Positions 1 through 64,000 of a stretch of DNA of 64,000 nucleotides are shown here, one piece after another. Source of the stretch: Xenophilus aerolatus (GTDB taxonomy: Bacteria > Pseudomonadota > Gammaproteobacteria > Burkholderiales > Burkholderiaceae_C). Positions within the stretch are counted from its first letter, which is position 1, and each line of letters starts with the position of its first letter. Where the stretch lies: positions 1,364,001 to 1,428,000 of the forward strand of contig JASCNX010000001.1 of NCBI GenBank assembly GCA_029968055.1, in the 5' to 3' direction. The notes under the pieces were generated by a model, which worked only from the letters and a program-made list of their open reading frames with translations, was not told the DNA's origin and did no database searches. A program made the translations under genes and the position numbers.

Positions 1-29
1 TGGTTGACCGCACCGGCGGCAGACGTCAC
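1..29 (-). CDS. priB: Start of primosomal replication protein N (PriB), cut by window edge
   Basis: Only about nine codons are visible, beginning with a GTG that lies 13 bases downstream of the rpsF stop; the predicted N-terminus is VTSAAGAVN. In Burkholderiales the gene after rpsF is normally priB, a single-stranded-DNA-binding OB-fold protein for replication restart, followed by rpsR and rplI. The call is therefore mostly from gene order, and the visible residues are too few to confirm it. An ATG two bases upstream is followed at once by a stop, so the GTG is the sensible start. Confidence 0.4.
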
Positions 30-42
30 ATCAGTGAGCGAA

Positions 43-423
43 TCAGTTGCTGCTGTTGTTGGCAGCGTACTCGGCCTGCTGGGCCTTGCGGGCCTCTTCG
101 CGCTCGACCGTCTTCATCATCGACGACGGGCCGGTGTCGGCCTTCTTCTTCACCACGGTCAGGTGGCGCAGCACGGCGTCGTTGAACTTGAAGGCGTGTT
201 CGAGTTCGGACATCACGGCCTGGTCAGCCTCGATGTTCACGCACAGGTAGTGCGCCTTGTTCAGCTTGTTGATCTGGTAGGCGAGCTGGCGGCGGCCCCA
301 GTCCTCGACACGATGCACCTTGCCGTTGCCGGCGGCGATCATGCCCTTGTAGCGTTCCAGCATGGCCGGAACTTGTTCGCTCTGGTCCGGATGGATGAGC
401 AGAATGATTTCGTAGTGACGCAT
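43..423 (-). CDS. rpsF: 30S ribosomal protein S6
   Basis: Encodes a 126-residue S6, the small-subunit protein that binds 16S rRNA together with S18. The protein begins [20 protein letters not shown], typical of S6, and carries the family's internal segment [18 protein letters not shown]. The open frame extends further upstream, but the ATG at MRHYE is preceded by an AAGGAG ribosome-binding site at good spacing and matches the family N-terminus. The C-terminal tail is polar, as usual in betaproteobacterial S6. It is first in the rpsF-priB(-rpsR-rplI) operon and is served by a strong promoter about 110 bases upstream, with a hairpin in the leader. Confidence 0.97.
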
Positions 424-449
424 GGCACTCCTTGTGGGTTGAAGCCCGC

Positions 450-480
450 GACCGCCCGATGCAAATATCAAGCATCGGTC
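450..480 (-). promoter_or_regulatory. Hairpin in rpsF leader, candidate S6:S18 autoregulatory element
   Basis: Within the roughly 110-base predicted leader is a stem made of GATGC/GCATC and an outer GACC/GGTC, with a four-base bulge GGGC on the start-codon side and a 9-base A/T-rich loop. In many bacteria the S6:S18 complex represses the rpsF operon by binding a bulged leader hairpin (known for the family). The stem is seen directly; the regulatory role is inference. Confidence 0.35.
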
Positions 481-539
481 GGCCCAGGCCTGGAAAGCCA
501 CCTACCGCGTCCTGGCAGTGTGGCAAGGCAAAGCCCACG

Positions 540-568
540 ATTATAGCAACCCGGAGACGGCGCGTCAG
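540..568 (-). promoter_or_regulatory. Sigma-70 promoter of the rpsF operon
   Basis: Read on the minus strand: -35 CTGACG, 17-base spacer, consensus -10 TATAAT. Transcription would start near position 533. The -35 box overlaps the stop codon of the upstream hypothetical gene, so the two genes are packed tightly although each can be transcribed independently. Confidence 0.8.
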
Positions 569-1044
569 CTACCGAGTGCCAGCTCCAGCGGTGTCGCCTT
601 CTCTGGGCCCACGGCCGACTTGATCTTCGGCGCGAGCGCGGCGAGTTCCTCGTAGGTGGTGGCGGCCTCGACGGCGAGATTGAGCCGGAAGCCGCGCAGC
701 CCCAGGGAAGCGGTGAGCCTCGTCGCCACCGGGTAGGCATCCTGGTAACGCTGTTGGGCGCTTCGGCTGTCCGTGACTGCGACGGAAGGGAGCGAGGCTG
801 CGGTATCGGGCACTGACGCCGTGGGCAGCCCCGCGTCGGATGCCGACGCCGCCGGACGGCCGAGAAGGCCCAGGTCAAGCAATTGATCCACATCCTCCTG
901 CACGACGCCCATCCCGGCGGCCAGCACGTCCGCCACGGAACGTCTGCCGTCGAACAGGATGAAGGCAGAGCGCTGGCGCGGCGTCAGCCGCACCGACCGG
1001 TCCTTCAGGACCTGCTGGCCGATTTCGGTCTTCAAGAGAATCAT
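565..1044 (-). CDS. Conserved hypothetical protein, about 159 aa
   Basis: I do not recognise a characterised family. The ATG at MILLKTEIGQQVLKD is chosen because a GAGGG ribosome-binding site lies at proper spacing; the frame continues upstream without a better start. The N-terminal 75 residues look like a compact helical unit (RLTPRQRSAFILFDGRRSVA followed by a segment rich in D, V and L), a pattern resembling winged-helix-like domains of response-type proteins. An Ala/Ser-rich linker (about residues 88-115) follows, then a second helical region around QQRYQDAYPVATRLTASLG. There is no signal peptide or membrane segment, so a cytoplasmic location is likely. The 3' end overlaps the rpsF -35 element. 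Function unknown. Confidence 0.75.
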   Translation of the reverse strand: MILLKTEIGQQVLKDRSVRLTPRQRSAFILFDGRRSVADVLAAGMGVVQEDVDQLLDLGLLGRPAASASDAGLPTASVPDTAASLPSVAVTDSRSAQQRYQDAYPVATRLTASLGLRGFRLNLAVEAATTYEELAALAPKIKSAVGPEKATPLELALGS

Positions 1045-1161
1045 CGTGTCGTCCCTCTTCGTCAGTCGGAGTGAGTGACCCCCGTCTTGCAACGAGGCGG
1101 AGTTTGACACCAAATACACAAATTATTTCAATTACGCCGGGCTGACAGGGTCATGACCATG

Positions 1162-1191
1162 AAAAAAGGCCGGGATTCGCCCGGCCCTTTT
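1162..1191 (-). terminator. Rho-independent terminator downstream of ppsA
   Basis: GGCCGGG and CCCGGCC arms form a 7-bp GC stem around a short loop, flanked by A6 on one side and TTTT on the other. On the minus strand the stem is followed by six T residues, about 70 bases past the ppsA stop. The weaker T tract on the plus strand could give some bidirectional function. Confidence 0.8.
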
Positions 1192-1259
1192 GTCGTCGCG
1201 CTGCAAGAGTGAGTGACTGGACGCCGGGCGCGATGTGTGCCCCGCGGCTTCCCAGCACG

Positions 1260-3653
<2,394 letters not shown>

Positions 3654-3868
3654 GGGAAAGCTCCGGAAGTTGAAATCGGCGCGGTCGCATGCAGGCGGGC
3701 GTGGGGCACGGTCGTTCTTCTTGCTCTGGGTGCGCGGCCGGGCTGCATGGAGGTGTGAGGTGGGTCGGGTCGGCGGCGGCGCGCGATCCCGATAATGGCG
3801 CGGATTGTAGGCGTCGCCCCGGACCGGCGCCGCAGGACTGGAACTACAGCGAAGGCACCCCACGCACC

Positions 3869-4690
3869 ATGCGCACCCGCACCGTTTTCTATGTCTCCGA
3901 CGGCACCGGCATCACGGCCGAGACCTTCGGCAATGCCGTCCTCAACCAGTTCGAGATCAAGCCGCGGCACGTGCGGCTGCCCTTCACCGACACGGTCGAC
4001 AAGGCCCACCAGGCGGTTCGGCAGATCAACCATACGGGCGAAGTCGAGGGCCTGCGCCCCATCGTCTTCACCACCCTGGCCGACATGGAGGTGCTGGAGG
4101 TGATCGAAACCGGCTGCAAGGGCATGCTGCTGGACATGTTCGGCACCTTCGTGCGGCCGCTGGAGATCGAGCTGGCGATGAAGTCCAACCACCGCATCGG
4201 CCGCTTCTCCGACGTCAGCAAGAGCAAGGAATACAACGATCGCATCGCCGCGATCGACTTCAGCCTGCAGCACGACGATGGCCAGAGCAACCGCGACCTG
4301 GAGGGCGCCGACGTCATCCTGGTGGGCGTGAGCCGCAGCGGCAAGACACCGACCTCGCTCTACCTCGCCATGCAGCACGGCCTGAAGGCGGCCAACTACC
4401 CGCTCATTCCCGAGGACTTCGACCGGCGCCAGTTGCCGCCCGCGCTGGTGCCGCACCGAAAGAAGATCTTCGGCCTGACCATCGCGCCCGACCGGCTGGC
4501 CGAGATCCGCAACGAACGCCGGCCCAACTCGCGCTATGCCAGCCTCGAGAACTGCCGCCACGAAGTGAGCGAGGCCGAGGCCATGATGCGCCGCGCCGGC
4601 ATCCGCTGGCTGTCGACCACCACCAAGAGCATCGAAGAGATCGCCACGACGATCCTGCAGGAGCTTCGGCCGGAACGATTGAGCTATTGA
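3869..4690 (+). CDS. ppsR: PEP synthase regulatory protein (kinase/pyrophosphorylase, DUF299)
   Basis: Bifunctional regulator that inactivates PEP synthase by ADP-dependent threonine phosphorylation and reactivates it by phosphate-dependent removal (known for the family). At 273 residues it has normal length. The N-terminus [15 protein letters not shown] is the family signature and a P-loop-like [11 protein letters not shown] starts at residue 153, followed by a conserved C-terminal region with [16 protein letters not shown]. The start at [10 protein letters not shown] is chosen because it places the signature at the very N-terminus, as in homologues. Its position head-to-head with ppsA, its target, with about 215 bases between, supports a shared control region. 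The two genes form a closed regulatory pair. Confidence 0.95.
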
Positions 4691-4785
4691 GCCCATGTCA
4701 CCGCGTCGGCGAGGCCCGGACGCGTGACTACAGATTTCATAGCATCCGACGGCCGCTCCCTGAGCGCCTACAGCGTTTTATCGTC

Positions 4786-4820
4786 TTGAGATTTACTAAG
4801 CCTGATCTTATGATTCAGGC
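4786..4820 (+). promoter_or_regulatory. Promoter and overlapping dyad abutting the marR start codon
   Basis: A -35 TTGAGA and -10 TATGAT are separated by 17 bases. The -10 ends six bases before the ATG, so the transcript would begin at or beside the start codon (leaderless mRNA). A dyad GCCTGA-N9-TCAGGC covers the -10 and ends exactly at the base before ATG, fitting an autoregulatory MarR operator. There is no good ribosome-binding site. Confidence 0.6.
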
Positions 4821-5285
4821 ATGAGCCATCCCGCCGACGTGCTGCCCACGGCCATTCAGTTGCGGGCCGCCGTGTCCGGCCTCCAGCGCGAACTGCGCAG
4901 CCGAGCACCGGGCGATGGCCCGTCGACTTCCCAGCTCACGGTGCTCGCCCTGCTCCACCGCCTCGGCCCACTGCCGCCCTCGGGGGTCGCACGCCACGAG
5001 CGGGTCAAGCTGCAGAGCCTCACCCGGCTGCTGGCCGAGATGGAAGCCGCGGCGCTCGTCACCCGCGAGCCGGACCCCGTCGATGCGCGCCGCACCCTGC
5101 TCAGGTTGGCACCGGCCGGCGTCCGTGCCCTGACCGACGAGGCACACCGACGCGAGGCCTCGCTGGCCGATGCCATCGCGACCCGTCTGACAAATGCCGA
5201 ACGCGCGCGCCTTCGTGCCGCCTGCAGCCTGCTCGACCGGCTGGCACAGGCGCTGGCCGACGCGCCGGCGACCGCCTCCCACTGA
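4821..5285 (+). CDS. MarR-family transcriptional regulator
   Basis: A 154-residue MarR-type repressor: N-terminal dimerisation helix, a winged helix-turn-helix at about residues 38-95 (SQLTVLALLHRLG, VKLQSLTRLLAEMEAAALV, then the wing REPDPVDARRTLLRL), and a C-terminal dimerisation helix. MarR proteins commonly sense phenolic or lipophilic compounds and control an adjacent exporter. The next gene, 13 bases downstream on the same strand, is a FUSC-family membrane protein, which fits that pattern. The start codon appears to coincide with the transcription start, and an inverted repeat directly upstream is a plausible self-operator. Ligand unknown. Confidence 0.9.
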   Translation: MSHPADVLPTAIQLRAAVSGLQRELRSRAPGDGPSTSQLTVLALLHRLGPLPPSGVARHERVKLQSLTRLLAEMEAAALVTREPDPVDARRTLLRLAPAGVRALTDEAHRREASLADAIATRLTNAERARLRAACSLLDRLAQALADAPATASH

Positions 5286-5298
5286 GCGCAGCGTCGCC

Positions 5299-6348
5299 AT
5301 GCAAGCCAGCGTCCACAGCGCCCGACACGCCGCGAACTGGACGCACGCCGCCCAGCTCGGCGCCGCCGTGGGGCTGGCTTGGGGCGCGTCGGCGCTGCTG
5401 CACCTGCCCGAAGGTTTCTGGGCCGTGATGAGCGCGCTGATCGTGCTGCGTCCCACGGCGGGTGCCACCCTGGGCGCAGGCTGGGACCGCATCCGCGGCA
5501 CGTTGGCCGGCACGCTCCTCGGGCTGGCCGGCGTGGCGCTGCGCCACGTGCACGGCCTGGACAACAGTGCCACCACCCTGCTCATCGTCGGCCTGCTCGC
5601 GGCAGCAAGCGCGCTCGTGCCCTGGCTACGCAGCGCACCGCTCACGGCGCTGATCGTGCTCGGCAGCAGCGGCATGGCGCAGCACCCTGCGCTGCAGGTC
5701 GCGGCCCTGCGCGCGGTCGAGATGGGCATCGGCGTCGCTGTCGGGCTGCTGCTGTCCTTCGCCAGCCTGTGGCAGGCGACCGCTCGGCGCTTCGACTTGG
5801 CCTGCGCGCAGGTACTCAGGCAGATCGCCGACCAGGTGAGGCGGGACTTCGCCGCGCCGCCGCAAGATGCCAAGGAACGCGAAGGCCGCATGGACTCGCT
5901 TCGCACGGAGTTGCGCGCCCTGGCCGTGCTGGCCGTCGGTGCGCAACGCGAGGCACGCATCGCCGCCCGGCTGCGGCGCCGCCCGGCGCAGGGCGAACCC
6001 GTGCGTATGGCGCGCATCGCCACACGCACGCTGCATGATGCCGGCGCCTTTGCGCGCCACGCGGCTCTGCGCCGCGAAGACGAGCCTCACGGGGACTGCG
6101 CGGCGCTGGCCGCTGGCGTGGCGGGCGCGCTCGAAGCGGCGGCGGCGCAACTCGAAGGCGGGCCGCCGTTCGACGAGAGCGCGCGCCGCATCCACCGGCG
6201 CACGATAGTGTCGAGTGCGCACGGCGCTACATGGGTGCAGCCGTCGATGCGGCTGTTGATGCAGGATCTGGCAGCGCTGACGAAGCGCGCGGATACTGCG
6301 CCGCTCCGCCACAAGTCGGCCCCACGCGGTTGTGGAGCAGCCCGATAA
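5299..6348 (+). CDS. FUSC-family inner-membrane protein (putative aromatic-acid or drug exporter)
   Basis: A 349-residue protein with about six hydrophobic segments in its first 165 residues (for example LIVLRPTAGATLGAGWDRIR between helices 2 and 3, the characteristic FUSC sequence RPxxGxTxxxxxxRxxGT), followed by a mostly helical, Arg-rich cytoplasmic region of about 180 residues. FUSC proteins such as AaeB and YccS are linked to efflux of aromatic acids or to fusaric acid resistance; this one is half the size of AaeB and resembles the single-module form. It follows the MarR gene by 13 bases and probably shares its transcript. Substrate cannot be told from the sequence. The last 30 residues are low-complexity. 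Confidence 0.85.
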   Translation: MQASVHSARHAANWTHAAQLGAAVGLAWGASALLHLPEGFWAVMSALIVLRPTAGATLGAGWDRIRGTLAGTLLGLAGVALRHVHGLDNSATTLLIVGLLAAASALVPWLRSAPLTALIVLGSSGMAQHPALQVAALRAVEMGIGVAVGLLLSFASLWQATARRFDLACAQVLRQIADQVRRDFAAPPQDAKEREGRMDSLRTELRALAVLAVGAQREARIAARLRRRPAQGEPVRMARIATRTLHDAGAFARHAALRREDEPHGDCAALAAGVAGALEAAAAQLEGGPPFDESARRIHRRTIVSSAHGATWVQPSMRLLMQDLAALTKRADTAPLRHKSAPRGCGAAR

Positions 6349-6351
6349 AAA

Positions 6352-6419
6352 ACAACCGTTCGGGCCGAGCCTGTCGAAGCCCGGTGCGGCGCTTCGACAG
6401 TCTCAGCGCGAACGGTTGT
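6352..6419. repeat. Imperfect 29-bp inverted repeat (REP-like element)
   Basis: Two 29-base arms, ending in CTGTCGAAGC and beginning GCTTCGACAG, pair at 26 of 29 positions around a 10-base loop (CCGGTGCGGC). The motif CGTTCGGG...GCCTGTCGAAG resembles a palindromic interspersed repeat that I recall from several proteobacterial genomes. It sits between the convergent ends of the FUSC gene and ahpF and could act as a bidirectional transcript end, but has no T tract. Only one copy was noticed in this window. Confidence 0.75.
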
Positions 6420-6475
6420 GAGGGGCGAGCGGTCGTCCGAGGGCTCGCCGCGCTGAAGCGTCGAGCCCTTTGGAG

Positions 6476-8056
6476 TCAGGCCGCGACCGCCTCCTTCTCT
6501 TCCACCGGCGCCGTGGTGCGGATCAGGTGGTCGAACGCCCCCAGCGCCGCCTTCGCGCCATCACCGGCAGCGATGATGATCTGCTTGAAGGGCACCGTGG
6601 TCGCATCCCCGGCCGCGAACACGCCCGGCACCGAGGTCTGGCCGCGGTCGTCGACCACGATCTCGCCGTGCCGGCTCAGCTCGAGCGTGCCCTTGAGCCA
6701 ATCGGTGTTGGGCACGAGGCCGATTTGCACGAACACGCCCTCGAGTTCGACGCGGTGCGCCTCGCCGGTGCTCCGGTCCTTGTAGTTCAGGCCGTTCACC
6801 TTGTCGGTGCCGGTGATCTCGGTCGTCTGCGCGTTGGTCACCACGGTGACGTTGGCCAGGCTGCGCAGCTTGCGCTGCAGCACCTCGTCGGCACGCAGCT
6901 TGGTGTCGAACTCGATCAGCGTCACATGGCCGACGATGCCGGCCAGGTCGATGGCCGCCTCGACGCCCGAGTTGCCGCCGCCGATCACCGCCACGCGCTT
7001 GCCCTTGAACAGAGGCCCATCGCAATGCGGACAGTAGGCCACGCCCTTGTTCTTGAATTCCTTCTCACCCGGCACGTTGATGTTGCGCCAGCGGGCGCCG
7101 GTGGCCAGGATGATCGTGCGCGCCTTGAGCGTCGCACCGCTCTCGGTCTGAAGCTCGATGAAGCCGTCGCCGGGGACCAGCGCCTTGGCACGCTGCAGGT
7201 TCATGATGTCCACGTCGTAGTGGCGCACGTGCTCCTCCAGTGCCAGGGCGAACTTCGGCCCCTCGGTTTCCTTGACCGAGATGAAGTTCTCGATGCCCAG
7301 CGTATCGAGCACCTGCCCGCCGAAGCGCTCCGACGCGATGCCCGTGCGGATGCCCTTGCGCGCCGCGTACACGGCCGCCGCGGCGCCAGCCGGACCGCCG
7401 CCAACGATGAGCACATCGAAGGGCGACTTGGCGGAGATCTTCTTCGCCTCGCGCTCGACGCCGCTGGTGTCGATCTTGGCGAGGATCTCCTCCAGCGTCA
7501 TCCGGCCCGAGCCGAACTGCGTGCCGTTTAGGAAGACTGTCGGTACGCCCATGATCTGGCGCTCCTTGACTTCGTCCTGGAAAGTGCCGCCCTCGACCAT
7601 GGTGGTCTTGATGCGCGGGTTCTGCACGGCCATGAGATTCAGCGCCTGCACGACGTCTGGGCAGTTGTGGCAGGTGAGCGAGACGTAGACCTCGAACTCG
7701 AAGTCGCCGTCCAGGGCCTTGATCTGCTCGAGGATGGCCTGTTCCACCTTGGGCGGGTAACCGCCAACCTGCAGCAGCGCAAGGATCAGCGACGTGAATT
7801 CGTGGCCCATCGGCAGGCCGGCGAAACGCGGGCCGTGGCTCTCGCCGGGGCGGTTGATGGAGAACGACGGCTTGCGCTGGGTGTCGTCCCGGCTCTCGAT
7901 CACCGTGATCAGCTTCGACGTCTCGGCGATGTCCTTGAGCAGCGCCTGCGTCTCGATGGACGCCTGCGAATCGTCGAGCGAGGCGACGACCTCGATGGGC
8001 TGCGAGATGCGTTCGAGGTAACTGGCGAGTTGGGACTTGGTGGCGGCGTCGAGCAT
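6476..8056 (-). CDS. ahpF: Alkyl hydroperoxide reductase subunit F
   Basis: NADH-dependent flavoprotein disulfide reductase that recycles AhpC. The 526-residue product has the tandem thioredoxin-fold N-terminal domain with its redox pair C129-x2-C132 in [10 protein letters not shown], the same numbering as the Escherichia coli enzyme, then an FAD domain ([20 protein letters not shown]), a [12 protein letters not shown] redox-active disulfide, the NAD-binding [14 protein letters not shown] and the C-terminal FAD motif [11 protein letters not shown]. The start at [10 protein letters not shown] aligns with the family. It lies 184 bases after ahpC on the same strand, with a terminator-like hairpin between them, so expression is probably partly readthrough from the OxyR-controlled ahpC promoter. 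Confidence 0.97.
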
Positions 8057-8084
8057 GGTGATCTCTCTCTTTCGATGTCCTGAA

Positions 8085-8120
8085 AAACAAAAAGCCCGGG
8101 TGCGTGGCGCCCCCGGGCTC
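8085..8120 (-). terminator. Terminator/attenuator between ahpC and ahpF
   Basis: On the minus strand an AGCCCGGG/CCCGGGCT stem is followed by a T-rich tract (TTTTTGTTTTT). A second hairpin closer to ahpC, at 8168-8200 (CCACCTT/AAGGTGG extended by GCGCC/GGCGC), has no T tract and may stabilise the 3' end of the ahpC message. Together they would make ahpC more abundant than ahpF. Confidence 0.7.
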
Positions 8121-8240
8121 GACTCGGGGCGGCTGGTGAAAGCCGCCGGGCTGGTGCGTTCAGGCGAGCGCCATCCACCTTCCATCGAAGGTGGGGGCGC
8201 CGGGCCCGAAAGCCAGCCGGAGGCCGGTCATTGCGGGTGC

Positions 8241-8804
8241 TTAGATCTTGCCGACCAGGTCGAACGAGGGCTTGAGCGTGGCGGCGCCTTCTTCCCACTT
8301 GGCGGGGCAGACTTCACCGGGGTGGGCGGCGACGTACTGGGCGGCCTTGACCTTGCGCAGCAGGTCCTTGGCGTCGCGGCCGATGCCTTCGGCGGTGATT
8401 TCCAGCGCCTGGATCACACCATGCGGGTCGACGATGTAGGTGCCGCGGTTGGCCAGGCCCTGGTCTTCACGCAGCACTTCGAAGTTGCGGCTGATGGCCA
8501 GCGTGGGGTCGCCGATCATCGTGTACTTGATCTTGCCGATGGTCTCGGACGAGTCGTGCCAGGCCTTGTGGGTGAAGTGGGTGTCGGTCGAGACGGAGTA
8601 GATCTCCACGCCCATCTTCTGGAACTCGGCGTAGTGGTCGGCCACGTCGCCCAGTTCGGTCGGGCACACGAAGGTGAAGTCGGCGGGGTAGAAGAAGAAG
8701 ACGGCCCACTTGCCCTTCACGTCGGCATCGGACACGTCGACGAACTTGCCGTCCTTGTATGCGGTGGCCTTGAAAGGTTTGATTTCGGTGTTGATCACGG
8801 ACAT
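8241..8804 (-). CDS. ahpC: Alkyl hydroperoxide reductase subunit C (typical 2-Cys peroxiredoxin)
   Basis: Reduces hydrogen peroxide, organic peroxides and peroxynitrite with electrons from AhpF. The 187-residue protein has the peroxidatic Cys47 in [11 protein letters not shown] and the resolving Cys166 in GEVCPAKW, exactly as in the Escherichia coli AhpC1 class, with the C-terminal extension ending FDLVGKI. An AGAGGA ribosome-binding site precedes ATG. The gene has its own promoter, overlapped by a near-perfect OxyR recognition pattern, so peroxide induction is likely. The partner ahpF follows downstream. Confidence 0.98.
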
Positions 8805-8847
8805 TTGATTTCCTCTGTCGGTTGGTCAGAAAAATGGGCGAACCATG

Positions 8848-8911
8848 AGTATATGCATTAATCGAACACTTTCAATAGAAATAGGCTATTGATACTGGGT
8901 GTCCGGGCTAT
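8848..8911 (-). promoter_or_regulatory. ahpC promoter with OxyR-type operator
   Basis: On the minus strand -35 TTGAAA and -10 TATACT are spaced by 16 bases. Overlapping the -35 and extending upstream is ATAG-N7-CTAT (8875-8889), 7 bases, then a second 15-base unit ending CTAT (8897-8911), which is the spacing of the OxyR tetramer pattern ATAG-N7-CTAT-N7-ATAG-N7-CTAT with one poor quarter-site (GGGT). The rest of the 309-base ahpC-bfr intergenic region shows no other clear element apart from an AAGGA ribosome-binding site before bfr. Confidence 0.75.
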
Positions 8912-9113
8912 GGGATAACTGCGTGAAAGTCATCGTGTCGTCACATGCGTTCCATGTTGGCGCAAGCCCATGGCCGCGTGCGCGAGAGGGCAATACGAAC
9001 GCCTATCACGATCAAACGCATGCAGACCGTCAACGCGGGGCCTTCGCTTGAAGCGGCCGGCCCATGCTCGCAGAATCGCGCCCTGATCCGGATCAATACC
9101 AAGGAAAAAAGCC

Positions 9114-9590
9114 ATGAAGGGCGACCCCCAAGTCATCGACCACCTGCAGGCGCAGTTGAAGAACGAACTCACTGCCATCAACCAGTACTTCCTGCACTAC
9201 CGCATGCTCAAGCACTGGGGCCTGGACAAGCTGGCGAAGAAGGAATACGAGGAGTCGATCGGCGAGATGAAGCATGCCGACTGGCTCATGGACCGCATCT
9301 TCATGCTCGACGGCCTGCCAAATCTGCAGGACCTGGCCAAGCTCAATGTCGGCGAGGACGTGCCTGAACTGCTGCAGTGCGACCTGAAGGCCGAGTACGG
9401 CGCACAGGCCACCATCAAGGCCGGCATCGCGCATTGCGAGACCGTGCGCGACTATGTCTCGCGCGACCTGCTGCAGAAGATCCTCGACGACACCGAGGAG
9501 CACATCGACTTCCTCGAGACCCAGATCGACCTGGTCGGCAAGGTCGGTCTGCAGAACTACCTGCAGTCGCAGATGGGCGAGGTGAGCTGA
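9114..9590 (+). CDS. bfr: Bacterioferritin
   Basis: Forms 24-subunit heme-containing shells that oxidise and store iron. At 158 residues it has the same length as Escherichia coli Bfr and aligns without gaps. Heme ligand Met52 and ferroxidase residues Glu18, Glu51, His54, Glu94 and His130 are present. Position 127, normally the last Glu ligand, is Thr (segment LDDTEEHID), with Glu at 128 and 129 beside it. The start MKGDPQVIDHL matches the family and follows AAGGAAAAAAGCC. A Bfd ferredoxin that would release its iron is encoded 5.6 kb downstream. A terminator follows. Confidence 0.96.
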   Translation: MKGDPQVIDHLQAQLKNELTAINQYFLHYRMLKHWGLDKLAKKEYEESIGEMKHADWLMDRIFMLDGLPNLQDLAKLNVGEDVPELLQCDLKAEYGAQATIKAGIAHCETVRDYVSRDLLQKILDDTEEHIDFLETQIDLVGKVGLQNYLQSQMGEVS

Positions 9591-9633
9591 GAGCGCCCGG
9601 GCGCCGCCCTCGCGGCGGCACTCCCCTGACTAC

Positions 9634-9656
9634 GAGGCCCTGCGGGGCCTCTTTTC
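9634..9656 (+). terminator. Terminator after bfr
   Basis: GAGGCCC and GGGCCTC pair around a TGCG loop, followed directly by TTTT, about 45 bases past the bfr stop. Confidence 0.8.
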
Positions 9657-9771
9657 ATTCCGGCAGTCGGCCGGCGCGCTTTACCGAAACTTCACCGCTC
9701 CCAAAATCATAGCGGCTGGCGCAGACGGGGTGCGCGCCTGAGCCGATTCAGATCGCGACCTGCAGCACGAC

Positions 9772-9792
9772 AAATGACATCGATTCTCATTT
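9772..9792. promoter_or_regulatory. Putative Fur box upstream of the PepSY-ApbE iron operon
   Basis: A 21-base element with AAATGA and TCATTT ends and ATCGATT centre pairs at 7 of 10 symmetric positions and resembles the Fur pattern. It lies 25 bases upstream of the first start codon of the operon and next to a possible -10 TAGAAT. Iron-dependent repression of the operon is inferred from this and from the gene content. Confidence 0.5.
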
Positions 9793-9816
9793 GTATCGTT
9801 AGAATGCGGCGCGCCG

Positions 9817-10461
9817 ATGTCTGCCTCTTCCACCGCCCCCCGCCGCGCCTACTGGCTCAAGACCCTGCACGAATGGCACTGGGTCAGTTCCGCCCTGTGC
9901 CTGGTGGGCATGCTGCTGTTCAGCATCACCGGCATCACGCTCAACCATGCCGGGCAGATCGAAGCCAAGCCCGCTGTCACGCAACGCACCGCCACGCTGG
10001 AACCCGCCCTACGCGCGCAACTCGAGAAGATGCAGCCCGAGGTGCTTCAGGCCCGCAAGGGCAAGGCGCCGCTGCCCGTGGAATTGCAGCGGTGGGCCAG
10101 CCGCCAATGGCAGATCGAGACGGCCGAGCGTGACGCCGAATGGTCCGAGGACGAGGTCTACCTCTCGCTTCCCCGGCCTGGTGGCGACGCCTGGATGCGC
10201 ATCAACCTCGGCGATGGCGCTGCCGAGTACGAGTTGACTGACCGCGGCTGGATCTCCTACCTCAACGACCTGCACAAGGGCCGCAACACCGGCGCAGCCT
10301 GGCGCTGGTTCATCGATATCTTCGCGGCCGCCGCGCTGGTGTTCTCGGCCACCGGCCTGCTGATTCTGAAAATGCACGCCGGCAACCGGCCCTTCACCTG
10401 GCCGATGGTCGGCATGGGCCTTTTGGTGCCGCTGCTGCTGGCGCTGCTGCTGATTCACTGA
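9817..10461 (+). CDS. PepSY-associated membrane protein, putative transmembrane electron carrier
   Basis: A 214-residue inner-membrane protein with a hydrophobic segment at about 24-46, a periplasmic PepSY-like region, and two C-terminal hydrophobic segments at about 165-187 and 195-213. Histidines sit in the family positions: His18 and His21 (LHEWHW) before helix 1, His44 (TLNHAG) at its end, His153 (NDLHKG) before helix 2, and His187 (KMHAG) at its end. Such pairs suggest b-type heme across the membrane. It is the first gene of a run that includes a DUF2271 protein, a DUF4198 protein, ApbE and a flavoreductase. In related gene sets this protein is thought to pass electrons to periplasmic flavin (family knowledge plus inference). 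Confidence 0.75.
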   Translation: MSASSTAPRRAYWLKTLHEWHWVSSALCLVGMLLFSITGITLNHAGQIEAKPAVTQRTATLEPALRAQLEKMQPEVLQARKGKAPLPVELQRWASRQWQIETAERDAEWSEDEVYLSLPRPGGDAWMRINLGDGAAEYELTDRGWISYLNDLHKGRNTGAAWRWFIDIFAAAALVFSATGLLILKMHAGNRPFTWPMVGMGLLVPLLLALLLIH

Positions 10462-10507
10462 CACCCCGCTTTTCATCTTTCCCATCGCATCCCGCAAAGG
10501 ACCTTCC

Positions 10508-11041
10508 GTGCAGCTCCGCTATCCCCTCGCCCCCATCGCGCTGTCGGCACTGTTTGCCGGCCCGGCTGTCGCCGCCGGCCTGGGCGTCAACATCGAGATT
10601 CCGCGGCTGAACGTCTCGGAGTACCACCGCCCCTACGTGGCCGCCTGGATCGAGCGCGCCGACAGCTCGATGGCGACCACGCTCGCGGTCTGGTACGACG
10701 TGCGCACCAAGACCAACAACCCCGAGGGCGAAGGCACCAAGTGGCTGAAGGACCTGCGCCAGTGGTGGCGCCGCGGCGGCCGCGAGCTGGCCGTACCGAT
10801 CGATGGGGTGACGGGTGCGACCAAGCCGGCCGGCAAGCATGCGCTGAGCTTCACCGAAGGCAGCAAGCCGCTGGCCCAGCTCGCACCGGGCAACTACAAG
10901 CTGGTGGTCGAGGCCGCGCGCGAAGTCGGCGGCCGCGAGGTCGTCTCTGTTCCCTTCCAGTGGCCTCCCGCCAAGGCCGACAGTGCCACGGCCGCCGGCA
11001 AGGAAGAGCTCGGCGAGGTCAAGGTCGAACTCAAGCCCTGA
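10508..11041 (+). CDS. DUF2271 periplasmic protein with ApbE flavinylation motif
   Basis: A 177-residue protein with a signal peptide (cleavage expected near AVAAG, about residue 23) and a beta-rich DUF2271 domain. Residues 99-105 read DGVTGAT, matching the Dgx(s/t)gAT motif in which ApbE links FMN to the last threonine (Thr105 here). An ApbE gene lies two genes downstream. The protein is therefore probably a periplasmic flavoprotein that accepts electrons from the preceding PepSY membrane protein and could reduce ferric chelates. The motif is seen directly; flavinylation is established for the motif in NqrC/RnfG-type proteins; the iron role is inferred from the Fur box and TonB genes nearby. 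Confidence 0.8.
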   Translation: MQLRYPLAPIALSALFAGPAVAAGLGVNIEIPRLNVSEYHRPYVAAWIERADSSMATTLAVWYDVRTKTNNPEGEGTKWLKDLRQWWRRGGRELAVPIDGVTGATKPAGKHALSFTEGSKPLAQLAPGNYKLVVEAAREVGGREVVSVPFQWPPAKADSATAAGKEELGEVKVELKP

Positions 11042-11085
11042 TCGCCCCCATCCAGACCATCCCCTTCACTTCCGGAGCCCTTGCC

Positions 11086-11892
11086 ATGAAGCCGATCCTG
11101 CGCACCGCCGCCGTCGCCACGACCGCCCTGCTGGCCACCCTCGCCGCCCAGGCCCACAACGCTTGGCTGCTGCCCTCGACCACCGTGCTGTCCAAGCCCG
11201 ACCGCGTGACGGTCGACGCGGCGATCTCCAACGACCTGTTCGTCGCCAACCACGCCGCGATGAACCTCGACAACCTTCAGATCACCGCCCCCGATGGCGC
11301 GGCGTTGAAGGCCGAGACGCAGGCCAAGCTCAGGCAGCGCAGCGTGTTCGATGTCGAGTTGCCGCAACCGGGCACCTACCGAATCGCCGTGGTCAACGCC
11401 GGCGTGTTCGCAAGCTGGAAGGACAAGGCCACCGGGCAGCCCAAGCGCGCGCGCGGCACGGCGGAAGGCATTGCCGGCCAGATTCCCGCCGACGCGATCG
11501 ACGTCAACGTCACCCAGTCGGTCGGCCGCAACGAAACCTTCGTGACGGTGGGCAAGCCCTCGGCGCTCAAGCCGATCGGCGTGGGCCTTGAGCTGGTGGC
11601 CGCCGGCAGCCTGACCGACAACGTGAAGGGCGAGAAGTCCAGCTTCACGCTCCTGCTCGACGGCCAGCCCGCGAAGGACCTGGAAGTCGGCATCACCGCC
11701 GGCGGCACCGTCTACCGCGACAAGCTCGAGGAGCTCAAGCTCAAGACCGACGACAAGGGCCAGTTCAGCGTGACCTGGCCGGCCGCCGGCATGTATTGGC
11801 TGGAAGCCAGCACGCGAGACAACAAGACCACGCTGCCGCAGGCCAAGGAGCGGCGCGTGAGCTATTCGGCGACGCTGGAAGTCGCGCCATAA
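11086..11892 (+). CDS. DUF4198 periplasmic protein
   Basis: A 268-residue exported protein. The signal peptide ends at AAQA, so the mature protein would begin with a histidine (His24, HNAWLLPS), as in many DUF4198 proteins. It has two beta-sandwich-like parts, the second about residues 165-268 (SFTLLLDGQPAKDLEVGI onward). DUF4198 proteins are found with metal transport or cell-surface redox genes, often with DUF2271, as here; their biochemical role is not established. Start ATG is preceded by CGGAG. The stop codon overlaps the region in which the start of the apbE frame must lie, indicating tight coupling. Confidence 0.75.
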   Translation: MKPILRTAAVATTALLATLAAQAHNAWLLPSTTVLSKPDRVTVDAAISNDLFVANHAAMNLDNLQITAPDGAALKAETQAKLRQRSVFDVELPQPGTYRIAVVNAGVFASWKDKATGQPKRARGTAEGIAGQIPADAIDVNVTQSVGRNETFVTVGKPSALKPIGVGLELVAAGSLTDNVKGEKSSFTLLLDGQPAKDLEVGITAGGTVYRDKLEELKLKTDDKGQFSVTWPAAGMYWLEASTRDNKTTLPQAKERRVSYSATLEVAP

Positions 11893-12911
11893 CCGGCTCC
11901 GACATCCCCTCGTTCGCGGCGCGCGTCTCGGGCTACCGCCTGCCCGATGCGCCGCGCGCCGCCGATCCGGCCCGCCTGCAGCAGCTCGCGGGCGAGACGA
12001 TGGGCACCACCTGGTCGCTGCGTGTCGACAACCCGCGCATGCTGCCGCTCGACGCGCTGCGGCACACCGTTCAGTCGTCGCTGGACGACGTCGTCGCGCA
12101 GATGAGCCATTGGGATCCCGACTCGGCGTTGGGCCGCTTCAACCGCGCGCCGGCTGGCAGCACGCACACGCTGCCCGAGGCATTCGACACCGTGCTGGCC
12201 CGGGCCCTGCATTGGGCCGAGGCCAGTGGCGGCGCGTTCGATCCGGCCATGGGTCCGTTGGTGGCACTTTGGGGCTTCGGCCCCGAGGCGGCGGCGCAGA
12301 GCTGTCTTCCGCCCGACGCCGTCGCGCTGGCCGCCGCGCGCGCGCGCTGTGGTCGGCACCGCATCGTGCACAACGCCGCGAGCCGCGAACTCGTGCAACC
12401 AGGCGGACTGTCGCTGGACCTGTCGGGCATTGCCAAGGGCTATGGGGTCGATGTCGGCGTGGCCGCGCTGCAGCGCTTGGGCCTGACCGATTTTCTGCTC
12501 GAAGTGGGCGGCGAACTGCGCGGCGTCGGGCGGCGGCCGGGCGGCCTTCCGTGGCAGGTGCAGGTCGATCCCGGTGCGGCACCTGGTCTGCGCATCGCGC
12601 TGGCCGACCGCGCGGTGGCGACCTCGGGTGAGCGCTGGCAGGTGCACGAGCGGGCTGGGCGACGCTGGTCGCACACGCTGGATCAGCGCACCGGCGAGCC
12701 GGTCGCCCATGCGCTGGCGTCCGTCACCGTGCTGCACGAACAGTGCATGGATGCGGATGCGCTGGCGACAGTGCTCACGGTGATGGGCATCGAGGACGGC
12801 CGGGCCTTTGCCGACCGGCACGGCGTGGCGGCACTGTTTGCCCAACGCGAGTCGGATGGCACGCTGGCGCTGCATCCCAGCGCCGCCTGGGTGGCACAGG
12901 CATCAGCGTGA
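11796..12911 (+). CDS. apbE: FAD:protein FMN transferase (ApbE)
   Basis: Attaches FMN from FAD covalently to threonine in target flavoproteins, using Mg2+. Conserved motifs are ETMGTTWS, GGLSLDLSGIAKGYGVD, LEVGGELRGVG and SHTLDQRTGEPV followed by the metal-binding segment DADALATVLTVMG. The boundary given is the first in-frame ATG, which would overlap the upstream gene by 97 bases and make about 35 N-terminal residues that look like an out-of-frame shadow. The only later ATG (at GETMG, near 12000) would delete part of a conserved motif. The real start may be a rarer codon near 11889. No lipobox is visible, so this may be a cytoplasmic or Tat/Sec-independent form. The likely target is the DUF2271 protein upstream. 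Confidence 0.88.
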   Translation: MAGSQHARQQDHAAAGQGAARELFGDAGSRAITGSDIPSFAARVSGYRLPDAPRAADPARLQQLAGETMGTTWSLRVDNPRMLPLDALRHTVQSSLDDVVAQMSHWDPDSALGRFNRAPAGSTHTLPEAFDTVLARALHWAEASGGAFDPAMGPLVALWGFGPEAAAQSCLPPDAVALAAARARCGRHRIVHNAASRELVQPGGLSLDLSGIAKGYGVDVGVAALQRLGLTDFLLEVGGELRGVGRRPGGLPWQVQVDPGAAPGLRIALADRAVATSGERWQVHERAGRRWSHTLDQRTGEPVAHALASVTVLHEQCMDADALATVLTVMGIEDGRAFADRHGVAALFAQRESDGTLALHPSAAWVAQASA

Positions 12912-12945
12912 TGCGCCATGGTGACTGCATTTCGCGGAGCGTCGC

Positions 12946-14328
12946 GTGCTGAGTGAGCCGCTTCGCTGGGCAGCCGCTGGCGCCTCCGTGGCCGCCTACG
13001 GCGCGCTGTGCGCCGGCATCTGGTGGCGCGAGCGCACACGCGTCGGCGCAGCGGCGGCCGATGCTGCCGCGCTGGCCGGCGACGGTGATGCCGTCCTGAT
13101 GGTCCACGCCAGCCAGACCGGCCAAGCCGAGTCGCTGGCGTGGGACAGCGCCCGCTGGCTGCATGCCGGCGGTACGCCCGTGCGCGTGGTGGCGCTCAAC
13201 GCGCTCGACGCCACGATGCTGGGCCAGGCGCGGCAAGCCTACTTCATCGCCAGCACCTACGGCGAAGGGGATGCGCCCGATGGCGCGAGCGTGTTCGTCG
13301 AGCGGCTTATGGAAGGTCCCGTGCCAGCGGCGCTGAAGCAACTCACGTACGCGGTGTTGGCGCTGGGCGATCGCGAATACGCCAACTTCTGCGGCTTCGG
13401 CCGGCGCCTCGACGACTGGCTGCGCGCCCAGGGGGCCCAGCCTGCCTTTCCGCGTGTCGAGGTCGACAACGGCGCGCCGGCCGCGCTGGCCGAATGGCGC
13501 CGACGGTTGCGGCCGGACGCCAGCGAGCAGGACCCGGTCGAGGCCGCGCCGAGCGCGGATTTCGCGCCCTGGCGCCTCGTGGCGCGCGAGCACCTGAACC
13601 CCGGCAGCGACGGCGGCCCGGTGTTCCTGCTCGGCTTCATGCCGCCGTCCGGCCCCGATCCGGTGTGGGAGGCCGGCGACCTGGTCCAGGTCGCTGTGGC
13701 CGCCGACCCCGGCCGGCCGCGCGACTATTCGATCGCCTCCACGGTGCACGATGGCGAACTGCAGCTCATCGTTCGCCAGGAGCGCCATCCCGACGGCAGC
13801 CTGGGAGCGGCGTCGGGCCTGCTCACTTCCACCCTGGCCTTGGGTGACACGGTCGCGATGCGGCTGAAGCCACACCCGGGGTTCAGGCTCGCCGGCAACA
13901 AGGAGCGGCCCCTCATCCTCATCGGCAACGGCACGGGACTGGCGGGACTGCGCGCCCACCTGCGTGCACGGGCGGCTTCCGACAAGGGGCGCAACTGGCT
14001 GGTCTTCGGCGAACGCCATGAGGCAACGGATTTCCTGTGCCGCGCCGAACTCGAGGCCTGGCGCGCGGACGGTACCCTGGCGCGGCTCGACATGGTCTTC
14101 TCCCGCGACGCCGAGGCAACACAGGGCGAGCGCAGGTACGTGCAGCACCGCCTGCTTCAACTGGCCGAGGAGGTGGCCGCGTGGGTCGAAGGCGGCGCCT
14201 CCATCTATGTCTGCGGTAGCCTGCAGGGCATGGCCGCGGGCGTGGACGGCGCGCTGCGCCAGATCCTGGGCGCCGATCGCCTGGGCGCACTGACGGCCGC
14301 GGGCCGCTACCGCCGCGATGTCTATTGA
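12946..14328 (+). CDS. Membrane-anchored NADPH flavoreductase (flavodoxin plus FNR domains)
   Basis: A 460-residue protein similar to the flavoprotein subunit of sulfite reductase. It has an N-terminal hydrophobic anchor (about residues 8-26), a flavodoxin-like FMN domain (MVHASQTGQAESLA, STYGEGDAPDGA, LALGDREYANFCGFG) and a ferredoxin-NADP reductase part with the FAD motif RPRDYSIAS, the NADP motif LIGNGTGLAGLRAHL and a C-terminal YVCGSLQGMAAGVD. The GTG start follows a GGAG site. In this operon it most likely supplies NADPH electrons at the cytoplasmic face to the PepSY membrane protein rather than to sulfite reductase, since no hemoprotein subunit gene is present. Confidence 0.85.
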   Translation: MLSEPLRWAAAGASVAAYGALCAGIWWRERTRVGAAAADAAALAGDGDAVLMVHASQTGQAESLAWDSARWLHAGGTPVRVVALNALDATMLGQARQAYFIASTYGEGDAPDGASVFVERLMEGPVPAALKQLTYAVLALGDREYANFCGFGRRLDDWLRAQGAQPAFPRVEVDNGAPAALAEWRRRLRPDASEQDPVEAAPSADFAPWRLVAREHLNPGSDGGPVFLLGFMPPSGPDPVWEAGDLVQVAVAADPGRPRDYSIASTVHDGELQLIVRQERHPDGSLGAASGLLTSTLALGDTVAMRLKPHPGFRLAGNKERPLILIGNGTGLAGLRAHLRARAASDKGRNWLVFGERHEATDFLCRAELEAWRADGTLARLDMVFSRDAEATQGERRYVQHRLLQLAEEVAAWVEGGASIYVCGSLQGMAAGVDGALRQILGADRLGALTAAGRYRRDVY

Positions 14329-14418
14329 CGCCGGTCGGCCCCGTCTTCGCCGAAGCCCGCGACACTCGATACCGCGGCGCGCCGGCGGCCGCCCCGTTGA
14401 CCAGCAAGGAGCCTCCCC

Positions 14419-15099
14419 ATGATGCTGCACGTACCCGAAGTGCTGACCCGCGACGAGGTGCGCACGCTGCGCGCATCCCTGGACCAGGCCGACTGGGTCG
14501 ACGGCAAGGCCACCGTCGGCGAACAAGGTGCTCGGGTGAAGCAGAACCGGCAGATCGCCGAGCTGTCGCCCCTCGGCCGCCATTGGGGCGACCACATCCT
14601 GAAAATCCTGCTGCAACACCCGCAGTTCTTCTCGGCCGCGCTGCCCTTCCGCTTCGTGCCGCCGCTGTTCAACCGCTACGAGGGTGGCGAGCACTACGGC
14701 CTGCACGTCGACGGCAGCATCCGCAACGTTCCCGGGACCAACTACCAGCTGCGGACCGACCTCTCGTGCACGCTCTTCCTCAGCGACCCGGAGGACTACG
14801 ACGGCGGCGAACTCGAAGTGGTCGACACCTACGGTTCGCACGAGGTCAAGCTGCCGGCCGGCGACCTGATCCTCTACCCCTCCAGCAGCCTGCACCAGGT
14901 GCATCCGGTGACGCGGGGGGCGCGGGTCTGCTCCTTCTTCTGGGTCCAGAGCATGGTGCGGGACGACGCGCGGCGAACGATGCTGTTCGAGCTCGACCAG
15001 ACGCTCCAGCGTCTGCGCAGCCGGCTGGGCGAGACCGAAGAGACGGTGGCCCTGACGGGCCACTACCACAACCTCTTGCGCATGTGGTCCGAGGTGTGA
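14419..15099 (+). CDS. piuC: Fe(II)/2-oxoglutarate dioxygenase, PiuC/YbiX (PKHD) type
   Basis: A 226-residue PKHD-type hydroxylase with iron ligands His96 and Asp98 (YGLHVDGS) and His159 ([10 protein letters not shown]), and Arg169 in the position that binds 2-oxoglutarate. In Pseudomonas and relatives this gene (piuC) sits beside TonB-dependent siderophore receptors and is iron-repressed; its substrate is not firmly known. Here it ends the flavin-iron operon, with AAGGAG before ATG ATG. A strong Fur-box promoter lies just after its stop codon, serving bfd-tonB-exbBD. Confidence 0.9.
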
Positions 15100-15127
15100 G
15101 GCGTCCCGCGCCCAAGGACGATAGCGA

Positions 15128-15157
15128 TTGCAAATGCGATAGATTCGTATTTATAAT
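15128..15157 (+). promoter_or_regulatory. Fur-controlled promoter of the bfd-tonB-exbBD unit
   Basis: AAATGCGA and TTCGTATTT arms form a 21-base dyad (15132-15152) matching the Fur pattern. It sits within a promoter of -35 TTGCAA, 18-base spacer and -10 TATAAT. Bound Fur-Fe(II) would block the promoter, giving induction under iron starvation. Confidence 0.75.
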
Positions 15158-15195
15158 CAGCACATCGTCCAACAGCCAGCCAACTGCTGCCCACC

Positions 15196-15468
15196 ATGAT
15201 CGTCTGCGTGTGTCGTCGAGTCTCCGATCGCGAAATCGCACGGCACGCGCGGGCGGGCATGACCTTCGACGAAGTTCAGTTCGAACTCGGCGTTGCCACC
15301 CAATGTGGCCGCTGCGAAGGTTGTGCGCGCGATGTGGTGGCGCAATGCAGCGCATCGCACCCGGTCGCGGCCCTGAGCTGCGATTTCGAGCCACGAGCGA
15401 TCCAGCTTGCCACCGCCATCACGGAGAGCAACGCATGGAATTCGTCTCGGCCATCGCCGGCAGCCTGA
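15196..15468 (+). CDS. bfd: Bacterioferritin-associated ferredoxin
   Basis: Small [2Fe-2S] protein that reduces bacterioferritin so its iron can be released. Residues 1-45 are the Bfd domain: Cys4 and Cys6 (MIVCVC) and Cys37 and Cys40 (QCGRC) ligate the cluster, with Cys43 an extra. The tail beyond about residue 50 is longer and less conserved than usual (90 residues in all). It lies directly downstream of a Fur-box promoter, as expected of a gene induced by iron starvation. Its 3' end overlaps a 24-codon ORF in another frame. Confidence 0.9.
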   Translation: MIVCVCRRVSDREIARHARAGMTFDEVQFELGVATQCGRCEGCARDVVAQCSASHPVAALSCDFEPRAIQLATAITESNAWNSSRPSPAA

Positions 15469-15509
15469 TCTTCGTGGCAGGCTCTGCCTGGTGGATATTT
15501 CGTAAGTAG
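15435..15509 (+). CDS. Possible 24-residue single-span membrane peptide
   Basis: The ORF MEFVSAIAGSLIFVAG continues with SAWWIFRK and stops. It has a GGAG ribosome-binding site nine bases before ATG, one uninterrupted hydrophobic span of about 18 residues, and a positively charged C-terminus. It overlaps the last 34 bases of bfd in another frame and lies before tonB in a Fur-controlled unit. I know no named family. It could be a real small protein acting on the Ton or iron-reduction membrane complex, or chance; codon evidence is too short to decide. Confidence 0.4.
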   Translation: MEFVSAIAGSLIFVAGSAWWIFRK

Positions 15510-15572
15510 CGCGCTGCGGCCTGCGCCGCGCCCCGCGTGCATGCGCACGTGGTGGCCTGACCTTGGTGGATC

Positions 15573-16286
15573 GTGTCCAGTCGTTTTTCGTCTTCCCCCC
15601 CCTCCTCGCCCCTGGGCCTGTCGCGCACCGCGGTGATCGCGGGCGGCGTCATCCTGTTCCATGCCGCCGCGCTGTGGGCGCTGCAGAGCGGCCTGTTGCG
15701 CAAAGCGGCCGAAGTGGTCGTGCCGGTGGAACTGCTGGCGCAGATCATCGAGCCCCCTCGCCCGGCTCCGCCACCGCCCCCTCCCCCCCCGCCGCCGCCC
15801 GCGCCGCCGAAGAAGGAAATCGTCAAGCCGCCGCCACGCCCCCAGGCCGTGCGCGAGACGCGGCCCACGCCACCGCCGCCCAACGCGCCAACGGGCGCGG
15901 TGGAGCCGCCACCGCCAGCGCCGCCGGCGCCCGAGACGCCCCCCGCTCCGCCAGCACCTCCGGCACCGCCGCCAGCGCCGCCTGCCGCGCCGGCGCAGAA
16001 GGAACTGACAGGCGCGCAGGCGCAGTGGCTGGTGAAACCGCCGCTCGTGTTCCCCGCGATGAGCAAACGGCTCGGCGAGTCCGGCACGGTCGTCGTGCGG
16101 ATCATTTTCGATTCCGAGGGCAACGCCAAGCGTGCCACGGTGGTCACCTCGAGCGGCTACGAGCGGCTCGACGCCGCGGGCCGCGACGCGGCGCTGCGTT
16201 CGCGCATCGCGATCAACCTGCCCGCGGGCACACCGCGATCGCCGGAGTACGCGTACACCGCGCCGCTGGCTTTCGTCCTGAACTGA
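15573..16286 (+). CDS. tonB: TonB energy-transducing protein
   Basis: Transmits the proton-motive force from ExbB-ExbD to outer-membrane receptors. The 237-residue protein has an N-terminal anchor (about 17-38, with the His of LFHAAALWAL in the position of the functional TonB helix His), a long Pro-rich periplasmic spacer (about 60-142, including eleven consecutive prolines and EIVKPPPRPQ) and a C-terminal TonB domain (FPAMSKRLGESGTVVVRI, SSGYERLDAAGRDAAL). Start is GTG. It forms a unit with exbB (19 bases on) and exbD. No receptor gene is in the window, so it may serve receptors encoded elsewhere. Confidence 0.94.
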   Translation: MSSRFSSSPPSSPLGLSRTAVIAGGVILFHAAALWALQSGLLRKAAEVVVPVELLAQIIEPPRPAPPPPPPPPPPPAPPKKEIVKPPPRPQAVRETRPTPPPPNAPTGAVEPPPPAPPAPETPPAPPAPPAPPPAPPAAPAQKELTGAQAQWLVKPPLVFPAMSKRLGESGTVVVRIIFDSEGNAKRATVVTSSGYERLDAAGRDAALRSRIAINLPAGTPRSPEYAYTAPLAFVLN

Positions 16287-16305
16287 CTTTTTTCCTGGAG
16301 CATTT

Positions 16306-17019
16306 ATGGATTCCCAATTCGGCTTGATGCACGTCTGGCAGCAGGGCGACTTCGTCACCAAGGCGGTGGCCATCCTGCTGGTGGGCATGTCGCTCGCCTC
16401 GTGGATCGTCATTCTCGTGAAGGCCTTCGACATCGTGCGCTACAAGCGCATGGCACGGCGCTCGGGCGACTTCTGGCACAGCGAGGACTTCGCCACCGCG
16501 CTCGACAAACTGGGCAAGGACGACACCAACCCCTTCCGCGTGCTGGCGCTGGAAGGCCGCGAGGCGGCCGCGCATCACCGCAACACCAAGGCGCACCTGC
16601 ACGATGCGCTCGACGTGAGCGACTGGATCACCCGCGCGCTGCGCAACACGATCGACGAGTTCACGGCGCGGCTGCAGACCGGGCTGGCGATCCTGGCTTC
16701 GGTGGGTTCCACGGCGCCATTCATCGGCCTCTTCGGTACCGTGTGGGGCATCTATCACGCGCTGATGAGCATCGGCTCGGCCGGCCAGGCGACCATCGAC
16801 AAGGTCGCGGGGCCGATCGGCGAGGCGCTGATCATGACGGCGCTCGGCCTGGCCGTCGCCATTCCTGCGGTGCTGGGCTACAACGCGCTCGTGCGTGGCA
16901 ACAAGTTCGTATTGACCAAGCTCAACAGCTTCGCGCACGACCTCCACGCCTACTTCGTGACCGGGGCCCGCGTGCAAGCGGGTGGCGATTCGACCGTGGT
17001 CGCGCTGAAGAAGGGATAA
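16306..17019 (+). CDS. exbB: Biopolymer transport protein ExbB (MotA/TolQ/ExbB proton channel)
   Basis: Proton-channel component that powers TonB. The 237-residue protein has three membrane segments: about residues 15-38, and two near the C-terminal half around GLAILASVGSTAPFIGLFGT and IGEALIMTALGLAVAIPAVL, both typical ExbB sequences. A CTGGAG site precedes ATG by proper spacing. It follows tonB closely and precedes exbD after an 87-base gap that contains two hairpins. The set tonB-exbB-exbD is iron-linked here rather than the TolQR pair. Confidence 0.95.
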   Translation: MDSQFGLMHVWQQGDFVTKAVAILLVGMSLASWIVILVKAFDIVRYKRMARRSGDFWHSEDFATALDKLGKDDTNPFRVLALEGREAAAHHRNTKAHLHDALDVSDWITRALRNTIDEFTARLQTGLAILASVGSTAPFIGLFGTVWGIYHALMSIGSAGQATIDKVAGPIGEALIMTALGLAVAIPAVLGYNALVRGNKFVLTKLNSFAHDLHAYFVTGARVQAGGDSTVVALKKG

Positions 17020-17051
17020 GACATGCGCCCCCAGGCTCACATCCGTTCGCT

Positions 17052-17101
17052 GCCCCCCGAGGGGGCGCATGCCTCCCTCGAGGCGGCTCTTCGGGAGGCA
17101 T
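17052..17101. repeat. Two tandem hairpins between exbB and exbD
   Basis: GCCCCC/GGGGGC (17052-17066, three-base loop) is followed by ATGCCTCCC/GGGAGGCAT (17069-17101). No T tract follows, so these are unlikely to be terminators. A 26-codon ORF starting MRPQAHIRSLPPEG (17024-17104) runs through both. The sequence resembles C/G-palindromic intergenic repeats I recall from Comamonadaceae. It may be a mobile repeat that separates the genes and modulates mRNA processing. Confidence 0.6.
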
Positions 17102-17106
17102 GACGC

Positions 17107-17520
17107 ATGGCCTTCGGTACCCAGGACGAACCCGATGACGTGATGAACGAGATCAACATGACGCCGCTGGTCGACGTCATGCTCGTGCTGCTCATCATCT
17201 TCATCATCACCGTGCCGGTGATGAAACATGCCGTCAACATCGACCTGCCGCGCGAGACCACGCAGCGGGAAGAAACCAAGCCCGAGACGATCTCGCTGAG
17301 CGTCGACGCCAGCGGCAGCTACTACTGGAACCAGGAAAAGATCGACGACGCCACGCTCGCATCGCGCCTGGCCGCGGCGGGCACGCTGCAGCAGCCGCCG
17401 GAACTGCACATCCGCGCCGACAAGGACGTGCGCTACGAGCGCGTGGCAGGTGCGATGGCTGCCGCAACCCGCGCCGGCGTGCACAAGATCGGCTTCATCA
17501 ACGACCCGACGAAGAACTGA
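17107..17520 (+). CDS. exbD: Biopolymer transport protein ExbD
   Basis: Partner of ExbB in the TonB motor. The 137-residue protein has a short cytoplasmic N-terminus, a single membrane helix (about 21-40) with the essential Asp23 in TPLVDVMLVLLIIF, and a periplasmic domain ending VHKIGFINDP. It closes the Fur-controlled bfd-tonB-exbB-exbD unit. Confidence 0.95.
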   Translation: MAFGTQDEPDDVMNEINMTPLVDVMLVLLIIFIITVPVMKHAVNIDLPRETTQREETKPETISLSVDASGSYYWNQEKIDDATLASRLAAAGTLQQPPELHIRADKDVRYERVAGAMAAATRAGVHKIGFINDPTKN

Positions 17521-17551
17521 CGGCTGCGCACAAAAAAATGCATCGCGGCGA

Positions 17552-17582
17552 TTGACTTCTTATTGCGAATCATTATCATTTG
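17552..17582 (+). promoter_or_regulatory. hemP promoter with Fur box
   Basis: -35 TTGACT, 16-base spacer and -10 TATCAT are overlapped by GCGAATCATTATCATTTG, a very good match to the Fur recognition sequence. It lies about 30 bases before the hemP start. Confidence 0.8.
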
Positions 17583-17610
17583 ATCATCGCCTCCCAGAAG
17601 GACTTCCTCC

Positions 17611-17829
17611 ATGCAAGCCAAACCAACCGCCTTCAAAGTTCTGAGCCATCCGTCGCTGGATCAAGCTGGCGGCGGCACGGCCACTGCCGCGGCCTCCAGC
17701 GTCCACCCTGCCCATCTGGTGCAGAGCAACGAGTTGCTAAAGGGGCAGAAAACCATCGGCATCATGCACAACGGCTCGCTCTACCGCCTGCAGGCGACCA
17801 AACTCGGCAAGCTGATCCTCACCAAGTAA
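17611..17829 (+). CDS. hemP: Hemin uptake protein HemP
   Basis: A 72-residue protein of the HemP/HmuP family, ending GQKTIGIMHNGSLYRLQATK plus LGKLILTK, the conserved C-terminal domain. In Burkholderia and Bradyrhizobium, HmuP is a small regulator needed for expression of the heme receptor operon. The N-terminal 35 residues are variable. It has its own Fur-box promoter. A heme receptor or ABC heme importer would be expected next, but none follows here; the next gene on the other strand is a heme-binding GlcG-like protein. Start is the ATG after CTTCCTCC, in frame with the domain. Confidence 0.92.
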   Translation: MQAKPTAFKVLSHPSLDQAGGGTATAAASSVHPAHLVQSNELLKGQKTIGIMHNGSLYRLQATKLGKLILTK

Positions 17830-17864
17830 AGGATCGGCGCCCCTCGCAAGTTTCATCGTGGGGC

Positions 17865-17899
17865 GACTCGAGGAGATCAACTCTCCGAGGGTCGTTTTT
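17865..17899 (+). terminator. Possible terminator after hemP
   Basis: A stem of GAC/GTC and GGAGA/TCTCC with a four-base internal loop is followed by five T residues, 36 bases past the hemP stop. It is weaker than the hairpin about 100 bases further on. Confidence 0.4.
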
Positions 17900-17962
17900 G
17901 GCTAGCCACGGTTTTCCCAGCCAAGCCCTTTTTTCCACGCTGCGACGCTTCCAGAAAGAACA

Positions 17963-17988
17963 AAGCCGGCCCGCAAGGCCGGCTTTTT
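17963..17988. terminator. Bidirectional terminator between hemP and the GlcG-like gene
   Basis: AAGCCGGCC and GGCCGGCTT pair perfectly around CGCAA, with TTTTT on the plus side. On the minus strand the stem is followed by TTTGTTC, so it can end both convergent transcripts. Confidence 0.8.
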
Positions 17989-18012
17989 CGTAGGCGCCGA
18001 TGAGTCGTGTGC

Positions 18013-18420
18013 TCAGAGCCCGAGGGCGGCGATGCCCGCCTTGGCGACCTGCGCGTCCTCGTTGGATTTGACGCCGCTCACGCCCACGGCGCCGATGACC
18101 TGGCCGTCCTTGACGATCGGCACCCCGCCTTCGAGCATCCCCTTGACAGCCGGCGCGGTGAGGAAGGCCGTGCGGCCGCCGTTGATGACGTCTTCGTAGC
18201 CCTTGCTCTCGCGGCGGCCGAGCGCGGCGGTGTGCGCCTTCGCCGGCGCGATGTGCGAAGACAGCGCGGCCGCCCCGTCTAGACGCTGCAGCCACAGCAA
18301 GTGGCCGGCGTCGTCGCTGATGGCGATGGTGACGGCCCAGTTGTTCTTCAGTGCTTCGGCTTCCGCGGCGGCGGCGATGCGCTTGACGTCGTCGAGTTCG
18401 AGGTAGTGCTTGGTCTTCAT
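18013..18420 (-). CDS. GlcG/HbpS-family heme-binding-type protein (formerly DUF336)
   Basis: A 135-residue protein of the GlcG/HbpS fold: MKTKHYLELDDVKRIAAAAE, then SDDAGHLLWLQRLDGA, and the C-terminal signature VPIVKDGQVIGAVGVSG. HbpS of Streptomyces binds heme, while many relatives have unknown roles next to glycolate or heme genes. No signal peptide is evident. The start is the ATG that places the conserved helix first; a longer frame continues antisense through the neighbouring gene and is not used. It is convergent with hemP, a suggestive but unproven link to heme. Confidence 0.8.
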   Translation of the reverse strand: MKTKHYLELDDVKRIAAAAEAEALKNNWAVTIAISDDAGHLLWLQRLDGAAALSSHIAPAKAHTAALGRRESKGYEDVINGGRTAFLTAPAVKGMLEGGVPIVKDGQVIGAVGVSGVKSNEDAQVAKAGIAALGL

Positions 18421-18624
18421 GGTGTCGGTTCTGCTAAGGGGCAAAACAGCGAGCATAGCGCCCGACGCCGGCCTTGCGCCGACGGCGGTCCGGCTGAGGG
18501 GTGGGCTTGCTGCGCGCGCGGTTTCTCCGGCGGCCCTCTTGCAGCCTTCTAGAATCCGCCCCATCTGTCCCCAGTGCCTCCGCACCCGCGTTGCGCAGCT
18601 CACCCTTTTCCAGGAGTTCCTGCC

Positions 18625-19326
18625 ATGACCGATCGCGCCGACACCTTCGAATCTCCCGTCGCCTATGGCCAGACGCTGCCGCAGGCCGAGCGCCAGCGCG
18701 TGCTGCGCAACACCTACTGGCTGCTGGCCCTGAGCCTGATTCCCACGGTGCTGGGTGCTTGGCTGGGCGTGGCCAGTGGCATCACGCGGTCGCTGACCGG
18801 CGGCCTCGGCCTGGTGGTGTTCATGCTGGGCGCCTTCGGCTTCATGTTCGCCATCGAGAAGACCAAGAATTCCGCCGCCGGCGTGCCGGTGCTGCTGGGC
18901 TTCACCTTTTTCATGGGCCTGATGCTCTCGCGCCTGATCGCGATGGTGTTGGGCTTCAAGAACGGCTCGGAGCTGGTGATGACCGCTTTCGGTGGCACGG
19001 CCGGCGTGTTCTTCGTGATGGCCTCGCTGGCCACGGTCATCAAGCGCGACCTGTCGGGCATGGGCAAGTTCCTGTTCGTCGGTGTGCTCGTGCTCTTCTT
19101 CGGCTCGATCATCAATGTCTTTGTCGGCTCCACGGCGGGCATGCTCGCGATCTCGGTGGCGGCGATCGGCATCTTTTCCGCCTACATGCTGTATGACCTG
19201 AAGCAGATCATCGACGGCGGCGAGACCAACTACATCAGCGCCACGCTGGCGCTTTACCTCGACCTCTTCAACGTGTTCCAGAGCCTCCTGGCGCTGTTGG
19301 GCATCTTCGGCGGCGAGCGGGATTGA
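18625..19326 (+). CDS. BAX inhibitor-1 / YccA family membrane protein
   Basis: A 233-residue protein with seven hydrophobic segments after a short cytoplasmic N-terminus, and the family's C-terminal acidic pattern SAYMLYDLKQIIDGGE followed by ALYLDLFNVF. Bacterial members include YccA, which modulates the FtsH protease, and YetJ, a pH-dependent calcium leak channel whose paired aspartates match the two Asp in these motifs. CAGGAG precedes ATG. The gene stands alone and ends at a 17-bp perfect terminator stem. Confidence 0.9.
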   Translation: MTDRADTFESPVAYGQTLPQAERQRVLRNTYWLLALSLIPTVLGAWLGVASGITRSLTGGLGLVVFMLGAFGFMFAIEKTKNSAAGVPVLLGFTFFMGLMLSRLIAMVLGFKNGSELVMTAFGGTAGVFFVMASLATVIKRDLSGMGKFLFVGVLVLFFGSIINVFVGSTAGMLAISVAAIGIFSAYMLYDLKQIIDGGETNYISATLALYLDLFNVFQSLLALLGIFGGERD

Positions 19327-19339
19327 GTTCGGCACAATG

Positions 19340-19376
19340 AAACGACAGAGGGGGCCATGGGCCCCCTCTGTCGTTT
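19340..19376. terminator. Strong bidirectional terminator
   Basis: A perfect 17-bp stem (AAACGACAGAGGGGGCC and its complement) with a three-base ATG loop separates the convergent BAX-inhibitor-like gene and rlmD. T-rich ends occur on both strands (CGTTT). Confidence 0.8.
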
Positions 19377-19395
19377 GGCGGCTCGGCTGCCGCGC

Positions 19396-20847
19396 TCAGG
19401 CGCTGCGTTCGAACACGGCAATCGACTCGACATGCGCCGTGTGCGGGAACATGTTGATCGCGCCGGCCAAGGTGCAGCGGTAGCCCGCCTGATGCACCAG
19501 CAACCCCGCATCCCGTGCCAGAGTCGACGGGTTGCAGCTCACATAGACGATGCGGCGCGGCGCCGTCCAGCCGCCCGTGCGCAATTCGGGTTGCTGCTCC
19601 AGGTCGGCCAGCGCCTTGGCCAACGCGAAGGCGCCCTCGCGCGGCGGATCGACCAGCCAGCGGTCGGCGCGGCCATCGGCCACCAGCATCGCAGGCGTCA
19701 TCTCGAAAAGGTCGCGTGCCACAAAGGTCGTCGCTGCCAGCGCGCGCCCCACGGGCGCTTCAACCCGATTTCGCTCGAAATTCTGCTGTGCGCGCGCGAC
19801 CAGCACGTCGCTGCCCTCGATGCCAAGTACCTGGGCCGCCTGCGTCGCCAGTGGGAGCGTGAAGTTGCCGAGGCCGCAGAACCAGTCGATCACGCGCTCG
19901 CCGGCTTGCACGTCGAGCAGCCGCAGCGCGCGTGAGACCAGCACGCGGTTGATGTGCGGGTTGACCTGCGTGAAGTCGGTCGGCTTGAAGGGCATGGTGA
20001 TGCCGAAGTCCGGCAGTTCGTAGGCGAGCTGCGGGCCACCCTCGTCCAGCCGATGCACGGTGTCGGGCCCCTTCGGCTGCAGCCACCACTGCACGCCGAC
20101 GTGCGCGGCTGCGAAGTCCTTCAGGCGCTGCACGTCGGCACCACTCAGCGGCTCCAGGTGACGCAGCACGAGCGCGATCACGCCGAGCTGCGTGCTGCCC
20201 GGCGCGTCGCCGCAGGCCACCTCGATCTGCGGGCAGGTCTGGCGGGCGTCGAGCGAATCGATCAGCCGGCGCAGCGGCACCAGCATGTCGCTCACCGCGC
20301 GCGGCAGCACCGGGCAGACCGTCATGTCGGCCACATAACGGCTCTTGCGTTCGTGGAAGCCGATCAGCGTCGTGCCCTTCTTCTCCACGTAGCGCACCGA
20401 CAGCCGCGCGCGATAGCGGTAGTGCCAGCTCGGCCCTTCCAGCGGCCGCAGCAGCGTCTCGGGCCTGACCTTCCCCAGGTGCCACAGGTTGTCTTCCAGC
20501 GCGCGCTGCTTCACCGCGACCTGCGCCGCCGCGTCCAGGTGCTGCATCTTGCAACCGCCACAGGCACCGGCGTGCAGGCCGAAATGCGGGCAGCCCGGCC
20601 GCACCCGCTGCGACGACTCGCGGCGCAGCGCAGACAGCGTGCCCTGCTCCCAGTTGTTCTTCTTGCGATGCACATTCACGCGCACCTGCTCGAACGGCAG
20701 CGCGCCGTCGATAAACACCACCTTGCCGTCGGGCCGGTGGGCGACGCCCTGCGCGTCGAGGTCGATCGATTCGACGTTCAGCCAGCCGTCGTCAGGGGAA
20801 GGCGTCGCGGGCAACACCGGGCTGTCGTTAGGGGTCGAAACCGTCAT
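19396..20847 (-). CDS. rlmD: 23S rRNA (uracil-1939-C5)-methyltransferase
   Basis: Methylates U1939 of 23S rRNA using SAM. The 483-residue protein has an N-terminal TRAM-like domain ([15 protein letters not shown]), iron-sulfur cysteines in [19 protein letters not shown] and TVCPVLPRA, a SAM domain ([22 protein letters not shown]) and the nucleophilic Cys438 in [12 protein letters not shown], ending with the family motif [13 protein letters not shown]. The N-terminus carries about 20 extra residues before the TRAM domain. It is convergent with the upstream gene and separated by a strong terminator. Confidence 0.95.
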
Positions 20848-20936
20848 CGGGTGATTGTCGTTGGAGGCCGTCGCCTGAAGCCGCCGGCACCGGTGCGCAA
20901 GCGGTATGGGCGCTGCAGGCCCGTCGAGCTCATGAA

Positions 20937-20970
20937 AACAAAAGCCGAGCCGGCATGCTGCTGGCTCGGC
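20937..20970 (-). terminator. Terminator after the surE-pcm-nlpD unit
   Basis: On the minus strand GCCGAGCC and GGCTCGGC pair around an 11-base loop and are followed by TTTTGTTTTC, about 35 bases past the nlpD stop. Confidence 0.8.
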
Positions 20971-21002
20971 AAGATCAGGGCTGCAGTTGCAGCCGCGCGC
21001 TG

Positions 21003-21926
21003 TCAGCGCGCCGGCAGGTAGCGCGCCGGATCCACCGGCTTGCCCTGGCGCCGGATCTCGAAGTGCAGCTTGACCCGGTCAGCGTCGCTGCTACCCATCT
21101 CGGCGATCTTCTGGCCCTTCTGCACCGACTGGTCTTCCTTCACCAGCAAAGTCTGGTTGTGGGCGTAAGCGGTGAGGTACGTGTTGTTGTGCTTGAGGAT
21201 GATGAGGTTGCCGTAGCCGCGAAGGCCCGCGCCCGCGTAGACCACGCGGCCATCGGCAGCGGCGAGCACCGCATCGCCGGCCTTGCCGCTGATGTCCAGA
21301 CCCTTGTTCTTCACCTCGTCGAAACCGGCGATCAGGCTGCCATGCGCGGGCCAGATCCAGCCCACGTCTTCGTCGCCCGACGCGGCGGCGGCGGGCGCCA
21401 CCGACGAGGTGGTGACCGGTGGGGTCGGCTTGGCGGCCGGCGCGCTGGCGGCGGTTGCGGGCGCCGTGGCCGCAGAGGGCGCACTTGCCGTGCCGGGGGT
21501 CGAGGCGCTGGCCGCCGGTGTGGTCGTCGCGGGCGCGGTGGCCACCACGGCGGCCGCCGGCGGAATCACGCGCAGCACCTGGCCCACTTCGATGAGGTCG
21601 GGGTTGTCGAGGTTGTTCCAGCGGACCAGGTCGCGCCAGTTCTGGCTGGTTTCCGACGCGATGCGGCGAATGGTGTCCCCGGGTCGCACGGCGTAGTAGC
21701 CGGGCTTGCCCAGGTTCTCGACGCCCGGCAGCGGCTTGCCGTTGGCATCGGTGATCGGAAGGCCGTTGGGGCCGATGACCGGCCCCGTCGCGGCTGGCGC
21801 CTGGCTCATGGTGCCGCGGTCCTCGACGGGGGCCGGGCCGCGCTTGGCGGTGCTGCAGCCCACGACCGCCAGCACGAACACCAATGACGACCAGACCAGC
21901 CAGCGCCGGTTACCTAAACCCTGCAT
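21003..21926 (-). CDS. nlpD: NlpD-type lipoprotein with LysM and LytM domains
   Basis: Activator of the amidase AmiC in cell separation. The 307-residue protein has a lipoprotein signal ([10 protein letters not shown]), a LysM domain ([19 protein letters not shown]), a long Ala/Pro/Thr-rich linker (about 130-190) and a C-terminal LytM/M23 domain. Zinc-binding positions are degenerate: NKGLDISG lacks the first His, and VKLHFEIRR replaces HxH. This fits a non-catalytic activator like Escherichia coli NlpD. The ATG at [10 protein letters not shown] is chosen over a TTG five codons upstream because AAGGA precedes it. It is third in surE-pcm-nlpD, a common order. Confidence 0.93.
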
Positions 21927-21937
21927 GTGTTTTTCCT

Positions 21938-22711
21938 TCAAGCAATCCCGGATTTTAGAGGGACAAAGTGAACGGCCTCAAGAACACGCCGCTCGATCCC
22001 ACGGGCATTTTTATCAATGACGACAAGCGTTTGGCCGCCATTTGCAGAAACCGTCGGAGCTACGATCCGCCCGCCGACCGCCAACTGCTCGATCCATTCC
22101 TGCGGCAGGTCCTCGCCGCCTGCGGCGGCGATGATGCCGGCGTAAGGGGCGCCGCGCGCATAGCCCAGCCGCCCGTCGGCCAGCATGAGGTGCACGTTGG
22201 CCAGGCGAAAGGGCCGCAGGTTGGAACGGGCACGCTCGTGCAGCCCACGCAGGCGCTCGATGCTGTAGACCTCGCTGGCGACATGGCTGAGCACGGCAGC
22301 CTGGTAACCGCAGCCGGTGCCGATCTCCAGCACGCGGCCGAGGCGCTCCTGCGGCTTGCCGGCCAGCGCCGGTGCACCGAGCAGCAACTCGATCATGCGG
22401 GCGACCACGTTCGGCTTGGAAATCGTCTGCCCCAGCCCGATCGGCAGGCTGGTGTCTTCGTAGGCCTGATTGACGAGTGCGCTGTCGACGAAGCGATGAC
22501 GCTCCACCGTGCCCATGGCGCGCAGCACGCGACCGTCGGCGATGCCCTGCTGGGCCAGCTTCTGGACCATGCGCGCGCGGATGGCCTCCGACGCCATCGA
22601 AGGCGTGCTGCTGACCGCCGGCCTGGCCGGCACGGCCGGCTCGCGGCCGCGCGTGACTGCCGACGCGGTGGGCGTGAGCTTGACCGGGAACGAGGGGCGC
22701 TGCTGGGCCAT
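21938..22711 (-). CDS. pcm: Protein-L-isoaspartate O-methyltransferase
   Basis: Repairs isoaspartyl residues in aged proteins using SAM. The 257-residue protein has a variable N-terminal extension of about 40 residues, then RMVQKLAQQGIADGRVLRAM, the substrate-binding QAYEDTSLPIGLGQTIS and the SAM motif VLEIGTGCGYQAAVLSHVA. It follows surE by four bases and precedes nlpD by 11, and so is almost certainly cotranscribed with both. This trio is linked to stationary-phase survival in other proteobacteria. Confidence 0.95.
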   Translation of the reverse strand: MAQQRPSFPVKLTPTASAVTRGREPAVPARPAVSSTPSMASEAIRARMVQKLAQQGIADGRVLRAMGTVERHRFVDSALVNQAYEDTSLPIGLGQTISKPNVVARMIELLLGAPALAGKPQERLGRVLEIGTGCGYQAAVLSHVASEVYSIERLRGLHERARSNLRPFRLANVHLMLADGRLGYARGAPYAGIIAAAGGEDLPQEWIEQLAVGGRIVAPTVSANGGQTLVVIDKNARGIERRVLEAVHFVPLKSGIA

Positions 22712-22715
22712 GCGC

Positions 22716-23480
22716 TCAGTCGGCCGCGTCGAGGCGGGCCACCGCCTCGCCCCACTCGCCCAGGCGCGCGTGATCGGTCAGGTCGATCTGCAAGGGCGTG
22801 AGGGCCACGTGGCCGGACGCGGTGGCGTGGAAGTCCGTGCCCTCGCCGCTGTCCTTGGCACCGCCGGCGCCGGCGATCCAGTACATGGTGTCGCCGCGCG
22901 GGCTGTCTTGCGTGATGACCTTTTCGGCCGCGTGCCGCCGGCCAAGGCGGCAGACCTTGATGGGCTTGAGCTCGTCGACCGGCCGGTTGGGCACGTTGAC
23001 ATTGAGCAGCCAGGCCGCGCCGCCAAGCATGCGTTCGCGTTCGATGCGCTGCACCAGGCGCTGCGCGACCTGCGCAGCCGCGTCCACATGCGCCCAGCCC
23101 TTCTCGATCTGCGAAATGGCGATGGCCGGGATGCCGAAGAGGTAGGCCTCCATCGCCGCACCCACGGTGCCCGAATAGATGGTGTCGTCGCCCATGTTGG
23201 CGCCGTTGTTGATGCCCGAGACCACCAGGTCAGGCCGGTAGTCCAGCAGGCCCTTGAGCGCGATGTGGACGCAATCCGCGGGGGTGCCGGTCACATAGCG
23301 AAAGCCGTTGTGCGCCTGGTGGACGTACAGGGGCGCGGACAAGGTCAGTGCGTTGGACTTGGCGCTGTTGTTGTGCTCCGGCGCGATCACCTCGACGTCG
23401 GCAATCTCGGCCAGCGCCTTGTGCAATGCGACGATGCCGGGCGCCTGGTAGCCATCGTCGTTGGAAATGAGGATCTTCAT
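22716..23480 (-). CDS. surE: 5'/3'-nucleotidase SurE
   Basis: Survival-protein phosphatase acting on nucleoside monophosphates and polyphosphate. The 254-residue protein begins MKILISNDDGYQAPG with the metal-binding Asp8-Asp9, followed by the conserved Asn-rich segments PEHNNSAKSNALTL and VSGINNGANMGDDTIYSGTV. The ATG giving MKILISNDDG is the family start. It is first of the surE-pcm-nlpD unit. Confidence 0.96.
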   Translation of the reverse strand: MKILISNDDGYQAPGIVALHKALAEIADVEVIAPEHNNSAKSNALTLSAPLYVHQAHNGFRYVTGTPADCVHIALKGLLDYRPDLVVSGINNGANMGDDTIYSGTVGAAMEAYLFGIPAIAISQIEKGWAHVDAAAQVAQRLVQRIERERMLGGAAWLLNVNVPNRPVDELKPIKVCRLGRRHAAEKVITQDSPRGDTMYWIAGAGGAKDSGEGTDFHATASGHVALTPLQIDLTDHARLGEWGEAVARLDAAD

Positions 23481-23617
23481 GGGCGAACGCGCGATTCTAG
23501 GCCGCGCGCGCCGCCATCCATGCCGCGCGCACCTCACCCGACGGCGGTCTCGCCAGGGACATCGCGCTCGCGAAGCCGGCCCGTATCATCCGCCGCTTCA
23601 CAGACGGAGACTTTCGG

Positions 23618-24604
23618 ATGCATGCATGGCTTTGCGAGGATCCGGTGGGCGTGGACGCGCTCACCTGGAAGGAACTGCCCACGCCGGAGCCCGGACCGGG
23701 TCAAGTCCTGGTGGAGATCAAGGCCGCGAGCCTGAACTTCCCCGACCTGCTCATCGTCCAGAACAAGTACCAGATCAAGCCGCCCCTGCCCTTCGTGCCG
23801 GGTTCGGAATACGCCGGCATCGTGCGCGCCGTGGGCGAAGGCGTCACGCAGCTGAATGCGGGCCAGAACGTGGCCTGCCTGTCGGGCACCGGTGGATTCG
23901 GCACGCACACGCTCGCCCCCGCCGCACTGTGCATGCCGCTGCCCGACGGTTTTTCGTACGTGGACGCGGCCGCCTTCATCATGATCTATGCCACGTCCTG
24001 GCATGCGCTGATCGATCGTGCGCAGCTCAAGGCCGGCGAGACGGTGCTGGTGCTGGGCGCCGCCGGCGGTGTGGGCACCGCCGCGATCCAGATCGCGAAG
24101 GCAGCGGGCGCCCGTGTGATCGCTGCGGCATCCACCGACGAGAAATGTGCGCTGTGCACCTCGATCGGCGCCGATGCGACGATCAACTACAGCACCCATG
24201 GTCTGCCGGGCGCGTTCCGGGAAGCGGTCAAGGCCGCGACCGACGGCAAAGGCCCGGACGTGATCTATGACCCGGTCGGGGGCGATTTCGCAGAGCCCGC
24301 CTTCCGCTCCATTGCCTGGCGCGGCCGGTATCTGGTGGTGGGATTCGCCTCGGGCCCCATTCCCTCGCTCCCGCTGAATTTGACCCTGCTCAAGGGCGCT
24401 TCGCTGGTGGGCGTGTTTTGGGGCGATTTCGCCAAGCGCGAACCGAAGGCGAATGCGCACATGATGGCGGAGTTGGCCAAATGGTATGCGCAGGGAAAGG
24501 TCAAGCCCGTCATCGACCGCACGATGCCGATGGCCGAATTGAAAGCGGCCTATGCGCACATGGGATCGCGCGGCGTGATGGGCAAGCTCGTGCTCGTCAA
24601 CTGA
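23618..24604 (+). CDS. NADPH:quinone oxidoreductase (zinc-independent MDR family)
   Basis: A 328-residue medium-chain dehydrogenase/reductase without the zinc-ligand cysteines, so a quinone-reductase or enoyl-reductase type. The N-terminal GroES-like domain has ASLNFPDLLIVQNKYQIKPP and PGSEYAGIVRAVGEGV; the Rossmann domain has VLGAAGGVGTAAIQIAKAAG for NADPH. The family reduces quinones or 2-enoyl compounds, and the true substrate is not evident. It is a single-gene unit with a good downstream terminator and is divergent from surE. Confidence 0.88.
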   Translation: MHAWLCEDPVGVDALTWKELPTPEPGPGQVLVEIKAASLNFPDLLIVQNKYQIKPPLPFVPGSEYAGIVRAVGEGVTQLNAGQNVACLSGTGGFGTHTLAPAALCMPLPDGFSYVDAAAFIMIYATSWHALIDRAQLKAGETVLVLGAAGGVGTAAIQIAKAAGARVIAAASTDEKCALCTSIGADATINYSTHGLPGAFREAVKAATDGKGPDVIYDPVGGDFAEPAFRSIAWRGRYLVVGFASGPIPSLPLNLTLLKGASLVGVFWGDFAKREPKANAHMMAELAKWYAQGKVKPVIDRTMPMAELKAAYAHMGSRGVMGKLVLVN

Positions 24605-24620
24605 CACGCACAGGCTCCAA

Positions 24621-24650
24621 CACAAAGGCCCGCAAATGCGGGCCTTTGTG
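24621..24650. terminator. Bidirectional terminator, 14-bp perfect stem
   Basis: CACAAAGGCCCGCA and its exact complement flank two A residues, between the quinone reductase and the convergent H-NS gene. TTTGTG follows on both strands. Confidence 0.8.
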
Positions 24651-24683
24651 TTTGGTGCAGCGTGATGCGCCCGAAGGCGACGC

Positions 24684-25025
24684 TCAGTTGACTTCGAATT
24701 CGCTGAGCGATTTGCCGGCAGCGAGTGCCTCGGTCACCCAGCGCGGCTTGCGGCCACGGCCGCCCGACCAGGTCTCGCCCGTCGGGCTGCGGTATTTCAC
24801 CGCCGACTTCGTCGCCGGGGCCGACACCGCGCGCTTTCCGGCGCTGCGCACCGACAGCTTCAGATCGGCTGCGGTGATGCCGTAATCGGCAATCTTCTTT
24901 CGAATGTCGTCGATCACGCCGGCACGCTCGTGGGTGCGCAACTCCTCGGCCTGCTTGCGCAATTGCGCAATGAGCTCGTCGTGCTGCTGAATCTGGGAAT
25001 TGATCTCGGCAAGGGTGATGGCCAT
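24684..25025 (-). CDS. H-NS family nucleoid-associated protein
   Basis: A 113-residue H-NS/BpH3-type protein: an N-terminal coiled-coil oligomerisation region (about 1-50, with LAEINSQIQQHDELIAQLRK) and a C-terminal DNA-binding domain with YRSPTGETWSGGRGRKPRW, the AT-hook-like motif of the family. A positively charged linker (about 60-78) joins them. Such proteins silence horizontally acquired AT-rich DNA. The gene is in a single-gene unit upstream of tRNA-His in map order; its leader is relatively A/T-rich, as often seen for H-NS genes that bind their own promoters. Confidence 0.92.
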   Translation of the reverse strand: MAITLAEINSQIQQHDELIAQLRKQAEELRTHERAGVIDDIRKKIADYGITAADLKLSVRSAGKRAVSAPATKSAVKYRSPTGETWSGGRGRKPRWVTEALAAGKSLSEFEVN

Positions 25026-25184
25026 TCGAAGGGTCCTTCCAATTGAAACGCCGCGAATTCTAATTCAAGTCCAAATGAATGGAAGAACACATTGACCCGG
25101 CTTTTTCATTGCCTTGTCGAAACCGGATGTTTCAGAGCGGCGACGTCATCCGAAGAATTGCCCCCTGCCGGCAAAGCCGGCAAG

Positions 25185-25220
25185 AAAAAAACCCCGCATC
25201 CTTGCGGGTGCGGGGTTTTG
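25185..25220 (-). terminator. Terminator downstream of tRNA-His
   Basis: AAACCCCGCA and TGCGGGGTTT pair with an inner CCTTGCGGG loop region. A T7 tract follows on the minus strand and GTTTTGGC on the plus strand. It lies about 45 bases past the tRNA 3' end. Confidence 0.75.
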
Positions 25221-25264
25221 GCTTTTAGGTGACCTTCGCCTGAACGACGCAGAAGATCAAAAAG

Positions 25265-25341
25265 TGGGGTGGCTGATGGGACTCGAACCCACGACAACCA
25301 GGATCACAACCTGGGACTCTACCAACTGAGCTACAGCCACC
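25265..25341 (-). tRNA. tRNA-His (anticodon GTG)
   Basis: A full cloverleaf is readable: acceptor GTGGCTG/CAGCCAC, D-arm AGCTCAGTTGGTAGAG, anticodon loop TTGTGAT, T-arm GTGGGTTCGAGTCCCAT and an encoded CCA. The base before the acceptor (25341) is G on the sense strand and pairs with C at the discriminator position, the extra G-1:C73 pair that defines tRNA-His. It lies between ppiD and the H-NS gene. Confidence 0.97.
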
Positions 25342-25371
25342 GGAGAACTTCGAATTGTACTGTGAAAATGC

Positions 25372-27288
25372 TCAGCTTCGCGCGCCGCCGCCCACACTTT
25401 CGGGCGGGCGTGGCACCACGATCTTGACCTTGAGCCGGGCCTTGAGCACCTCGTAATACGCAGCGGCCTCCGCGGCGCCAACCGCCTGGGCAAGTTGGGC
25501 GCGCTCCTGCTGCGCGACGCCCGACGCCGTTGCGGGGCGCGGCACGTCCTTGTTCACTCGCACGACGGCATAGCCATCATTGCCGAGGCTGACACCGACC
25601 CAGGCGGGCAGCTTCGATGCGTCCACACGCAGCGCAGCTTCGATGAGTGCCGCAGGCTCGGACTGCGCCTGCGCGCGCGAGAGCACGACGGGCTTACCGA
25701 GTGCGGCACCGCCCGGGTTCGCCTGCCACGCTGCAAGCTTCGCCTCGCCCTCGGTCTTGGCCAGCGCAGCGGCGCGTTCCGCCACCAGCAGTTCGCGCAC
25801 CTTGTCCTTGACCTCTGCAAAGGGCAGCGCACGCGCGGGCGAGTACTGCGTCACACGGCCCGAGGCGAGCTGGCTGGAACCGATCTCGATCGCCTCGGTG
25901 TTGTGCTTGCGCTCCAGGGACTCCGGCGCAAACAGGGCCGAGAGGAAGTTGCGGCTCGCGAGCGCGCCCTTGGCGCCGGGTGCCGGCGTGCGCGTGACGC
26001 CGGAGGCCTTCTGGATCGTCAGCTTGAGCTTGTCCGCGGCCGGCTGCAGGCTGTCGGCCTGCTGGTAGACCAGGTCGGTCATGGACTCGGCGGCCTTGGC
26101 GAAGTCCTGCGTCGCCTGCTGGGTACGCACATCGTTCTCGATCTGCGCGCGCACCTGCTCGAACGGCGGCACGACGGCCGGCTTGATGTCGTCCAGGCGG
26201 ATGACGTGGTAGCCGAACTCGGACTCGACCACATTGCTGATCTCGCCCTTCTTCATTGCAAAGACGGCGTCCTCGAACGGCTTGACCATCGCCCCGCGCG
26301 TCACGAAGTCGAGTTCGCCTCCCTTTTCGGCAGAACCCGGGTCCTGAGAATTCTTGCGCGCGAGCTCACCGAAGCTCCCCGGCGACTTGCGCACCTCGGC
26401 CAGCAATTGCTCCGCCTTGGCCTTTGCCTTCTCGCGCTCGGCGGCCGGGGCGTCCTTGGCCGCCGTGATGAGGATGTGGCTGGCGCGCCGCTCCTCCTTG
26501 GTGCCGAAGCGCTCCTTGTTCTGCTCGTAGTAGGCCTTCAGGTCGGCGTCGTTCACGGCCACGCTCTTCTTGGCCGCGTCGAGGTCGAGCACGATGTATT
26601 CGATGCTGGCCTGCTCCGGCGCCTGGAACTCGGCGGTGTGGGCCTTGTAGTAGCTCTCGAGGTCCGCATCGCTCACGTTGACCTTGGCCGCGAAGTCCTT
26701 CGGCGAGAAGCGAGCCACCTGCACCTCGCGCTGGTCGTAGATCGCATTCAGCGCGACGTCTGCGAGCGCCTGGCTGGCGAGCCCCGTGCCCGTCACGCCG
26801 CTGAGGACCTGCTGGGTCGTCAGTTCGGCCCGCACGGACTGCGCGAACTGGTCCGGGGTCATGCCCACGCCGAGGCGAAACGCGCCCTCGTCGAGTTCGC
26901 CCTTCGCATTGCGGAAGTTCTTCACGCCGCGATCTTCGGCCGCCAGCCGCACCGCCATGTCCGACACGGTGAGGTTGGCCTTGGACGCTGCGGCCACCAG
27001 CACGCGGTCGCGCACCATCCGCTCGAGCGTCGCATAGCGCGCCGCCTCGGAGTCGAGCAGCGCCGGGTCGACGCTCGGCATCTGCTGGCGCAGTCGGTCG
27101 ACCTCGTTGCGGTGCTGCGCATCCCACTCGGGCCGCGTGATGGCCTGACCGTCCACCGTTGCCACGCTCTCGCCGCTGCGATTGAGTTCCGTGTAGCGAT
27201 CGACACCGAACAGCACGAACGACGGGATGATCAGCAAGAACAAGAAGAACATCACGAACTTGTTGTACTTGCGGAAGAAATCAAACAT
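25372..27288 (-). CDS. ppiD: Peptidyl-prolyl isomerase / periplasmic chaperone PpiD
   Basis: Inner-membrane-anchored periplasmic chaperone for newly exported proteins, near the Sec translocon. The 638-residue protein has an N-terminal membrane helix (MFDFFRKYNKFVMFFLFLL), a SurA-like N-terminal chaperone domain, a parvulin PPIase domain (about 260-360: RRASHILITAAKDA, GGELDFVTRGAMVKPFEDAV, SEFGYHVIRLDDI) and a long C-terminal chaperone part. Length fits the family. tRNA-Val and hupB lie upstream in the same direction; in many proteobacteria hupB precedes ppiD, as here, with the tRNA between. Confidence 0.95.
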   Translation of the reverse strand: MFDFFRKYNKFVMFFLFLLIIPSFVLFGVDRYTELNRSGESVATVDGQAITRPEWDAQHRNEVDRLRQQMPSVDPALLDSEAARYATLERMVRDRVLVAAASKANLTVSDMAVRLAAEDRGVKNFRNAKGELDEGAFRLGVGMTPDQFAQSVRAELTTQQVLSGVTGTGLASQALADVALNAIYDQREVQVARFSPKDFAAKVNVSDADLESYYKAHTAEFQAPEQASIEYIVLDLDAAKKSVAVNDADLKAYYEQNKERFGTKEERRASHILITAAKDAPAAEREKAKAKAEQLLAEVRKSPGSFGELARKNSQDPGSAEKGGELDFVTRGAMVKPFEDAVFAMKKGEISNVVESEFGYHVIRLDDIKPAVVPPFEQVRAQIENDVRTQQATQDFAKAAESMTDLVYQQADSLQPAADKLKLTIQKASGVTRTPAPGAKGALASRNFLSALFAPESLERKHNTEAIEIGSSQLASGRVTQYSPARALPFAEVKDKVRELLVAERAAALAKTEGEAKLAAWQANPGGAALGKPVVLSRAQAQSEPAALIEAALRVDASKLPAWVGVSLGNDGYAVVRVNKDVPRPATASGVAQQERAQLAQAVGAAEAAAYYEVLKARLKVKIVVPRPPESVGGGARS

Positions 27289-27374
27289 GACTGGACACTT
27301 TCCCTGGATGTGCGCCGCGGCGCTCTCAACGAGACCAACAAAAAAGGCGAACCAATGTTCGCCTTTGCTTCGGG

Positions 27375-27450
27375 TGGTGGGTGCTGACGGGCTCGAACCG
27401 CCGACCTACGCCTTGTAAGGGCGCCGCTCTACCAACTGAGCTAAGCACCC
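27375..27450 (-). tRNA. tRNA-Val (anticodon TAC)
   Basis: Cloverleaf with acceptor GGGTGCT/AGCACCC, D-arm AGCTCAGTTGGTAGAG, anticodon loop CTTACAA, T-arm CGGCGGTTCGAGCCCGTC and encoded CCA. It sits 16 bases downstream of hupB and 86 bases upstream of ppiD, so processing from a shared hupB-tRNA transcript is likely. Confidence 0.97.
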
Positions 27451-27466
27451 CACCGTCGGTTCCCCA

Positions 27467-27739
27467 TCAGTTCAGCGCGTCCTTGAGCGCCTTGCCGGGA
27501 CGGAACTTCGGGATCTTGGCGGCCTTGATTTTAATCGCGGTGCCGGTGCGCGGATTGCGGCCGGTGCGAGCGGCGCGCTTGCCAACGGCAAAAGTGCCGA
27601 AACCGACGAGCGACACGGAACCGCCTTTCTTCAACGTGGTGCGGATCGCACCGATGGTCGATTCGAGCGCGCGCGTGGCGGCTGCTTTGGAGATGTCGGC
27701 GTTCTTTGCGATGTGCTCAATCAGTTCGGTCTTGTTCAC
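27467..27739 (-). CDS. hupB: DNA-binding protein HU-beta
   Basis: A 90-residue HU: N-terminal [20 protein letters not shown], the [20 protein letters not shown] arm with the DNA-intercalating Pro (RNPRTG) and ending [12 protein letters not shown]. It compacts and bends DNA. It has a strong sigma-70 promoter and a hairpin near the transcript 5' end, and is followed by tRNA-Val and ppiD. Confidence 0.98.
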
Positions 27740-27842
27740 AAGGGCCCCTTGTTCGGAAGAGTTGATCGGGTGACGTCAAGTGCGCGACCGGCCCTGCGGC
27801 AATGCCGGGCATTTCGGGCGGGGGTGGGAGGCAGTCTTGACG

Positions 27843-27896
27843 CTTCGGCAGCTCACTGCCGAAGGCGATTAAAGCCACGCAGCCAGAGGGTGTCAA
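27843..27896 (-). promoter_or_regulatory. hupB promoter and 5'-end hairpin
   Basis: On the minus strand: -35 TTGACA (27891-27896), 17-base spacer, -10 TTTAAT (27868-27873). The expected transcript start (about 27861) falls inside a perfect 9-bp inverted repeat CTTCGGCAG-CTCA-CTGCCGAAG (27843-27864). This could form a stem at the mRNA 5' end or be an operator. The leader to the ATG is about 120 bases. Confidence 0.65.
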
Positions 27897-27960
27897 TAAG
27901 ACGAAGGCCTCCTGGCGCAGCGAGCTCGCCGATTTTAGGGGCGTTTTTCGATGTCCTCTT

Positions 27961-29052
27961 TCAAAGGGCCTGCGCGATCGCCTTGCCCAGGTCGGCGGTG
28001 CCTGCGTTGCCGCCGATGTCGCGCGTGCGAGGTGCGCCGCTGCCGGGCGCGAGCACCGCCTCGATGCTGCGCAGGATGGCATCGTGCGCGTCCTTGTGGC
28101 CAAGGAATTCCAGCATCATCGCGCCGCACCAGATCTGCCCGATGGGGTTGGCGATGCCCTGCCCCGCGATGTCGGGCGCCGAGCCATGCACCGGCTCGAA
28201 GAGCGACGGTGTGGTGCGGTCCGGGTTGAGGTTGGCGCTCGGCGCGATGCCGATCGTGCCGGTGCATGCAGGCCCCAGGTCCGAAAGGATGTCGCCGAAC
28301 AGGTTGCTCGCCACCACGACATCGAAGAAGTCCGGTCGCTGCACGAAGTGCGCCGTCAGGATGTCGATGTGGAACTTGTCCAGGCTCACGCCCGGATACT
28401 GCTTGGCCATTTCCACCACACGCTCGTCCCAGTAGGGCATGGTGATCGAGATGCCGTTGGACTTGGTGGCACTGGTCAGGTGCTTCTTGGGGCGCGACTG
28501 CGCGAGCTCGAAGGCGAACTTGAGCACGCGGTCGACGCCATGGCGCGACATGACCGTTTCCTGCACCACGATCTCGCGCGGCGTACCGGCATACATGCGC
28601 CCGCCGATGCTGGAATACTCGCCTTCGGTGTTCTCGCGCACGATGTACATGTCGATCTCGCCGGGCTCGCGCGGGCTGCCGTCGCGGCGCACCACCGGCG
28701 CGGTGATGCCGGGCATCAGGCGCGCGGGCCGCAGGTTGATGTACTGGTCGAACTCGCGTCGAAACAGCAGCAGCGAGCCCCACAGCGACACGTGGTCGGC
28801 GATCTTCTCGGGCCAGCCGACGGCACCGAAGAAGATGGCGTCGTGTCCGCCGATCTGGTCCTTCCAATCGTCGGGGAGCATCTGGCCGTGCTTCTCGAAA
28901 TAGTCCCAGCTCGAGAAATCGAAATGGTCGAAGGCCAGGTCGATGCCGAACTTGCGCGCCGCGGCATCGACGACGCGAAGGCCCTCGGGCATGGTCTCCT
29001 TGCCGATGCCGTCGCCGGCGATGACGGCGATGCGCTTCTTGCTGCTGCTCAT
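27961..29052 (-). CDS. Tartrate/D-malate-type beta-decarboxylating dehydrogenase
   Basis: A 363-residue member of the isocitrate/isopropylmalate dehydrogenase family, closest in pattern to TtuC/DmlA (tartrate or D-malate dehydrogenase). Motifs: IAVIAGDGIGKETMPEG, the substrate-binding DMYIVRENTEGEYSSIGG, the catalytic Lys in TSATKSNGISITM and the metal/NAD region VVASNLFGDILSDLG, HGSAPDIAGQGIANPIGQ. It uses NAD and divalent metal to oxidise and decarboxylate a 2-hydroxyacid. Its ATG overlaps the stop of the dehalogenase-like gene (ATGA), so the two are translationally coupled. The divergent LysR gene is the probable regulator. Substrate among tartrate, D-malate and similar acids is not resolved. 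Confidence 0.88.
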   Translation of the reverse strand: MSSSKKRIAVIAGDGIGKETMPEGLRVVDAAARKFGIDLAFDHFDFSSWDYFEKHGQMLPDDWKDQIGGHDAIFFGAVGWPEKIADHVSLWGSLLLFRREFDQYINLRPARLMPGITAPVVRRDGSPREPGEIDMYIVRENTEGEYSSIGGRMYAGTPREIVVQETVMSRHGVDRVLKFAFELAQSRPKKHLTSATKSNGISITMPYWDERVVEMAKQYPGVSLDKFHIDILTAHFVQRPDFFDVVVASNLFGDILSDLGPACTGTIGIAPSANLNPDRTTPSLFEPVHGSAPDIAGQGIANPIGQIWCGAMMLEFLGHKDAHDAILRSIEAVLAPGSGAPRTRDIGGNAGTADLGKAIAQAL

Positions 29053-29945
29053 GGTGTGTCTTCCTTGGACTCGGTGAAAAAGCGGAGGGCCTCGGCCGCC
29101 AGGGCCTCGGGCGCCTCCTCGGGGATGTAGTGGCCGCACGGCAGCGGCGCGCCGCTCACCTGCATGGCCCGCTCGCGCCACAGCGCCAGCACGTCGAAGC
29201 ACCGGCCCACCACGCCGTGCGCCCCCCACAACACCCGCAGGGGCTGCACGAGACGTCGATCGGTGCCGATGTCCTCGCGGTCGTGCGCCAGGTCGATGCC
29301 GGCCGACGCGCGGTAGTCCTCGCAGATGCCGCGCGCGCTGCCGGGCAGCGCGATGCAGCGTTCGTACTCGGCCATGGCCTCGGGTGCGAAGGGGCCCAGG
29401 CCGGCGTAGCGCCCGCCCATGGTGCTGCGCACGTAGCGCACAGGGTCGGACTCGATCAGCGCTTCGGGCAAGGGGGATGGCTGGATCAGGAAGAACCAGT
29501 GCCAGTAGGCACGCGCGAACGCCAGGTCGGTGCGTTCGTACATGGCCAGGGTCGGCGCGATGTCCAGCAGCATCATGCGTTCGACCGCCGACGGATGGTC
29601 CGCCGCGAGCCGATGCGCGACGCGGGCGCCGCGGTCGTGCGCCAGAACGCCGAAGCGCTCGAAGCCGTGGTGCCGCATGGCGGCCAGCGCGTCCCGGGCC
29701 ATTTCGCGCTTGCTGTAGGGCCGATGTTCCGCATCGGTTGGCGGCCGGCCCGAATCGCCGTAGCCGCGCAGGTCGACCATCACCAGCGTGAACCGTTGCG
29801 CCAGCGCCGGCGCCACCCGGTGCCAGATCGCATGCGTCTGCGGATGCCCGTGCAGCAGAAGCAGCGGCGCGCCCTGGCCGCCGGCGCAGCCGTGGATGCG
29901 TACGCCGTCGCGCTCGATATCGAAGGGGATGAAGTCGTCCAGCAC
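29049..29945 (-). CDS. Haloacetate (fluoroacetate) dehalogenase-like alpha/beta hydrolase
   Basis: A 298-residue alpha/beta hydrolase. Compared with fluoroacetate dehalogenase of Rhodopseudomonas palustris, every functional position I could place is kept: nucleophile Asp104 with carboxylate-binding Arg105 and Arg108 (AHDRGARVAHR), Asp128, halide-pocket His149, Trp150 (AYWHWFFLIQP) and Tyr211 (CEDYRAS), and catalytic His272 (CGHYIPEEAPE). The likely reaction is hydrolysis of haloacetate to glycolate, though relatives with this set accept other small substrates. GTG start; no ATG fits the family N-terminus. The gene is coupled by an ATGA overlap to the decarboxylating dehydrogenase and divergent from LysR. 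Confidence 0.8.
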   Translation of the reverse strand: MLDDFIPFDIERDGVRIHGCAGGQGAPLLLLHGHPQTHAIWHRVAPALAQRFTLVMVDLRGYGDSGRPPTDAEHRPYSKREMARDALAAMRHHGFERFGVLAHDRGARVAHRLAADHPSAVERMMLLDIAPTLAMYERTDLAFARAYWHWFFLIQPSPLPEALIESDPVRYVRSTMGGRYAGLGPFAPEAMAEYERCIALPGSARGICEDYRASAGIDLAHDREDIGTDRRLVQPLRVLWGAHGVVGRCFDVLALWRERAMQVSGAPLPCGHYIPEEAPEALAAEALRFFTESKEDTP

Positions 29946-30020
29946 GCGGCCATTGTCTGTTGCGCGCCGCCCGCGAATCAAGAAACAATCGGACAATCGA
30001 CTCTTTCCGAACTTGAACGA

Positions 30021-30977
30021 ATGGACCGGGCAGATCTTGTGCTGGTGTTGAACGTGCGTGACCGCGGCAGCCTGGCGGGTGCCGCCGCGGCGCTGGGCGT
30101 GGTGCCCTCGGTCGTGACCAAACGCCTCGCGGCGCTCGAGGCACGGCTGGGACAGCGCCTCTTCGAACGCACGACCCGCCGCCTCGTGCTCACGCGCGAG
30201 GGCGAAGCGGTCTGCGGCCACGCGCAGACCCTGCTCGACGGCTTCGCGGCGCTGGAGTCCGACCTGCGCGAACGGCAGCAGGCCCTCAGCGGCACGATCC
30301 GCCTGGCGGCCACGCTCGGCTTCGGCCGCCGCTGGGTCGGCCCGGCGCTGGCCGCGTTTCAACAGAAGAACCCGGGGGTGCGCATCGATCTGCGCCTGAG
30401 CGAGCAGTTGCCCGAGCTCGCCGCGGAGGGCTACGACGGCGCCGTGTGGCTCTGGTCCGTGCAGGCGCGGCATGCCGCCGACTGGGTCACTCGGCGCCTG
30501 GCCCGCAACCAGCGCGTGGTCGTCGCTGCGCCAGCGTATGTCGAGTCACACGGCGCGCCGGCGTCGCCCGACGACCTGGCCCACCACGCCTGCCTCTCGG
30601 TCCAGGAGAACGAGGACAGCGGCCGCACGGCGACTGCCCGGTCGGTGTGGACGCTGCGTCACGAGCGCGATGGTGCCGTGCACCGCGTGCGGGTCGAAGG
30701 CCCGCTGTCGAGCAATTCGGGCGAGTTGGTGCGCGACTGGTGCCTCGCGGGGCACGGCCTCATGCTGCGCAGTCTGTGGGACGCCGCGCCGCACCTGGCC
30801 GCCGGCCGGCTGGTGCGGGTGCTGCCGCAGTACGCCATGACCGATGCCGACATCCACTGGATCGCCCCCTGGCAGCCGAAGACGCCCCGCCGCGTGCGCC
30901 TGCTGGTCGACGCGCTGGCGGAGCACTTTCGCGGCGAGCCATGGAAGCCGCCGGTGGCGCCGCGGAAAAAAGGCTGA
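30021..30977 (+). CDS. LysR-family transcriptional regulator
   Basis: A 318-residue LysR protein: N-terminal winged helix-turn-helix (GSLAGAAAALGVVPSVVTKR, LEARLGQRLFERTTRRLVLT), linker helix and C-terminal two-lobed effector domain (GTIRLAATLGFGRRWVGPAL onward). It is divergent from the dehalogenase/dehydrogenase unit with only 75 bases between starts, the usual LysR arrangement for regulating the neighbour. Its gene ends three bases before the convergent EamA gene. Effector unknown, plausibly a small hydroxy- or halo-acid. Confidence 0.9.
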   Translation: MDRADLVLVLNVRDRGSLAGAAAALGVVPSVVTKRLAALEARLGQRLFERTTRRLVLTREGEAVCGHAQTLLDGFAALESDLRERQQALSGTIRLAATLGFGRRWVGPALAAFQQKNPGVRIDLRLSEQLPELAAEGYDGAVWLWSVQARHAADWVTRRLARNQRVVVAAPAYVESHGAPASPDDLAHHACLSVQENEDSGRTATARSVWTLRHERDGAVHRVRVEGPLSSNSGELVRDWCLAGHGLMLRSLWDAAPHLAAGRLVRVLPQYAMTDADIHWIAPWQPKTPRRVRLLVDALAEHFRGEPWKPPVAPRKKG

Positions 30978-30980
30978 GGC

Positions 30981-31871
30981 TCAGCCGGCGCGCGGCTCGC
31001 GCACCACCAGGCTCACGCCGACGGCAGTCAGCGCGATGCCGGCCACCGTGAGCACGGTAATCGGCTCGTCGAACAGCAGCCAGGCCATCACGGCCGTGCA
31101 AGGCGGCACCAGGTAGAGCAGGCTGGTCACGGCAGTGGCGGTGCCGCGCTGGATGAGCATGTAGAGCAGCGAGCTGCCGCCCAGGGTCAGCGCCACCACC
31201 GACCAGGCCATGGCGCCGATCGAGCCCACGGTCCACTCGATGGAGGAATGCTCCAGCAGCAGCGCGAGCGGCAGGGTCAACGCCAATGCCGCCACCTGCT
31301 GGACTGCGCTGGCGGAGCGCACATCGCAGGGCGCCACGAAACGCTTCTGGTACAGGGTTCCGGCCGTGATCGACAACAGTGCCAGCAGCGCCAGCGACAA
31401 GGTCAGCGCGCTGACCTCGCCCCCCTGCCCCAGCTTGCGGGCCACCACCAGCGCCAGCCCCGCGAAGCCGAGCACCAGCCCGAGCCACTGCCGCGGCGCG
31501 ATGCGCCCGCCGTGAAACGCCATCCACACGGCCGTGAGCACCGGCTGGATGCCCACCAGCAGCGCCACCAGGCCCGATCCCATGCCCGCCTTGACCGCGG
31601 CCCACACGCCGCCCAGGTAGCCCGCCTGCATCAGCACGCCGGTCACCGCCAGATGCAGCGCCTGCGCGCGCGATCGCGGCCAGGCCACGCCGGCCGCCAT
31701 CACCCACACGAGGAAGCAGGCGGCCGACAGCGCGTAGCGCACGGCCAGGAATTTCAGCGGCGGTGCGTGCGGCATCGCATAGCGCGCGACGATGAAGCCC
31801 GTGCTCCAGATCAGCACGAAGACCGCGGGCATGGCACGCAGCCAGCCTTCCCCGCGCGCCGCGGCGCTCAT
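30981..31871 (-). CDS. EamA-family (DMT superfamily) transporter
   Basis: A 296-residue inner-membrane protein with ten hydrophobic segments and the two EamA repeats (first around FVLIWSTGFIVARYAMPHA, second around SVVALTLGGSSLLYMLIQ). These proteins export amino acids, metabolites or drugs; substrate not deducible. Its ATG overlaps the pgsA stop by four bases (ATGA), so it is translated with pgsA although functionally unrelated. Convergent with the LysR gene, with almost no gap. Confidence 0.85.
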   Translation of the reverse strand: MSAAARGEGWLRAMPAVFVLIWSTGFIVARYAMPHAPPLKFLAVRYALSAACFLVWVMAAGVAWPRSRAQALHLAVTGVLMQAGYLGGVWAAVKAGMGSGLVALLVGIQPVLTAVWMAFHGGRIAPRQWLGLVLGFAGLALVVARKLGQGGEVSALTLSLALLALLSITAGTLYQKRFVAPCDVRSASAVQQVAALALTLPLALLLEHSSIEWTVGSIGAMAWSVVALTLGGSSLLYMLIQRGTATAVTSLLYLVPPCTAVMAWLLFDEPITVLTVAGIALTAVGVSLVVREPRAG

Positions 31872-32434
31872 CGGGCCCGGGCCCGGATCTCGGGGATCGC
31901 CTTCTGCAGGTAGTACACCATCGACCAGATGGTGAGTACGGCCGAGACCCAGATCAGCCACTGGCCCCAGGTGCCCGTATCGACGAAGCCGAACAGGCGC
32001 CCGTCGTAGAGCAGGAAGGGAATGGCGACCATCTGCACCACCGTCTTGACCTTGCCGATCATGTGCACGGCGACGCTCTTGCTGGCGCCGATCTGCGCCA
32101 TCCATTCGCGCAGGGCCGAGATGGCGATCTCGCGGCCGATGATGATCAACGCCACGAACACGTCGCAGCGGTTCAGGTGCACCAGGACCAGCAGCGACGC
32201 ACAGACGAGGAACTTGTCGGCCACCGGGTCGAGGAAGGCGCCGAAGGCCGATGTCTGGTTGAGCTTGCGGGCCAGGTAGCCGTCGAGCCAGTCGGTCGCG
32301 GCGAAGACGATGAACATCACCGTCGCCATCAGATTGCGCATCGGCTCGGCGATGGGCAGGTAGAACACCCCCACGATGAGCGGAATCGCGACGATGCGCG
32401 TCCAGGTCATGATGGTGGGGAGCGTCCAGAACAT
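31868..32434 (-). CDS. pgsA: CDP-diacylglycerol--glycerol-3-phosphate 3-phosphatidyltransferase
   Basis: Makes phosphatidylglycerol phosphate, the committed step to phosphatidylglycerol and cardiolipin. The 188-residue membrane protein starts MFWTLPTIMTWTRIVAIPL and holds the CDP-alcohol phosphotransferase signature DG-x2-AR-x8-G-x3-D-x3-D in DWLDGYLARKLNQTSAFGAF plus LDPVADK. Order uvrC-pgsA is a conserved proteobacterial arrangement, here with 62 bases between them. Confidence 0.95.
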   Translation of the reverse strand: MFWTLPTIMTWTRIVAIPLIVGVFYLPIAEPMRNLMATVMFIVFAATDWLDGYLARKLNQTSAFGAFLDPVADKFLVCASLLVLVHLNRCDVFVALIIIGREIAISALREWMAQIGASKSVAVHMIGKVKTVVQMVAIPFLLYDGRLFGFVDTGTWGQWLIWVSAVLTIWSMVYYLQKAIPEIRARAR

Positions 32435-32496
32435 GCGGGTGATTGTGTCATGCGCCTGTGAAGCCACGGCCCGCTCGGGCCCGGCTCGCGAAGGCG

Positions 32497-34491
32497 TCAG
32501 TGCAGCGCGCGGTAGATTTCCTCGGCGAGGTCGAAGGCGATGCCATCGACCGAGGCAATGTCCTCCACACTGGCCGCCGCCACGCCGCGGATGCCGCCGA
32601 AGCGCTGGAGCAGCCGGGCGCGCCGCTTGGGGCCGATGCCCGGGATCTCCTCGAGCTGGCTGCCCCCGACGCGCACCTTGGCCCGCTTGGCCCGCATGCC
32701 GGTGATGGCGAAGCGGTGCGCCTCGTCGCGGATCTGGGCGACAAGCATCAGCGCCGCCGAATCGCGGCCGAGGTACACCTTCTCGCGCCCGTCGGCGAAG
32801 ACCAGCTCCTCCAGCCCGACCTTGCGCCCTTCCCCCTTCTCGACGCCGACGATCAGCGACAGCGGCAGGCCCAGTTCGCTGAAGACCTCGCGCGCCATCG
32901 ACACCTGGCCCTTGCCGCCGTCGACCAGCACCAGGTCGGGCATGCGTGCCCCCGCCGTGCCGGGCGGCGCATCGGCACCGGCCGCATCGCCCGGCGGCGG
33001 CGCGTCGGCCTCGGCGGCGATGGCTTCGGCGATCTTGCCGTAGCGGCGCTGCAGCACCTGCCGCATCGCGGCGTAGTCGTCGCCCGGGGTGATGCCCTCG
33101 ATGTTGTAGCGCCGGTACTCGCGGTTCTGCATCGCATGGTGCTCGAACACCACGCAGGAGGCCTGCGTCGCCTCGCCGGCCGTGTGCGAGATGTCGAAGC
33201 ACTCGATGCGGAAGCTGTCCAGGTCGTCCGGCGCCAGCTCGAGCGCGTCGACCAGCGCGCGCGTGCGCGCCTGCTGAGAGCCCTCCTCGGCCAGCAGCCG
33301 TGCGAGCTGGATGTCGGCGTTCTTCTGCGCCATCTCCAGCCAGAGGCGCCGCTGGGCGCGCGGCTGGAAGACGGCGGTGGTGCGCTGGCCGGCCTGCTGC
33401 GCGATGGCCTCGATCAGCTCGCGCGCCACCGACTCGCCCAGGACCAGGGTCGGCGGCGCGGGCGAATCGATGTAGTGCTGGGCGATGAAGGCTTCGAGCA
33501 CCTGCTGCTCGACCGTCTCGACCTCCGGCGCGGCGTCCGGGCCGCCGTCTTCCTGTGCCTCCGCCTGTGCCACCAGCGCGGCATCTTCCACATGTGCGGG
33601 GAAGTAGGCCCGGTCGCCCAGGTGGCGCCCGCCGCGCACCATGGCCAGGTTGACGCAGGCCTTGCCGCCCTGCACCTTAACCGCCAGGATGTCGACGTCC
33701 TTGTCCGAGGCAATCTCCACCGATTGCTGGTGCAGCACCTTCGACAGCGCCGACATCCGGTTGCGCAACTCGGCCGCCTGCTCGAACTCCAGCTTCTCGG
33801 CGTGCTGCATCATCCGCCCTTCGAGCTCGGCCAGCACCTGCTGGGTGTCGCCGCGCAGGAAGGCCTCGGCATCGGCCACGTCGTCGGCGTAGGCCTGCGG
33901 TTCGATGTGGCCCACGCAGGGGCCCGTGCAGCGCTTGATCTGGTAGAGCAGGCAGGGCCGCGTGCGGTTGGCGTACACCGTGTCCTCGCAGGTGCGCAGG
34001 CGGAACACCTTCTGCAGCTGCTGGATGGTCTCCTTCACGGCCCACGCGCTCGGGTAGGGGCCGAAATAGCGGTGACGCCGGTCGGTCGCGCCGCGGTAGT
34101 AGGCCAGCCGCGGCACGCTCGCGGCGGCCAGCCCGTCGGCACCGTCGCGTTCGCGCGTGCCGGTGATCTTCAGGTAGGGGTAGCTCTTATCGTCGCGGAA
34201 CAGGATGTTGTAGCGCGGCTTGAGCGTCTTGATCAGGTTGTTCTCGAGGAGCAGCGCCTCGGCCTCGGAGCGCACGACCGTGGTCTCCATGCGCGCGATC
34301 TTGCCGATCATGTGGCCGATGCGTGTGCCGCCGTGGTTCTTCTGGAAATAGCTCGACACCCGCTTCTTGAGGTTGCGCGCCTTGCCCACGTAGAGCACGC
34401 CGCCGGCCGCATCGAAGTAGCGGTAGACGCCGGGCATCGAGGGCAGCGCGGCCACCTCGGCCAGCAGTTGTTCGGAATGCACATCTGACAT
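32497..34491 (-). CDS. uvrC: Excinuclease ABC subunit C
   Basis: Dual-incision nuclease of nucleotide excision repair. The 664-residue protein has the N-terminal GIY-YIG domain ([28 protein letters not shown]), a Cys-containing region ([17 protein letters not shown]), a UVR domain (about 205-245, [20 protein letters not shown]), an RNase H-like 5' nuclease domain ([33 protein letters not shown]) and C-terminal HhH motifs ([18 protein letters not shown]). A 20-residue Pro/Ala insert near residue 510 is a local feature. The start at [14 protein letters not shown] is family-like; the upstream frame is discarded. Confidence 0.97.
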
Positions 34492-34626
34492 GGCGGCTAT
34501 TGTGGCTTGGCAGCAAGGGCCCGGAGTTCGAAGCCGCGGGTGCCCGCAGCGCCCGCGGGGTGGGCACATAGAGCTATCAATTGAATAGCAATGGCCACGA
34601 ACCGGCGGCCACGCACAATCGTGGGC

Positions 34627-35742
34627 ATGCCGACGCCCCACACCGACCGCCTGCGATGGGACCTGTTCTGCCGGGTCATCGACAACCACGGCGACCTGGG
34701 CGTGTGCTGGCGCCTGGCCCGGCAGCTCGCCGATGTCGGCGACGCGGTGCGGCTGTGGGTGGACGATGGCCGCGCGCTCGGCTGGATGGCGCCGGCAGGC
34801 CATCCTGGCGTGACCGTGGTCGACTGGCGCGATGCCGAGGCCGTGCGCCGCGCCGTGGCCGACGCACCGCCGCCCGACGTGCTGGTCGAAGCCTTCGGCT
34901 GCGACCCGGCGCCGGAATTGGTCGAACTGTTCGCGCGCCACCGCGGCACGGCGCGCCGCCACGCCTGGATCAACCTCGAGTACCTGTCGGCCGAACCTTA
35001 TGTCGAGCGGCTGCACCGCCTGCCCTCCCCGGTCTTTCGGGGCCCGGGCGAAGGGCTGACCAAGTGGTTCTTCTATCCGGGCTTCACGCCGGCCACCGGA
35101 GGGTTGCTGCGCGAACCCGGCCTGGGAACGCGGCACGAGGCCTTCGACCGGCGCGCCTGGCTTGCCGGTCAGGGGATTGCCTGGCAGGGCGAGCGGCTGG
35201 TCTCCCTGTTCTGCTACGAGCCACCCGCGCTGGCGCCGCTGCTTCGGCAATGGATGGATGGCGCCGAGCCGACACGGCTGCTGGTCACCGCCGGCCGCGC
35301 CGCCACCGCCGTGGCGCAGGCGCTGGAGAAGCTGGCCAGCCCCCCGGAGGGGCGCGGCGCGCTGGCTATTTCATACCTGCCGTATCTGCCGCAGCCCGAT
35401 TTCGACGCGCTCCTCGGGTCGTGCGACCTGAACCTCGTGCGCGGCGAGGACTCGTTCGTGCGCGCTCATTGGGCGGGTGCGTCCTTCGTCTGGCAGATCT
35501 ACCCGCAGGACGACGACGCCCACCACGTCAAGCTCAACGCGTGGCTGGACTGGCTCGATGCGCCGGCCTCGCTGCGCGCCTTCCATCACGCGTGGAACGG
35601 CTTTTCGGACGCGCCGCCGGTGCTGCCCGGTACCGCCGCGCTGGCCGACTGGCAGCAGGCCGCGCAGGCAGGCCGCGCGCGGCTGCTGGCGCAGGACGAC
35701 CTTGCCACCCAGTTGCGCCGCTTCGTCAACCAAAAAAGCTAA
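34627..35742 (+). CDS. earP: EF-P arginine-32 rhamnosyltransferase EarP
   Basis: Transfers rhamnose from dTDP-rhamnose to Arg32 of elongation factor P, needed for rescue of ribosomes stalled at polyprolines. The 371-residue inverting GT-B enzyme has the essential aspartate pair Asp19 and Asp23 in [18 protein letters not shown] and the nucleotide-sugar-binding [16 protein letters not shown]. An ATG 36 bases upstream is possible, but the start at [11 protein letters not shown] fits homologues better. The target gene efp follows on the same strand, and its product has Arg32, so substrate and enzyme match. The polyproline-rich TonB in this window (eleven prolines) is an obvious client. Confidence 0.94.
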
Positions 35743-35890
35743 AATAGCGGGCTTTGCGGAAATCGGGCCAGCCCCGACGGCCTGTTCGGGGGCCTTCCGC
35801 CCAACCCGCCGCGGGTTCGCAGCGCGCCAGCCTCCGTCAGGGGCCGGCGACCTGCACCGAGCGGCCAACGTCCCCCCAGGACACACACTC

Positions 35891-36445
35891 ATGAAAATCG
35901 CTCAAGAAATCCGCGCCGGCAACGTCATCATGCACGGCAAGGACCCGATGGTCGTGCTCAAGACCGAATACAGCCGCGGCGGCCGCAACAGCGCCACCGT
36001 GCGCATGAAGATGAAGAGCCTGATCGCCAACTTCAACACCGAAGTGGTCTTCAAGGCCGACGACAAGATCGACCAGATCGTCCTGGACAAGAAGGAGTGC
36101 ACCTACTCCTACTTCGCCGACCCCATGTACGTCTGCATGGACAGCGAATACAACCAGTACGAAGTCGAAGCCGAGAACATGGGCGACGCCCTGAACTACC
36201 TCGAGGACGGCATGCCGCTCGAAGTCGTGTTCTACGACGGCAAGGCCATCTCGGTCGAAGTGCCCACCAGCGTCGAGCGCGAGATCACCTGGACCGAACC
36301 GGCCGTCAAGGGCGACACCTCGGGCAAGGTGCTCAAGCCCGCCAAGATCGCCACCGGCTTCGAAGTGCCCGTGCCGCTGTTCGTCTCGCAAGGCGACAAG
36401 ATCGAAATCGACACCCGCACGGGCGAATACCGCAAGCGCGTCTGA
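35891..36445 (+). CDS. efp: Elongation factor P (Arg32 type)
   Basis: Promotes peptide-bond formation at consecutive prolines. The 184-residue protein has the three beta-barrel domains of EF-P; the tip residue is Arg32 in [11 protein letters not shown] rather than Lys, the form activated by EarP rhamnosylation. The C-terminal signature is [19 protein letters not shown]. It is separated by 148 bases from earP; a terminator follows. Confidence 0.98.
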
Positions 36446-36471
36446 GCGCTGCCTCTCCCTGCGCATCCGTG

Positions 36472-36495
36472 AAGGCTCCCTTGGGAGCCTTTTTA
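36472..36495 (+). terminator. Terminator after efp
   Basis: AAGGCTCC and GGAGCCTT pair around CTTG, followed by TTTTATTTTT, 27 bases past the stop. Confidence 0.85.
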
Positions 36496-36515
36496 TTTTT
36501 GCGTAGGCTGGCGGC

Positions 36516-37304
36516 ATGACCGACCAGCCCGCCCCACCCGCCGTCCGCACCGAAACCGACGGCCCCGTCAGCACCATCGTCCTGAGCCGCCCGCACTGCC
36601 GCAACGCGGTCGACGGCCCCACGGCCGCCCTGCTGCGCGAGGCCTTCGAGCGCTTCGAGGCCGACGACAGCCAGCGCGTGGCCGTGCTGTGGGGCGAACA
36701 CGGCAGCTTCTGTGCGGGTGCCGACCTGGGCGCGGTGAGCGACCCCGCCAGGCGCCACGAACTCGACCCCGAAGGCGGCGGCACCGGGCCGATGGGCCCG
36801 AGCCGCATGGCGCTGAAGAAGCCGCTCATCGCCGCCATCGCCGGCCATGCGGTGGCGGGCGGGCTCGAACTGGCGCTGCTGGCCGACCTGCGCGTGGCGG
36901 AAGACGACGCCGTGCTCGGCGTGTTCTGCCGCCGCTGGGGCGTGCCGCTGATCGACGGCGGCACCGTGCGCCTGCCGCGCATCGTCGGCATGGGCCGGGC
37001 GCTGGACCTGATCCTCACGGGCCGGCCGGTGCCGGCCGACGAGGCCCTGGCCATCGGCCTCGTGAACCGCGTGGTCCCAACGGGCCAGGCGCGCGCCGCG
37101 GCCGAGCAACTGGCGCGCGAGATCGCCGCCTTCCCGCAGCAATGCATGCTGGCAGACCGTGCCTCGGCCTACAGCCAGTGGGACCTGCCGCTGGCCGATG
37201 CCCTGCGCGACGAAGGCCGCCGGGGCGTTCCGATCGTGGCCGCCGAAGGCGCAGCCGGGGCGGCGCGCTTCGTTCAGGGAGCCGGGCGGCACGGCCGGTT
37301 CTGA
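36516..37304 (+). CDS. Enoyl-CoA hydratase/isomerase (crotonase) family protein
   Basis: A 262-residue crotonase. Oxyanion-hole segments are present (GSFCAGADLGAV and IAGHAVAGGLELALLAD), the latter with the first catalytic Glu position of enoyl-CoA hydratase kept. The second catalytic Glu is absent: the aligned stretch is FCRRWGVPLIDGGTVRLPR. This points to a subfamily that may not be a true hydratase, so a specific reaction should not be assumed. It is a single gene after the efp terminator and convergent with the amidase gene. Confidence 0.82.
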   Translation: MTDQPAPPAVRTETDGPVSTIVLSRPHCRNAVDGPTAALLREAFERFEADDSQRVAVLWGEHGSFCAGADLGAVSDPARRHELDPEGGGTGPMGPSRMALKKPLIAAIAGHAVAGGLELALLADLRVAEDDAVLGVFCRRWGVPLIDGGTVRLPRIVGMGRALDLILTGRPVPADEALAIGLVNRVVPTGQARAAAEQLAREIAAFPQQCMLADRASAYSQWDLPLADALRDEGRRGVPIVAAEGAAGAARFVQGAGRHGRF

Positions 37305-37358
37305 GCCGGCCCGGGGGACCTGCGCGACGCGGCCCTGTTTGCGCGTCTCACCGCCGCC

Positions 37359-38813
37359 TCAGCCTTTCTGCGCACTACCGCTCTCGAAACCCCGCACTGC
37401 GGTCGCGAGGGGCGCCGGGGGCAGCACGGCTTCGACGCCGAGGGCCAACGCCAGCAGCGCCGAATCGCCGTTCTCGGCGCCCGTCAATTCCAGCCCGGCA
37501 GGCAGGCCCTCAGCGGTTAGTCCCATCGGCAGGCTCAGCGCCGGCAGGCCGGCCATACCGGCCGGGCCCGTGTTGCGGATGTAGGCCGAGAAGGCGCTGG
37601 TCACGCGCCCGCAGAGCATGACGTCCACATCCTCGCCGATGCGCGCGGCCGTCAAAGGACTGGTTGGAAACACCAGGGCGGCCAGGCCATGGCGCGCGAA
37701 GCACTCCCGGTACGCCGCCTGCATGCGCGGGCGCAGTGTGTGCAGCGCGTGCGCGTAGGCATCGGGTGTGATCGCGCTTGCACCGAAGAGGCGGTCGAAG
37801 AGCGGGCGCACGTCGGGACTGACCACCGCATCGGCAAGCGCACGCGCGTCGAAGGGGCGGCCGTGTCGTGCGAAGTACGCAGCCAGCGCGGGCAGGATCT
37901 CGAACAGCGAGATCGTCATCGATCCTTCGCGGAACAGCGCGTCGGCTTCCGACAGGTCGCAGGGCACCAGCACGGCGCCCGCATCTGCCAGCCGCTCGAG
38001 CGTTTCGCGTGCCAGCCGCTCGACGGGCGGATCGAGTTCCTCCCAGAAGCAGGCCTGCGGCACGCCCAGCCGCACACCCGCCAGTGGCGTCGCCGCCAGT
38101 TGGGCCGGGCCGCCGGCCACGGCATGGTCGAGCAGCACGCAGTCGTCCACGCATCGCGCCATGACGCCGGCGGTGTCGAAGGTCGGTGAGATCGGCACCA
38201 GGCCATCGTCCGGCCAGCGGTGCACCGTCGGGCGGAATCCCGTGAGGCCGCACAGCGCCGCCGGCACGCGCACCGAGCCGCCCGTGTCGGTGCCGATGGC
38301 CGCCGGCGCGGCGCGCAGCCCGAGGAGCGCGGCATTGCCGCCGCTCGAGCCGCCCGTCACGCGCGTGGGATCGAAGGGATTGCGCGAGGGACCGAAGGCA
38401 TGGTTGTGGCCCGTCACGCCCTGGGACCATTCGTGCATGTTCGATTTGCCCAGCACCAGCGCGCCTGCGTCGAGCAGCCGCTGCGCCACGCCGGCGTGGC
38501 GGCGCGGACGGTGATCCGCCATCCACGGGCTGCCGGCGGTCGTCGGCATGCCGGCCACGTCGATGTTGTCCTTGAAGGCCAGCGGCACGCCCCGGAGCGG
38601 GAGCGCGCCGGGCACGGGGCGCCGGGCATCGACGTCGGCCGCGGCTGCAAGCAACGAGGGCAGGTCCAGATGCAGGAAGGCGCCGTAACCTGCGACGGCG
38701 CCAGCCCGGTCCAGCAGCGCCTGCGCGTAGTCGGTGGCGCGCAGTTCGCCCGATGCGATAAGGCGGGCGGCCTCGCGTACAGAAAGGTCGGTCAGCGCAT
38801 GCATTCGGTCCAT
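37359..38813 (-). CDS. Amidase signature family enzyme
   Basis: A 484-residue amidase with the Ser-cisSer-Lys triad: Lys81 (AFKDNIDVAG), Ser156/157 (TGGSSGGNAALLG) and Ser180 (GTDTGGSVRVPAAL). It hydrolyses a carboxamide or related C-N bond, with no signal peptide, so it is cytoplasmic. Lipid, aryl and peptide amidases all share this signature, and the substrate is not evident. It is divergent from the NMT1-type ABC transporter operon with 138 bases between starts, so it is probably part of the same catabolic system and shares its control region. The start chosen is MDRMHALTD; a second ATG three codons in is also possible. Confidence 0.88.
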   Translation of the reverse strand: MDRMHALTDLSVREAARLIASGELRATDYAQALLDRAGAVAGYGAFLHLDLPSLLAAAADVDARRPVPGALPLRGVPLAFKDNIDVAGMPTTAGSPWMADHRPRRHAGVAQRLLDAGALVLGKSNMHEWSQGVTGHNHAFGPSRNPFDPTRVTGGSSGGNAALLGLRAAPAAIGTDTGGSVRVPAALCGLTGFRPTVHRWPDDGLVPISPTFDTAGVMARCVDDCVLLDHAVAGGPAQLAATPLAGVRLGVPQACFWEELDPPVERLARETLERLADAGAVLVPCDLSEADALFREGSMTISLFEILPALAAYFARHGRPFDARALADAVVSPDVRPLFDRLFGASAITPDAYAHALHTLRPRMQAAYRECFARHGLAALVFPTSPLTAARIGEDVDVMLCGRVTSAFSAYIRNTGPAGMAGLPALSLPMGLTAEGLPAGLELTGAENGDSALLALALGVEAVLPPAPLATAVRGFESGSAQKG

Positions 38814-38951
38814 GGAGAGCTTGAATTGGGGCGAAAGCTGCACTCTGGTGCATGTTTCGGGCCAATTGCAGGCTGCAATCAGGCGAACAAGGCTTGATTC
38901 TGTTGGCATGGATACTGCATATGCTATTTTTTGTATTCAAAGGCCCTTCCA

Positions 38952-39959
38952 ATGTCCTTCAAGTCCTTGCGCATCCTGGCTGCCGTCGCGACGTCGATGG
39001 CTCTTCTGGCGGGCACGCCCGCGTCGGCCGCCGAAAAGGTCTCGCTGCGCCTCAAATGGCTGGCGCAGGCACAGTTCGCCGGCTTCTACGTGGCCAAGGC
39101 CAAGGGCTTCTACGACCAGGCGGGGCTCGACCTGACGATCAATCCGGGCGGCCCCAACCTGAACGTCGAGACGCTGGTCGCCGCCGGCAACGACACCTTC
39201 GGCCTGGCCGGCGGCACCGAGACCGTGCTGCTCGCTCGCGAGAAGGGCCTGCCGCTGGTGTGCATCGGCGTGACCGTGCAGAACACGCCCTTCACGTACG
39301 TGGCCTACAAGGACTCCGGCATCACCAAGGTGAAGGACTTCGCCGGCAAGAAGGTCGCCACCTGGTTCACCGGCACGCAGTACACGCTGTACTCGATGCT
39401 CGCTTCCGCCGGCGTGAAGCAGAGCGACCTGACCATCGTTCCGCAGTCGGGCTCGATGGCGCCCTTCGTCGAGAAGCAGTTCGACGTGGCCGCCGCCACC
39501 TACTACAACGAGCTCAACACACTGAAGGAACAGGGCCTGGGCGACAAGCTCACGCTCATCAAGCCCGACGACTACGGCGTCGTCGTGCAGCAGGACACGG
39601 TGCTCGTGTCCGAGAAGTACCGCAACGAGAAGCCGCAGCAGGTGCAGGCCTTCCTGACCGCCACCATCAAGGGCTGGAAGTACGCGCTGCAGAACAAGAA
39701 GGAAGCCATCGACATCGTCATGGCCGCCGCCCCGACCCTGAACCGCGCGCACCAGGAAGCCATGCTCGACGAGTTCGAGAAGCTCGTGAAGGCCGGCAAG
39801 GGCAGCACCGACGGCATCCTGGCCATCGACCTGCCGACGGTCGAGAAGATGCAGACGCAGCTCGTGGGCTACAAGGCGCTGAAGGCACCGGCCGACCTGT
39901 CGAAGGCCTACGACCCGAGCTTCTGGGCCCAGGTGCCCGTGGCCGACAAGAAGTTCTGA
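38952..39959 (+). CDS. ABC transporter substrate-binding protein (NMT1/THI5-like)
   Basis: A 335-residue periplasmic protein with a signal peptide (cleavage after about residue 27, GTPASAAEK) and the NMT1/SsuA fold: SLRLKWLAQAQFAGFYVAKA, GGTETVLLAREKGLPLV, and the later FTGTQYTLYSMLASAGV. Family members bind thiamine pyrimidine precursors, taurine, sulfonates, nitrate or riboflavin; ligand not deducible. The ATG at MSFKSLRIL is chosen with an AAAGG site before it. First gene of a long co-oriented unit running through a bicupin gene. Confidence 0.9.
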   Translation: MSFKSLRILAAVATSMALLAGTPASAAEKVSLRLKWLAQAQFAGFYVAKAKGFYDQAGLDLTINPGGPNLNVETLVAAGNDTFGLAGGTETVLLAREKGLPLVCIGVTVQNTPFTYVAYKDSGITKVKDFAGKKVATWFTGTQYTLYSMLASAGVKQSDLTIVPQSGSMAPFVEKQFDVAAATYYNELNTLKEQGLGDKLTLIKPDDYGVVVQQDTVLVSEKYRNEKPQQVQAFLTATIKGWKYALQNKKEAIDIVMAAAPTLNRAHQEAMLDEFEKLVKAGKGSTDGILAIDLPTVEKMQTQLVGYKALKAPADLSKAYDPSFWAQVPVADKKF

Positions 39960-39989
39960 GCCGGCGCGTCGCCTCCACGACCCGAAGCC

Positions 39990-40841
39990 ATGAAATTCAT
40001 GCCCCATGAAGTGATGCCGCCCGCCGCGAGCGATGCAGCGCCGCCCATGCTCGAGCTGGTCAATGTCTGGAAGCGCTTCGGCGAAGCGCAGGCGCAGACC
40101 GTGGCGGTGTCGAACGTCAACCTGCGGATCGCGAAGGGCGAGTTCGTCACGCTCGTGGGGCCGTCGGGCTGCGGCAAGTCGACGCTCTTCAACATGATCG
40201 CGGGCCTGCTGCCGCCCGACGACGACGGCTCGCTGCTTTTCGGCGGCGCGCCGCAGCGCGATGGCCAGTTGCTCGGCAAGGTGTCGTTCATGCCGCAGCG
40301 CGACCTGCTGTTTCCCTGGCGCACCGTGCTGGACAACGCCATCCTCGCGCTCGAGGTCGAAGGCCTGCCGCGCAGGCAGGCGCGCGAGCGTGCCCGCGCC
40401 ATGCTGCCCGAGTTCGGCCTGGCGGGCTTTGCCGACCACTACCCGCACCAGCTGTCGGGCGGCATGCGCCAGCGTGTTGCGCTGATGCGCACCTTCCTGT
40501 TCGAGCGCGACCTGATGCTGCTCGACGAACCCTTCGGCGCGCTGGACGCCCTGACGCGCAGCCGCATGCAGCACTGGCTGCTCGATATCTGGGCGCGCCA
40601 CTGGCGCACGGTGCTCTTCATCACCCACGACATCGACGAGGCCATCGTGCTGGGCGACCGCGTGCTGGTGATGAGCGCGCGCCCCGGCACGGTGAAGAGC
40701 GAAACCGTCATCGACCTGCCGCGCCCGCGCGACCCCTCGGTGGTGCTCACGCCGGAGTTCATCCGCATCAAGCAGCGCCTGCTCGCCGAGATCGAGGAGG
40801 AAAGCCGCAAGACCTTCGCGCAGGAGGGTTCCGTTTCGTGA
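39990..40841 (+). CDS. ABC transporter ATP-binding protein (SsuB/TauB-like)
   Basis: A 283-residue ATPase: Walker A GPSGCGKST, Q-loop region FMPQRDLLFPWRTV, signature LSGGMRQRVALMR, Walker B LMLLDEPFGALD and switch His in FITHDIDEAIVLGDRV. Forms the uptake complex with the adjacent substrate-binding protein and two permeases. It overlaps the first permease by four bases (GTGA). Confidence 0.93.
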   Translation: MKFMPHEVMPPAASDAAPPMLELVNVWKRFGEAQAQTVAVSNVNLRIAKGEFVTLVGPSGCGKSTLFNMIAGLLPPDDDGSLLFGGAPQRDGQLLGKVSFMPQRDLLFPWRTVLDNAILALEVEGLPRRQARERARAMLPEFGLAGFADHYPHQLSGGMRQRVALMRTFLFERDLMLLDEPFGALDALTRSRMQHWLLDIWARHWRTVLFITHDIDEAIVLGDRVLVMSARPGTVKSETVIDLPRPRDPSVVLTPEFIRIKQRLLAEIEEESRKTFAQEGSVS

Positions 40842-41596
40842 ACGCCTTCCTGCAGCGCGCCCTGCGCTCGCCCGCCCTGGCCTTCCTCGGGCTCGCGCTG
40901 GCCTGGGAACTGTGCGTGCACGCATTCGCCCCCTCGCCGCGCCTTCTGCCTGCGCTCAGCGCCATCGCGCAGGACGCGTGGTCGGTGTGGCCCCAGCTGC
41001 TGCGCGGCTTCGGCCGCACGCTGCTGGAGACCGTGCTCGGCTTCGCGGCGGGCGCGCTCTTCGGCTTCTTCTGCGGCACGGTGTTCACCTATTCGCGCTG
41101 GATGGAGCGCTCCGTCTTCCCGCTCTTCGTGGTCTCGCAGACCGTGCCGGTCGTGGCCTTCGGCGCGCTCATCGTGATCTGGTTCGGCAACTCACTGCTG
41201 GCCAAGGTGATGACCGCCTTCTTCCTGACCTTCTTCCCGGTGACGGTGAACACGCTGCGCGGGCTCAAGTCCTGCGACCCGCAGCGCGTCGCGCTCATGC
41301 GCAGCTTCGGTGCCGACCGCTTCGTCATGTTCTTCAAGCTGGCCGTGCCTTCGGCCCTGCCGCAGGTGATGGTCGGCCTGCGCGTGGCCATCGGCCTGAG
41401 CCTGATCGGTTCGGTGGTGGGCGAGTGGTTCGGCGAGACGGTCGGCCTGGGCGTCATGCTCATGGAGGCGATGAACGCCGACCTGGTCCTGCGCCTGTGG
41501 GTGGTGATGTTCGCCTGCGGGCTGATGGGCGCCATGCTCTACGGGCTGCTCACATTCGTCGAAAGGAGGCTCGTATGGTGGCGCAGCGAAAGCTGA
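40838..41596 (+). CDS. ABC transporter permease (SsuC/TauC-like), first copy
   Basis: A 252-residue permease with about six membrane segments and the EAA-type loop TLRGLKSCDPQRVALMRSFG that contacts the ATPase. GTG start overlapping the ATPase stop. It forms a heterodimer with the following permease gene, which overlaps it by 22 bases. Confidence 0.9.
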   Translation: MNAFLQRALRSPALAFLGLALAWELCVHAFAPSPRLLPALSAIAQDAWSVWPQLLRGFGRTLLETVLGFAAGALFGFFCGTVFTYSRWMERSVFPLFVVSQTVPVVAFGALIVIWFGNSLLAKVMTAFFLTFFPVTVNTLRGLKSCDPQRVALMRSFGADRFVMFFKLAVPSALPQVMVGLRVAIGLSLIGSVVGEWFGETVGLGVMLMEAMNADLVLRLWVVMFACGLMGAMLYGLLTFVERRLVWWRSES

Positions 41597-42333
41597 TGGC
41601 ATCGCCCGTGGTGCCGGTGGTGCTGAGCATCGCCGTGCTGCTGATGGTGTGGGAGGGCGCGATCCTGCTCTTCGGCATCCCGCCCTTCGTGCTGCCCAGC
41701 CTGGATGCGATCGTGCGGCATGCATTCAGCGACACCGGCCGGCTCCTGGCCGCGCTGCTGGCCACGCTCGGCGAAGCGCTCGGCGGCTATGCGCTGGGCA
41801 GCCTGCTCGGCCTGCTGCTGGCCGTGGTGCTGCTGCTCGCGCCGCCCCTGGAGCGCATCGTCATGCCGCTGGCAGTCGCGGTGAACGCGGTGCCGACGGT
41901 CGCCTATGCGCCGCTCTTCCTGATCTGGTTCGGGCTCGGCGCGGCCTCGAAGGTGGCCCTGGTGGCGTTGGCGGTCGGCTTCACCATGCTGGTGAATGCG
42001 CTGCACGGCCTCAAGCAGGCCGACGCCGCTGCGGTCAACCTGATGCGCAGCTTCGGGGCCGGGCCGCTGAAGATCGTCTGGCGCCTGCGCCTGCCGGTGG
42101 CGATGCCCTCCGTGGTCACCGCGCTGCGTGTCTCGGTGCCGCGCAGCATGATCGTGGCGATCGTCGGCGAGATGCTGGGCGCCTATGCCGGGCTCGGCCG
42201 GATGATCTATGAATCGACGCAGCAGGTGGACCTGCTGAGCGTGTGGGCGGCGGTGCTGGTGGCCTCGCTGGCGAGCATGGTCTTCTACGGCGTGCTGGTG
42301 TGGATCGACCAGAAACTGGTCTGGTGGCGATGA
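41575..42333 (+). CDS. ABC transporter permease (SsuC/TauC-like), second copy
   Basis: A 252-residue permease with about six membrane segments and the EAA loop ALHGLKQADAAAVNLMRSFG. It is preceded by AAAGGAGG and overlaps the first permease by 22 bases and the aldolase start by four (ATGATGA). Having two different permeases suggests a heterodimeric channel. Confidence 0.9.
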   Translation: MVAQRKLMASPVVPVVLSIAVLLMVWEGAILLFGIPPFVLPSLDAIVRHAFSDTGRLLAALLATLGEALGGYALGSLLGLLLAVVLLLAPPLERIVMPLAVAVNAVPTVAYAPLFLIWFGLGAASKVALVALAVGFTMLVNALHGLKQADAAAVNLMRSFGAGPLKIVWRLRLPVAMPSVVTALRVSVPRSMIVAIVGEMLGAYAGLGRMIYESTQQVDLLSVWAAVLVASLASMVFYGVLVWIDQKLVWWR

Positions 42334-43103
42334 TGACAAAGACGAACCCTGCGGCCTACCCCGAGACCGAAGCCGAGCTGCGGGTGCAGCTCGCCGCCTG
42401 CTACCGGCTGGTGGCGCACTTCGGCATGGACGACCTGATCTACAACCACATCTCCGCGCGCGTGCCGGGGCCGCAGCATCACTTCCTCATCAACCCCTAC
42501 GGGCTGCTGTTCTCGGAAGTCACGGCCTCCTCGCTGGTGAAGATCGACCTGGACGGCCACAAAGTGGACGACACCGACGCCGAGGTCAACCGCGCCGGCT
42601 TCGTGATCCACAGCGCGATCCATGCGGGCCGTCCCGATGCGCTGTGCGTGCTGCATACCCACTCCGAGGCCGGCACCGCGATCGCCGCCATGCCGCACGG
42701 CCTCGCGCCGCTGAGCCAGTTCGCGATGCGCTACCAGGGCCACACCGCCTTCCACGACTACGAAGGCGTGGCGCTGGAGACCGGCGAGCGCGAGCGGCTG
42801 GTGCGCGACCTGGGGCCCCACCACACGCTGGTGCTGCGCAACCACGGCATCCTGACCGTGGGACGCACCATCCCCGAGGCCTTCATCCTCATGTACTACT
42901 TCGAGAAGGCGGCCAAGGTGCAGCTGCTCGCGCAAGCCGGCCTCGCCGCCGGCGAGCAGCTGGTGTACCCGCAGCCCGAAGCGAGCGCGCTGGCCGCGCG
43001 CCAGTTCACCGAATTTGCCGGCGACATCCTGCCGCCCGGCACGCGCGAATGGCCCGCGTTCCTGCGCATGCTGGAGCGCACGCAGCCGGACTACCGGCTC
43101 TGA
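42330..43103 (+). CDS. Class II aldolase/adducin family protein
   Basis: A 257-residue zinc-type aldolase-fold protein. Metal ligands are His109 and His111 (VLHTHSEAGTA) and a C-terminal His in LRNHGILTVGRTIPEAF, with HISARVPGP near the N-terminus. Family reactions are retro-aldol cleavage, epimerisation or decarboxylation of hydroxy-carbonyl compounds (fuculose/ribulose phosphates, 3-oxo-tetronates and similar). Which applies is not clear. It is translationally coupled to the transporter permease, so it likely acts on the imported compound or an early product. Confidence 0.87.
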   Translation: MMTKTNPAAYPETEAELRVQLAACYRLVAHFGMDDLIYNHISARVPGPQHHFLINPYGLLFSEVTASSLVKIDLDGHKVDDTDAEVNRAGFVIHSAIHAGRPDALCVLHTHSEAGTAIAAMPHGLAPLSQFAMRYQGHTAFHDYEGVALETGERERLVRDLGPHHTLVLRNHGILTVGRTIPEAFILMYYFEKAAKVQLLAQAGLAAGEQLVYPQPEASALAARQFTEFAGDILPPGTREWPAFLRMLERTQPDYRL

Positions 43104-43150
43104 CTGCCGTTCATCCCTTCCTTCCCCTCCCCTTCCCACCTCCAGAGACC

Positions 43151-43990
43151 ATGCAATTCGAGAACCTCACGCCCTTCCTCGGTACGGAAGTCAAGGGCAT
43201 CGACCTGCGCGAACCGGTGAGCGACGCCGAGTTCGCCGTGCTGCGCGAAACACTCAACCAGCGCTCGGTGCTGCTGTTTCGCGGCCAGCGCATCAACGAG
43301 GCCCAGCATGTGGCCTTCTCGCGCCGCTTCGGGCCGCTGCTGGGCCACGTGCTCACGCAGTTCCTGAAGAAGGAGCATCCCGAGGTGTACGTGCTGTCGA
43401 ACGTGTCGGAGAACGGCAAACCCATCGGCAACCACAAGGAAGGCTGGAATTGGCATTCCGACCTCTCGTACAAGGCCGAGCCCTCGATGGGCGCGCTGCT
43501 GTATGCGCTCGAGGTGCCGCCGGTGGAGGGCGACACCTTCTTCGCCTCGATGCATGCCGCCTACGACGCGCTCGACGACGACATGAAGGCGCGCATCCGC
43601 CATCTCACCGCCACCCACAGCTACGCCAACTACTACGGCAAGGCCTTCGCCGACCGCAACCCGCTCACGCCCGAGCAGCTGGCCGCCACGCCCGACGTGG
43701 TGCACCCGCTGGTGCGCACCCATCCCGAGACCGGCCGCCTCTCGCTGTACGTGGGCGAAGACGTGGTCAAGCAGATCGACGGGCTGCCCGCCGACGAGAG
43801 CGCCGAACTGCTGGCCGAGCTGAACGCGCACGCCATCTCGCCGGAGTTCAGCTACCGCCACAAGTGGCTGGCCGGCGACCTGCTGGTGTGGGACAACCGC
43901 TGCACCATGCATTGCGCCACGCCTTACGACGACAACGTGTACCGCCGCGTGATGCACCGCACCACCGTCGCCGGAGACCGCCCGTTCTGA
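43151..43990 (+). CDS. TauD/TfdA-family Fe(II)/2-oxoglutarate dioxygenase
   Basis: A 279-residue dioxygenase with the facial triad His102-x-Asp104 (WNWHSDLSYKAEP) and His254 (NRCTMHCATPYDD), and the 2-oxoglutarate-binding Arg266/Arg270 (RRVMHRTTVAGD). TauD relatives hydroxylate carbon next to a leaving group, such as sulfite from taurine or a phenol from 2,4-D, or cleave ethers. Genes for taurine sulfur release (taurine dehydrogenase, Xsc) are absent, so taurine is not the default guess. Lies between the aldolase and the GntR regulator. Confidence 0.92.
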   Translation: MQFENLTPFLGTEVKGIDLREPVSDAEFAVLRETLNQRSVLLFRGQRINEAQHVAFSRRFGPLLGHVLTQFLKKEHPEVYVLSNVSENGKPIGNHKEGWNWHSDLSYKAEPSMGALLYALEVPPVEGDTFFASMHAAYDALDDDMKARIRHLTATHSYANYYGKAFADRNPLTPEQLAATPDVVHPLVRTHPETGRLSLYVGEDVVKQIDGLPADESAELLAELNAHAISPEFSYRHKWLAGDLLVWDNRCTMHCATPYDDNVYRRVMHRTTVAGDRPF

Positions 43991-44080
43991 CACCGGACCT
44001 CACGCGCCAGCCGTCCGCCGAACCGGCACAAGCCCGCACGAGCACCGCCAAAGACAGACACAACAAAGGAAGGCAAGACC

Positions 44081-44818
44081 ATGGAACCCCATGACCCGGA
44101 GATGACCGCGGACGCCTCGCTGCCGCGCGCCCGCGAGCGCCAGCGCGGCAGGGGCGCGACCCTGTCCGACGAACTGAAGGACACGCTGGAGGACCTGATC
44201 GTCAGCGGCGTCATGAAGCCCGGCGCGCGGCTCGACGAAGCCGAGCTGGCCGAGCGCTTCAAGGTCTCGCGCACACCGGTGCGCGAGGCGCTCAAGGCGC
44301 TGGCGGCCACCGGGCTCGTCGACCTGCGAAGCCGCCAGGGCGGCGTGTGCGTGGCGCGCATCTCGCTGCCGATGCTCATCGAGATGTTCCAGATGATGGC
44401 GGTGATGGAAGGCCTGTGCGCGAAGTTCGCGGCCCGCCGAGCCAGCGAGGCGCAGAAGCAGCGCATGGGCGACCTGCACGACGAGCTGACCCGCATCCTC
44501 GCCTCGGGCGACCACTCGCGCTTCTACGACGTGAACCAGGACTTCCACGACGCTCTCTACGAAGCGTCGAACACGCACTACCTGGCCGAGCAGACCCGCG
44601 CGCTGCGCAAGCGGGTGCGCGTGTACCGCCGCTACGTGACCTTCCAGCCCGGACGCATGAGCGCCACCATCGGCGAGCACGGCGCGATCCTCGACGCGAT
44701 CCGCCGCAACGATCCGGCGGCGGCGTTCAACGCCGCCATCGACCACGTGAGCCTGCTGGAGGACGACATCGTCGACCTCATCGCCGCGCTGTCCGAGCAG
44801 GACGCGGGCGTCGCGTGA
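44081..44818 (+). CDS. GntR-family (FadR/FCD) transcriptional regulator
   Basis: A 245-residue regulator: winged helix-turn-helix (about 25-95, IVSGVMKPGARLDEAELAER, FKVSRTPVREALKALAATGL) and an all-helical FCD ligand-binding domain (RFYDVNQDFHDALYEASN, GEHGAILDAIRRNDPAAAF), typical of sensors of carboxylic acids with a metal. It is encoded within the catabolic unit, about 90 bases after the dioxygenase, so it probably regulates the island, including the divergent amidase/ABC promoter region. Confidence 0.92.
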   Translation: MEPHDPEMTADASLPRARERQRGRGATLSDELKDTLEDLIVSGVMKPGARLDEAELAERFKVSRTPVREALKALAATGLVDLRSRQGGVCVARISLPMLIEMFQMMAVMEGLCAKFAARRASEAQKQRMGDLHDELTRILASGDHSRFYDVNQDFHDALYEASNTHYLAEQTRALRKRVRVYRRYVTFQPGRMSATIGEHGAILDAIRRNDPAAAFNAAIDHVSLLEDDIVDLIAALSEQDAGVA

Positions 44819-44870
44819 GCGCTCCTCTTCCACACATTCCGATCGCCTCCCCGCACCCCAGGACAATTTC

Positions 44871-45704
44871 ATGAAACTCGAACTCGACGGCAAGACCGTA
44901 CTCATCACCGGCGCCTCCAAGGGCATCGGGCTTGCAGCCGCCCATTCGTTCGCGGCCGAAGGCTGCCACCTGCAACTGGCCGCGCGCGATGGCGTCGCGC
45001 TGGCGGCCGCCAAGGCAGACATCGAGAAGCTCCACCCGGTCAAGGTGGGCATCCACCCGATGGACCTGGCCGCGCCCGGTGCCATGGCGCAGCTGGCCGA
45101 GGCTACCGGCCATGTCGACATCCTGGTGAACAACGCGGGCGACATTCCCTCGGGCCCCATCGAGTCGCTGGACTTCGCCGTGGTGCGCCGCGGCTTCCAG
45201 CTCAAGGTGCTGGGCTACATGGAACTCAGCCAGATCTACTACGCCCGCATGAAGGCCGCGGGCGGCGGCGTGATCGTGAACGACATCGGCAACTCCGGCG
45301 AGAACTGGGACGCCAACTACATCGCCGGTTCCACCGGCAACGCGGCCGTGATGGCCTTCACGCGCGCACTCGGCGGCGTGAGCCTGGACGACGGCATCCG
45401 CGTGGTGGGCGTGAACCCCGGGCCGGTGGCCACCGACCGCATGGTCAAGCTCATGAAGCGCCGAGCGCTCGACACCCACGGCGACGAAGGCCGCTGGGAA
45501 GAGCTGTTCGACAACTACCCCGGCGGCCGCCCGGCCACGCCGGAAGAAGTGGCCGAGCTGATGGTGTTCCTGGCCTCGCCGCGCGCGGGCTACATCACCG
45601 GCACGGTCGTGACCATCGACGGCGGCATCGCCGCGCGCGGCTCGATCATCAAGACCAGCAAGAAGGCGCTGGCGGCCGAACAGGCGCAGAGGCTCGCGGC
45701 ATGA
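44871..45704 (+). CDS. Short-chain dehydrogenase/reductase with atypical active site
   Basis: A 277-residue SDR. The cofactor motif TGASKGIG (residues 13-20) and NNAG (87-90) are intact. In the catalytic region Tyr150 of NYIAGSTGN is present, but the residue four positions on, normally Lys, is Ser154, and the expected Ser about 12 before Tyr is not Ser (VNDIGNSG). This departs from the Ser-Tyr-Lys triad, so the protein may catalyse another reaction, use other residues, or act as a non-redox lyase. The last residues overlap the aminotransferase gene (ATGA). It is in the catabolic island. Confidence 0.85.
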   Translation: MKLELDGKTVLITGASKGIGLAAAHSFAAEGCHLQLAARDGVALAAAKADIEKLHPVKVGIHPMDLAAPGAMAQLAEATGHVDILVNNAGDIPSGPIESLDFAVVRRGFQLKVLGYMELSQIYYARMKAAGGGVIVNDIGNSGENWDANYIAGSTGNAAVMAFTRALGGVSLDDGIRVVGVNPGPVATDRMVKLMKRRALDTHGDEGRWEELFDNYPGGRPATPEEVAELMVFLASPRAGYITGTVVTIDGGIAARGSIIKTSKKALAAEQAQRLAA

Positions 45705-46876
45705 ATGCGGCCCTGAATCCCGCGGCCGCGGTGCCGGCCGTGACCAGCGATGCCGAAACGCGCAACCGCTACTTCGATCGGCTCTTCTCTAACCCCGACC
45801 TGATGTGGCTGGGCCAGAACACCAACCACTTTCCGCTGCACCCGGCCGTGCGCAAGGCGCTGCACGATGCGATCGACGACGAGAGCTTCCACGCCTACGC
45901 GCCACCGTTGGGCATGGAAGCGCTGCGCTCGGCCATCGTGGCGGACCTCGGCGTGCCCGACCAGTCGGCCGTGGTGACCGACGGCGCGGTGTCGGCGCTC
46001 GCACTGGCCTGCCGTGCCTTCTGCATGCCGGGCAAGGGCTTCGTCACCACCGACCCGGGCTGGAAGTGGCCGCTGCAGTTCGCGGCCAAGGCGGGCTGCG
46101 CCATCACCGAGATTCCGATCTACGGGCCCGAGCACGGCTTCAAGCTGTCGGCCGATGCGCTGGCCGCGTCGACCGACGCCGGCACCGCCGTCATCTACCT
46201 CGTCGATCCCAACAACCCGCTGGGCACCACCTACACCGAGGACGAGATCCGCGCCTTCGCCGAGCGGGCCCGCGAGATCGGCGCCATCCTCATCCACGAC
46301 TGCACCTACCGCGACTTCGCCGACAGCCATACGCTGGCATCGCGCTTCTACCCGGAAGGCACCGTGACCATCGTGAGCTTCTCGAAGTGGCTCGGGCTCG
46401 CGGGCCTGCGGCTCGGCGCGCTCGTCGCCTCGCCGGAGCTGCTCGCGCGCATCCTGCCGCATTCGCAGGCGCCGCTGGGCGCCAGCGTGCTGGCACAGCG
46501 CGCGGCCATCGCGGGCCTGGCGGTGAAGGCCGAATGGATGACCGAGGTGATCGCGCAACAGCGCGAGAACCAGCGGATGATCGTCGACGCCTTCGGCAAG
46601 CTCCCGGGCTTCGAGGTGCCGGTGTTTCCGTCGCAGGCCAACTTCATCGTGGTGGAGTGCAGCAAGGCGGGCGTGACGCCCGAGGCGCTGGTCACCGCGC
46701 TGGGCGAGCACGACATCATGGTGCGGCAGGGCACCTACCACACGCCGCGCTTCGGCCACCGCTTCGTGAAGATCTCCACCACCGTGCCCCGGGCGTGGGC
46801 GCAGGCGCTGTGCGACGTGCTGCCGCAGGCGGTCGAGCGCGCGCGCGGCCTGCCGGCGACGGCGGCGCTGTTCTGA
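45701..46876 (+). CDS. PLP-dependent aminotransferase (class I/II fold)
   Basis: A 391-residue fold-type I aminotransferase. PLP-binding Lys229 is in SFSKWLGLAGLRLG; earlier motifs are the VTDGAVSALALACRAF cofactor region and VDPNNPLGTTYTEDEIRAF; the C-terminal Arg is in TPRFGHRFVKIS. It moves an amino group between an amino acid and a keto acid, or may be a lyase of the same fold. ATGA overlap with the upstream SDR gene shows coupling. Its presence suggests that an amine or amino acid is on the pathway. Confidence 0.9.
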   Translation: MNAALNPAAAVPAVTSDAETRNRYFDRLFSNPDLMWLGQNTNHFPLHPAVRKALHDAIDDESFHAYAPPLGMEALRSAIVADLGVPDQSAVVTDGAVSALALACRAFCMPGKGFVTTDPGWKWPLQFAAKAGCAITEIPIYGPEHGFKLSADALAASTDAGTAVIYLVDPNNPLGTTYTEDEIRAFAERAREIGAILIHDCTYRDFADSHTLASRFYPEGTVTIVSFSKWLGLAGLRLGALVASPELLARILPHSQAPLGASVLAQRAAIAGLAVKAEWMTEVIAQQRENQRMIVDAFGKLPGFEVPVFPSQANFIVVECSKAGVTPEALVTALGEHDIMVRQGTYHTPRFGHRFVKISTTVPRAWAQALCDVLPQAVERARGLPATAALF

Positions 46877-46890
46877 GAAAGGGCCCGACG

Positions 46891-47772
46891 ATGGGTTTCG
46901 CCACCACCCCCGACGGCATCCGCCTCTACTACGAGACCGCCGGCAGCGGCACGCCGATCGTGTTCGTGCACGAGTTCGGCGGCGACCACCGCAGCTGGGA
47001 GCCGCAGATGCGCTACTTCGCGCGGCGCCACCGGTGCGTGACCTTCGGCGCGCGCGGCTATCCGCCGTCGGACGTGCCGGCCGACGTGGAGCGCTATTCG
47101 CAGGCCATCGCGGCCGACGACATCGCGGCCGTGATGGACGCGCTCGGGCTGCAGCGCGCCCACATCGTCGGCCTGTCGATGGGCGGCTTCGCGACGCTGC
47201 ACTTCGGCCTGCGGCATGCGCACCGTGCCGCCTCGCTCGTCATCGCCGGCGCCGGCTACGGCGCCGAGAAGGAGCACGAGGCCTACTTCCGCGGCGTCTC
47301 GCTCGAGGTCGCCCGGCAGTTCGAGGCGCAGGGCGCCGAGAAATTCGCCCGCACCTACTCGCTCGGAGCAAGCCGCGTGCAGTTCCAGAACAAGGACCCG
47401 CGCGGCTGGCAGGAGTTCGCGACCTGGCTCGGCCAGCACGACGCCGTGGGCGCGGCCAACACCATGCGCGGCGTGCAGGCGTGCCGCCCGTCGATCTACG
47501 ACCTGGAAGGCGAACTGCGCGCGATGGCCGTGCCTTCGCTGGTGGTGGTCGGCGACGAGGACGACCACTGCCTGCAGCCCGGCATCTTCCTCAAGAAGAC
47601 GCTGCCGGCCTGCGGCCTGGCGGTGATGCCCAAGACCGGCCACACGCTCAACCTGGAAGAGCCTGCGGCCTTCAATGCCCTGCTCGCGGAGTTCTTCGCA
47701 CAGGTCGAGGCCGGCCAGTGGAAGCCGCGCGACCCGCGTGCGCTGCCCAGCCAGATCATGAAGACGGACTGA
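46891..47772 (+). CDS. Alpha/beta hydrolase (enol-lactonase-like)
   Basis: A 293-residue alpha/beta hydrolase with nucleophile Ser in VGLSMGGFATL, acid Asp in VVVGDEDDHCL and His in KTGHTLNLEEPAAF, and oxyanion segment VHEFGGDHRSW. The fold class includes 3-oxoadipate enol-lactonases and ring-fission hydrolases. Being between an aminotransferase and an M20 amidohydrolase, with a ring-cleavage-like bicupin after that, a C-C or ester/lactone hydrolase role downstream of ring opening is plausible but not shown. The stop overlaps the next start. Confidence 0.87.
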   Translation: MGFATTPDGIRLYYETAGSGTPIVFVHEFGGDHRSWEPQMRYFARRHRCVTFGARGYPPSDVPADVERYSQAIAADDIAAVMDALGLQRAHIVGLSMGGFATLHFGLRHAHRAASLVIAGAGYGAEKEHEAYFRGVSLEVARQFEAQGAEKFARTYSLGASRVQFQNKDPRGWQEFATWLGQHDAVGAANTMRGVQACRPSIYDLEGELRAMAVPSLVVVGDEDDHCLQPGIFLKKTLPACGLAVMPKTGHTLNLEEPAAFNALLAEFFAQVEAGQWKPRDPRALPSQIMKTD

Positions 47773-49073
47773 TGGCCAACGCCACCGCCACCGGCACCGC
47801 CGCGACGGCCCCGCCGGCCCAGGGCGCCTGGCGCATCGACGCCGACCGGCTCTGGCGCCGGCTCATGGCGCTGGCCTGCATCGGCGCCACGCCCGGCGGC
47901 GGCGTGGACCGGCAGGCGCTGAGCCGGGAGGAGATCGATGCCTGGCGCACGATGATCGGCTGGGCCGAATCGTCGGGCCTGGAGGCCTCGACCGACCCGG
48001 CGGGCAACCTCTTCATCGCACTGCCGGGGGCCGATCGCGATGCGCCGCCCGTGCTCGCGGGCAGCCATCTCGACAGCCAGCCCGGTGGCGGCCGCTTCGA
48101 CGGCGTGTACGGCGTGGTCGCGGCGCTGGAGGTGCTGACCACCCTGGCCGGGCGCGGCGTGCGTCCGCCGGTGGACATCGTCTGCGTGGCGTGGATGAAC
48201 GAGGAGGGGTCGCGCTTCGCCCCCGGGATGATGGGCTCCGAAGCCTTCGCCGGCGTGCGCAGCCTGGAGGCCGTTCGGGCGGTGCGCGATGCCGGCGGCG
48301 TGGCCGTCGGCGATGCCCTCGACGCGCTGCATGCGGCGTTTCCGGCGCTGCGCCGCAAGCCGCTGGGCTTTGCGGTGGCGGCGTATCTCGAAGCGCACAT
48401 CGAGCAGGGGCCGGTGCTGGAGGCGCAGCAGTGCACGATCGGCGTGGTCACCGGCATCCAGGGCAAGAAGACCTTCGACATCGTGATCGAGGGCCAGCGC
48501 GGCCATGCCGGCACGCTGGCGATGGCCGACAGGCAGGACGCGCTGGAAGCCTTCACGCGCATCGCCTCGGCGCTCTATGCCGAGGTCGGGCGGCACGACG
48601 AAGCCGTGAAGTTCACCATCGGCCGCCTGCAGGTCGAGCCGAACGCGCCCTCGGTCGTGCCCGAGCGCGTCACCCTGCGCATCGACCTGCGGCATCCCGA
48701 CAACGCGGTGCTCGGCCACCTGGGGCAGCGCATCGCCGAGCTGTGTGCAGCCCTGGCCGCGCCATGCAGCGTGCGCGTGACGGCGCTGGTCGATGCGCCC
48801 TCCAACGGCTTCGATCCTGCACTGCAGCAGTCGATCGCGCGGGCCGCGGCGCGCATCGGCGTTCCCCACATGCCGATCCTCTCGGCGGCGGGCCACGACG
48901 CGCGCCACATGGCGCCCCTGTGCCCCAGCGCGATGATCTTCATCCCATGCCGCGGTGGCGTGAGCCACGCGGAACACGAGTGGGCCGAGCCGGCGCACGT
49001 CGCGGCCGGTGCGGACGTGCTGCTGGACGTCCTGCTTCCCTGGGCGGGACTCGCGAAGGACGGCACACCGTGA
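47772..49073 (+). CDS. M20-family Zn amidohydrolase (AllC/N-carbamoylase type)
   Basis: A 433-residue zinc-dependent amidase/carbamoylase. Metal and active-site motifs: VLAGSHLDSQPGGGRFDGVYG, CVAWMNEEGSRFAPGM and HIEQGPVLEA, all typical of allantoate amidohydrolase, beta-ureidopropionase and L-N-carbamoylase. The C-terminal dimerisation region has AGHDARHMA. It likely hydrolyses a carbamoyl, ureido or amidine/amide bond to release ammonia. ATG overlaps the previous stop; its stop overlaps the following GTG start (GTGA). Substrate unknown. Confidence 0.9.
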   Translation: MANATATGTAATAPPAQGAWRIDADRLWRRLMALACIGATPGGGVDRQALSREEIDAWRTMIGWAESSGLEASTDPAGNLFIALPGADRDAPPVLAGSHLDSQPGGGRFDGVYGVVAALEVLTTLAGRGVRPPVDIVCVAWMNEEGSRFAPGMMGSEAFAGVRSLEAVRAVRDAGGVAVGDALDALHAAFPALRRKPLGFAVAAYLEAHIEQGPVLEAQQCTIGVVTGIQGKKTFDIVIEGQRGHAGTLAMADRQDALEAFTRIASALYAEVGRHDEAVKFTIGRLQVEPNAPSVVPERVTLRIDLRHPDNAVLGHLGQRIAELCAALAAPCSVRVTALVDAPSNGFDPALQQSIARAAARIGVPHMPILSAAGHDARHMAPLCPSAMIFIPCRGGVSHAEHEWAEPAHVAAGADVLLDVLLPWAGLAKDGTP

Positions 49074-49999
49074 GCCCCACCGTCGTCGACATGGCCGACC
49101 TGCCGATGCAGCACCCGGCCGCGCCCGCCGGTGCGGCACAGGCCAGGGCCCGCTTCTTCAACTCCGGCAATGCCTTCAACGTGAAGCTGCCCGAGGTGCC
49201 CGCGCGGCTTTTCGAGCCGCCGCCGCTGGAGCGCTTCGGTGTGTTCGACTGCGACCAGTCCCGTGCCCTCGGTGGCGGCGTCGCGGCCACCACCCCGCTG
49301 ATGCTCGCGCGCTATGTGCGCATCGCCGCACGCGACGCACTGCCGCCGCTCGACGTGCATGCGACCGGTTCGGTCTGGTATGTGATTGCCGGCACCGGGC
49401 GTGTCACGGGCGCGGCGATCGACGTGGCCTTCGCTGCGGGTGACGTCTTCCTGCTGCCGGGCGCACCGGCCTACCGGCTCGAGGCCGGCGAACAAGGCGC
49501 CCTGCTCTGGAGCGTCGACAACGCGCCGCAACTGGCCTTCGAGCGCGCGCAGCCGGCCCCCCTGGCCGAAGCGCTGATCGATGCGGTGCACTACCCGGCT
49601 GCGGAGATCGAGCGCCAGCTCGCGCTGATCCTGTCCACCGGCACGCACGACGAGACCTCGGGCCGCGCGCTGATCTTCTCGTCCGACCGGCAGGCCGCGG
49701 CGCGCAACCTCACGCCCACGCTGACGCTGAGCCTCAACACGCTCGAGCCGCACACCCACCAGCGCATGCATCGCCACAACTCGGCCGCCATCACGCTGGT
49801 GGTGAGGGGCGAAGGCTGCCATTCGGTGGTCGGCGGCGAGCACTGCCCCTGGACACCCTGGGCCACCCTGGTCACGCCGCCGGGCGCGCCGCATTCGCAT
49901 CACAACGAAGGCACGCACGGCGCCCGCTTCCTGATCGTGCAGGACGGTGGGCTGCACTACCACGCGCGGACCATGGGCTTCGAGTTCCTGGAAGCCTGA
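49070..49999 (+). CDS. Bicupin protein, gentisate-dioxygenase-like
   Basis: A 309-residue two-cupin protein. The N-terminal cupin (about residues 75-160, DVHATGSVWYVIAGTGR) has a single His. The C-terminal cupin (220-295) has the metal-binding cluster HQRMHRHNSAAITLV and PPGAPHSHHNEG, with a late GGLHYHARTMGF. The domain arrangement resembles gentisate and salicylate 1,2-dioxygenases, which cleave hydroxylated rings with Fe(II), although total sequence identity cannot be judged by eye. GTG start coupled to the amidohydrolase with an AAGGA site. It is the last gene of the island. Confidence 0.8.
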   Translation: MSPTVVDMADLPMQHPAAPAGAAQARARFFNSGNAFNVKLPEVPARLFEPPPLERFGVFDCDQSRALGGGVAATTPLMLARYVRIAARDALPPLDVHATGSVWYVIAGTGRVTGAAIDVAFAAGDVFLLPGAPAYRLEAGEQGALLWSVDNAPQLAFERAQPAPLAEALIDAVHYPAAEIERQLALILSTGTHDETSGRALIFSSDRQAAARNLTPTLTLSLNTLEPHTHQRMHRHNSAAITLVVRGEGCHSVVGGEHCPWTPWATLVTPPGAPHSHHNEGTHGARFLIVQDGGLHYHARTMGFEFLEA

Positions 50000-50097
50000 G
50001 ACTGGCGCTGCCGAAGGCGGATCGCTGCCCGCCTGGCCCGATGCTTGCTGGGCGCACAATCACCGGCACCCAACGCATCCTCGACAGCCGCCCAAGA

Positions 50098-50967
50098 ATG
50101 AGCTCCAACAACACGCACGACCTCCACGACAAACGCCTCGCCGACGCCTGGGCCACGCTCCAGGCCCATGCCGACCAGGGGCTGCCGCTCGACCACGATC
50201 CCTCTCGCCTGGCGTTTGCCGACCCGGAGTTCCTGCTGCGCCGCGAGACCCGCGGCCTGCGCATGCAGCTGGAGCTGATGAAGCCCGACCTGGAGATGCG
50301 CGCCCACGGCATCGAGAACACCATCGTGGTCTTCGGCAGCGCGCGCTTTCGCAGCGAAGAGGAAATGGGCGCCCTCATCGCCCAGTCCGACGCCGCCGGC
50401 GACGCCAAGGCCGCCGCCCGCTGGCGCCGGCTCGCGCGCGGCAGCCACTACTACGAGCAGGCGCGCGCCTTCGGCAAGCTGGTCGCCCACTACAGCAACG
50501 ACCGGGAGCCGGCCGACCAGCTCTTCGTGTGCACCGGCGGCGGCCCGGGCATCATGCAGGCCGCCAACCGCGGCGCCTACGAGGGCGGCGGCCTGTCGGT
50601 CGGCCTGGCCATCGCGCTGCCGATGGAAGAGGCGGCCAACCCGTACGTCACGCCGGCGCTGTCGTTCAAGTTCCACTACTTCGCCATCCGCAAGATGCAC
50701 TTCATGATGCGGGCGAAGGCGCTGGTGGCCTTTCCGGGCGGCTTCGGCACGCTGGACGAACTGTTCGAGGTGGTCACCCTCGTGCAGACGCGCAAGTCCA
50801 AGCAGGTGCCGATCGTGCTGTTCGGTTCCGAATACTGGAAGCGCCTGATCGACTTCGACTTCCTGGTCGAGGAAGGCGTGATCTCGCCCGAGGACATCGA
50901 CCTCTTCGAATACGTCGACACGCCCGAGGACGCCTGGGCGGCGATCAAGCGCTTCTACAAGCTCTGA
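50098..50967 (+). CDS. LOG-family protein (cytokinin riboside 5'-phosphate phosphoribohydrolase type)
   Basis: A 289-residue Rossmann-fold protein with FGSARF, CTGGGPGIMQAANRGAY and the PGGxGTxxE motif as PGGFGTLDELFE. LOG/PpnN relatives hydrolyse nucleoside monophosphates at the N-glycosidic bond. An N-terminal stretch of about 60 residues precedes the domain, as in the longer bacterial form. The in-frame ATG at MSSNNTHDL is chosen; a longer frame from 50041 exists without a good ribosome-binding site. It is not obviously part of the preceding catabolic unit. Confidence 0.87.
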   Translation: MSSNNTHDLHDKRLADAWATLQAHADQGLPLDHDPSRLAFADPEFLLRRETRGLRMQLELMKPDLEMRAHGIENTIVVFGSARFRSEEEMGALIAQSDAAGDAKAAARWRRLARGSHYYEQARAFGKLVAHYSNDREPADQLFVCTGGGPGIMQAANRGAYEGGGLSVGLAIALPMEEAANPYVTPALSFKFHYFAIRKMHFMMRAKALVAFPGGFGTLDELFEVVTLVQTRKSKQVPIVLFGSEYWKRLIDFDFLVEEGVISPEDIDLFEYVDTPEDAWAAIKRFYKL

Positions 50968-51061
50968 GCGGCCCTCGCCGAGCCGATCGGCCGCGGCGCC
51001 CGTGCGTCGGGCGCGCACCGCGGTCTTTCAGGGCCGAACGGCACCGTGCCGCCCCTGCCGC

Positions 51062-51841
51062 TCAAGGGGTGCGCTCGGCGCCCGATCCGTCGGGCACCGT
51101 GAAATCCGGCGCCTCGTCCGCGGGCCGGTGCGATGCGCCCAGCCCCATGCCCATGCCGGCGCCCCCGGCCAGCGCCCCACCGCCACCGCCTCCACCGCCT
51201 CCACCCGCGCCGCCGCCGCGGCCGCCCGCTGCACCTGCGCCCTGCCCGGCGGCACCCCCGCGCCCGCCGGCGCCGCCTGCGGCACCCGGGCGCGCCGGCC
51301 CCTGCGGCGGCACCGCCAGGTCGGCCGGGACGGGTGCCAGGTCCAGCGCCTCGCGGATGAAGGCGCGCAGCGACGCGACCAGCGGGCCCACCAGGACGAC
51401 ACGGCCCGCCACCATGTCCTGTGCAGCCTGCACCGCCAGGCGCACCTGCTCCTCGGTGCCGAGCAGAACCACGTCGGACAGCGCGGCCTCCACGGCATCG
51501 CGGATGCGACGGCGGCGCTCGGCGACGCTCGCCGGCAGTTCGCGCTCGACCGGCAGCACGGCCTCCACGTCGCCGGCGGCGGCGGCCGGCGCGCGCAAGC
51601 GACGGCTGCCGTGCGACGGGTCGACCTCCAGGTTGCCGGTGAACGAGCCGCCCAGGGTCTTGTAGGCGGCGATCAGCGTGCGCAGGCGCTCGTTGATCTG
51701 CCGGTTCTCGCGCTCGCGCCGCCGCTGCAGCGTCTGCATGAAGACCAGGCGGATGCCGACCGCCACCAGCGACACGAGCACCAAGCCGAACAAGGTGGTC
51801 GCGGCCGCGGACCAGGAGGAGAAGTCGAAGGCGTTGCGCAT
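51062..51841 (-). CDS. Conserved hypothetical membrane protein with Gly-rich C-terminus
   Basis: No characterised family recognised. The 259-residue protein has one N-terminal membrane helix (about 13-34, TLFGLVLVSLVAVGIRLVFM), then a basic helical stretch RRRERENRQINERLRTLIAA and a domain of about 150 residues (KTLGGSFTGNLEVDPSHG, RRRRIRDAVEAALSDVVLLG, DMVAGRVVLVGPLVASLRAF). The tail from about residue 190 is low complexity: Gly/Ala-rich with ten consecutive Gly, then Gly-Met repeats. The middle domain looks structured; the tail is probably disordered. Location: inner membrane with the bulk in the cytoplasm is likely from the positive residues after the helix. Confidence 0.7.
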   Translation of the reverse strand: MRNAFDFSSWSAAATTLFGLVLVSLVAVGIRLVFMQTLQRRRERENRQINERLRTLIAAYKTLGGSFTGNLEVDPSHGSRRLRAPAAAAGDVEAVLPVERELPASVAERRRRIRDAVEAALSDVVLLGTEEQVRLAVQAAQDMVAGRVVLVGPLVASLRAFIREALDLAPVPADLAVPPQGPARPGAAGGAGGRGGAAGQGAGAAGGRGGGAGGGGGGGGGGALAGGAGMGMGLGASHRPADEAPDFTVPDGSGAERTP

Positions 51842-51898
51842 GGCCGAAGTGTCACGCCGCGATGGTGCGGGCGGCGTCGGCGAGCCGCCCGGCGACGG

Positions 51899-53083
51899 TC
51901 AGGACGGCGGCGCGCGCAGCCCCCACACCGCCCGCGCACCCGACGCGACGACGGCGCCGATGACCCAGAACACGGCGCCGATGCCGATCAGCGCGCCGAG
52001 CGAGCCGAAGAGCATGGGCATGGCGACGCTGGAGGCGTTGATGGTCATGAGCCGCAGGCCGAGGGCCTCGCCATGGCGGGTGTGGGGCGTGATCTGGTGC
52101 AGCATGCTCATCACCATCGGCTGCACCGCGCCGAGCGCGAAGCCCAGCACCACCGAGCACAGCCCCATCAGCCAGGGCGAGTCCAGCAGCGGATAGACCG
52201 AGAACACCAGGGCCGTGACGATGGTCGAGCTGAGGATCACGCTGCGTTCCGACGCGCGCGCCGCCAGCACCGGCAGCAGCACTCGCACCAGGGCCGCGGC
52301 GATGGCGAAGGCGCCCAGGATCGAGCCGATGACCGAAGCGCTCAGGCCGCGCTCGTGCCCCAGCACCGGCAGCACGAAGGCATGCACGTCCCAGCTCGAG
52401 GACTGCAGCCAGTTGACGAACAGCAGGCGGCGGAACATCGGTTCGCGCAGCAGGTCCCAGGCGCGTGTGGGCGCGGCACCCACGGCGGGCGGTGTGCGCG
52501 GGGGTTCGTCCACGCCGCGCACCAGCAGCCAGCAGGCAACCGGCAGCAGGGCCAGGACGGCGAAGCAGATCCGGAAGGACGGCAGGTCGGCCTGCGTGCC
52601 GCCCCACAGCCGGCTGCCGTGGTCGATCAGCAACCCGGCGACGAAGGGCCCGAGGAAGTTGGCACCGGCCGGCGCGATCGCCAGCCAGCTGAACACGCGC
52701 TTGAGCTGCGTCGGGTTGCCCGCCGCCCGGCCGACGTGGCGCTGGAGCGCGATGACCGTGGCGCCGGTAGCGCCGCCGGTGAGCAGCGCCGCCACGCACA
52801 TCGCCGGAAAAGCGGGGAAGGCCAGCAACAGGGCCGCACCGGCCGTCGCCGCCATCACCGACAGGGCCATCGGTCGCTTCAGCCCGTGACGGTCGGCGAA
52901 GCGGCCCGCGGGCAACGCGAGGAACACCTGCGTGAGCGCGAACAGCGCGATCAGCACCCCGACCGCCGCCGGGCTGTAGCCCTGCTGCAGCGCCAGCAGC
53001 GGCGTGGCCAGGCGAACGCCGGCCATGGTGGCGTGCAGGCAGACCTGGGCAAGGATCAGGCGCAGCAGTTCGGCACCGTTCAT
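51899..53083 (-). CDS. MFS transporter
   Basis: A 394-residue protein with twelve predicted membrane helices and the MFS loop motif GRFADRHGLKRPMALSV between helices 2 and 3. It resembles the small drug/sugar-efflux subgroup, but no substrate can be named. It is co-oriented with the hypothetical gene below and shares only a short gap with it; rmuC lies upstream in the same direction about 100 bases away. Confidence 0.88.
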   Translation of the reverse strand: MNGAELLRLILAQVCLHATMAGVRLATPLLALQQGYSPAAVGVLIALFALTQVFLALPAGRFADRHGLKRPMALSVMAATAGAALLLAFPAFPAMCVAALLTGGATGATVIALQRHVGRAAGNPTQLKRVFSWLAIAPAGANFLGPFVAGLLIDHGSRLWGGTQADLPSFRICFAVLALLPVACWLLVRGVDEPPRTPPAVGAAPTRAWDLLREPMFRRLLFVNWLQSSSWDVHAFVLPVLGHERGLSASVIGSILGAFAIAAALVRVLLPVLAARASERSVILSSTIVTALVFSVYPLLDSPWLMGLCSVVLGFALGAVQPMVMSMLHQITPHTRHGEALGLRLMTINASSVAMPMLFGSLGALIGIGAVFWVIGAVVASGARAVWGLRAPPS

Positions 53084-53180
53084 GGGTGCCTCACCGGTTC
53101 AGGCCGGATCGGACCGCAACGCAACTTGTGCTGGCGCGAGCAGCCGTGCGACCGGTCGTCGTCGATGGGCGCCGGCACCG

Positions 53181-54839
53181 TCACGGCGCCCCGTCGTCAT
53201 CGAGCGGCGCGGGCTCGGCGTCCAGCCCCGGCAGCAGCGTCTGGGACTGCGCCTCGGGCACCGCCTCGACCTTGCGCAGCGCCAGCCGCATCTGCTTGGC
53301 GCGCGTGTCGGCCTTGTCCAGCGTGTCGGAGGCCTTGGCGACCTGCTCCTTGATCTTCTCGACCCAATCGCTGAAGCGGTTGAACTCGGTCTTCACCGCG
53401 CCCAGCACCTTCCACACTTCCGAGGCTTGCTTCTCCAGCGCCAGGGTGCGAAAGCCCATCTGCAGCGAATTGAGCATGGCCAGCAGCGTCGTCGGCCCGG
53501 CCAAGGTCACGCGGTGCTGGCGCTGCACCGCGTCCATCAGGCCCGGGCGGCGCAGCACTTCGGCATACAGGCTTTCGACCGGCAGGAAGAGGATCGCGAA
53601 GTCGGTGGTGTGCGGCGCCGCGAGGTAGTTCTCGGCGATCGACCTCGCCTCGGCGCGCACGCGCGCTTCCAGCGCCTTGCCGGCCAGTTCCACCGCCGCC
53701 GCGTCGGCGCGCTCGTGCGCGTCGAGCAGCCGCTCGTAGTCGTCGCGCGGGAACTTGGCGTCGATGGGCAGCCACACCGGCGCGCCGTCGTCGCCACGGC
53801 CCGGAAAGCGCACCGCGAAGTCCACCCGCTGGCCGCTGCGGGGCTTGGTCTCGATCTGGCGCGCGTACTGCTCGGCCGTCAGCACCTGTTCGAGCAGCGC
53901 CTCGAGCTGCACCTCGCCGAACACGCCGCGGGTCTTGACGTTGGTCAGCACGCGCTGCAGGCTGCCCACGCCAACCGCCAGCGTCTGCATCTCGCCCAGG
54001 CCCTTGTGCACCTGCTCGAGGCGCTCGGCCACCTGCTTGAAGCTCTCGCCCAGGCGGGCCTCCAGCGTGCTCTGCAGCTTTTCGTCGACCACCTGGCGCA
54101 TCTCGTCGAGCTTGGTGGCGTTGCTGGCCTGCAGCTGGGCGAGCTGCTGCTCCATGGTGGCGCGCACCTCGGCGATGCGGCGGGCGTTGGTCTCGCTGAG
54201 CGCCTGCAGCTGGGTGTTGAGCGCTTCGGCCAGCGACTGGCGCAGCGTGTCGATCTGCCGCGCGAACGCATCCAGCCGCTCGGCCTGGGCCTGCATCGCA
54301 TGCGTGCCCTGCTGCACCAGCGCCGCCTGGAACGCCGCGAGCCCCTCGCCCTGCTCGCGCCGCGCGGCCTGGGTCGACAGCGTGACCTCCTCCAGCTTGC
54401 CGGCATGGGTCTGCTGCAGCTGGCCGAGCAACTGCTCGGTGGTGGTGCGGACCTCGGCCAGCCGGCGGGCGTTGGACTCGGTCAGCCCGTGCAGCTGGGT
54501 GTTGAGCGTTTCGCCCAGCGTGCCCTGCATGCGGGCGAGCTGCTGCGCGAAGGCATCGATCTGCGCGTTCTGCGTGCGCGCCGTCTCGGCCCCCTGCGCC
54601 AGCAGCGACTGCTGGAAGGTGGCCAGTTGCTGGGCGCTTTCCTGCCGCGTGGCGCGGGCCGAGTCGGCGAGTTCCTGGCGCAACGAGCGCTCGGCCTTGT
54701 CGACCGCGCCGTCGACCACCGCCGCCAGCGCTTCGCGGTCGGGCGGCGCGGGCCGGCGCAGCAGAAGCGCCAGCACGAGGATGAGGTTCAGGGCCGCCAG
54801 CGCGAGCAGCAGCCAGGTCTCCAGGGATAGAACGGGCAT
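53181..54839 (-). CDS. rmuC: DNA recombination protein RmuC
   Basis: Limits DNA inversions at repeats in Escherichia coli. The 552-residue protein has an N-terminal membrane-like helix (LETWLLLALAALNLILVLAL), a long coiled coil (about 40-265, with repeated ALNTQLQALSETNARRIAEVR-like blocks occurring twice), then the RmuC nuclease-like domain (about 280-500: VKTRGVFGEVQLEALLEQVL, LPIDAKFPRDDYERLLDAH, TDFAILFLPVESLYAEVL). The two coiled-coil blocks near residues 85-130 and 160-205 are similar, indicating internal duplication. Confidence 0.94.
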   Translation of the reverse strand: MPVLSLETWLLLALAALNLILVLALLLRRPAPPDREALAAVVDGAVDKAERSLRQELADSARATRQESAQQLATFQQSLLAQGAETARTQNAQIDAFAQQLARMQGTLGETLNTQLHGLTESNARRLAEVRTTTEQLLGQLQQTHAGKLEEVTLSTQAARREQGEGLAAFQAALVQQGTHAMQAQAERLDAFARQIDTLRQSLAEALNTQLQALSETNARRIAEVRATMEQQLAQLQASNATKLDEMRQVVDEKLQSTLEARLGESFKQVAERLEQVHKGLGEMQTLAVGVGSLQRVLTNVKTRGVFGEVQLEALLEQVLTAEQYARQIETKPRSGQRVDFAVRFPGRGDDGAPVWLPIDAKFPRDDYERLLDAHERADAAAVELAGKALEARVRAEARSIAENYLAAPHTTDFAILFLPVESLYAEVLRRPGLMDAVQRQHRVTLAGPTTLLAMLNSLQMGFRTLALEKQASEVWKVLGAVKTEFNRFSDWVEKIKEQVAKASDTLDKADTRAKQMRLALRKVEAVPEAQSQTLLPGLDAEPAPLDDDGAP

Positions 54840-54855
54840 CCGGGGGCGTCGTCGC

Positions 54856-55842
54856 TCAGTGCTTGGCCAGCACGGCCGGGTTCACGGGGGTCAAGGGCTT
54901 GCCGTTCACGAGGTAGCCCACGAGGTTGTCGACGGCCAGGTCGGCCATGGCCTTGCGCGTGGGCACGGTGGCGCTGGCGATGTGCGGCGTGAGCACGACG
55001 TTCGGCACCGTGAGCAGGTCCGGGTGCACCTTGGGCTCGCCCTCGAACACGTCCAGGCCCGCTGCGGCGATGCGCTTGTCCTTGAGGGCCGCCGCCAGCG
55101 CCGCGTCGTCGACGATGCCGCCGCGCGCGATGTTGACCAGCGTAGCGGTCGGCTTCATGAGCGCGAGTTCGGCCGCGCCGATGGTGTGGTGCGATGCCGG
55201 CGTGTAGGGCACCACGAGCACGACGTGGTCGGCCGTCTTCAGCAGTTCCTCCTTGCCCACGTAGCTCGCCTTGCATTCGGCCTCGAGCGCCGCATCGAGC
55301 CGCGAGCGGTTGTGGTAGATCACCTTCATGCCGAAGCCGTGCGCACCGCGCTTGGCAATGCCCTGCCCGATGCGGCCCATGCCGATGATGCCCAGCGTGC
55401 TGCCGTGGATGTCGCTGCCCGAAAACATGTCGTAGGCCCACTTGGTCCACTGGCCGGCGCGCAGGAAATGCTCGCTCTCGGCGATGCGGCGCGCCGTGGC
55501 CATGAGCAGCGCGAAGCCGAAGTCGGCGGTGGTTTCGGTCAGCACGTCGGGCGCGTTGGTGCCCAGCACGCCGTGCGCGGTCATGGCCTCGGTGTCGAAG
55601 TTGTTGTAGCCCACGGCCATGTTGGCGCAGATCTTCAGGTCGGGGCAGGCGTCGAGCACCTCGGCATCGATGCGCTCGCTGCCGGTGGTGAACACGCCGG
55701 CCTTGCCCTGCAGCTTGTCGATCAGCTGCGCCTTGCTCCAGACCGCGTCGGCCTGGTTGGATTCGACCTCGAAGTGCTGCGCGAGGCGGTCGATGGTTTC
55801 GGGAAAGATCGCACGGGCGACCAGGACCTTGGGCTTGCTCAT
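54856..55842 (-). CDS. D-2-hydroxyacid dehydrogenase (glyoxylate/hydroxypyruvate reductase type)
   Basis: A 328-residue D-isomer-specific 2-hydroxyacid dehydrogenase: NAD(P)-binding GIIGMGRIGQGIAKRG, catalytic Arg in NIARGGIVDDAAL, Glu in AGLDVFEGEPKV and His in VLTPHIASATVPTRKAM. Pattern fits GhrB-like glyoxylate/hydroxypyruvate reductases, though 2-ketogluconate reductase or others remain possible. Separated by 16 bases from rmuC and 12 from the antiporter gene upstream, so probably one transcript with pncB and the antiporter. Confidence 0.88.
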   Translation of the reverse strand: MSKPKVLVARAIFPETIDRLAQHFEVESNQADAVWSKAQLIDKLQGKAGVFTTGSERIDAEVLDACPDLKICANMAVGYNNFDTEAMTAHGVLGTNAPDVLTETTADFGFALLMATARRIAESEHFLRAGQWTKWAYDMFSGSDIHGSTLGIIGMGRIGQGIAKRGAHGFGMKVIYHNRSRLDAALEAECKASYVGKEELLKTADHVVLVVPYTPASHHTIGAAELALMKPTATLVNIARGGIVDDAALAAALKDKRIAAAGLDVFEGEPKVHPDLLTVPNVVLTPHIASATVPTRKAMADLAVDNLVGYLVNGKPLTPVNPAVLAKH

Positions 55843-55854
55843 TGGGGCGTGACC

Positions 55855-57315
55855 TCAGCGGAAGAAGATGAACGTGACCAGCACGAAAAGCGGCAGCAGG
55901 ATGGCACCGGACCAGGCCATGTAGCCGAAGAAGCTCGGCATCTTCACGCCGCGGTCCTCGGCGATGGCCTTGACCATCAGGTTGGGCGCGTTGCCGATGT
56001 AGCTGTTGGCGCCCATGAACACCGCGCCGGCCGAGATGGCGGCCAGGGTGCTGGCGTAGGTCGTCATGAGCGCCGCGGGGTCGCCGCCTGCCGTGTTGAA
56101 GAAGACGAGGTAGGTCGGCGCGTTGTCCAGGAACGAACTCAGGATGCCCGTCGCCCAGAAGTACATCGCCGGATCGGGCTGGCCATCGGGCCGCGTGACG
56201 GCCGCGACGATCGCGCCGAAAGGCCCGTTCACACCGGCCTTGAGCATGGCGATGACCGGCACGATGGTCAGGAAGATGCCGGCAAAGAGCTTGGCCACCT
56301 CGGCCATCGGGCCCCAGCCGAACTGGTTGTCGGCGTGCACTTGCGGCGAAGTGAGCTTGAGCGACAGCAGCGTGACGCCGATGAGGCCGGCATCGCGTAC
56401 CAGGCCGGGCAGCCCGACCGGCGTGCCGAAGACGTCGAAGCTCAGCTCGGACTTCCACACGCCGCTCAACAGCACCAGCACCACGACGACCGCCAGCAGC
56501 GCGAAGTTGGCGGCACCCTCGAAGCGGATGCCGCGCGTGTCGGGGGTCGGGTCCACGGGCAGCACGCCTTCCTTGCGGTAATAGTGGCGGTCGACGACGT
56601 AGAACAGCGCGAGCAGCACCGCCAGGCAGAACAGCGTGTCGGGCAGGATGTTCAGCAGCGTCCAGAAGAAGTCCACGCCCTTGAGGAAGCCCAGGAACAA
56701 GGGCGGATCGCCCAACGGCGTGAGCGAGCCGCCGATGTTCGACACGATGAAGATGAAGAACACCACCACGTGCGCCTTGTGCACGCGGTTGTCGTTGGCG
56801 CGCACCAGCGGGCGGATCAGCAGCATCGAGGCGCCGGTCGTGCCCATGACGCTGGCCAGTGCCGCGCCGATGCCGAGGATCGCGGTGTTCAGCCCCGGCG
56901 CTCCGTGCAGGTTGCCGCGGATGTGGATGCCGCCTGCCACCGTGAAGAGCGCCGTGAGCAGGATGATGAAGGGGATGTACTCGGCCACGAGCGCGTGCAC
57001 GAACTGCGTGCCGGCAGCGGGCAGGCCGTGGACCACCGCGAAGGGCACCAGGAAGGCCAGCGCCCAGGCCGCTGCGACCTTGCCGAAATGGTGGTGCCAG
57101 AACGACGGCGCGAGCAGCGGCATGAGCGCGATCGACAGCAGGATGCCCGCGAAAGGCACGCCCCACCACGCCGAGAGCCGCGCGCCGTCGAACTCGGCGG
57201 CATGCGCGATGGCGGGCACGAGCGCGGGCAGCAGCAGACCCGCCAGCAGCCGAAGCGCTGGCTTCATGGTGCAGGCCGGGACGGCCCCCGGCGAGGTCGG
57301 CAGCCGCATCGTCAT
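55855..57315 (-). CDS. NhaD-type sodium:proton antiporter
   Basis: A 486-residue (470 from the alternative ATG at 57267) membrane protein of the ArsB/NhaD-like ion transporter superfamily. About 12 hydrophobic segments, with conserved [37 protein letters not shown] and [20 protein letters not shown], the paired motifs of NhaD. An N-terminal signal-like helix ends AIAHA. The first ATG overlaps the pncB stop as ATGA, favouring it, while the ATG at [12 protein letters not shown] gives a neater signal peptide; ribosome-binding sites do not decide. Its link with nicotinate phosphoribosyltransferase and a hydroxyacid dehydrogenase is by position only. Confidence 0.85.
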
Positions 57316-58526
57316 GCGGCGGGCTGCTCGATGTCGAACACCTGGCGCAGGTAGGCCAGGTATCGCTCGTCGTCGCACATGCCCTTGCCGGGCGTGTCCG
57401 ACAGCTTGGCCACCGGCTGGTCGTTGCAGCGGACCATCTTGATCACGATCTGCAGCGGCTCGTAGCCCAGGTCGTTCGTCAGGTTCGTGCCGATGCCGAA
57501 GGCCAGCTGGCAGCGGCCGCGGAACTGCTGGTAGAGCTCGATGGTGCGCGGCACGGTGAGTCCGTCGCTGAAGATCAGCGTCTTGGTCTTCGGGTCGACC
57601 CGGTTGGCGATGTAGTGCGCGATCATGCGCTCGCCCCAGTTGAAGGGGTCGCCGCTGTCGTGGCGCGAACCGTCGAAGAGCTTGCAGAAGTACAGGTCGA
57701 AATCGCGCAGGAAGGCGCTCATGCCGTACACGTCGGACAGCGCGATACCCAGGTCGCCGCGGTATTCGCGGGCCCACATCTCGAAGCCGAAGATCTGGCT
57801 GTCGCGCAGCCGCGGCCCCAGCGCCTGGCAGGCCTGCAGGTACTCGTGCGCCATGGTGCCCAGCGGGATCAGACCCAGCTTCATGGCATAGAGGACGTTG
57901 CTGGTGCCCGCGAGTTGCGGTTGCGGCGCGGCGCTGGGCACCGGCCGCGGCGTCACGGCGCCGAGCTGGCTGCTGAGCGTGCGCAGCACCTCCTCGTGCC
58001 ATTGGGTGGAAAAGCGGCGGCGCGTGCCGTAGTCGGCGATCTTCAGGTCGGCCAGGCCGTCGGCCTGCAGCAGCGCGACCTTCTCGTCCAGCCGGCGCCG
58101 GCCTTCGGCGAAGTCGGGTCGGCGCTGGGTGTTGCGGAAGTAGACCTCGTTGACGATGGCCAGCACCGGGATCTCGAACAGGATCGTGTGCAACCACGGG
58201 CCGCGGATGCTGATGTCGAGCTCGCCGGTGTCCTTGGGCGTGATGTCGATGTACTTCTCGTTGAGCTGGAAGAGGCCAAGGAAGTCGACGAAGTCGCTCT
58301 TGATGAAGCGCATCGAGCGCAGGTAGGCGAGCTCGGGCTCCTTGAACTTCAGGGAGCACAGTGCGCGCACCTCTTCGCGGATCTCGTTGGCGAACCGGGC
58401 CAGGTCGACGCCCGGGTTGCGGCACTTAAAGCGGTACTCGACGCGCGCCCCGGGAAAGTGGTGCAGCACCACCTGCATCATCGTGAACTTGTACAGATCG
58501 GTGTCGAGAAGGCTCTGGATGATCAT
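57312..58526 (-). CDS. pncB: Nicotinate phosphoribosyltransferase
   Basis: Salvages nicotinate to nicotinate mononucleotide in NAD synthesis. The 404-residue protein begins [20 protein letters not shown], the family N-terminus, with [25 protein letters not shown] (ribose-phosphate site), [14 protein letters not shown] and [19 protein letters not shown]. Normal length. The preceding frame extends upstream, but the ATG is fixed by family alignment. It precedes the antiporter by a four-base overlap. Confidence 0.96.
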
Positions 58527-58573
58527 GGTGCGCGCAGGGCCGCTTGTCTCGGCGGCCGCAGGTTGCGAAGAGG

Positions 58574-58601
58574 TTGACAGTGGCGTGCGACCGATTATCA
58601 C
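58574..58601 (+). promoter_or_regulatory. Possible promoter for csbD
   Basis: TTGACA, a 16-base spacer and TATCAC lie about 130 bases upstream of csbD, within the pncB-csbD divergent region. The -10 is imperfect, and a stress-type sigma factor might also be used; no other element was clear in this region. Confidence 0.4.
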
Positions 58602-58731
58602 GGGGCCCGTCGGCCTCTGCCTACGGGGCGTCCCCGGCGAGTCCTACCGCCTGGACGAGGGGCCTGCCGGACAGTGCAGGCACGGCGGCGACGAAGACCG
58701 CCGCTCACCTGTTCAAGCAAAGGAGTTCGAC

Positions 58732-58965
58732 ATGAACAAGGACACCATCGAAGGCAACTGGAAACAGCTCAAGGGCAAGGTCAAGGAGCAATGGGGCAAG
58801 CTGACCGACGACGACTTCGACGTCATCGCCGGCAAGCGCGACCAGCTGCTCGGCCGCATCCAGGAACGCCACGGCGTCAGCAAGGACGAGGCCGAGAAGC
58901 AGGTCAAGCAGTGGGAAAGCGCCGAAGGCCGCACCCCTGCCGCCCTCTGGTTCGAAAAGTACTGA
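58732..58965 (+). CDS. CsbD-family stress protein
   Basis: A 77-residue CsbD/UPF0337 protein: MNKDTIEGNWKQLKGKVKEQ, KLTDDDFDVIAGKRDQL, then RIQERHGVSKDEAEKQV and a C-terminal aromatic tail ALWFEKY. Highly charged and helical, abundant under stress in other bacteria; function not established. AAGGAG precedes the ATG. It is followed after 64 bases by a periplasmic Cys-repeat gene in the same direction, likely cotranscribed. Confidence 0.9.
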   Translation: MNKDTIEGNWKQLKGKVKEQWGKLTDDDFDVIAGKRDQLLGRIQERHGVSKDEAEKQVKQWESAEGRTPAALWFEKY

Positions 58966-59029
58966 GAACCCGCCGGTTCCAGATCACCCCCGCTCCCATT
59001 CAAACAACCGACTCCCGGAGATTCAAATC

Positions 59030-59431
59030 ATGAAAAAGCACCTCTTGATGATGGCCATTGCCTCGACCTGCTTCATCGGCGTTCACGCCAGCGCGATGAC
59101 CAGCGACGAGTACAAGGCCGGCAAGGACAAGATCGAAGCTGACTACAAGGCCGCCAAGGCCCAGTGCGGCACGCTCAAGGACAACGCCAAGGACGTGTGC
59201 GAGAAGGAAGCCAAGGGCAAGGAAAACGTTGCCAAGGCCGAGCTGGAGCAGCAGTACAAGCCCAGCGCCTCGCACCAGCGCAAGGTGGCCGAAGAGAAGG
59301 TGAAGGCCGACTATGAAGTCGCGAAGGAAAAGTGCGACGACATGAAGGGCGACGCCAAGAACGCTTGCGTCAAGGAAGCCAAGGCCATGGAAGCCAAGGG
59401 CAAGGCCGACGTCAAAGCCATGAAGATGTAA
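59030..59431 (+). CDS. Exported Lys/Ala-rich protein with duplicated Cys-x10-Cys unit
   Basis: A 133-residue protein with a signal peptide (cleavage near HASAMTS, about residue 22) and a highly helical Lys/Ala/Glu-rich mature part. Two similar units occur: AQCGTLKDNAKDVCEKEAKG and EKCDDMKGDAKNACVKEAKA, each with Cys-x10-Cys, suggesting a helical hairpin closed by a disulfide in the periplasm. I know homologous repeats only as unnamed hypothetical proteins in Burkholderiales. Being after csbD suggests envelope stress. CGGAG precedes ATG; a UUCG-loop terminator follows. Confidence 0.75.
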   Translation: MKKHLLMMAIASTCFIGVHASAMTSDEYKAGKDKIEADYKAAKAQCGTLKDNAKDVCEKEAKGKENVAKAELEQQYKPSASHQRKVAEEKVKADYEVAKEKCDDMKGDAKNACVKEAKAMEAKGKADVKAMKM

Positions 59432-59451
59432 GGCCTGCGGCCTTCAGAAGA

Positions 59452-59476
59452 AACGGCGCCTTCGGGCGCCGTTTTT
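59452..59476 (+). terminator. Terminator with UUCG tetraloop
   Basis: ACGGCGCC and GGCGCCGT pair around TTCG, followed by TTTTT, 21 bases past the Cys-repeat gene. On the other strand it lies just after the convergent thioesterase gene, though with only a short T tract there. Confidence 0.85.
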
Positions 59477-59482
59477 CGTGGG

Positions 59483-59932
59483 TCAGCCCGGCGCGCCCAC
59501 CTTGAGGGCGTCGATCACCCGCAGCAGGGCCTCGGGCAGCGGGACCGGCCGCTGGCTGGCCCGGTCGACGTACACGTGCACGAAGTGCCCCTGCGCTGCG
59601 GCCGTGGACGCGCCTTGGGCGAACAGCCCGATCTCGTAGCGCACGCTCGAACTGCCCACATGCGCCACGCGGATGCCCGCCTCCACGGTCTGCGGAAAGG
59701 CCAGCGGGGCAAAGTAGTTGCACTGCGTCTCGACCACGAAGCCGACCGTGCTCCCGTGGTGGATGTCGAGCGCGCCCTCCTCGATCAGCAGCGCGTTCAC
59801 GGCGGTGTCGAACCAGCTGTAGTAGACGACGTTGTTCACGTGGCCGTACTGATCGTTGTCCATCCAGCGGGTGGGAATCGCCCGGAAGGCGCGGTAGCTG
59901 CTGCGGGGTTGGGGCGAGGGCCGGCTGCTCAT
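59483..59932 (-). CDS. Acyl-CoA thioesterase, 4-hydroxybenzoyl-CoA thioesterase family
   Basis: A 149-residue hotdog-fold thioesterase with Asp27 in TRWMDNDQYGHVNNVVYYSW, the 4HBT catalytic motif D-x2-GH-V-N. YbgC-like relatives hydrolyse short acyl-CoAs. The sequence has QCNYFAPLAFPQTVEAGI following. Single gene, upstream of the phasin and divergent from it. Confidence 0.88.
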   Translation of the reverse strand: MSSRPSPQPRSSYRAFRAIPTRWMDNDQYGHVNNVVYYSWFDTAVNALLIEEGALDIHHGSTVGFVVETQCNYFAPLAFPQTVEAGIRVAHVGSSSVRYEIGLFAQGASTAAAQGHFVHVYVDRASQRPVPLPEALLRVIDALKVGAPG

Positions 59933-60044
59933 GGTGGGGCGGCATTCTGCCAGCGGCCTGTATCCGGGCCTGTCGCGTCCGCCGCCACTCCCTCGAGCCG
60001 CGCGACCCCCACCACGTACCCAGTTAGGTGCGCGCGCCTAGATT

Positions 60045-60123
60045 TGCTGCATTGCAACAAAAAAGGCTTGAACTGGTGGGTGGGCACTGCCATACTTCGA
60101 TCCATGCTGCACCGCAACAAAAA
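60045..60123 (+). promoter_or_regulatory. Phasin promoter flanked by two PhaR-like sites
   Basis: -35 TTGAAC (60068-60073), 17-base spacer, -10 CATACT (60091-60096). Two matching elements TGCTGCATTGCAACAAAAA (60045) and TGCTGCACCGCAACAAAAA (60105) sit exactly 60 bases apart, one directly upstream of the -35 and one just after the start. PhaR repressors of polyhydroxybutyrate genes bind TGC-rich dyads like these (family knowledge). Confidence 0.6.
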
Positions 60124-60170
60124 GAGCAGCGACCGGATACACCCCAATCAACCACCTCTTGGAGATTCCC

Positions 60171-60722
60171 ATGGCACTCACCGCTGACCAACTGATCGCT
60201 GCCCACAAGGCCAACGTCGAAGCCCTCTTCGGCCTCACCACCAAGGCTTTCGAAGGCGTCGAGAAGATCGTCGAACTGAACGTGCAGGCCTCCAAGGCCG
60301 CCCTGAGCGAAGCCGCCGGCACCACCCAGGCGCTGCTGAGCGCCAAGGACGCGCAGGAACTGCTGAGCCTGCAAGCCAGCCTGATGCAGCCCATCGCCGA
60401 AAAGACCGCTGCCTACAGCCGCCACCTGTACGAGATCGCCCAGGGCACCACCGCCGAGTTCACCAAGGCTTTCGAAGGCAAGGCGGCCGAGGCCCAGCAA
60501 GCCTTCGTCGGCCTGGTCGACAGCGCAGCCAAGAACGCTCCCGCCGGTTCCGAAACCGCCGTGGCCATGATGAAGAGCGCCGTGGCTGCCGCCAACAACG
60601 CGTTCGAGTCGGTGCAGAAGGCCGTCAAGCAAGCCAGCGACGTCGCCGAAGCCAACTTCAACGCCGTGTCGGCCCAGGCCGTGAGCGCCGCCAAGACCGC
60701 CACCGCCAAGACCAAGCGCTGA
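60171..60722 (+). CDS. phaP: Phasin family protein
   Basis: Coats polyhydroxyalkanoate granules. The 183-residue helical protein contains [40 protein letters not shown] and a Lys/Ala-rich tail [10 protein letters not shown], typical of Burkholderiales phasins. The first ATG after TTGGAG is used. Its promoter has two PhaR-like repeats, so induction when PHA accumulates is likely. No phaC/phaA/phaB gene is nearby. Confidence 0.92.
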
Positions 60723-60819
60723 TCGCCTGCCGGGCCCGCTGCCCGGCCGCGAAGCGATCCGGGTGCTCGCCCAGGGCACCCCACAAGTTGTCTCCTTGGG
60801 TTCCTCTGGACCCAATTCA

Positions 60820-60849
60820 GGCCCCGTCATCGCGACGGGGCCTTTTTTT
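60820..60849 (+). terminator. Terminator after the phasin gene
   Basis: GGCCCCGTC and GACGGGGCC pair around ATCGC, followed by seven or more T residues, about 98 bases past the stop. Confidence 0.85.
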
Positions 60850-60906
60850 CGTGCCGGCGGCGGCCCCTATCATCGGCGCTTCCCCATTCACAGCGAGACA
60901 CACAGC

Positions 60907-61665
60907 ATGCAGATCGAGGGCAAGGTTTTCATCGTCACGGGCGGCGCTTCGGGCCTGGGTGAGGGCACGGCCCGCATGCTGGCCGAGCACGGCGGCCAGG
61001 TCGTGATCGCCGACATGCAGGCCGACAAGGGCGATGCCGTCGCGAAGGAGATCGGCGGCGTGTTCGTGAAGTGCGACGTGAGCCAGGAATCCGACGGCCA
61101 GGCCGCGGTGGCTGCCGCGCTGAAGCTGGGCAAGCTGGTCGGCCTGGTCAACTGCGCCGGCATCGCGCCGGCCGAGAAGACGGTGGGCAAGAACGGCCCG
61201 CACGCGCTGGCCGTGTTCAGCAAGACGGTCACCGTCAATCTGATCGGCAGCTTCAACATGATCCGCCTGGCCGCCGACGCCATGGCGAAGAACGAGCCCG
61301 AACCGACCGGCGAGCGTGGCGTGCTGATCAGCACCGCCTCGGTCGCGGCCTACGACGGACAGATCGGTCAGGCCGCGTACAGCGCCAGCAAGGGCGGCGT
61401 GGTGGGCATGACGCTGCCCATCGCGCGCGACCTGGCACGCAGCGGCATCCGCAACATGACCATCGCTCCCGGCATCTTCGGCACGCCGATGCTCTTCGGC
61501 ATGCCGCAGGAGGTGCAGGACGCGCTGGCCGCCAGCGTGCCCTTCCCCTCGCGCCTGGGCACACCGCAGGACTACGCCAAGCTGGCCAGGCACATCATCG
61601 AGAACGACATGCTCAACGGCGAGGTGATCCGCCTGGACGGCGCCATCCGCCTCGCACCGCGCTGA
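60907..61665 (+). CDS. 3-hydroxyacyl-CoA dehydrogenase type II (SDR family)
   Basis: A 252-residue SDR with intact motifs: cofactor site [23 protein letters not shown], Ser-Tyr-Lys in [10 protein letters not shown] and [10 protein letters not shown]-terminal [20 protein letters not shown] matches the short-chain 3-hydroxyacyl-CoA dehydrogenase (HSD17B10-like) subgroup. Probably fatty-acid or branched-chain amino-acid beta-oxidation; NAD preference suggested by the acidic IADMQADKG after beta-2. Its start follows a terminator, so it is a separate unit from the phasin. Confidence 0.88.
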
Positions 61666-61731
61666 GCCCCGGGCCGGCACGGCCGACGACGACCGCATCC
61701 AGGATCGCGGCCGTCGCCGGCCCCGCAGGCG

Positions 61732-62649
61732 CTACAGGGCCTTCCTGCTCAGGAAGCTGCGGCGCTCCAGCCGCTCGTGGCGGGCGATGACCTGGGCGCC
61801 GAAGAGCACGAGCGTGGCGGCGATCTCCAGGCTCAGGAGCACCACGATCGCGGTGGTCAGCGAGCCGTAGACCACGTTGACCTGCGACAGGGTCGAGAAA
61901 TACCACACCAGCACGCGGCGCGTGAGCTCCCACAGCAGCGCGGCCGTCACCCCGCCGATCAGCGCATGCCGGAACGACAGGCGCCCCGCCGGCATCACGA
62001 GGTACAGCGAGGTCAGCATGAAGATCTCGCCGGCCAGCCCCACCAGGTACAGCAGCACCCCCGACACCCCGCTGAGCGACCAGCTGCGCCCGAACAGGTC
62101 GACCTGCTCCTGCCCGATCAGCTGCAGCGCCCCCGACACCAGCGTGACCAGCAGCAGCCCGAAGCACAGGCACAGGATGTAGAGGTAGGGCATCACCACC
62201 GAGACCAGCACATGCCGCCCGTGCGTCGCCTTGCGGTGGTGGAAGATCACCGCCATCGCGCTCTCCAGCACGGTGAACGCGAGCGAGCTGAAAAACACCA
62301 TCGTGACCAGCAGCACCGGCCCCATGAGGTCGCGGTGGTCCAGGAAATTGGCCAGCTCGTGCACCATGGCGGCCGATTGGCCCGGCAGCAGCCAGCCCAG
62401 GTAGCGGCCGATGGTGGACAGCAGCAGGTCCTGGGGGAGCACATGGGACAGCACGATCACCGACAGGATCAACAGCGGCACGATCGACAGCAGCGCGTAG
62501 TACGCGACGGCGCCAGCCAGCAGCAGCCCCTGGTTGGCGCGGAACTCCTTGAACGCCTGCCACATGAAGCCCGGCGGGTTGCGCCAGAGCGTGGCCCCGT
62601 CCGCGGCGGCGGGCGGGGGCGCATCGGTGGGCAGCAGGCGCTCGGGCAT
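61732..62649 (-). CDS. YihY/virulence factor BrkB family membrane protein
   Basis: A 305-residue inner-membrane protein with six hydrophobic segments and the family pattern FRANQGLLLAGAVAYYALLSIVPLLIL-like (NQGLLLAGAVAYYALLSIVP), GSLTTAIVVLLSLEIAATLV and FGAQVIARHERL near the C-terminus. Function of the family is unclear (once annotated ribonuclease BN in error). Divergent from dnaG with about 100 bases between. Confidence 0.9.
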   Translation of the reverse strand: MPERLLPTDAPPPAAADGATLWRNPPGFMWQAFKEFRANQGLLLAGAVAYYALLSIVPLLILSVIVLSHVLPQDLLLSTIGRYLGWLLPGQSAAMVHELANFLDHRDLMGPVLLVTMVFFSSLAFTVLESAMAVIFHHRKATHGRHVLVSVVMPYLYILCLCFGLLLVTLVSGALQLIGQEQVDLFGRSWSLSGVSGVLLYLVGLAGEIFMLTSLYLVMPAGRLSFRHALIGGVTAALLWELTRRVLVWYFSTLSQVNVVYGSLTTAIVVLLSLEIAATLVLFGAQVIARHERLERRSFLSRKAL

Positions 62650-62750
62650 GGTGTGGCGGCAGTATGCCGCCGGCCGGACGCCCGGCAGCGTAGGAGAGGC
62701 TTGCGTATCATCGGCCGCTCCCCTGCCCCGCCTGCCCTGTACGCGCCGCC

Positions 62751-64000
62751 ATGGCGATCCCCCCCTCTTTCATCCAGGAGCTCATCGCCCGCGCCGACAT
62801 CGTCGAGATCGTCGGCCGCTACGTGCAGCTCAAGAAGGGCGGCGCCAACTTCATGGGGCTGTGTCCCTTCCACGGCGAGAAGTCGCCCTCCTTCTCTGTC
62901 AGCCCGACCAAGCAGTTCTACCACTGCTTCGGCTGCGGGGCGCACGGCAACGCCATCGGCTTCCTCATGGAGCACGGCGGCATGGGCTTTCGCGAGGCCG
63001 TGCAGGACCTGGCCGGCCAGTACGGCCTGGAGGTGCCCGAGGACGACGCCTCGCCCGCCGAGCGCGAACGCGCGGCAGCGCAGCGCCAGAAGCAGGCCAC
63101 GCTGAGCGATGTGCTGGAAAAGGCCGGCGAGGCCTACCGCAAGCTGCTTCGCCAGTCGCCGCGCGCGATCGGGTATTTCAAGGGCCGCGGGGTGTCGGGC
63201 GAAATCGCCAAGGCCTTCGGCCTGGGCTACGCACCCGAGGGCTGGCGCACCCTGGCCGGCGTCTTCCCCGACTACGCCGACCCGCTGCTGGCCGAAAGCG
63301 GCCTGGTCATCGTCGGCGAAGAGGGGGAGGACAAGCGCTACGACCGCTTCCGCGACCGGGTGATGTTCCCCATCCGCAACGTCAAGGGCGAGTGCATCGG
63401 CTTCGGCGGCCGGGTGCTGGGCGACGAGAAGCCCAAGTACCTCAACTCGCCCGAAACCCCGGTCTTCAGCAAGGGCCGCGAACTCTACGGCCTGTTCGAG
63501 GCCCGCACCGCGCTGCGCGACAAGGGCTACGCCCTGGTCACCGAGGGCTACATGGACGTGGTGGCGCTGGCCCAGCTGGGCTTCGCCAACGCCGTGGCCA
63601 CGCTGGGCACCGCCTGCACGCCGGAGCACGTGCAGAAGCTGTTCCGCTTCACCGACGCGGTGGTGTTCAGCTTCGACGGCGACGCCGCCGGCCGGCGCGC
63701 CGCGCGCAAGGCGCTGGACGCCGCCCTGCCCTTCGCCACCGACGTGCGCAGCGTCAAGTTCCTGTTCCTGCCGGCCGAGCACGACCCCGACAGCTTCATC
63801 CGCGAGCACGGCGCCGAGGCTTTCGCCCGCTTCGTGGCCGAGGCGACGCCGCTGTCGCGCTTCATGGTCGAAGCCGCCCGCGAAGGCTGCGACCTGGGCA
63901 CCGCCGAGGGCCGGGCCCACATGGCGGCCAACGCGCGGCCGCTGTGGAGTGCGCTGCCCGACGGCACGCTCAAGCGGCAGATGCTCGGCGAGCTGGCCGA
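62751..64000 (+). CDS. dnaG: DNA primase, 3' end beyond the window
   Basis: Synthesises RNA primers for replication. About 416 residues are visible: the CHC2 zinc-binding domain with Cys38-x2-His41 (LCPFHGEKSPS) and Cys59-x2-Cys62 (HCFGCGAHGNA), the RNA polymerase core (FRDRVMFPIRNVKGECIGFG, PETPVFSKGRELYGL) and the Toprim motifs VTEGYMDVVAL and FSFDGDAAGRRAA. The DnaB-binding C-terminus is off the edge. The frame is open at the right boundary. In proteobacteria rpsU or rpoD often flank dnaG; here the upstream gene is YihY-like and divergent. Confidence 0.97.
   Translation, partial: MAIPPSFIQELIARADIVEIVGRYVQLKKGGANFMGLCPFHGEKSPSFSVSPTKQFYHCFGCGAHGNAIGFLMEHGGMGFREAVQDLAGQYGLEVPEDDASPAERERAAAQRQKQATLSDVLEKAGEAYRKLLRQSPRAIGYFKGRGVSGEIAKAFGLGYAPEGWRTLAGVFPDYADPLLAESGLVIVGEEGEDKRYDRFRDRVMFPIRNVKGECIGFGGRVLGDEKPKYLNSPETPVFSKGRELYGLFEARTALRDKGYALVTEGYMDVVALAQLGFANAVATLGTACTPEHVQKLFRFTDAVVFSFDGDAAGRRAARKALDAALPFATDVRSVKFLFLPAEHDPDSFIREHGAEAFARFVAEATPLSRFMVEAAREGCDLGTAEGRAHMAANARPLWSALPDGTLKRQMLGELA

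Follow-up and report, generated by a model that had tools for sequence, protein, structure and literature searches.

Described systems that share components with the locus analyzed here include the ThiXYZ/YlmB system, which takes up and salvages thiamine precursors, the ureide (allantoin) pathway, in which an M20 enzyme serves as allantoate amidohydrolase and a bicupin as ureidoglycine aminohydrolase, and the Pyd and Rut systems. We compared them with an island of Xenophilus aerolatus at positions 37359 to 49999 of a 64,000-nucleotide stretch of DNA, called the window below. The island comprises 12 co-oriented genes, a GntR regulator gene included, and a divergent amidase gene, i.e., 13 genes. 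Like Pyd, it encodes an M20 enzyme of the carbamoylase family along with an aminotransferase, the kinds of protein expected for the PydC and PydD roles. Unlike Pyd, it has an SDR oxidoreductase and an alpha/beta-hydrolase instead of a PydA-type flavoprotein and a PydB amidohydrolase, as well as an extra oxygenase, an aldolase-family protein and a bicupin. No PydA (dihydropyrimidine dehydrogenase) was found among the 11 scanned island proteins and a selection of the neighbor proteins of relatives, one of which (L060) has a PyrD paralogue, and no PydB-type amidohydrolase was found among the scanned island proteins. Relatives of the island resemble Rut in having an alpha/beta-hydrolase and an LLM-fold FMN monooxygenase, the latter accompanied in 15 of 91 loci by a RutF-like reductase (245.9 bits for the one scanned; cut-off, 254.75). 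However, the one monooxygenase scanned belongs to the NtaA/DmoA subfamily (546.6 bits, above 279.7) and is not RutA; no RutB was seen, and RutA is absent from the operon, a true RutA being encoded elsewhere in the X. aerolatus genome. The NMT1-type binding protein and the M20 hydrolase are shared with ThiXYZ/YlmB, but no TPP riboswitch was found at the operon, which contains oxygenase genes and a GntR gene. As for the ureide pathway, which also combines an M20 enzyme and a bicupin, the island M20 enzyme does not reach the cut-off of any of the models for allantoate enzymes (418.9 against 452, 378.4 against 399, and 239.1 against 597.75 for TIGR03176 AllC), the best models of the bicupin are of the gentisate type and lie far below cut-off, and the island encodes no allantoinase. 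Among the papers listed in our literature searches, none describes this gene set (literature consulted: PMC10741476, PMC7332683), and a preceding sequence-only reading recognized no known pathway with this exact set. The island is apparently a mobile import-and-breakdown operon undescribed so far.

The gene content, order and coordinates proposed in that reading match the sequence, and its twelve co-oriented genes plus a divergent amidase stand, except that the GntR gene, which it counted as an extra, is one of the twelve. The gaps, said to be mostly of four bases to zero, are about half as described: 6 of the 11 junctions overlap, one by a single base, four by 4 bases and one by 22 bases, a value that varies with the start chosen, and 5 are gapped, by 14, 30, 47, 52 and 90 bases. 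The overlaps at 40838 and 49070 (GTGA) and at 42330 and 45701 (ATGA) are as reported, whereas that at 47772 is a 1-base overlap (TGATG).

The block recurs as two modules in Alpha-, Beta- and Gammaproteobacteria. Of 91 loci, 68 have all of module B (SDR, aminotransferase, alpha/beta-hydrolase and M20 enzyme), which is also found alone, and module A (NMT1 transporter, "aldolase," oxygenase and often bicupin) is variable in composition. Gene order is as in the island in a Variovorax locus (L057); genomes of the same family carry a linked block with the order kept in L041 and reshuffled in L042 and L045. Since 8 loci have the SDR and alpha/beta-hydrolase genes without those of the aminotransferase and the M20 enzyme, and 10 have the hydrolase gene alone, these two proteins are not tied to nitrogen release. 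Homologues in other plasmid contexts with only the SDR or only the hydrolase indicated no consistent substrate. Bicupin, TauD and aldolase genes lie near one another without the nitrogen module in L047 and Variovorax SRS16 (38 to 48% identity). Among 45 loci with the aldolase gene, an FMN monooxygenase is encoded in 32, a TauD-type enzyme in 11, both in none and neither in 2. On a quick tree of the aldolase, 4 changes are required to explain how the oxygenases alternate, of which well-supported branches force only 1. A third oxidizing system in relatives, besides TauD and the NtaA/DmoA-type monooxygenase, is a DAO/SoxA-type oxidase pair. Amidase-family genes are found near the clusters of the TauD-type relatives L056, L057, L114 and L128 and also near L049, L090 and L111; among the 91 loci, identity to the island amidase exceeds 45% only in L056 and L057. 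Some recurrent clusters (17 and 21) were regarded as false frames, since they overlap with core genes.

The island is flanked by an enoyl-CoA-hydratase-family gene on one side and a LOG-family gene on the other. Of 15 genomes of the same genus, 7 have these genes side by side, separated by 28 to 110 nt; in G000 and G255 the distance is 12.7 to 12.8 kb. The aminotransferase gene is present in 2 of the 15, and the PRK06225 aminotransferase in 4 of 398 Pseudomonadota genomes. The block is thus a discrete insertion between those flanks, and the amidase gene falls within the inserted segment. As the genes also recur together in other genomes, their association exceeds chance. Identity was dropped as a criterion for horizontal transfer, because the values for the island proteins (82 to 98% to Variovorax SG517) and for the LOG protein (85%) prove nothing alone. 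The sequence-only reading would have been weakened by scattered, unlinked occurrence of the genes, and as far as tested they are linked in other genomes. Conservation with reshuffling, the precise insertion boundary and a recurrent upstream element all bear out its view of one catabolic unit, which is well supported as a conserved one.

In module A, the periplasmic binding protein (38952..39959, plus strand, as are all genes but that of the amidase) is of the NMT1/THI5 family (PF09084, 188.7 bits); its nearest solved structures are 4nmy, then 3ix1 (ThiY) and THI5/THI13. The ABC transporter ATPase (39990..40841) and permease 1 (40838..41596) were identified by sequence motifs, annotated homologues and relatives and not by HMM scans, and permease 2 (41575..42333) by PF00528 (89.7 bits). 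The protein encoded at 42330..43103 belongs to the class II aldolase/adducin family (PRK07044; NF005451, 349.2 bits; cut-off, 207). It matches best 3ocr, an uncharacterized class II aldolase/adducin-domain protein, then adducins, and also 4xxf, NovR and TqaM. The three metal His residues are present in 44 of 44 aligned sequences, all of which have Ala, then Gly/Ala, at VNxAxFVIH, the presumed position of the catalytic Glu of fuculose aldolase (FucA); aldolase activity is not assured. The Fe(II)/2-oxoglutarate dioxygenase (43151..43990) falls into the TauD/TfdA superfamily both by score (PF02668, 251.8 bits) and by its iron ligands, HxD and a distal His, which 12 of 12 sequences share; the nearest solved structures are an RdpA-type enzyme ((R)-phenoxypropionate dioxygenase), then TauD and TfdA. 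Taurine or sulfonate use was rejected (NF007104, 215.9 bits against a cut-off of 313). The bicupin (49070..49999; PF07883, 52.7 bits, residues 224 to 290) has a metal-type His motif only in its C-terminal cupin, with His234, His236, His275 and His277 in 30 of 30 sequences. As to the ring cleavage proposed for it, the bicupin matches gentisate-type enzymes only weakly, with the highest similarity in that cupin (47.6 bits against 442.1 for TIGR02272, and 52 against 650 for a second model), and gentisate 1,2-dioxygenase was rejected. The divergent amidase (37359..38909, minus strand, start perhaps internal at 38813; PF01425, 319.8 bits) is a candidate indoleacetamide hydrolase (NF005688, 543.1 bits; cut-off, 532), a cut-off that the L128 amidase does not reach (453.3 bits).

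In module B, the SDR oxidoreductase (44871..45704) belongs to subfamily PRK06125 (NF004779, 391.3 bits; cut-off, 261). YxxxK is the catalytic motif of classical SDR enzymes; here Tyr is found in 77 of 77 sequences, and position +4 is Ser in 59, Thr in 15, Ala in 3 and Lys in none. The PLP aminotransferase PRK06225 (45701..46876; NF004870, 477.6 bits; cut-off, 351), the marker of the module, has Lys in 68 of 68 sequences at what we take to be the site of the usual class I Arg. The alpha/beta-hydrolase (46891..47772; PF00561, 74.5 bits) has conserved Ser96, Asp222/224/225 and His251 (87 of 87 sequences). The M20 enzyme (47772..49073) is assigned by its score to the hydantoinase/carbamoylase family of amidohydrolases (TIGR01879, 370.4 bits; cut-off, 204), with His99, Asp110, Glu144/145, His209 and His399 in 67 of 67 sequences. 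In three of the enzymes, the active-site motifs deviate from the canonical ones, so that "aldolase" and similar names denote no more than a family.

The GntR/FCD regulator (44081..44818; PF07729 and PF00392) is probably the repressor of the operon. Upstream of the binding protein gene, at 38903..38940 on the plus strand, a sigma70-like promoter (38903 to 38930, TTGGCA-16-TATTTT with TG) is directly followed by an operator-like TTGTATTCAA (38931 to 38940), both being consensus matches only. The promoter search found one match, against a mean of 0.5 in shuffles; TTGTATTCAA is the sole site in the window, and as many matches occurred in 6 of 100 shuffles. It is also present in L056, with TTGTATTCAC in L057 and related GTATAC/TTATACAA elements in relatives.

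An imported N-containing cyclic compound, as suggested from the sequence, is a plausible substrate, which the neighbors in other genomes would narrow to a nucleobase-like one. A nucleoside hydrolase gene occurs in 8 of 91 loci, and 5 of 11 additional regions contain one as well. In Rhizobium CB3060 and CB3171, plasmid-borne genes for a BMP-ABC transporter, a nucleoside phosphorylase (in CB3171 of the uridine-phosphorylase type, 218.7 bits, under the cut-off of 280.3) and deoC are in line with the module, with deoA and a phosphopentomutase gene nearby. In L060, a metagenome bin, the gene of a divergent second PyrD, a dihydroorotate dehydrogenase, lies 3 nt after the M20 gene, another PyrD being encoded in the same genome, and in L089 a phosphoribosyltransferase gene follows the hydrolase gene. 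Together with the ThiY/THI5-like binding protein, these neighbors suggest a nucleobase-like substrate. Our best explanation, to which we give a probability of roughly 0.43 as a whole, is that the operon is one accessory catabolic unit for a nucleobase-like N-heterocycle. The NMT1/ThiY-type ABC transporter would bring in this compound, and GntR would govern the operon. The oxygenase, which is TauD in this operon but in other loci more often an NtaA/DmoA-type FMN monooxygenase, would attack it jointly with the bicupin and the protein of the aldolase family, and the lower module would take apart the ring-opened product. The M20 enzyme may strip a carbamoyl or acyl group off an amino acid, the aminotransferase would then accept the amine, and the SDR and hydrolase would split the carbon skeleton. 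We infer the single pathway and this order of steps.

The nucleobase context is found in relatives, outside the window; most of the 91 loci have no nucleoside genes, and the family PF01156 of nucleoside hydrolases is absent from the X. aerolatus genome (E 1e-15). The latter two observations also favor another explanation, possible if on the doubtful side, that the substrate of the operon is not a nucleobase but some other N-acylated or N-alkylated compound (aryl amide, opine-like compound or phenoxy-type acid), and that nucleoside genes joined some relatives by coincidence or because a different substrate is used there. The amidase or M20 enzyme would free the amine, TauD or the monooxygenase would cleave a C-N or C-O bond, and the aminotransferase and SDR would finish the breakdown. 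TauD, NtaA/DmoA-type and DAO/SoxA-type families can cleave C-N, C-O or C-S bonds, and their presence as three alternative oxidizing systems fits this scheme, as do the phenoxypropionate dioxygenase type of the structure nearest to TauD and the amidase score above the indoleacetamide hydrolase cut-off. It does not account, however, for the nucleoside hydrolase genes that lie in line, for the operon with nucleoside phosphorylase and deoC genes, for the second PyrD or for the ThiY-like binding protein.

The operon is unlikely to serve for plain uracil or thymine, because the genome already encodes RutA (695 bits, contig C4) and a D-hydantoinase-family protein (535 bits; family matches on contigs C5 and C8, outside the island). 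All 20 tested genomes with the module match the D-hydantoinase family (19 above cut-off) and 6 encode RutA; 7 of 14 control genomes match the former family (2 above cut-off). The counts for module genomes also argue against a role of module B as a counterpart to reductive pyrimidine degradation, in which the SDR would reduce the pyrimidine, the alpha/beta-hydrolase would open the dihydropyrimidine, and the M20 enzyme and aminotransferase would act as ureidopropionase and beta-alanine aminotransferase. We consider this quite unlikely, as the catalytic Lys of the SDR is missing throughout and the module A enzymes are unaccounted for, even though module B is embedded, in relatives, in an operon for pyrimidine nucleosides close to genes for NAD(P) transhydrogenase and aldehyde dehydrogenase, and the carbamoylase family of the M20 enzyme and the Lys at the presumed Arg site of the aminotransferase agree with it. 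Thiamine-precursor salvage as by ThiXYZ/YlmB, to which the ThiY-like binding protein and M20 enzyme could point, is already largely refuted and scarcely credible: no TPP riboswitch was found in the island or at the clusters of 21 relatives searched, the single match being in L128, about 5.6 kb past the M20 gene, and the oxygenases point to degradation. Mimosine degradation, considered because of a Leucaena Rhizobium, was set aside, no matching gene set having been seen among the papers listed for it.

If the substrate is a nucleobase-like N-heterocycle, the operon would add to the known bacterial routes for pyrimidines and modified bases, with mechanistically different oxygenases in one slot. 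A specific version, which we regard as unlikely, is an additional way for bacteria to break down the pyrimidine ring or modified nucleobases (e.g., from tRNA), in which the Lys-less SDR and the alpha/beta-hydrolase would stand in for the enzymes known to reduce and open the ring, and TauD, the FMN monooxygenase or the DAO-type amine oxidase would interchangeably strip a side group from the base. The analysis joins thirteen genes with generic annotations in a single catabolic unit that can be tested and whose specific marker is the PRK06225 aminotransferase, named only generically in NCBIfam, and it provides a candidate function for the generically named families PRK06225, PRK07044, the PRK06125 subgroup and the bicupin.

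Translation and family scans bore out the gene set proposed in the sequence-only reading, twelve co-oriented genes plus a divergent amidase (37359-49999). The amidase is the minus-strand member of the block; the plus strand codes for a binding protein, an ATPase, two permeases (ATPase and first permease named by motif and homology only), a class II aldolase-family protein, a TauD-family dioxygenase and a GntR/FCD regulator, followed by an SDR, an aminotransferase, an alpha/beta-hydrolase, an M20 hydrolase and a bicupin. Overlaps occur at 6 of the 11 gene junctions. A single sigma70-like promoter (38903-38930, +) was recognized by consensus match, with TTGTATTCAA directly behind it (38931-38940, +), a pattern present at one place only in the window, although 6 of 100 shuffles gave as many matches. 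Terminator-like matches did not exceed chance (6 found versus 5.0 expected).

The block is an insertion between two genes named from sequence reading, one of the enoyl-CoA hydratase family, whose end is at 37304, and one of the LOG family, which begins at 50041. These genes lie 28 to 110 nt apart in 7 of 15 same-genus genomes, the window's own genome (G000) included, and 12.7 to 12.8 kb apart, with the block in between, in G000 and a second genome, G255; in the other six, the best match to the enoyl-CoA-hydratase-family gene is on a different contig. The aminotransferase is present in 2 of the 15. Flank spacing with and without the block indicates that the amidase is part of the inserted block and that the bicupin is its end. 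No integrase was seen beside the block. Further upstream, we take 34591-35742 (+) to encode a protein resembling EarP, the EF-P rhamnosyltransferase, and the ORF downstream of it (35891-36445, +) to be EF-P-like; a terminator-like hairpin follows at 36471-36492. On the other side, the minus-strand ORF at 51062-51841 has glycine-rich low complexity in its C-terminal part.

That the genes form one catabolic unit, as previously proposed, is well supported by their recurrence together in other genomes. A near-full-length bicupin was found in 9 of 299 sampled genomes of the window's family, including its own (E <=4.4e-51), and 151 further family genomes had partial and weaker matches only. Of the eight other genomes with this bicupin (loci of relatives are given L numbers), L040 and L041 have nearly the entire block, L042 and L045 most of its genes but no TauD, L043 just module A (NMT1 transporter, aldolase-family protein, oxygenase and often bicupin), and L044, L046 and L047 two or three genes. 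A wider scan with the hydrolase alignment kept 80 of 173 confirmed loci; with L041-L045, L047 and five plasmid regions these make up 91 loci (L042 and L064 being the same locus). Module B, i.e., SDR, aminotransferase, hydrolase and M20, is complete in 68 of them, and the hydrolase occurs without the other three in 10; for further genes the counts are 49 (binding protein), 45 (aldolase-family protein), 31 (bicupin) and 12 (TauD). Few genomes encode an aminotransferase of family NF004870 (4 of 398 Pseudomonadota genomes, own included; 0 of 14 controls; 11 of 394 genomes in a sample drawn as the family of genome G700). Lineages differ in gene order, which points to functional coupling and not to a single frozen string. 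We conclude that the block is a conserved and mobile catabolic unit, some of whose parts can be exchanged.

In some loci module B stands without module A and has NMT1, Tct, Liv-type, MFS or BMP transporters as neighbours. SDR and hydrolase are present, but aminotransferase and M20 missing, in eight loci, some on short contigs (L061, L076, L078, L085, L089, L103, L125, L129). In L103, L125 and L129, which lack the latter two genes, a fumarylacetoacetate-hydrolase/HpaG-like protein, from the protein cluster that includes L129 10883-11722, follows the pair, and L103 and L129 additionally have an Amidohydro_2 protein. The oxygenase of module A is exchanged: the 45 aldolase loci carry an NtaA/DmoA-type FMN monooxygenase (32; type assigned at 546.6 bits versus a cut-off of 279.7, one protein scanned) or TauD (11), never both, and neither in L044 and L060. 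A RutF-like flavin reductase match accompanies 15 loci. L088, L106 and L108 have a DAO/SoxA-type oxidase pair instead, L088 and L108 also an ECF-type transporter and a nucleoside hydrolase; there, oxidase pair, PCC-domain protein, transporter and nucleoside hydrolase precede module B (L088, 779-8010; L108, 1378-8815). In a quick tree built from 43 aldolase rows, the exchange took 4 changes (shuffled mean, 10.7), just 1 being forced by strongly supported branches. Bicupin, TauD and aldolase are also close together in L047 and on a Variovorax SRS16 plasmid, where the N-module is absent.

Judged by the usual motifs (HxD, YxxxK, metal motifs, FucA Glu), several active sites retain their characteristic residues: TauD keeps HxD and the distal His (12/12), M20 its metal motifs (67/67), the alpha/beta-hydrolase Ser, Asp and His (87/87), and the bicupin the four His of its second cupin (30/30). 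The SDR has the Tyr of YxxxK in 77 of 77 sequences, the Lys in none and Ser142 in 64. Lys357 of the aminotransferase (68/68) occupies what we take to be a position usually held by Arg in class I enzymes, a pattern-based call, as solved-structure alignments end short of it. In the aldolase-family protein, the FucA Glu is absent (44/44); among solved relatives it scores best with 3ocr and adducins, followed by 4xxf, NovR and TqaM. These genes should not be equated with the reactions that their generic names suggest.

Intergenic regions between divergent transporter and GntR genes were compared in 27 loci, many of them closely related to one another (Bradyrhizobium), so that fewer are independent; GTATAC is present in 17, in 16 of them 30 to 31 nt ahead of the estimated GntR start. 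TTATACAA occurs in 15 of the 27 versus 0 in 548 kb elsewhere in the same loci, both words being chosen post hoc; the window's TTGTATTCAA resembles these elements. Neither the island nor the clusters of the 21 relatives searched showed a riboswitch. L128 (Erwinia sp. JUb26) has a TPP riboswitch (17687-17807, +) some 5.6 kb past M20, apparently a separate locus.

PMC10741476 gives reductive, oxidative, Rut and URC routes of pyrimidine degradation, and PMC7332683 describes Pyd enzymes. No description of the block's gene set was found in searches of open-licence literature, in agreement with the earlier remark that no familiar textbook pathway has exactly these genes.

Nucleobase-related neighbours were found repeatedly at loci of relatives. 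A nucleoside hydrolase is present in 8 of the 91 loci (7 at the tblastn threshold) and in 5 of 11 further regions. In six of the 8 loci it comes after the bicupin; in L088 it precedes the SDR and in L108 the aminotransferase. The family has 2 to 7 members in each of the seven searched genomes with such loci (4.6-6.5 Mb); by arithmetic, the probability that a random 21-kb stretch includes one is roughly 0.7-2.4%, and not all of the loci are independent. The Rhizobium CB3060 and CB3171 plasmids carry a BMP-type ABC transporter, module B, a nucleoside phosphorylase and deoC in line, with deoA and phosphopentomutase nearby; the CB3171 phosphorylase is of the uridine-phosphorylase type (218.7 bits, below the cut-off of 280.3). 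In L060, a metagenome bin, a PyrD paralogue starts 3 nt behind M20 (267 bits), a second PyrD being encoded elsewhere in that genome (388 bits). The gene after the hydrolase in L089 encodes a phosphoribosyltransferase. The nearest solved relatives of the block's binding protein are 4nmy, ThiY and THI5. The own genome has 28 NMT1 domain matches, the island's protein scoring best; on contig C8 (~109690-112766), another NMT1 binding protein and a D-hydantoinase-family match that stays under its cut-off (302.4 bits) are about 1.1 kb apart.

Against this, nucleoside genes of this kind were found neither in the window nor in most of the 91 loci. A family search found no PF01156 nucleoside hydrolase in the own genome, which slightly lowered our probability for an accessory catabolic operon acting on a nucleobase-like N-heterocycle to about 0.43. 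The leading alternative, an N-acylated or N-alkylated non-nucleobase substrate, was rated up and is only somewhat less probable. The own genome already encodes RutA and a D-hydantoinase-family protein; all 20 module genomes tested have a match to the D-hydantoinase family, 19 of them above its cut-off (controls, 7 of 14, 2 above), and 6 have RutA. Their presence leads us to favour a nucleobase-like compound not covered by the RutA and D-hydantoinase routes. Nucleobase-like compounds are the first substrate candidates for the block.
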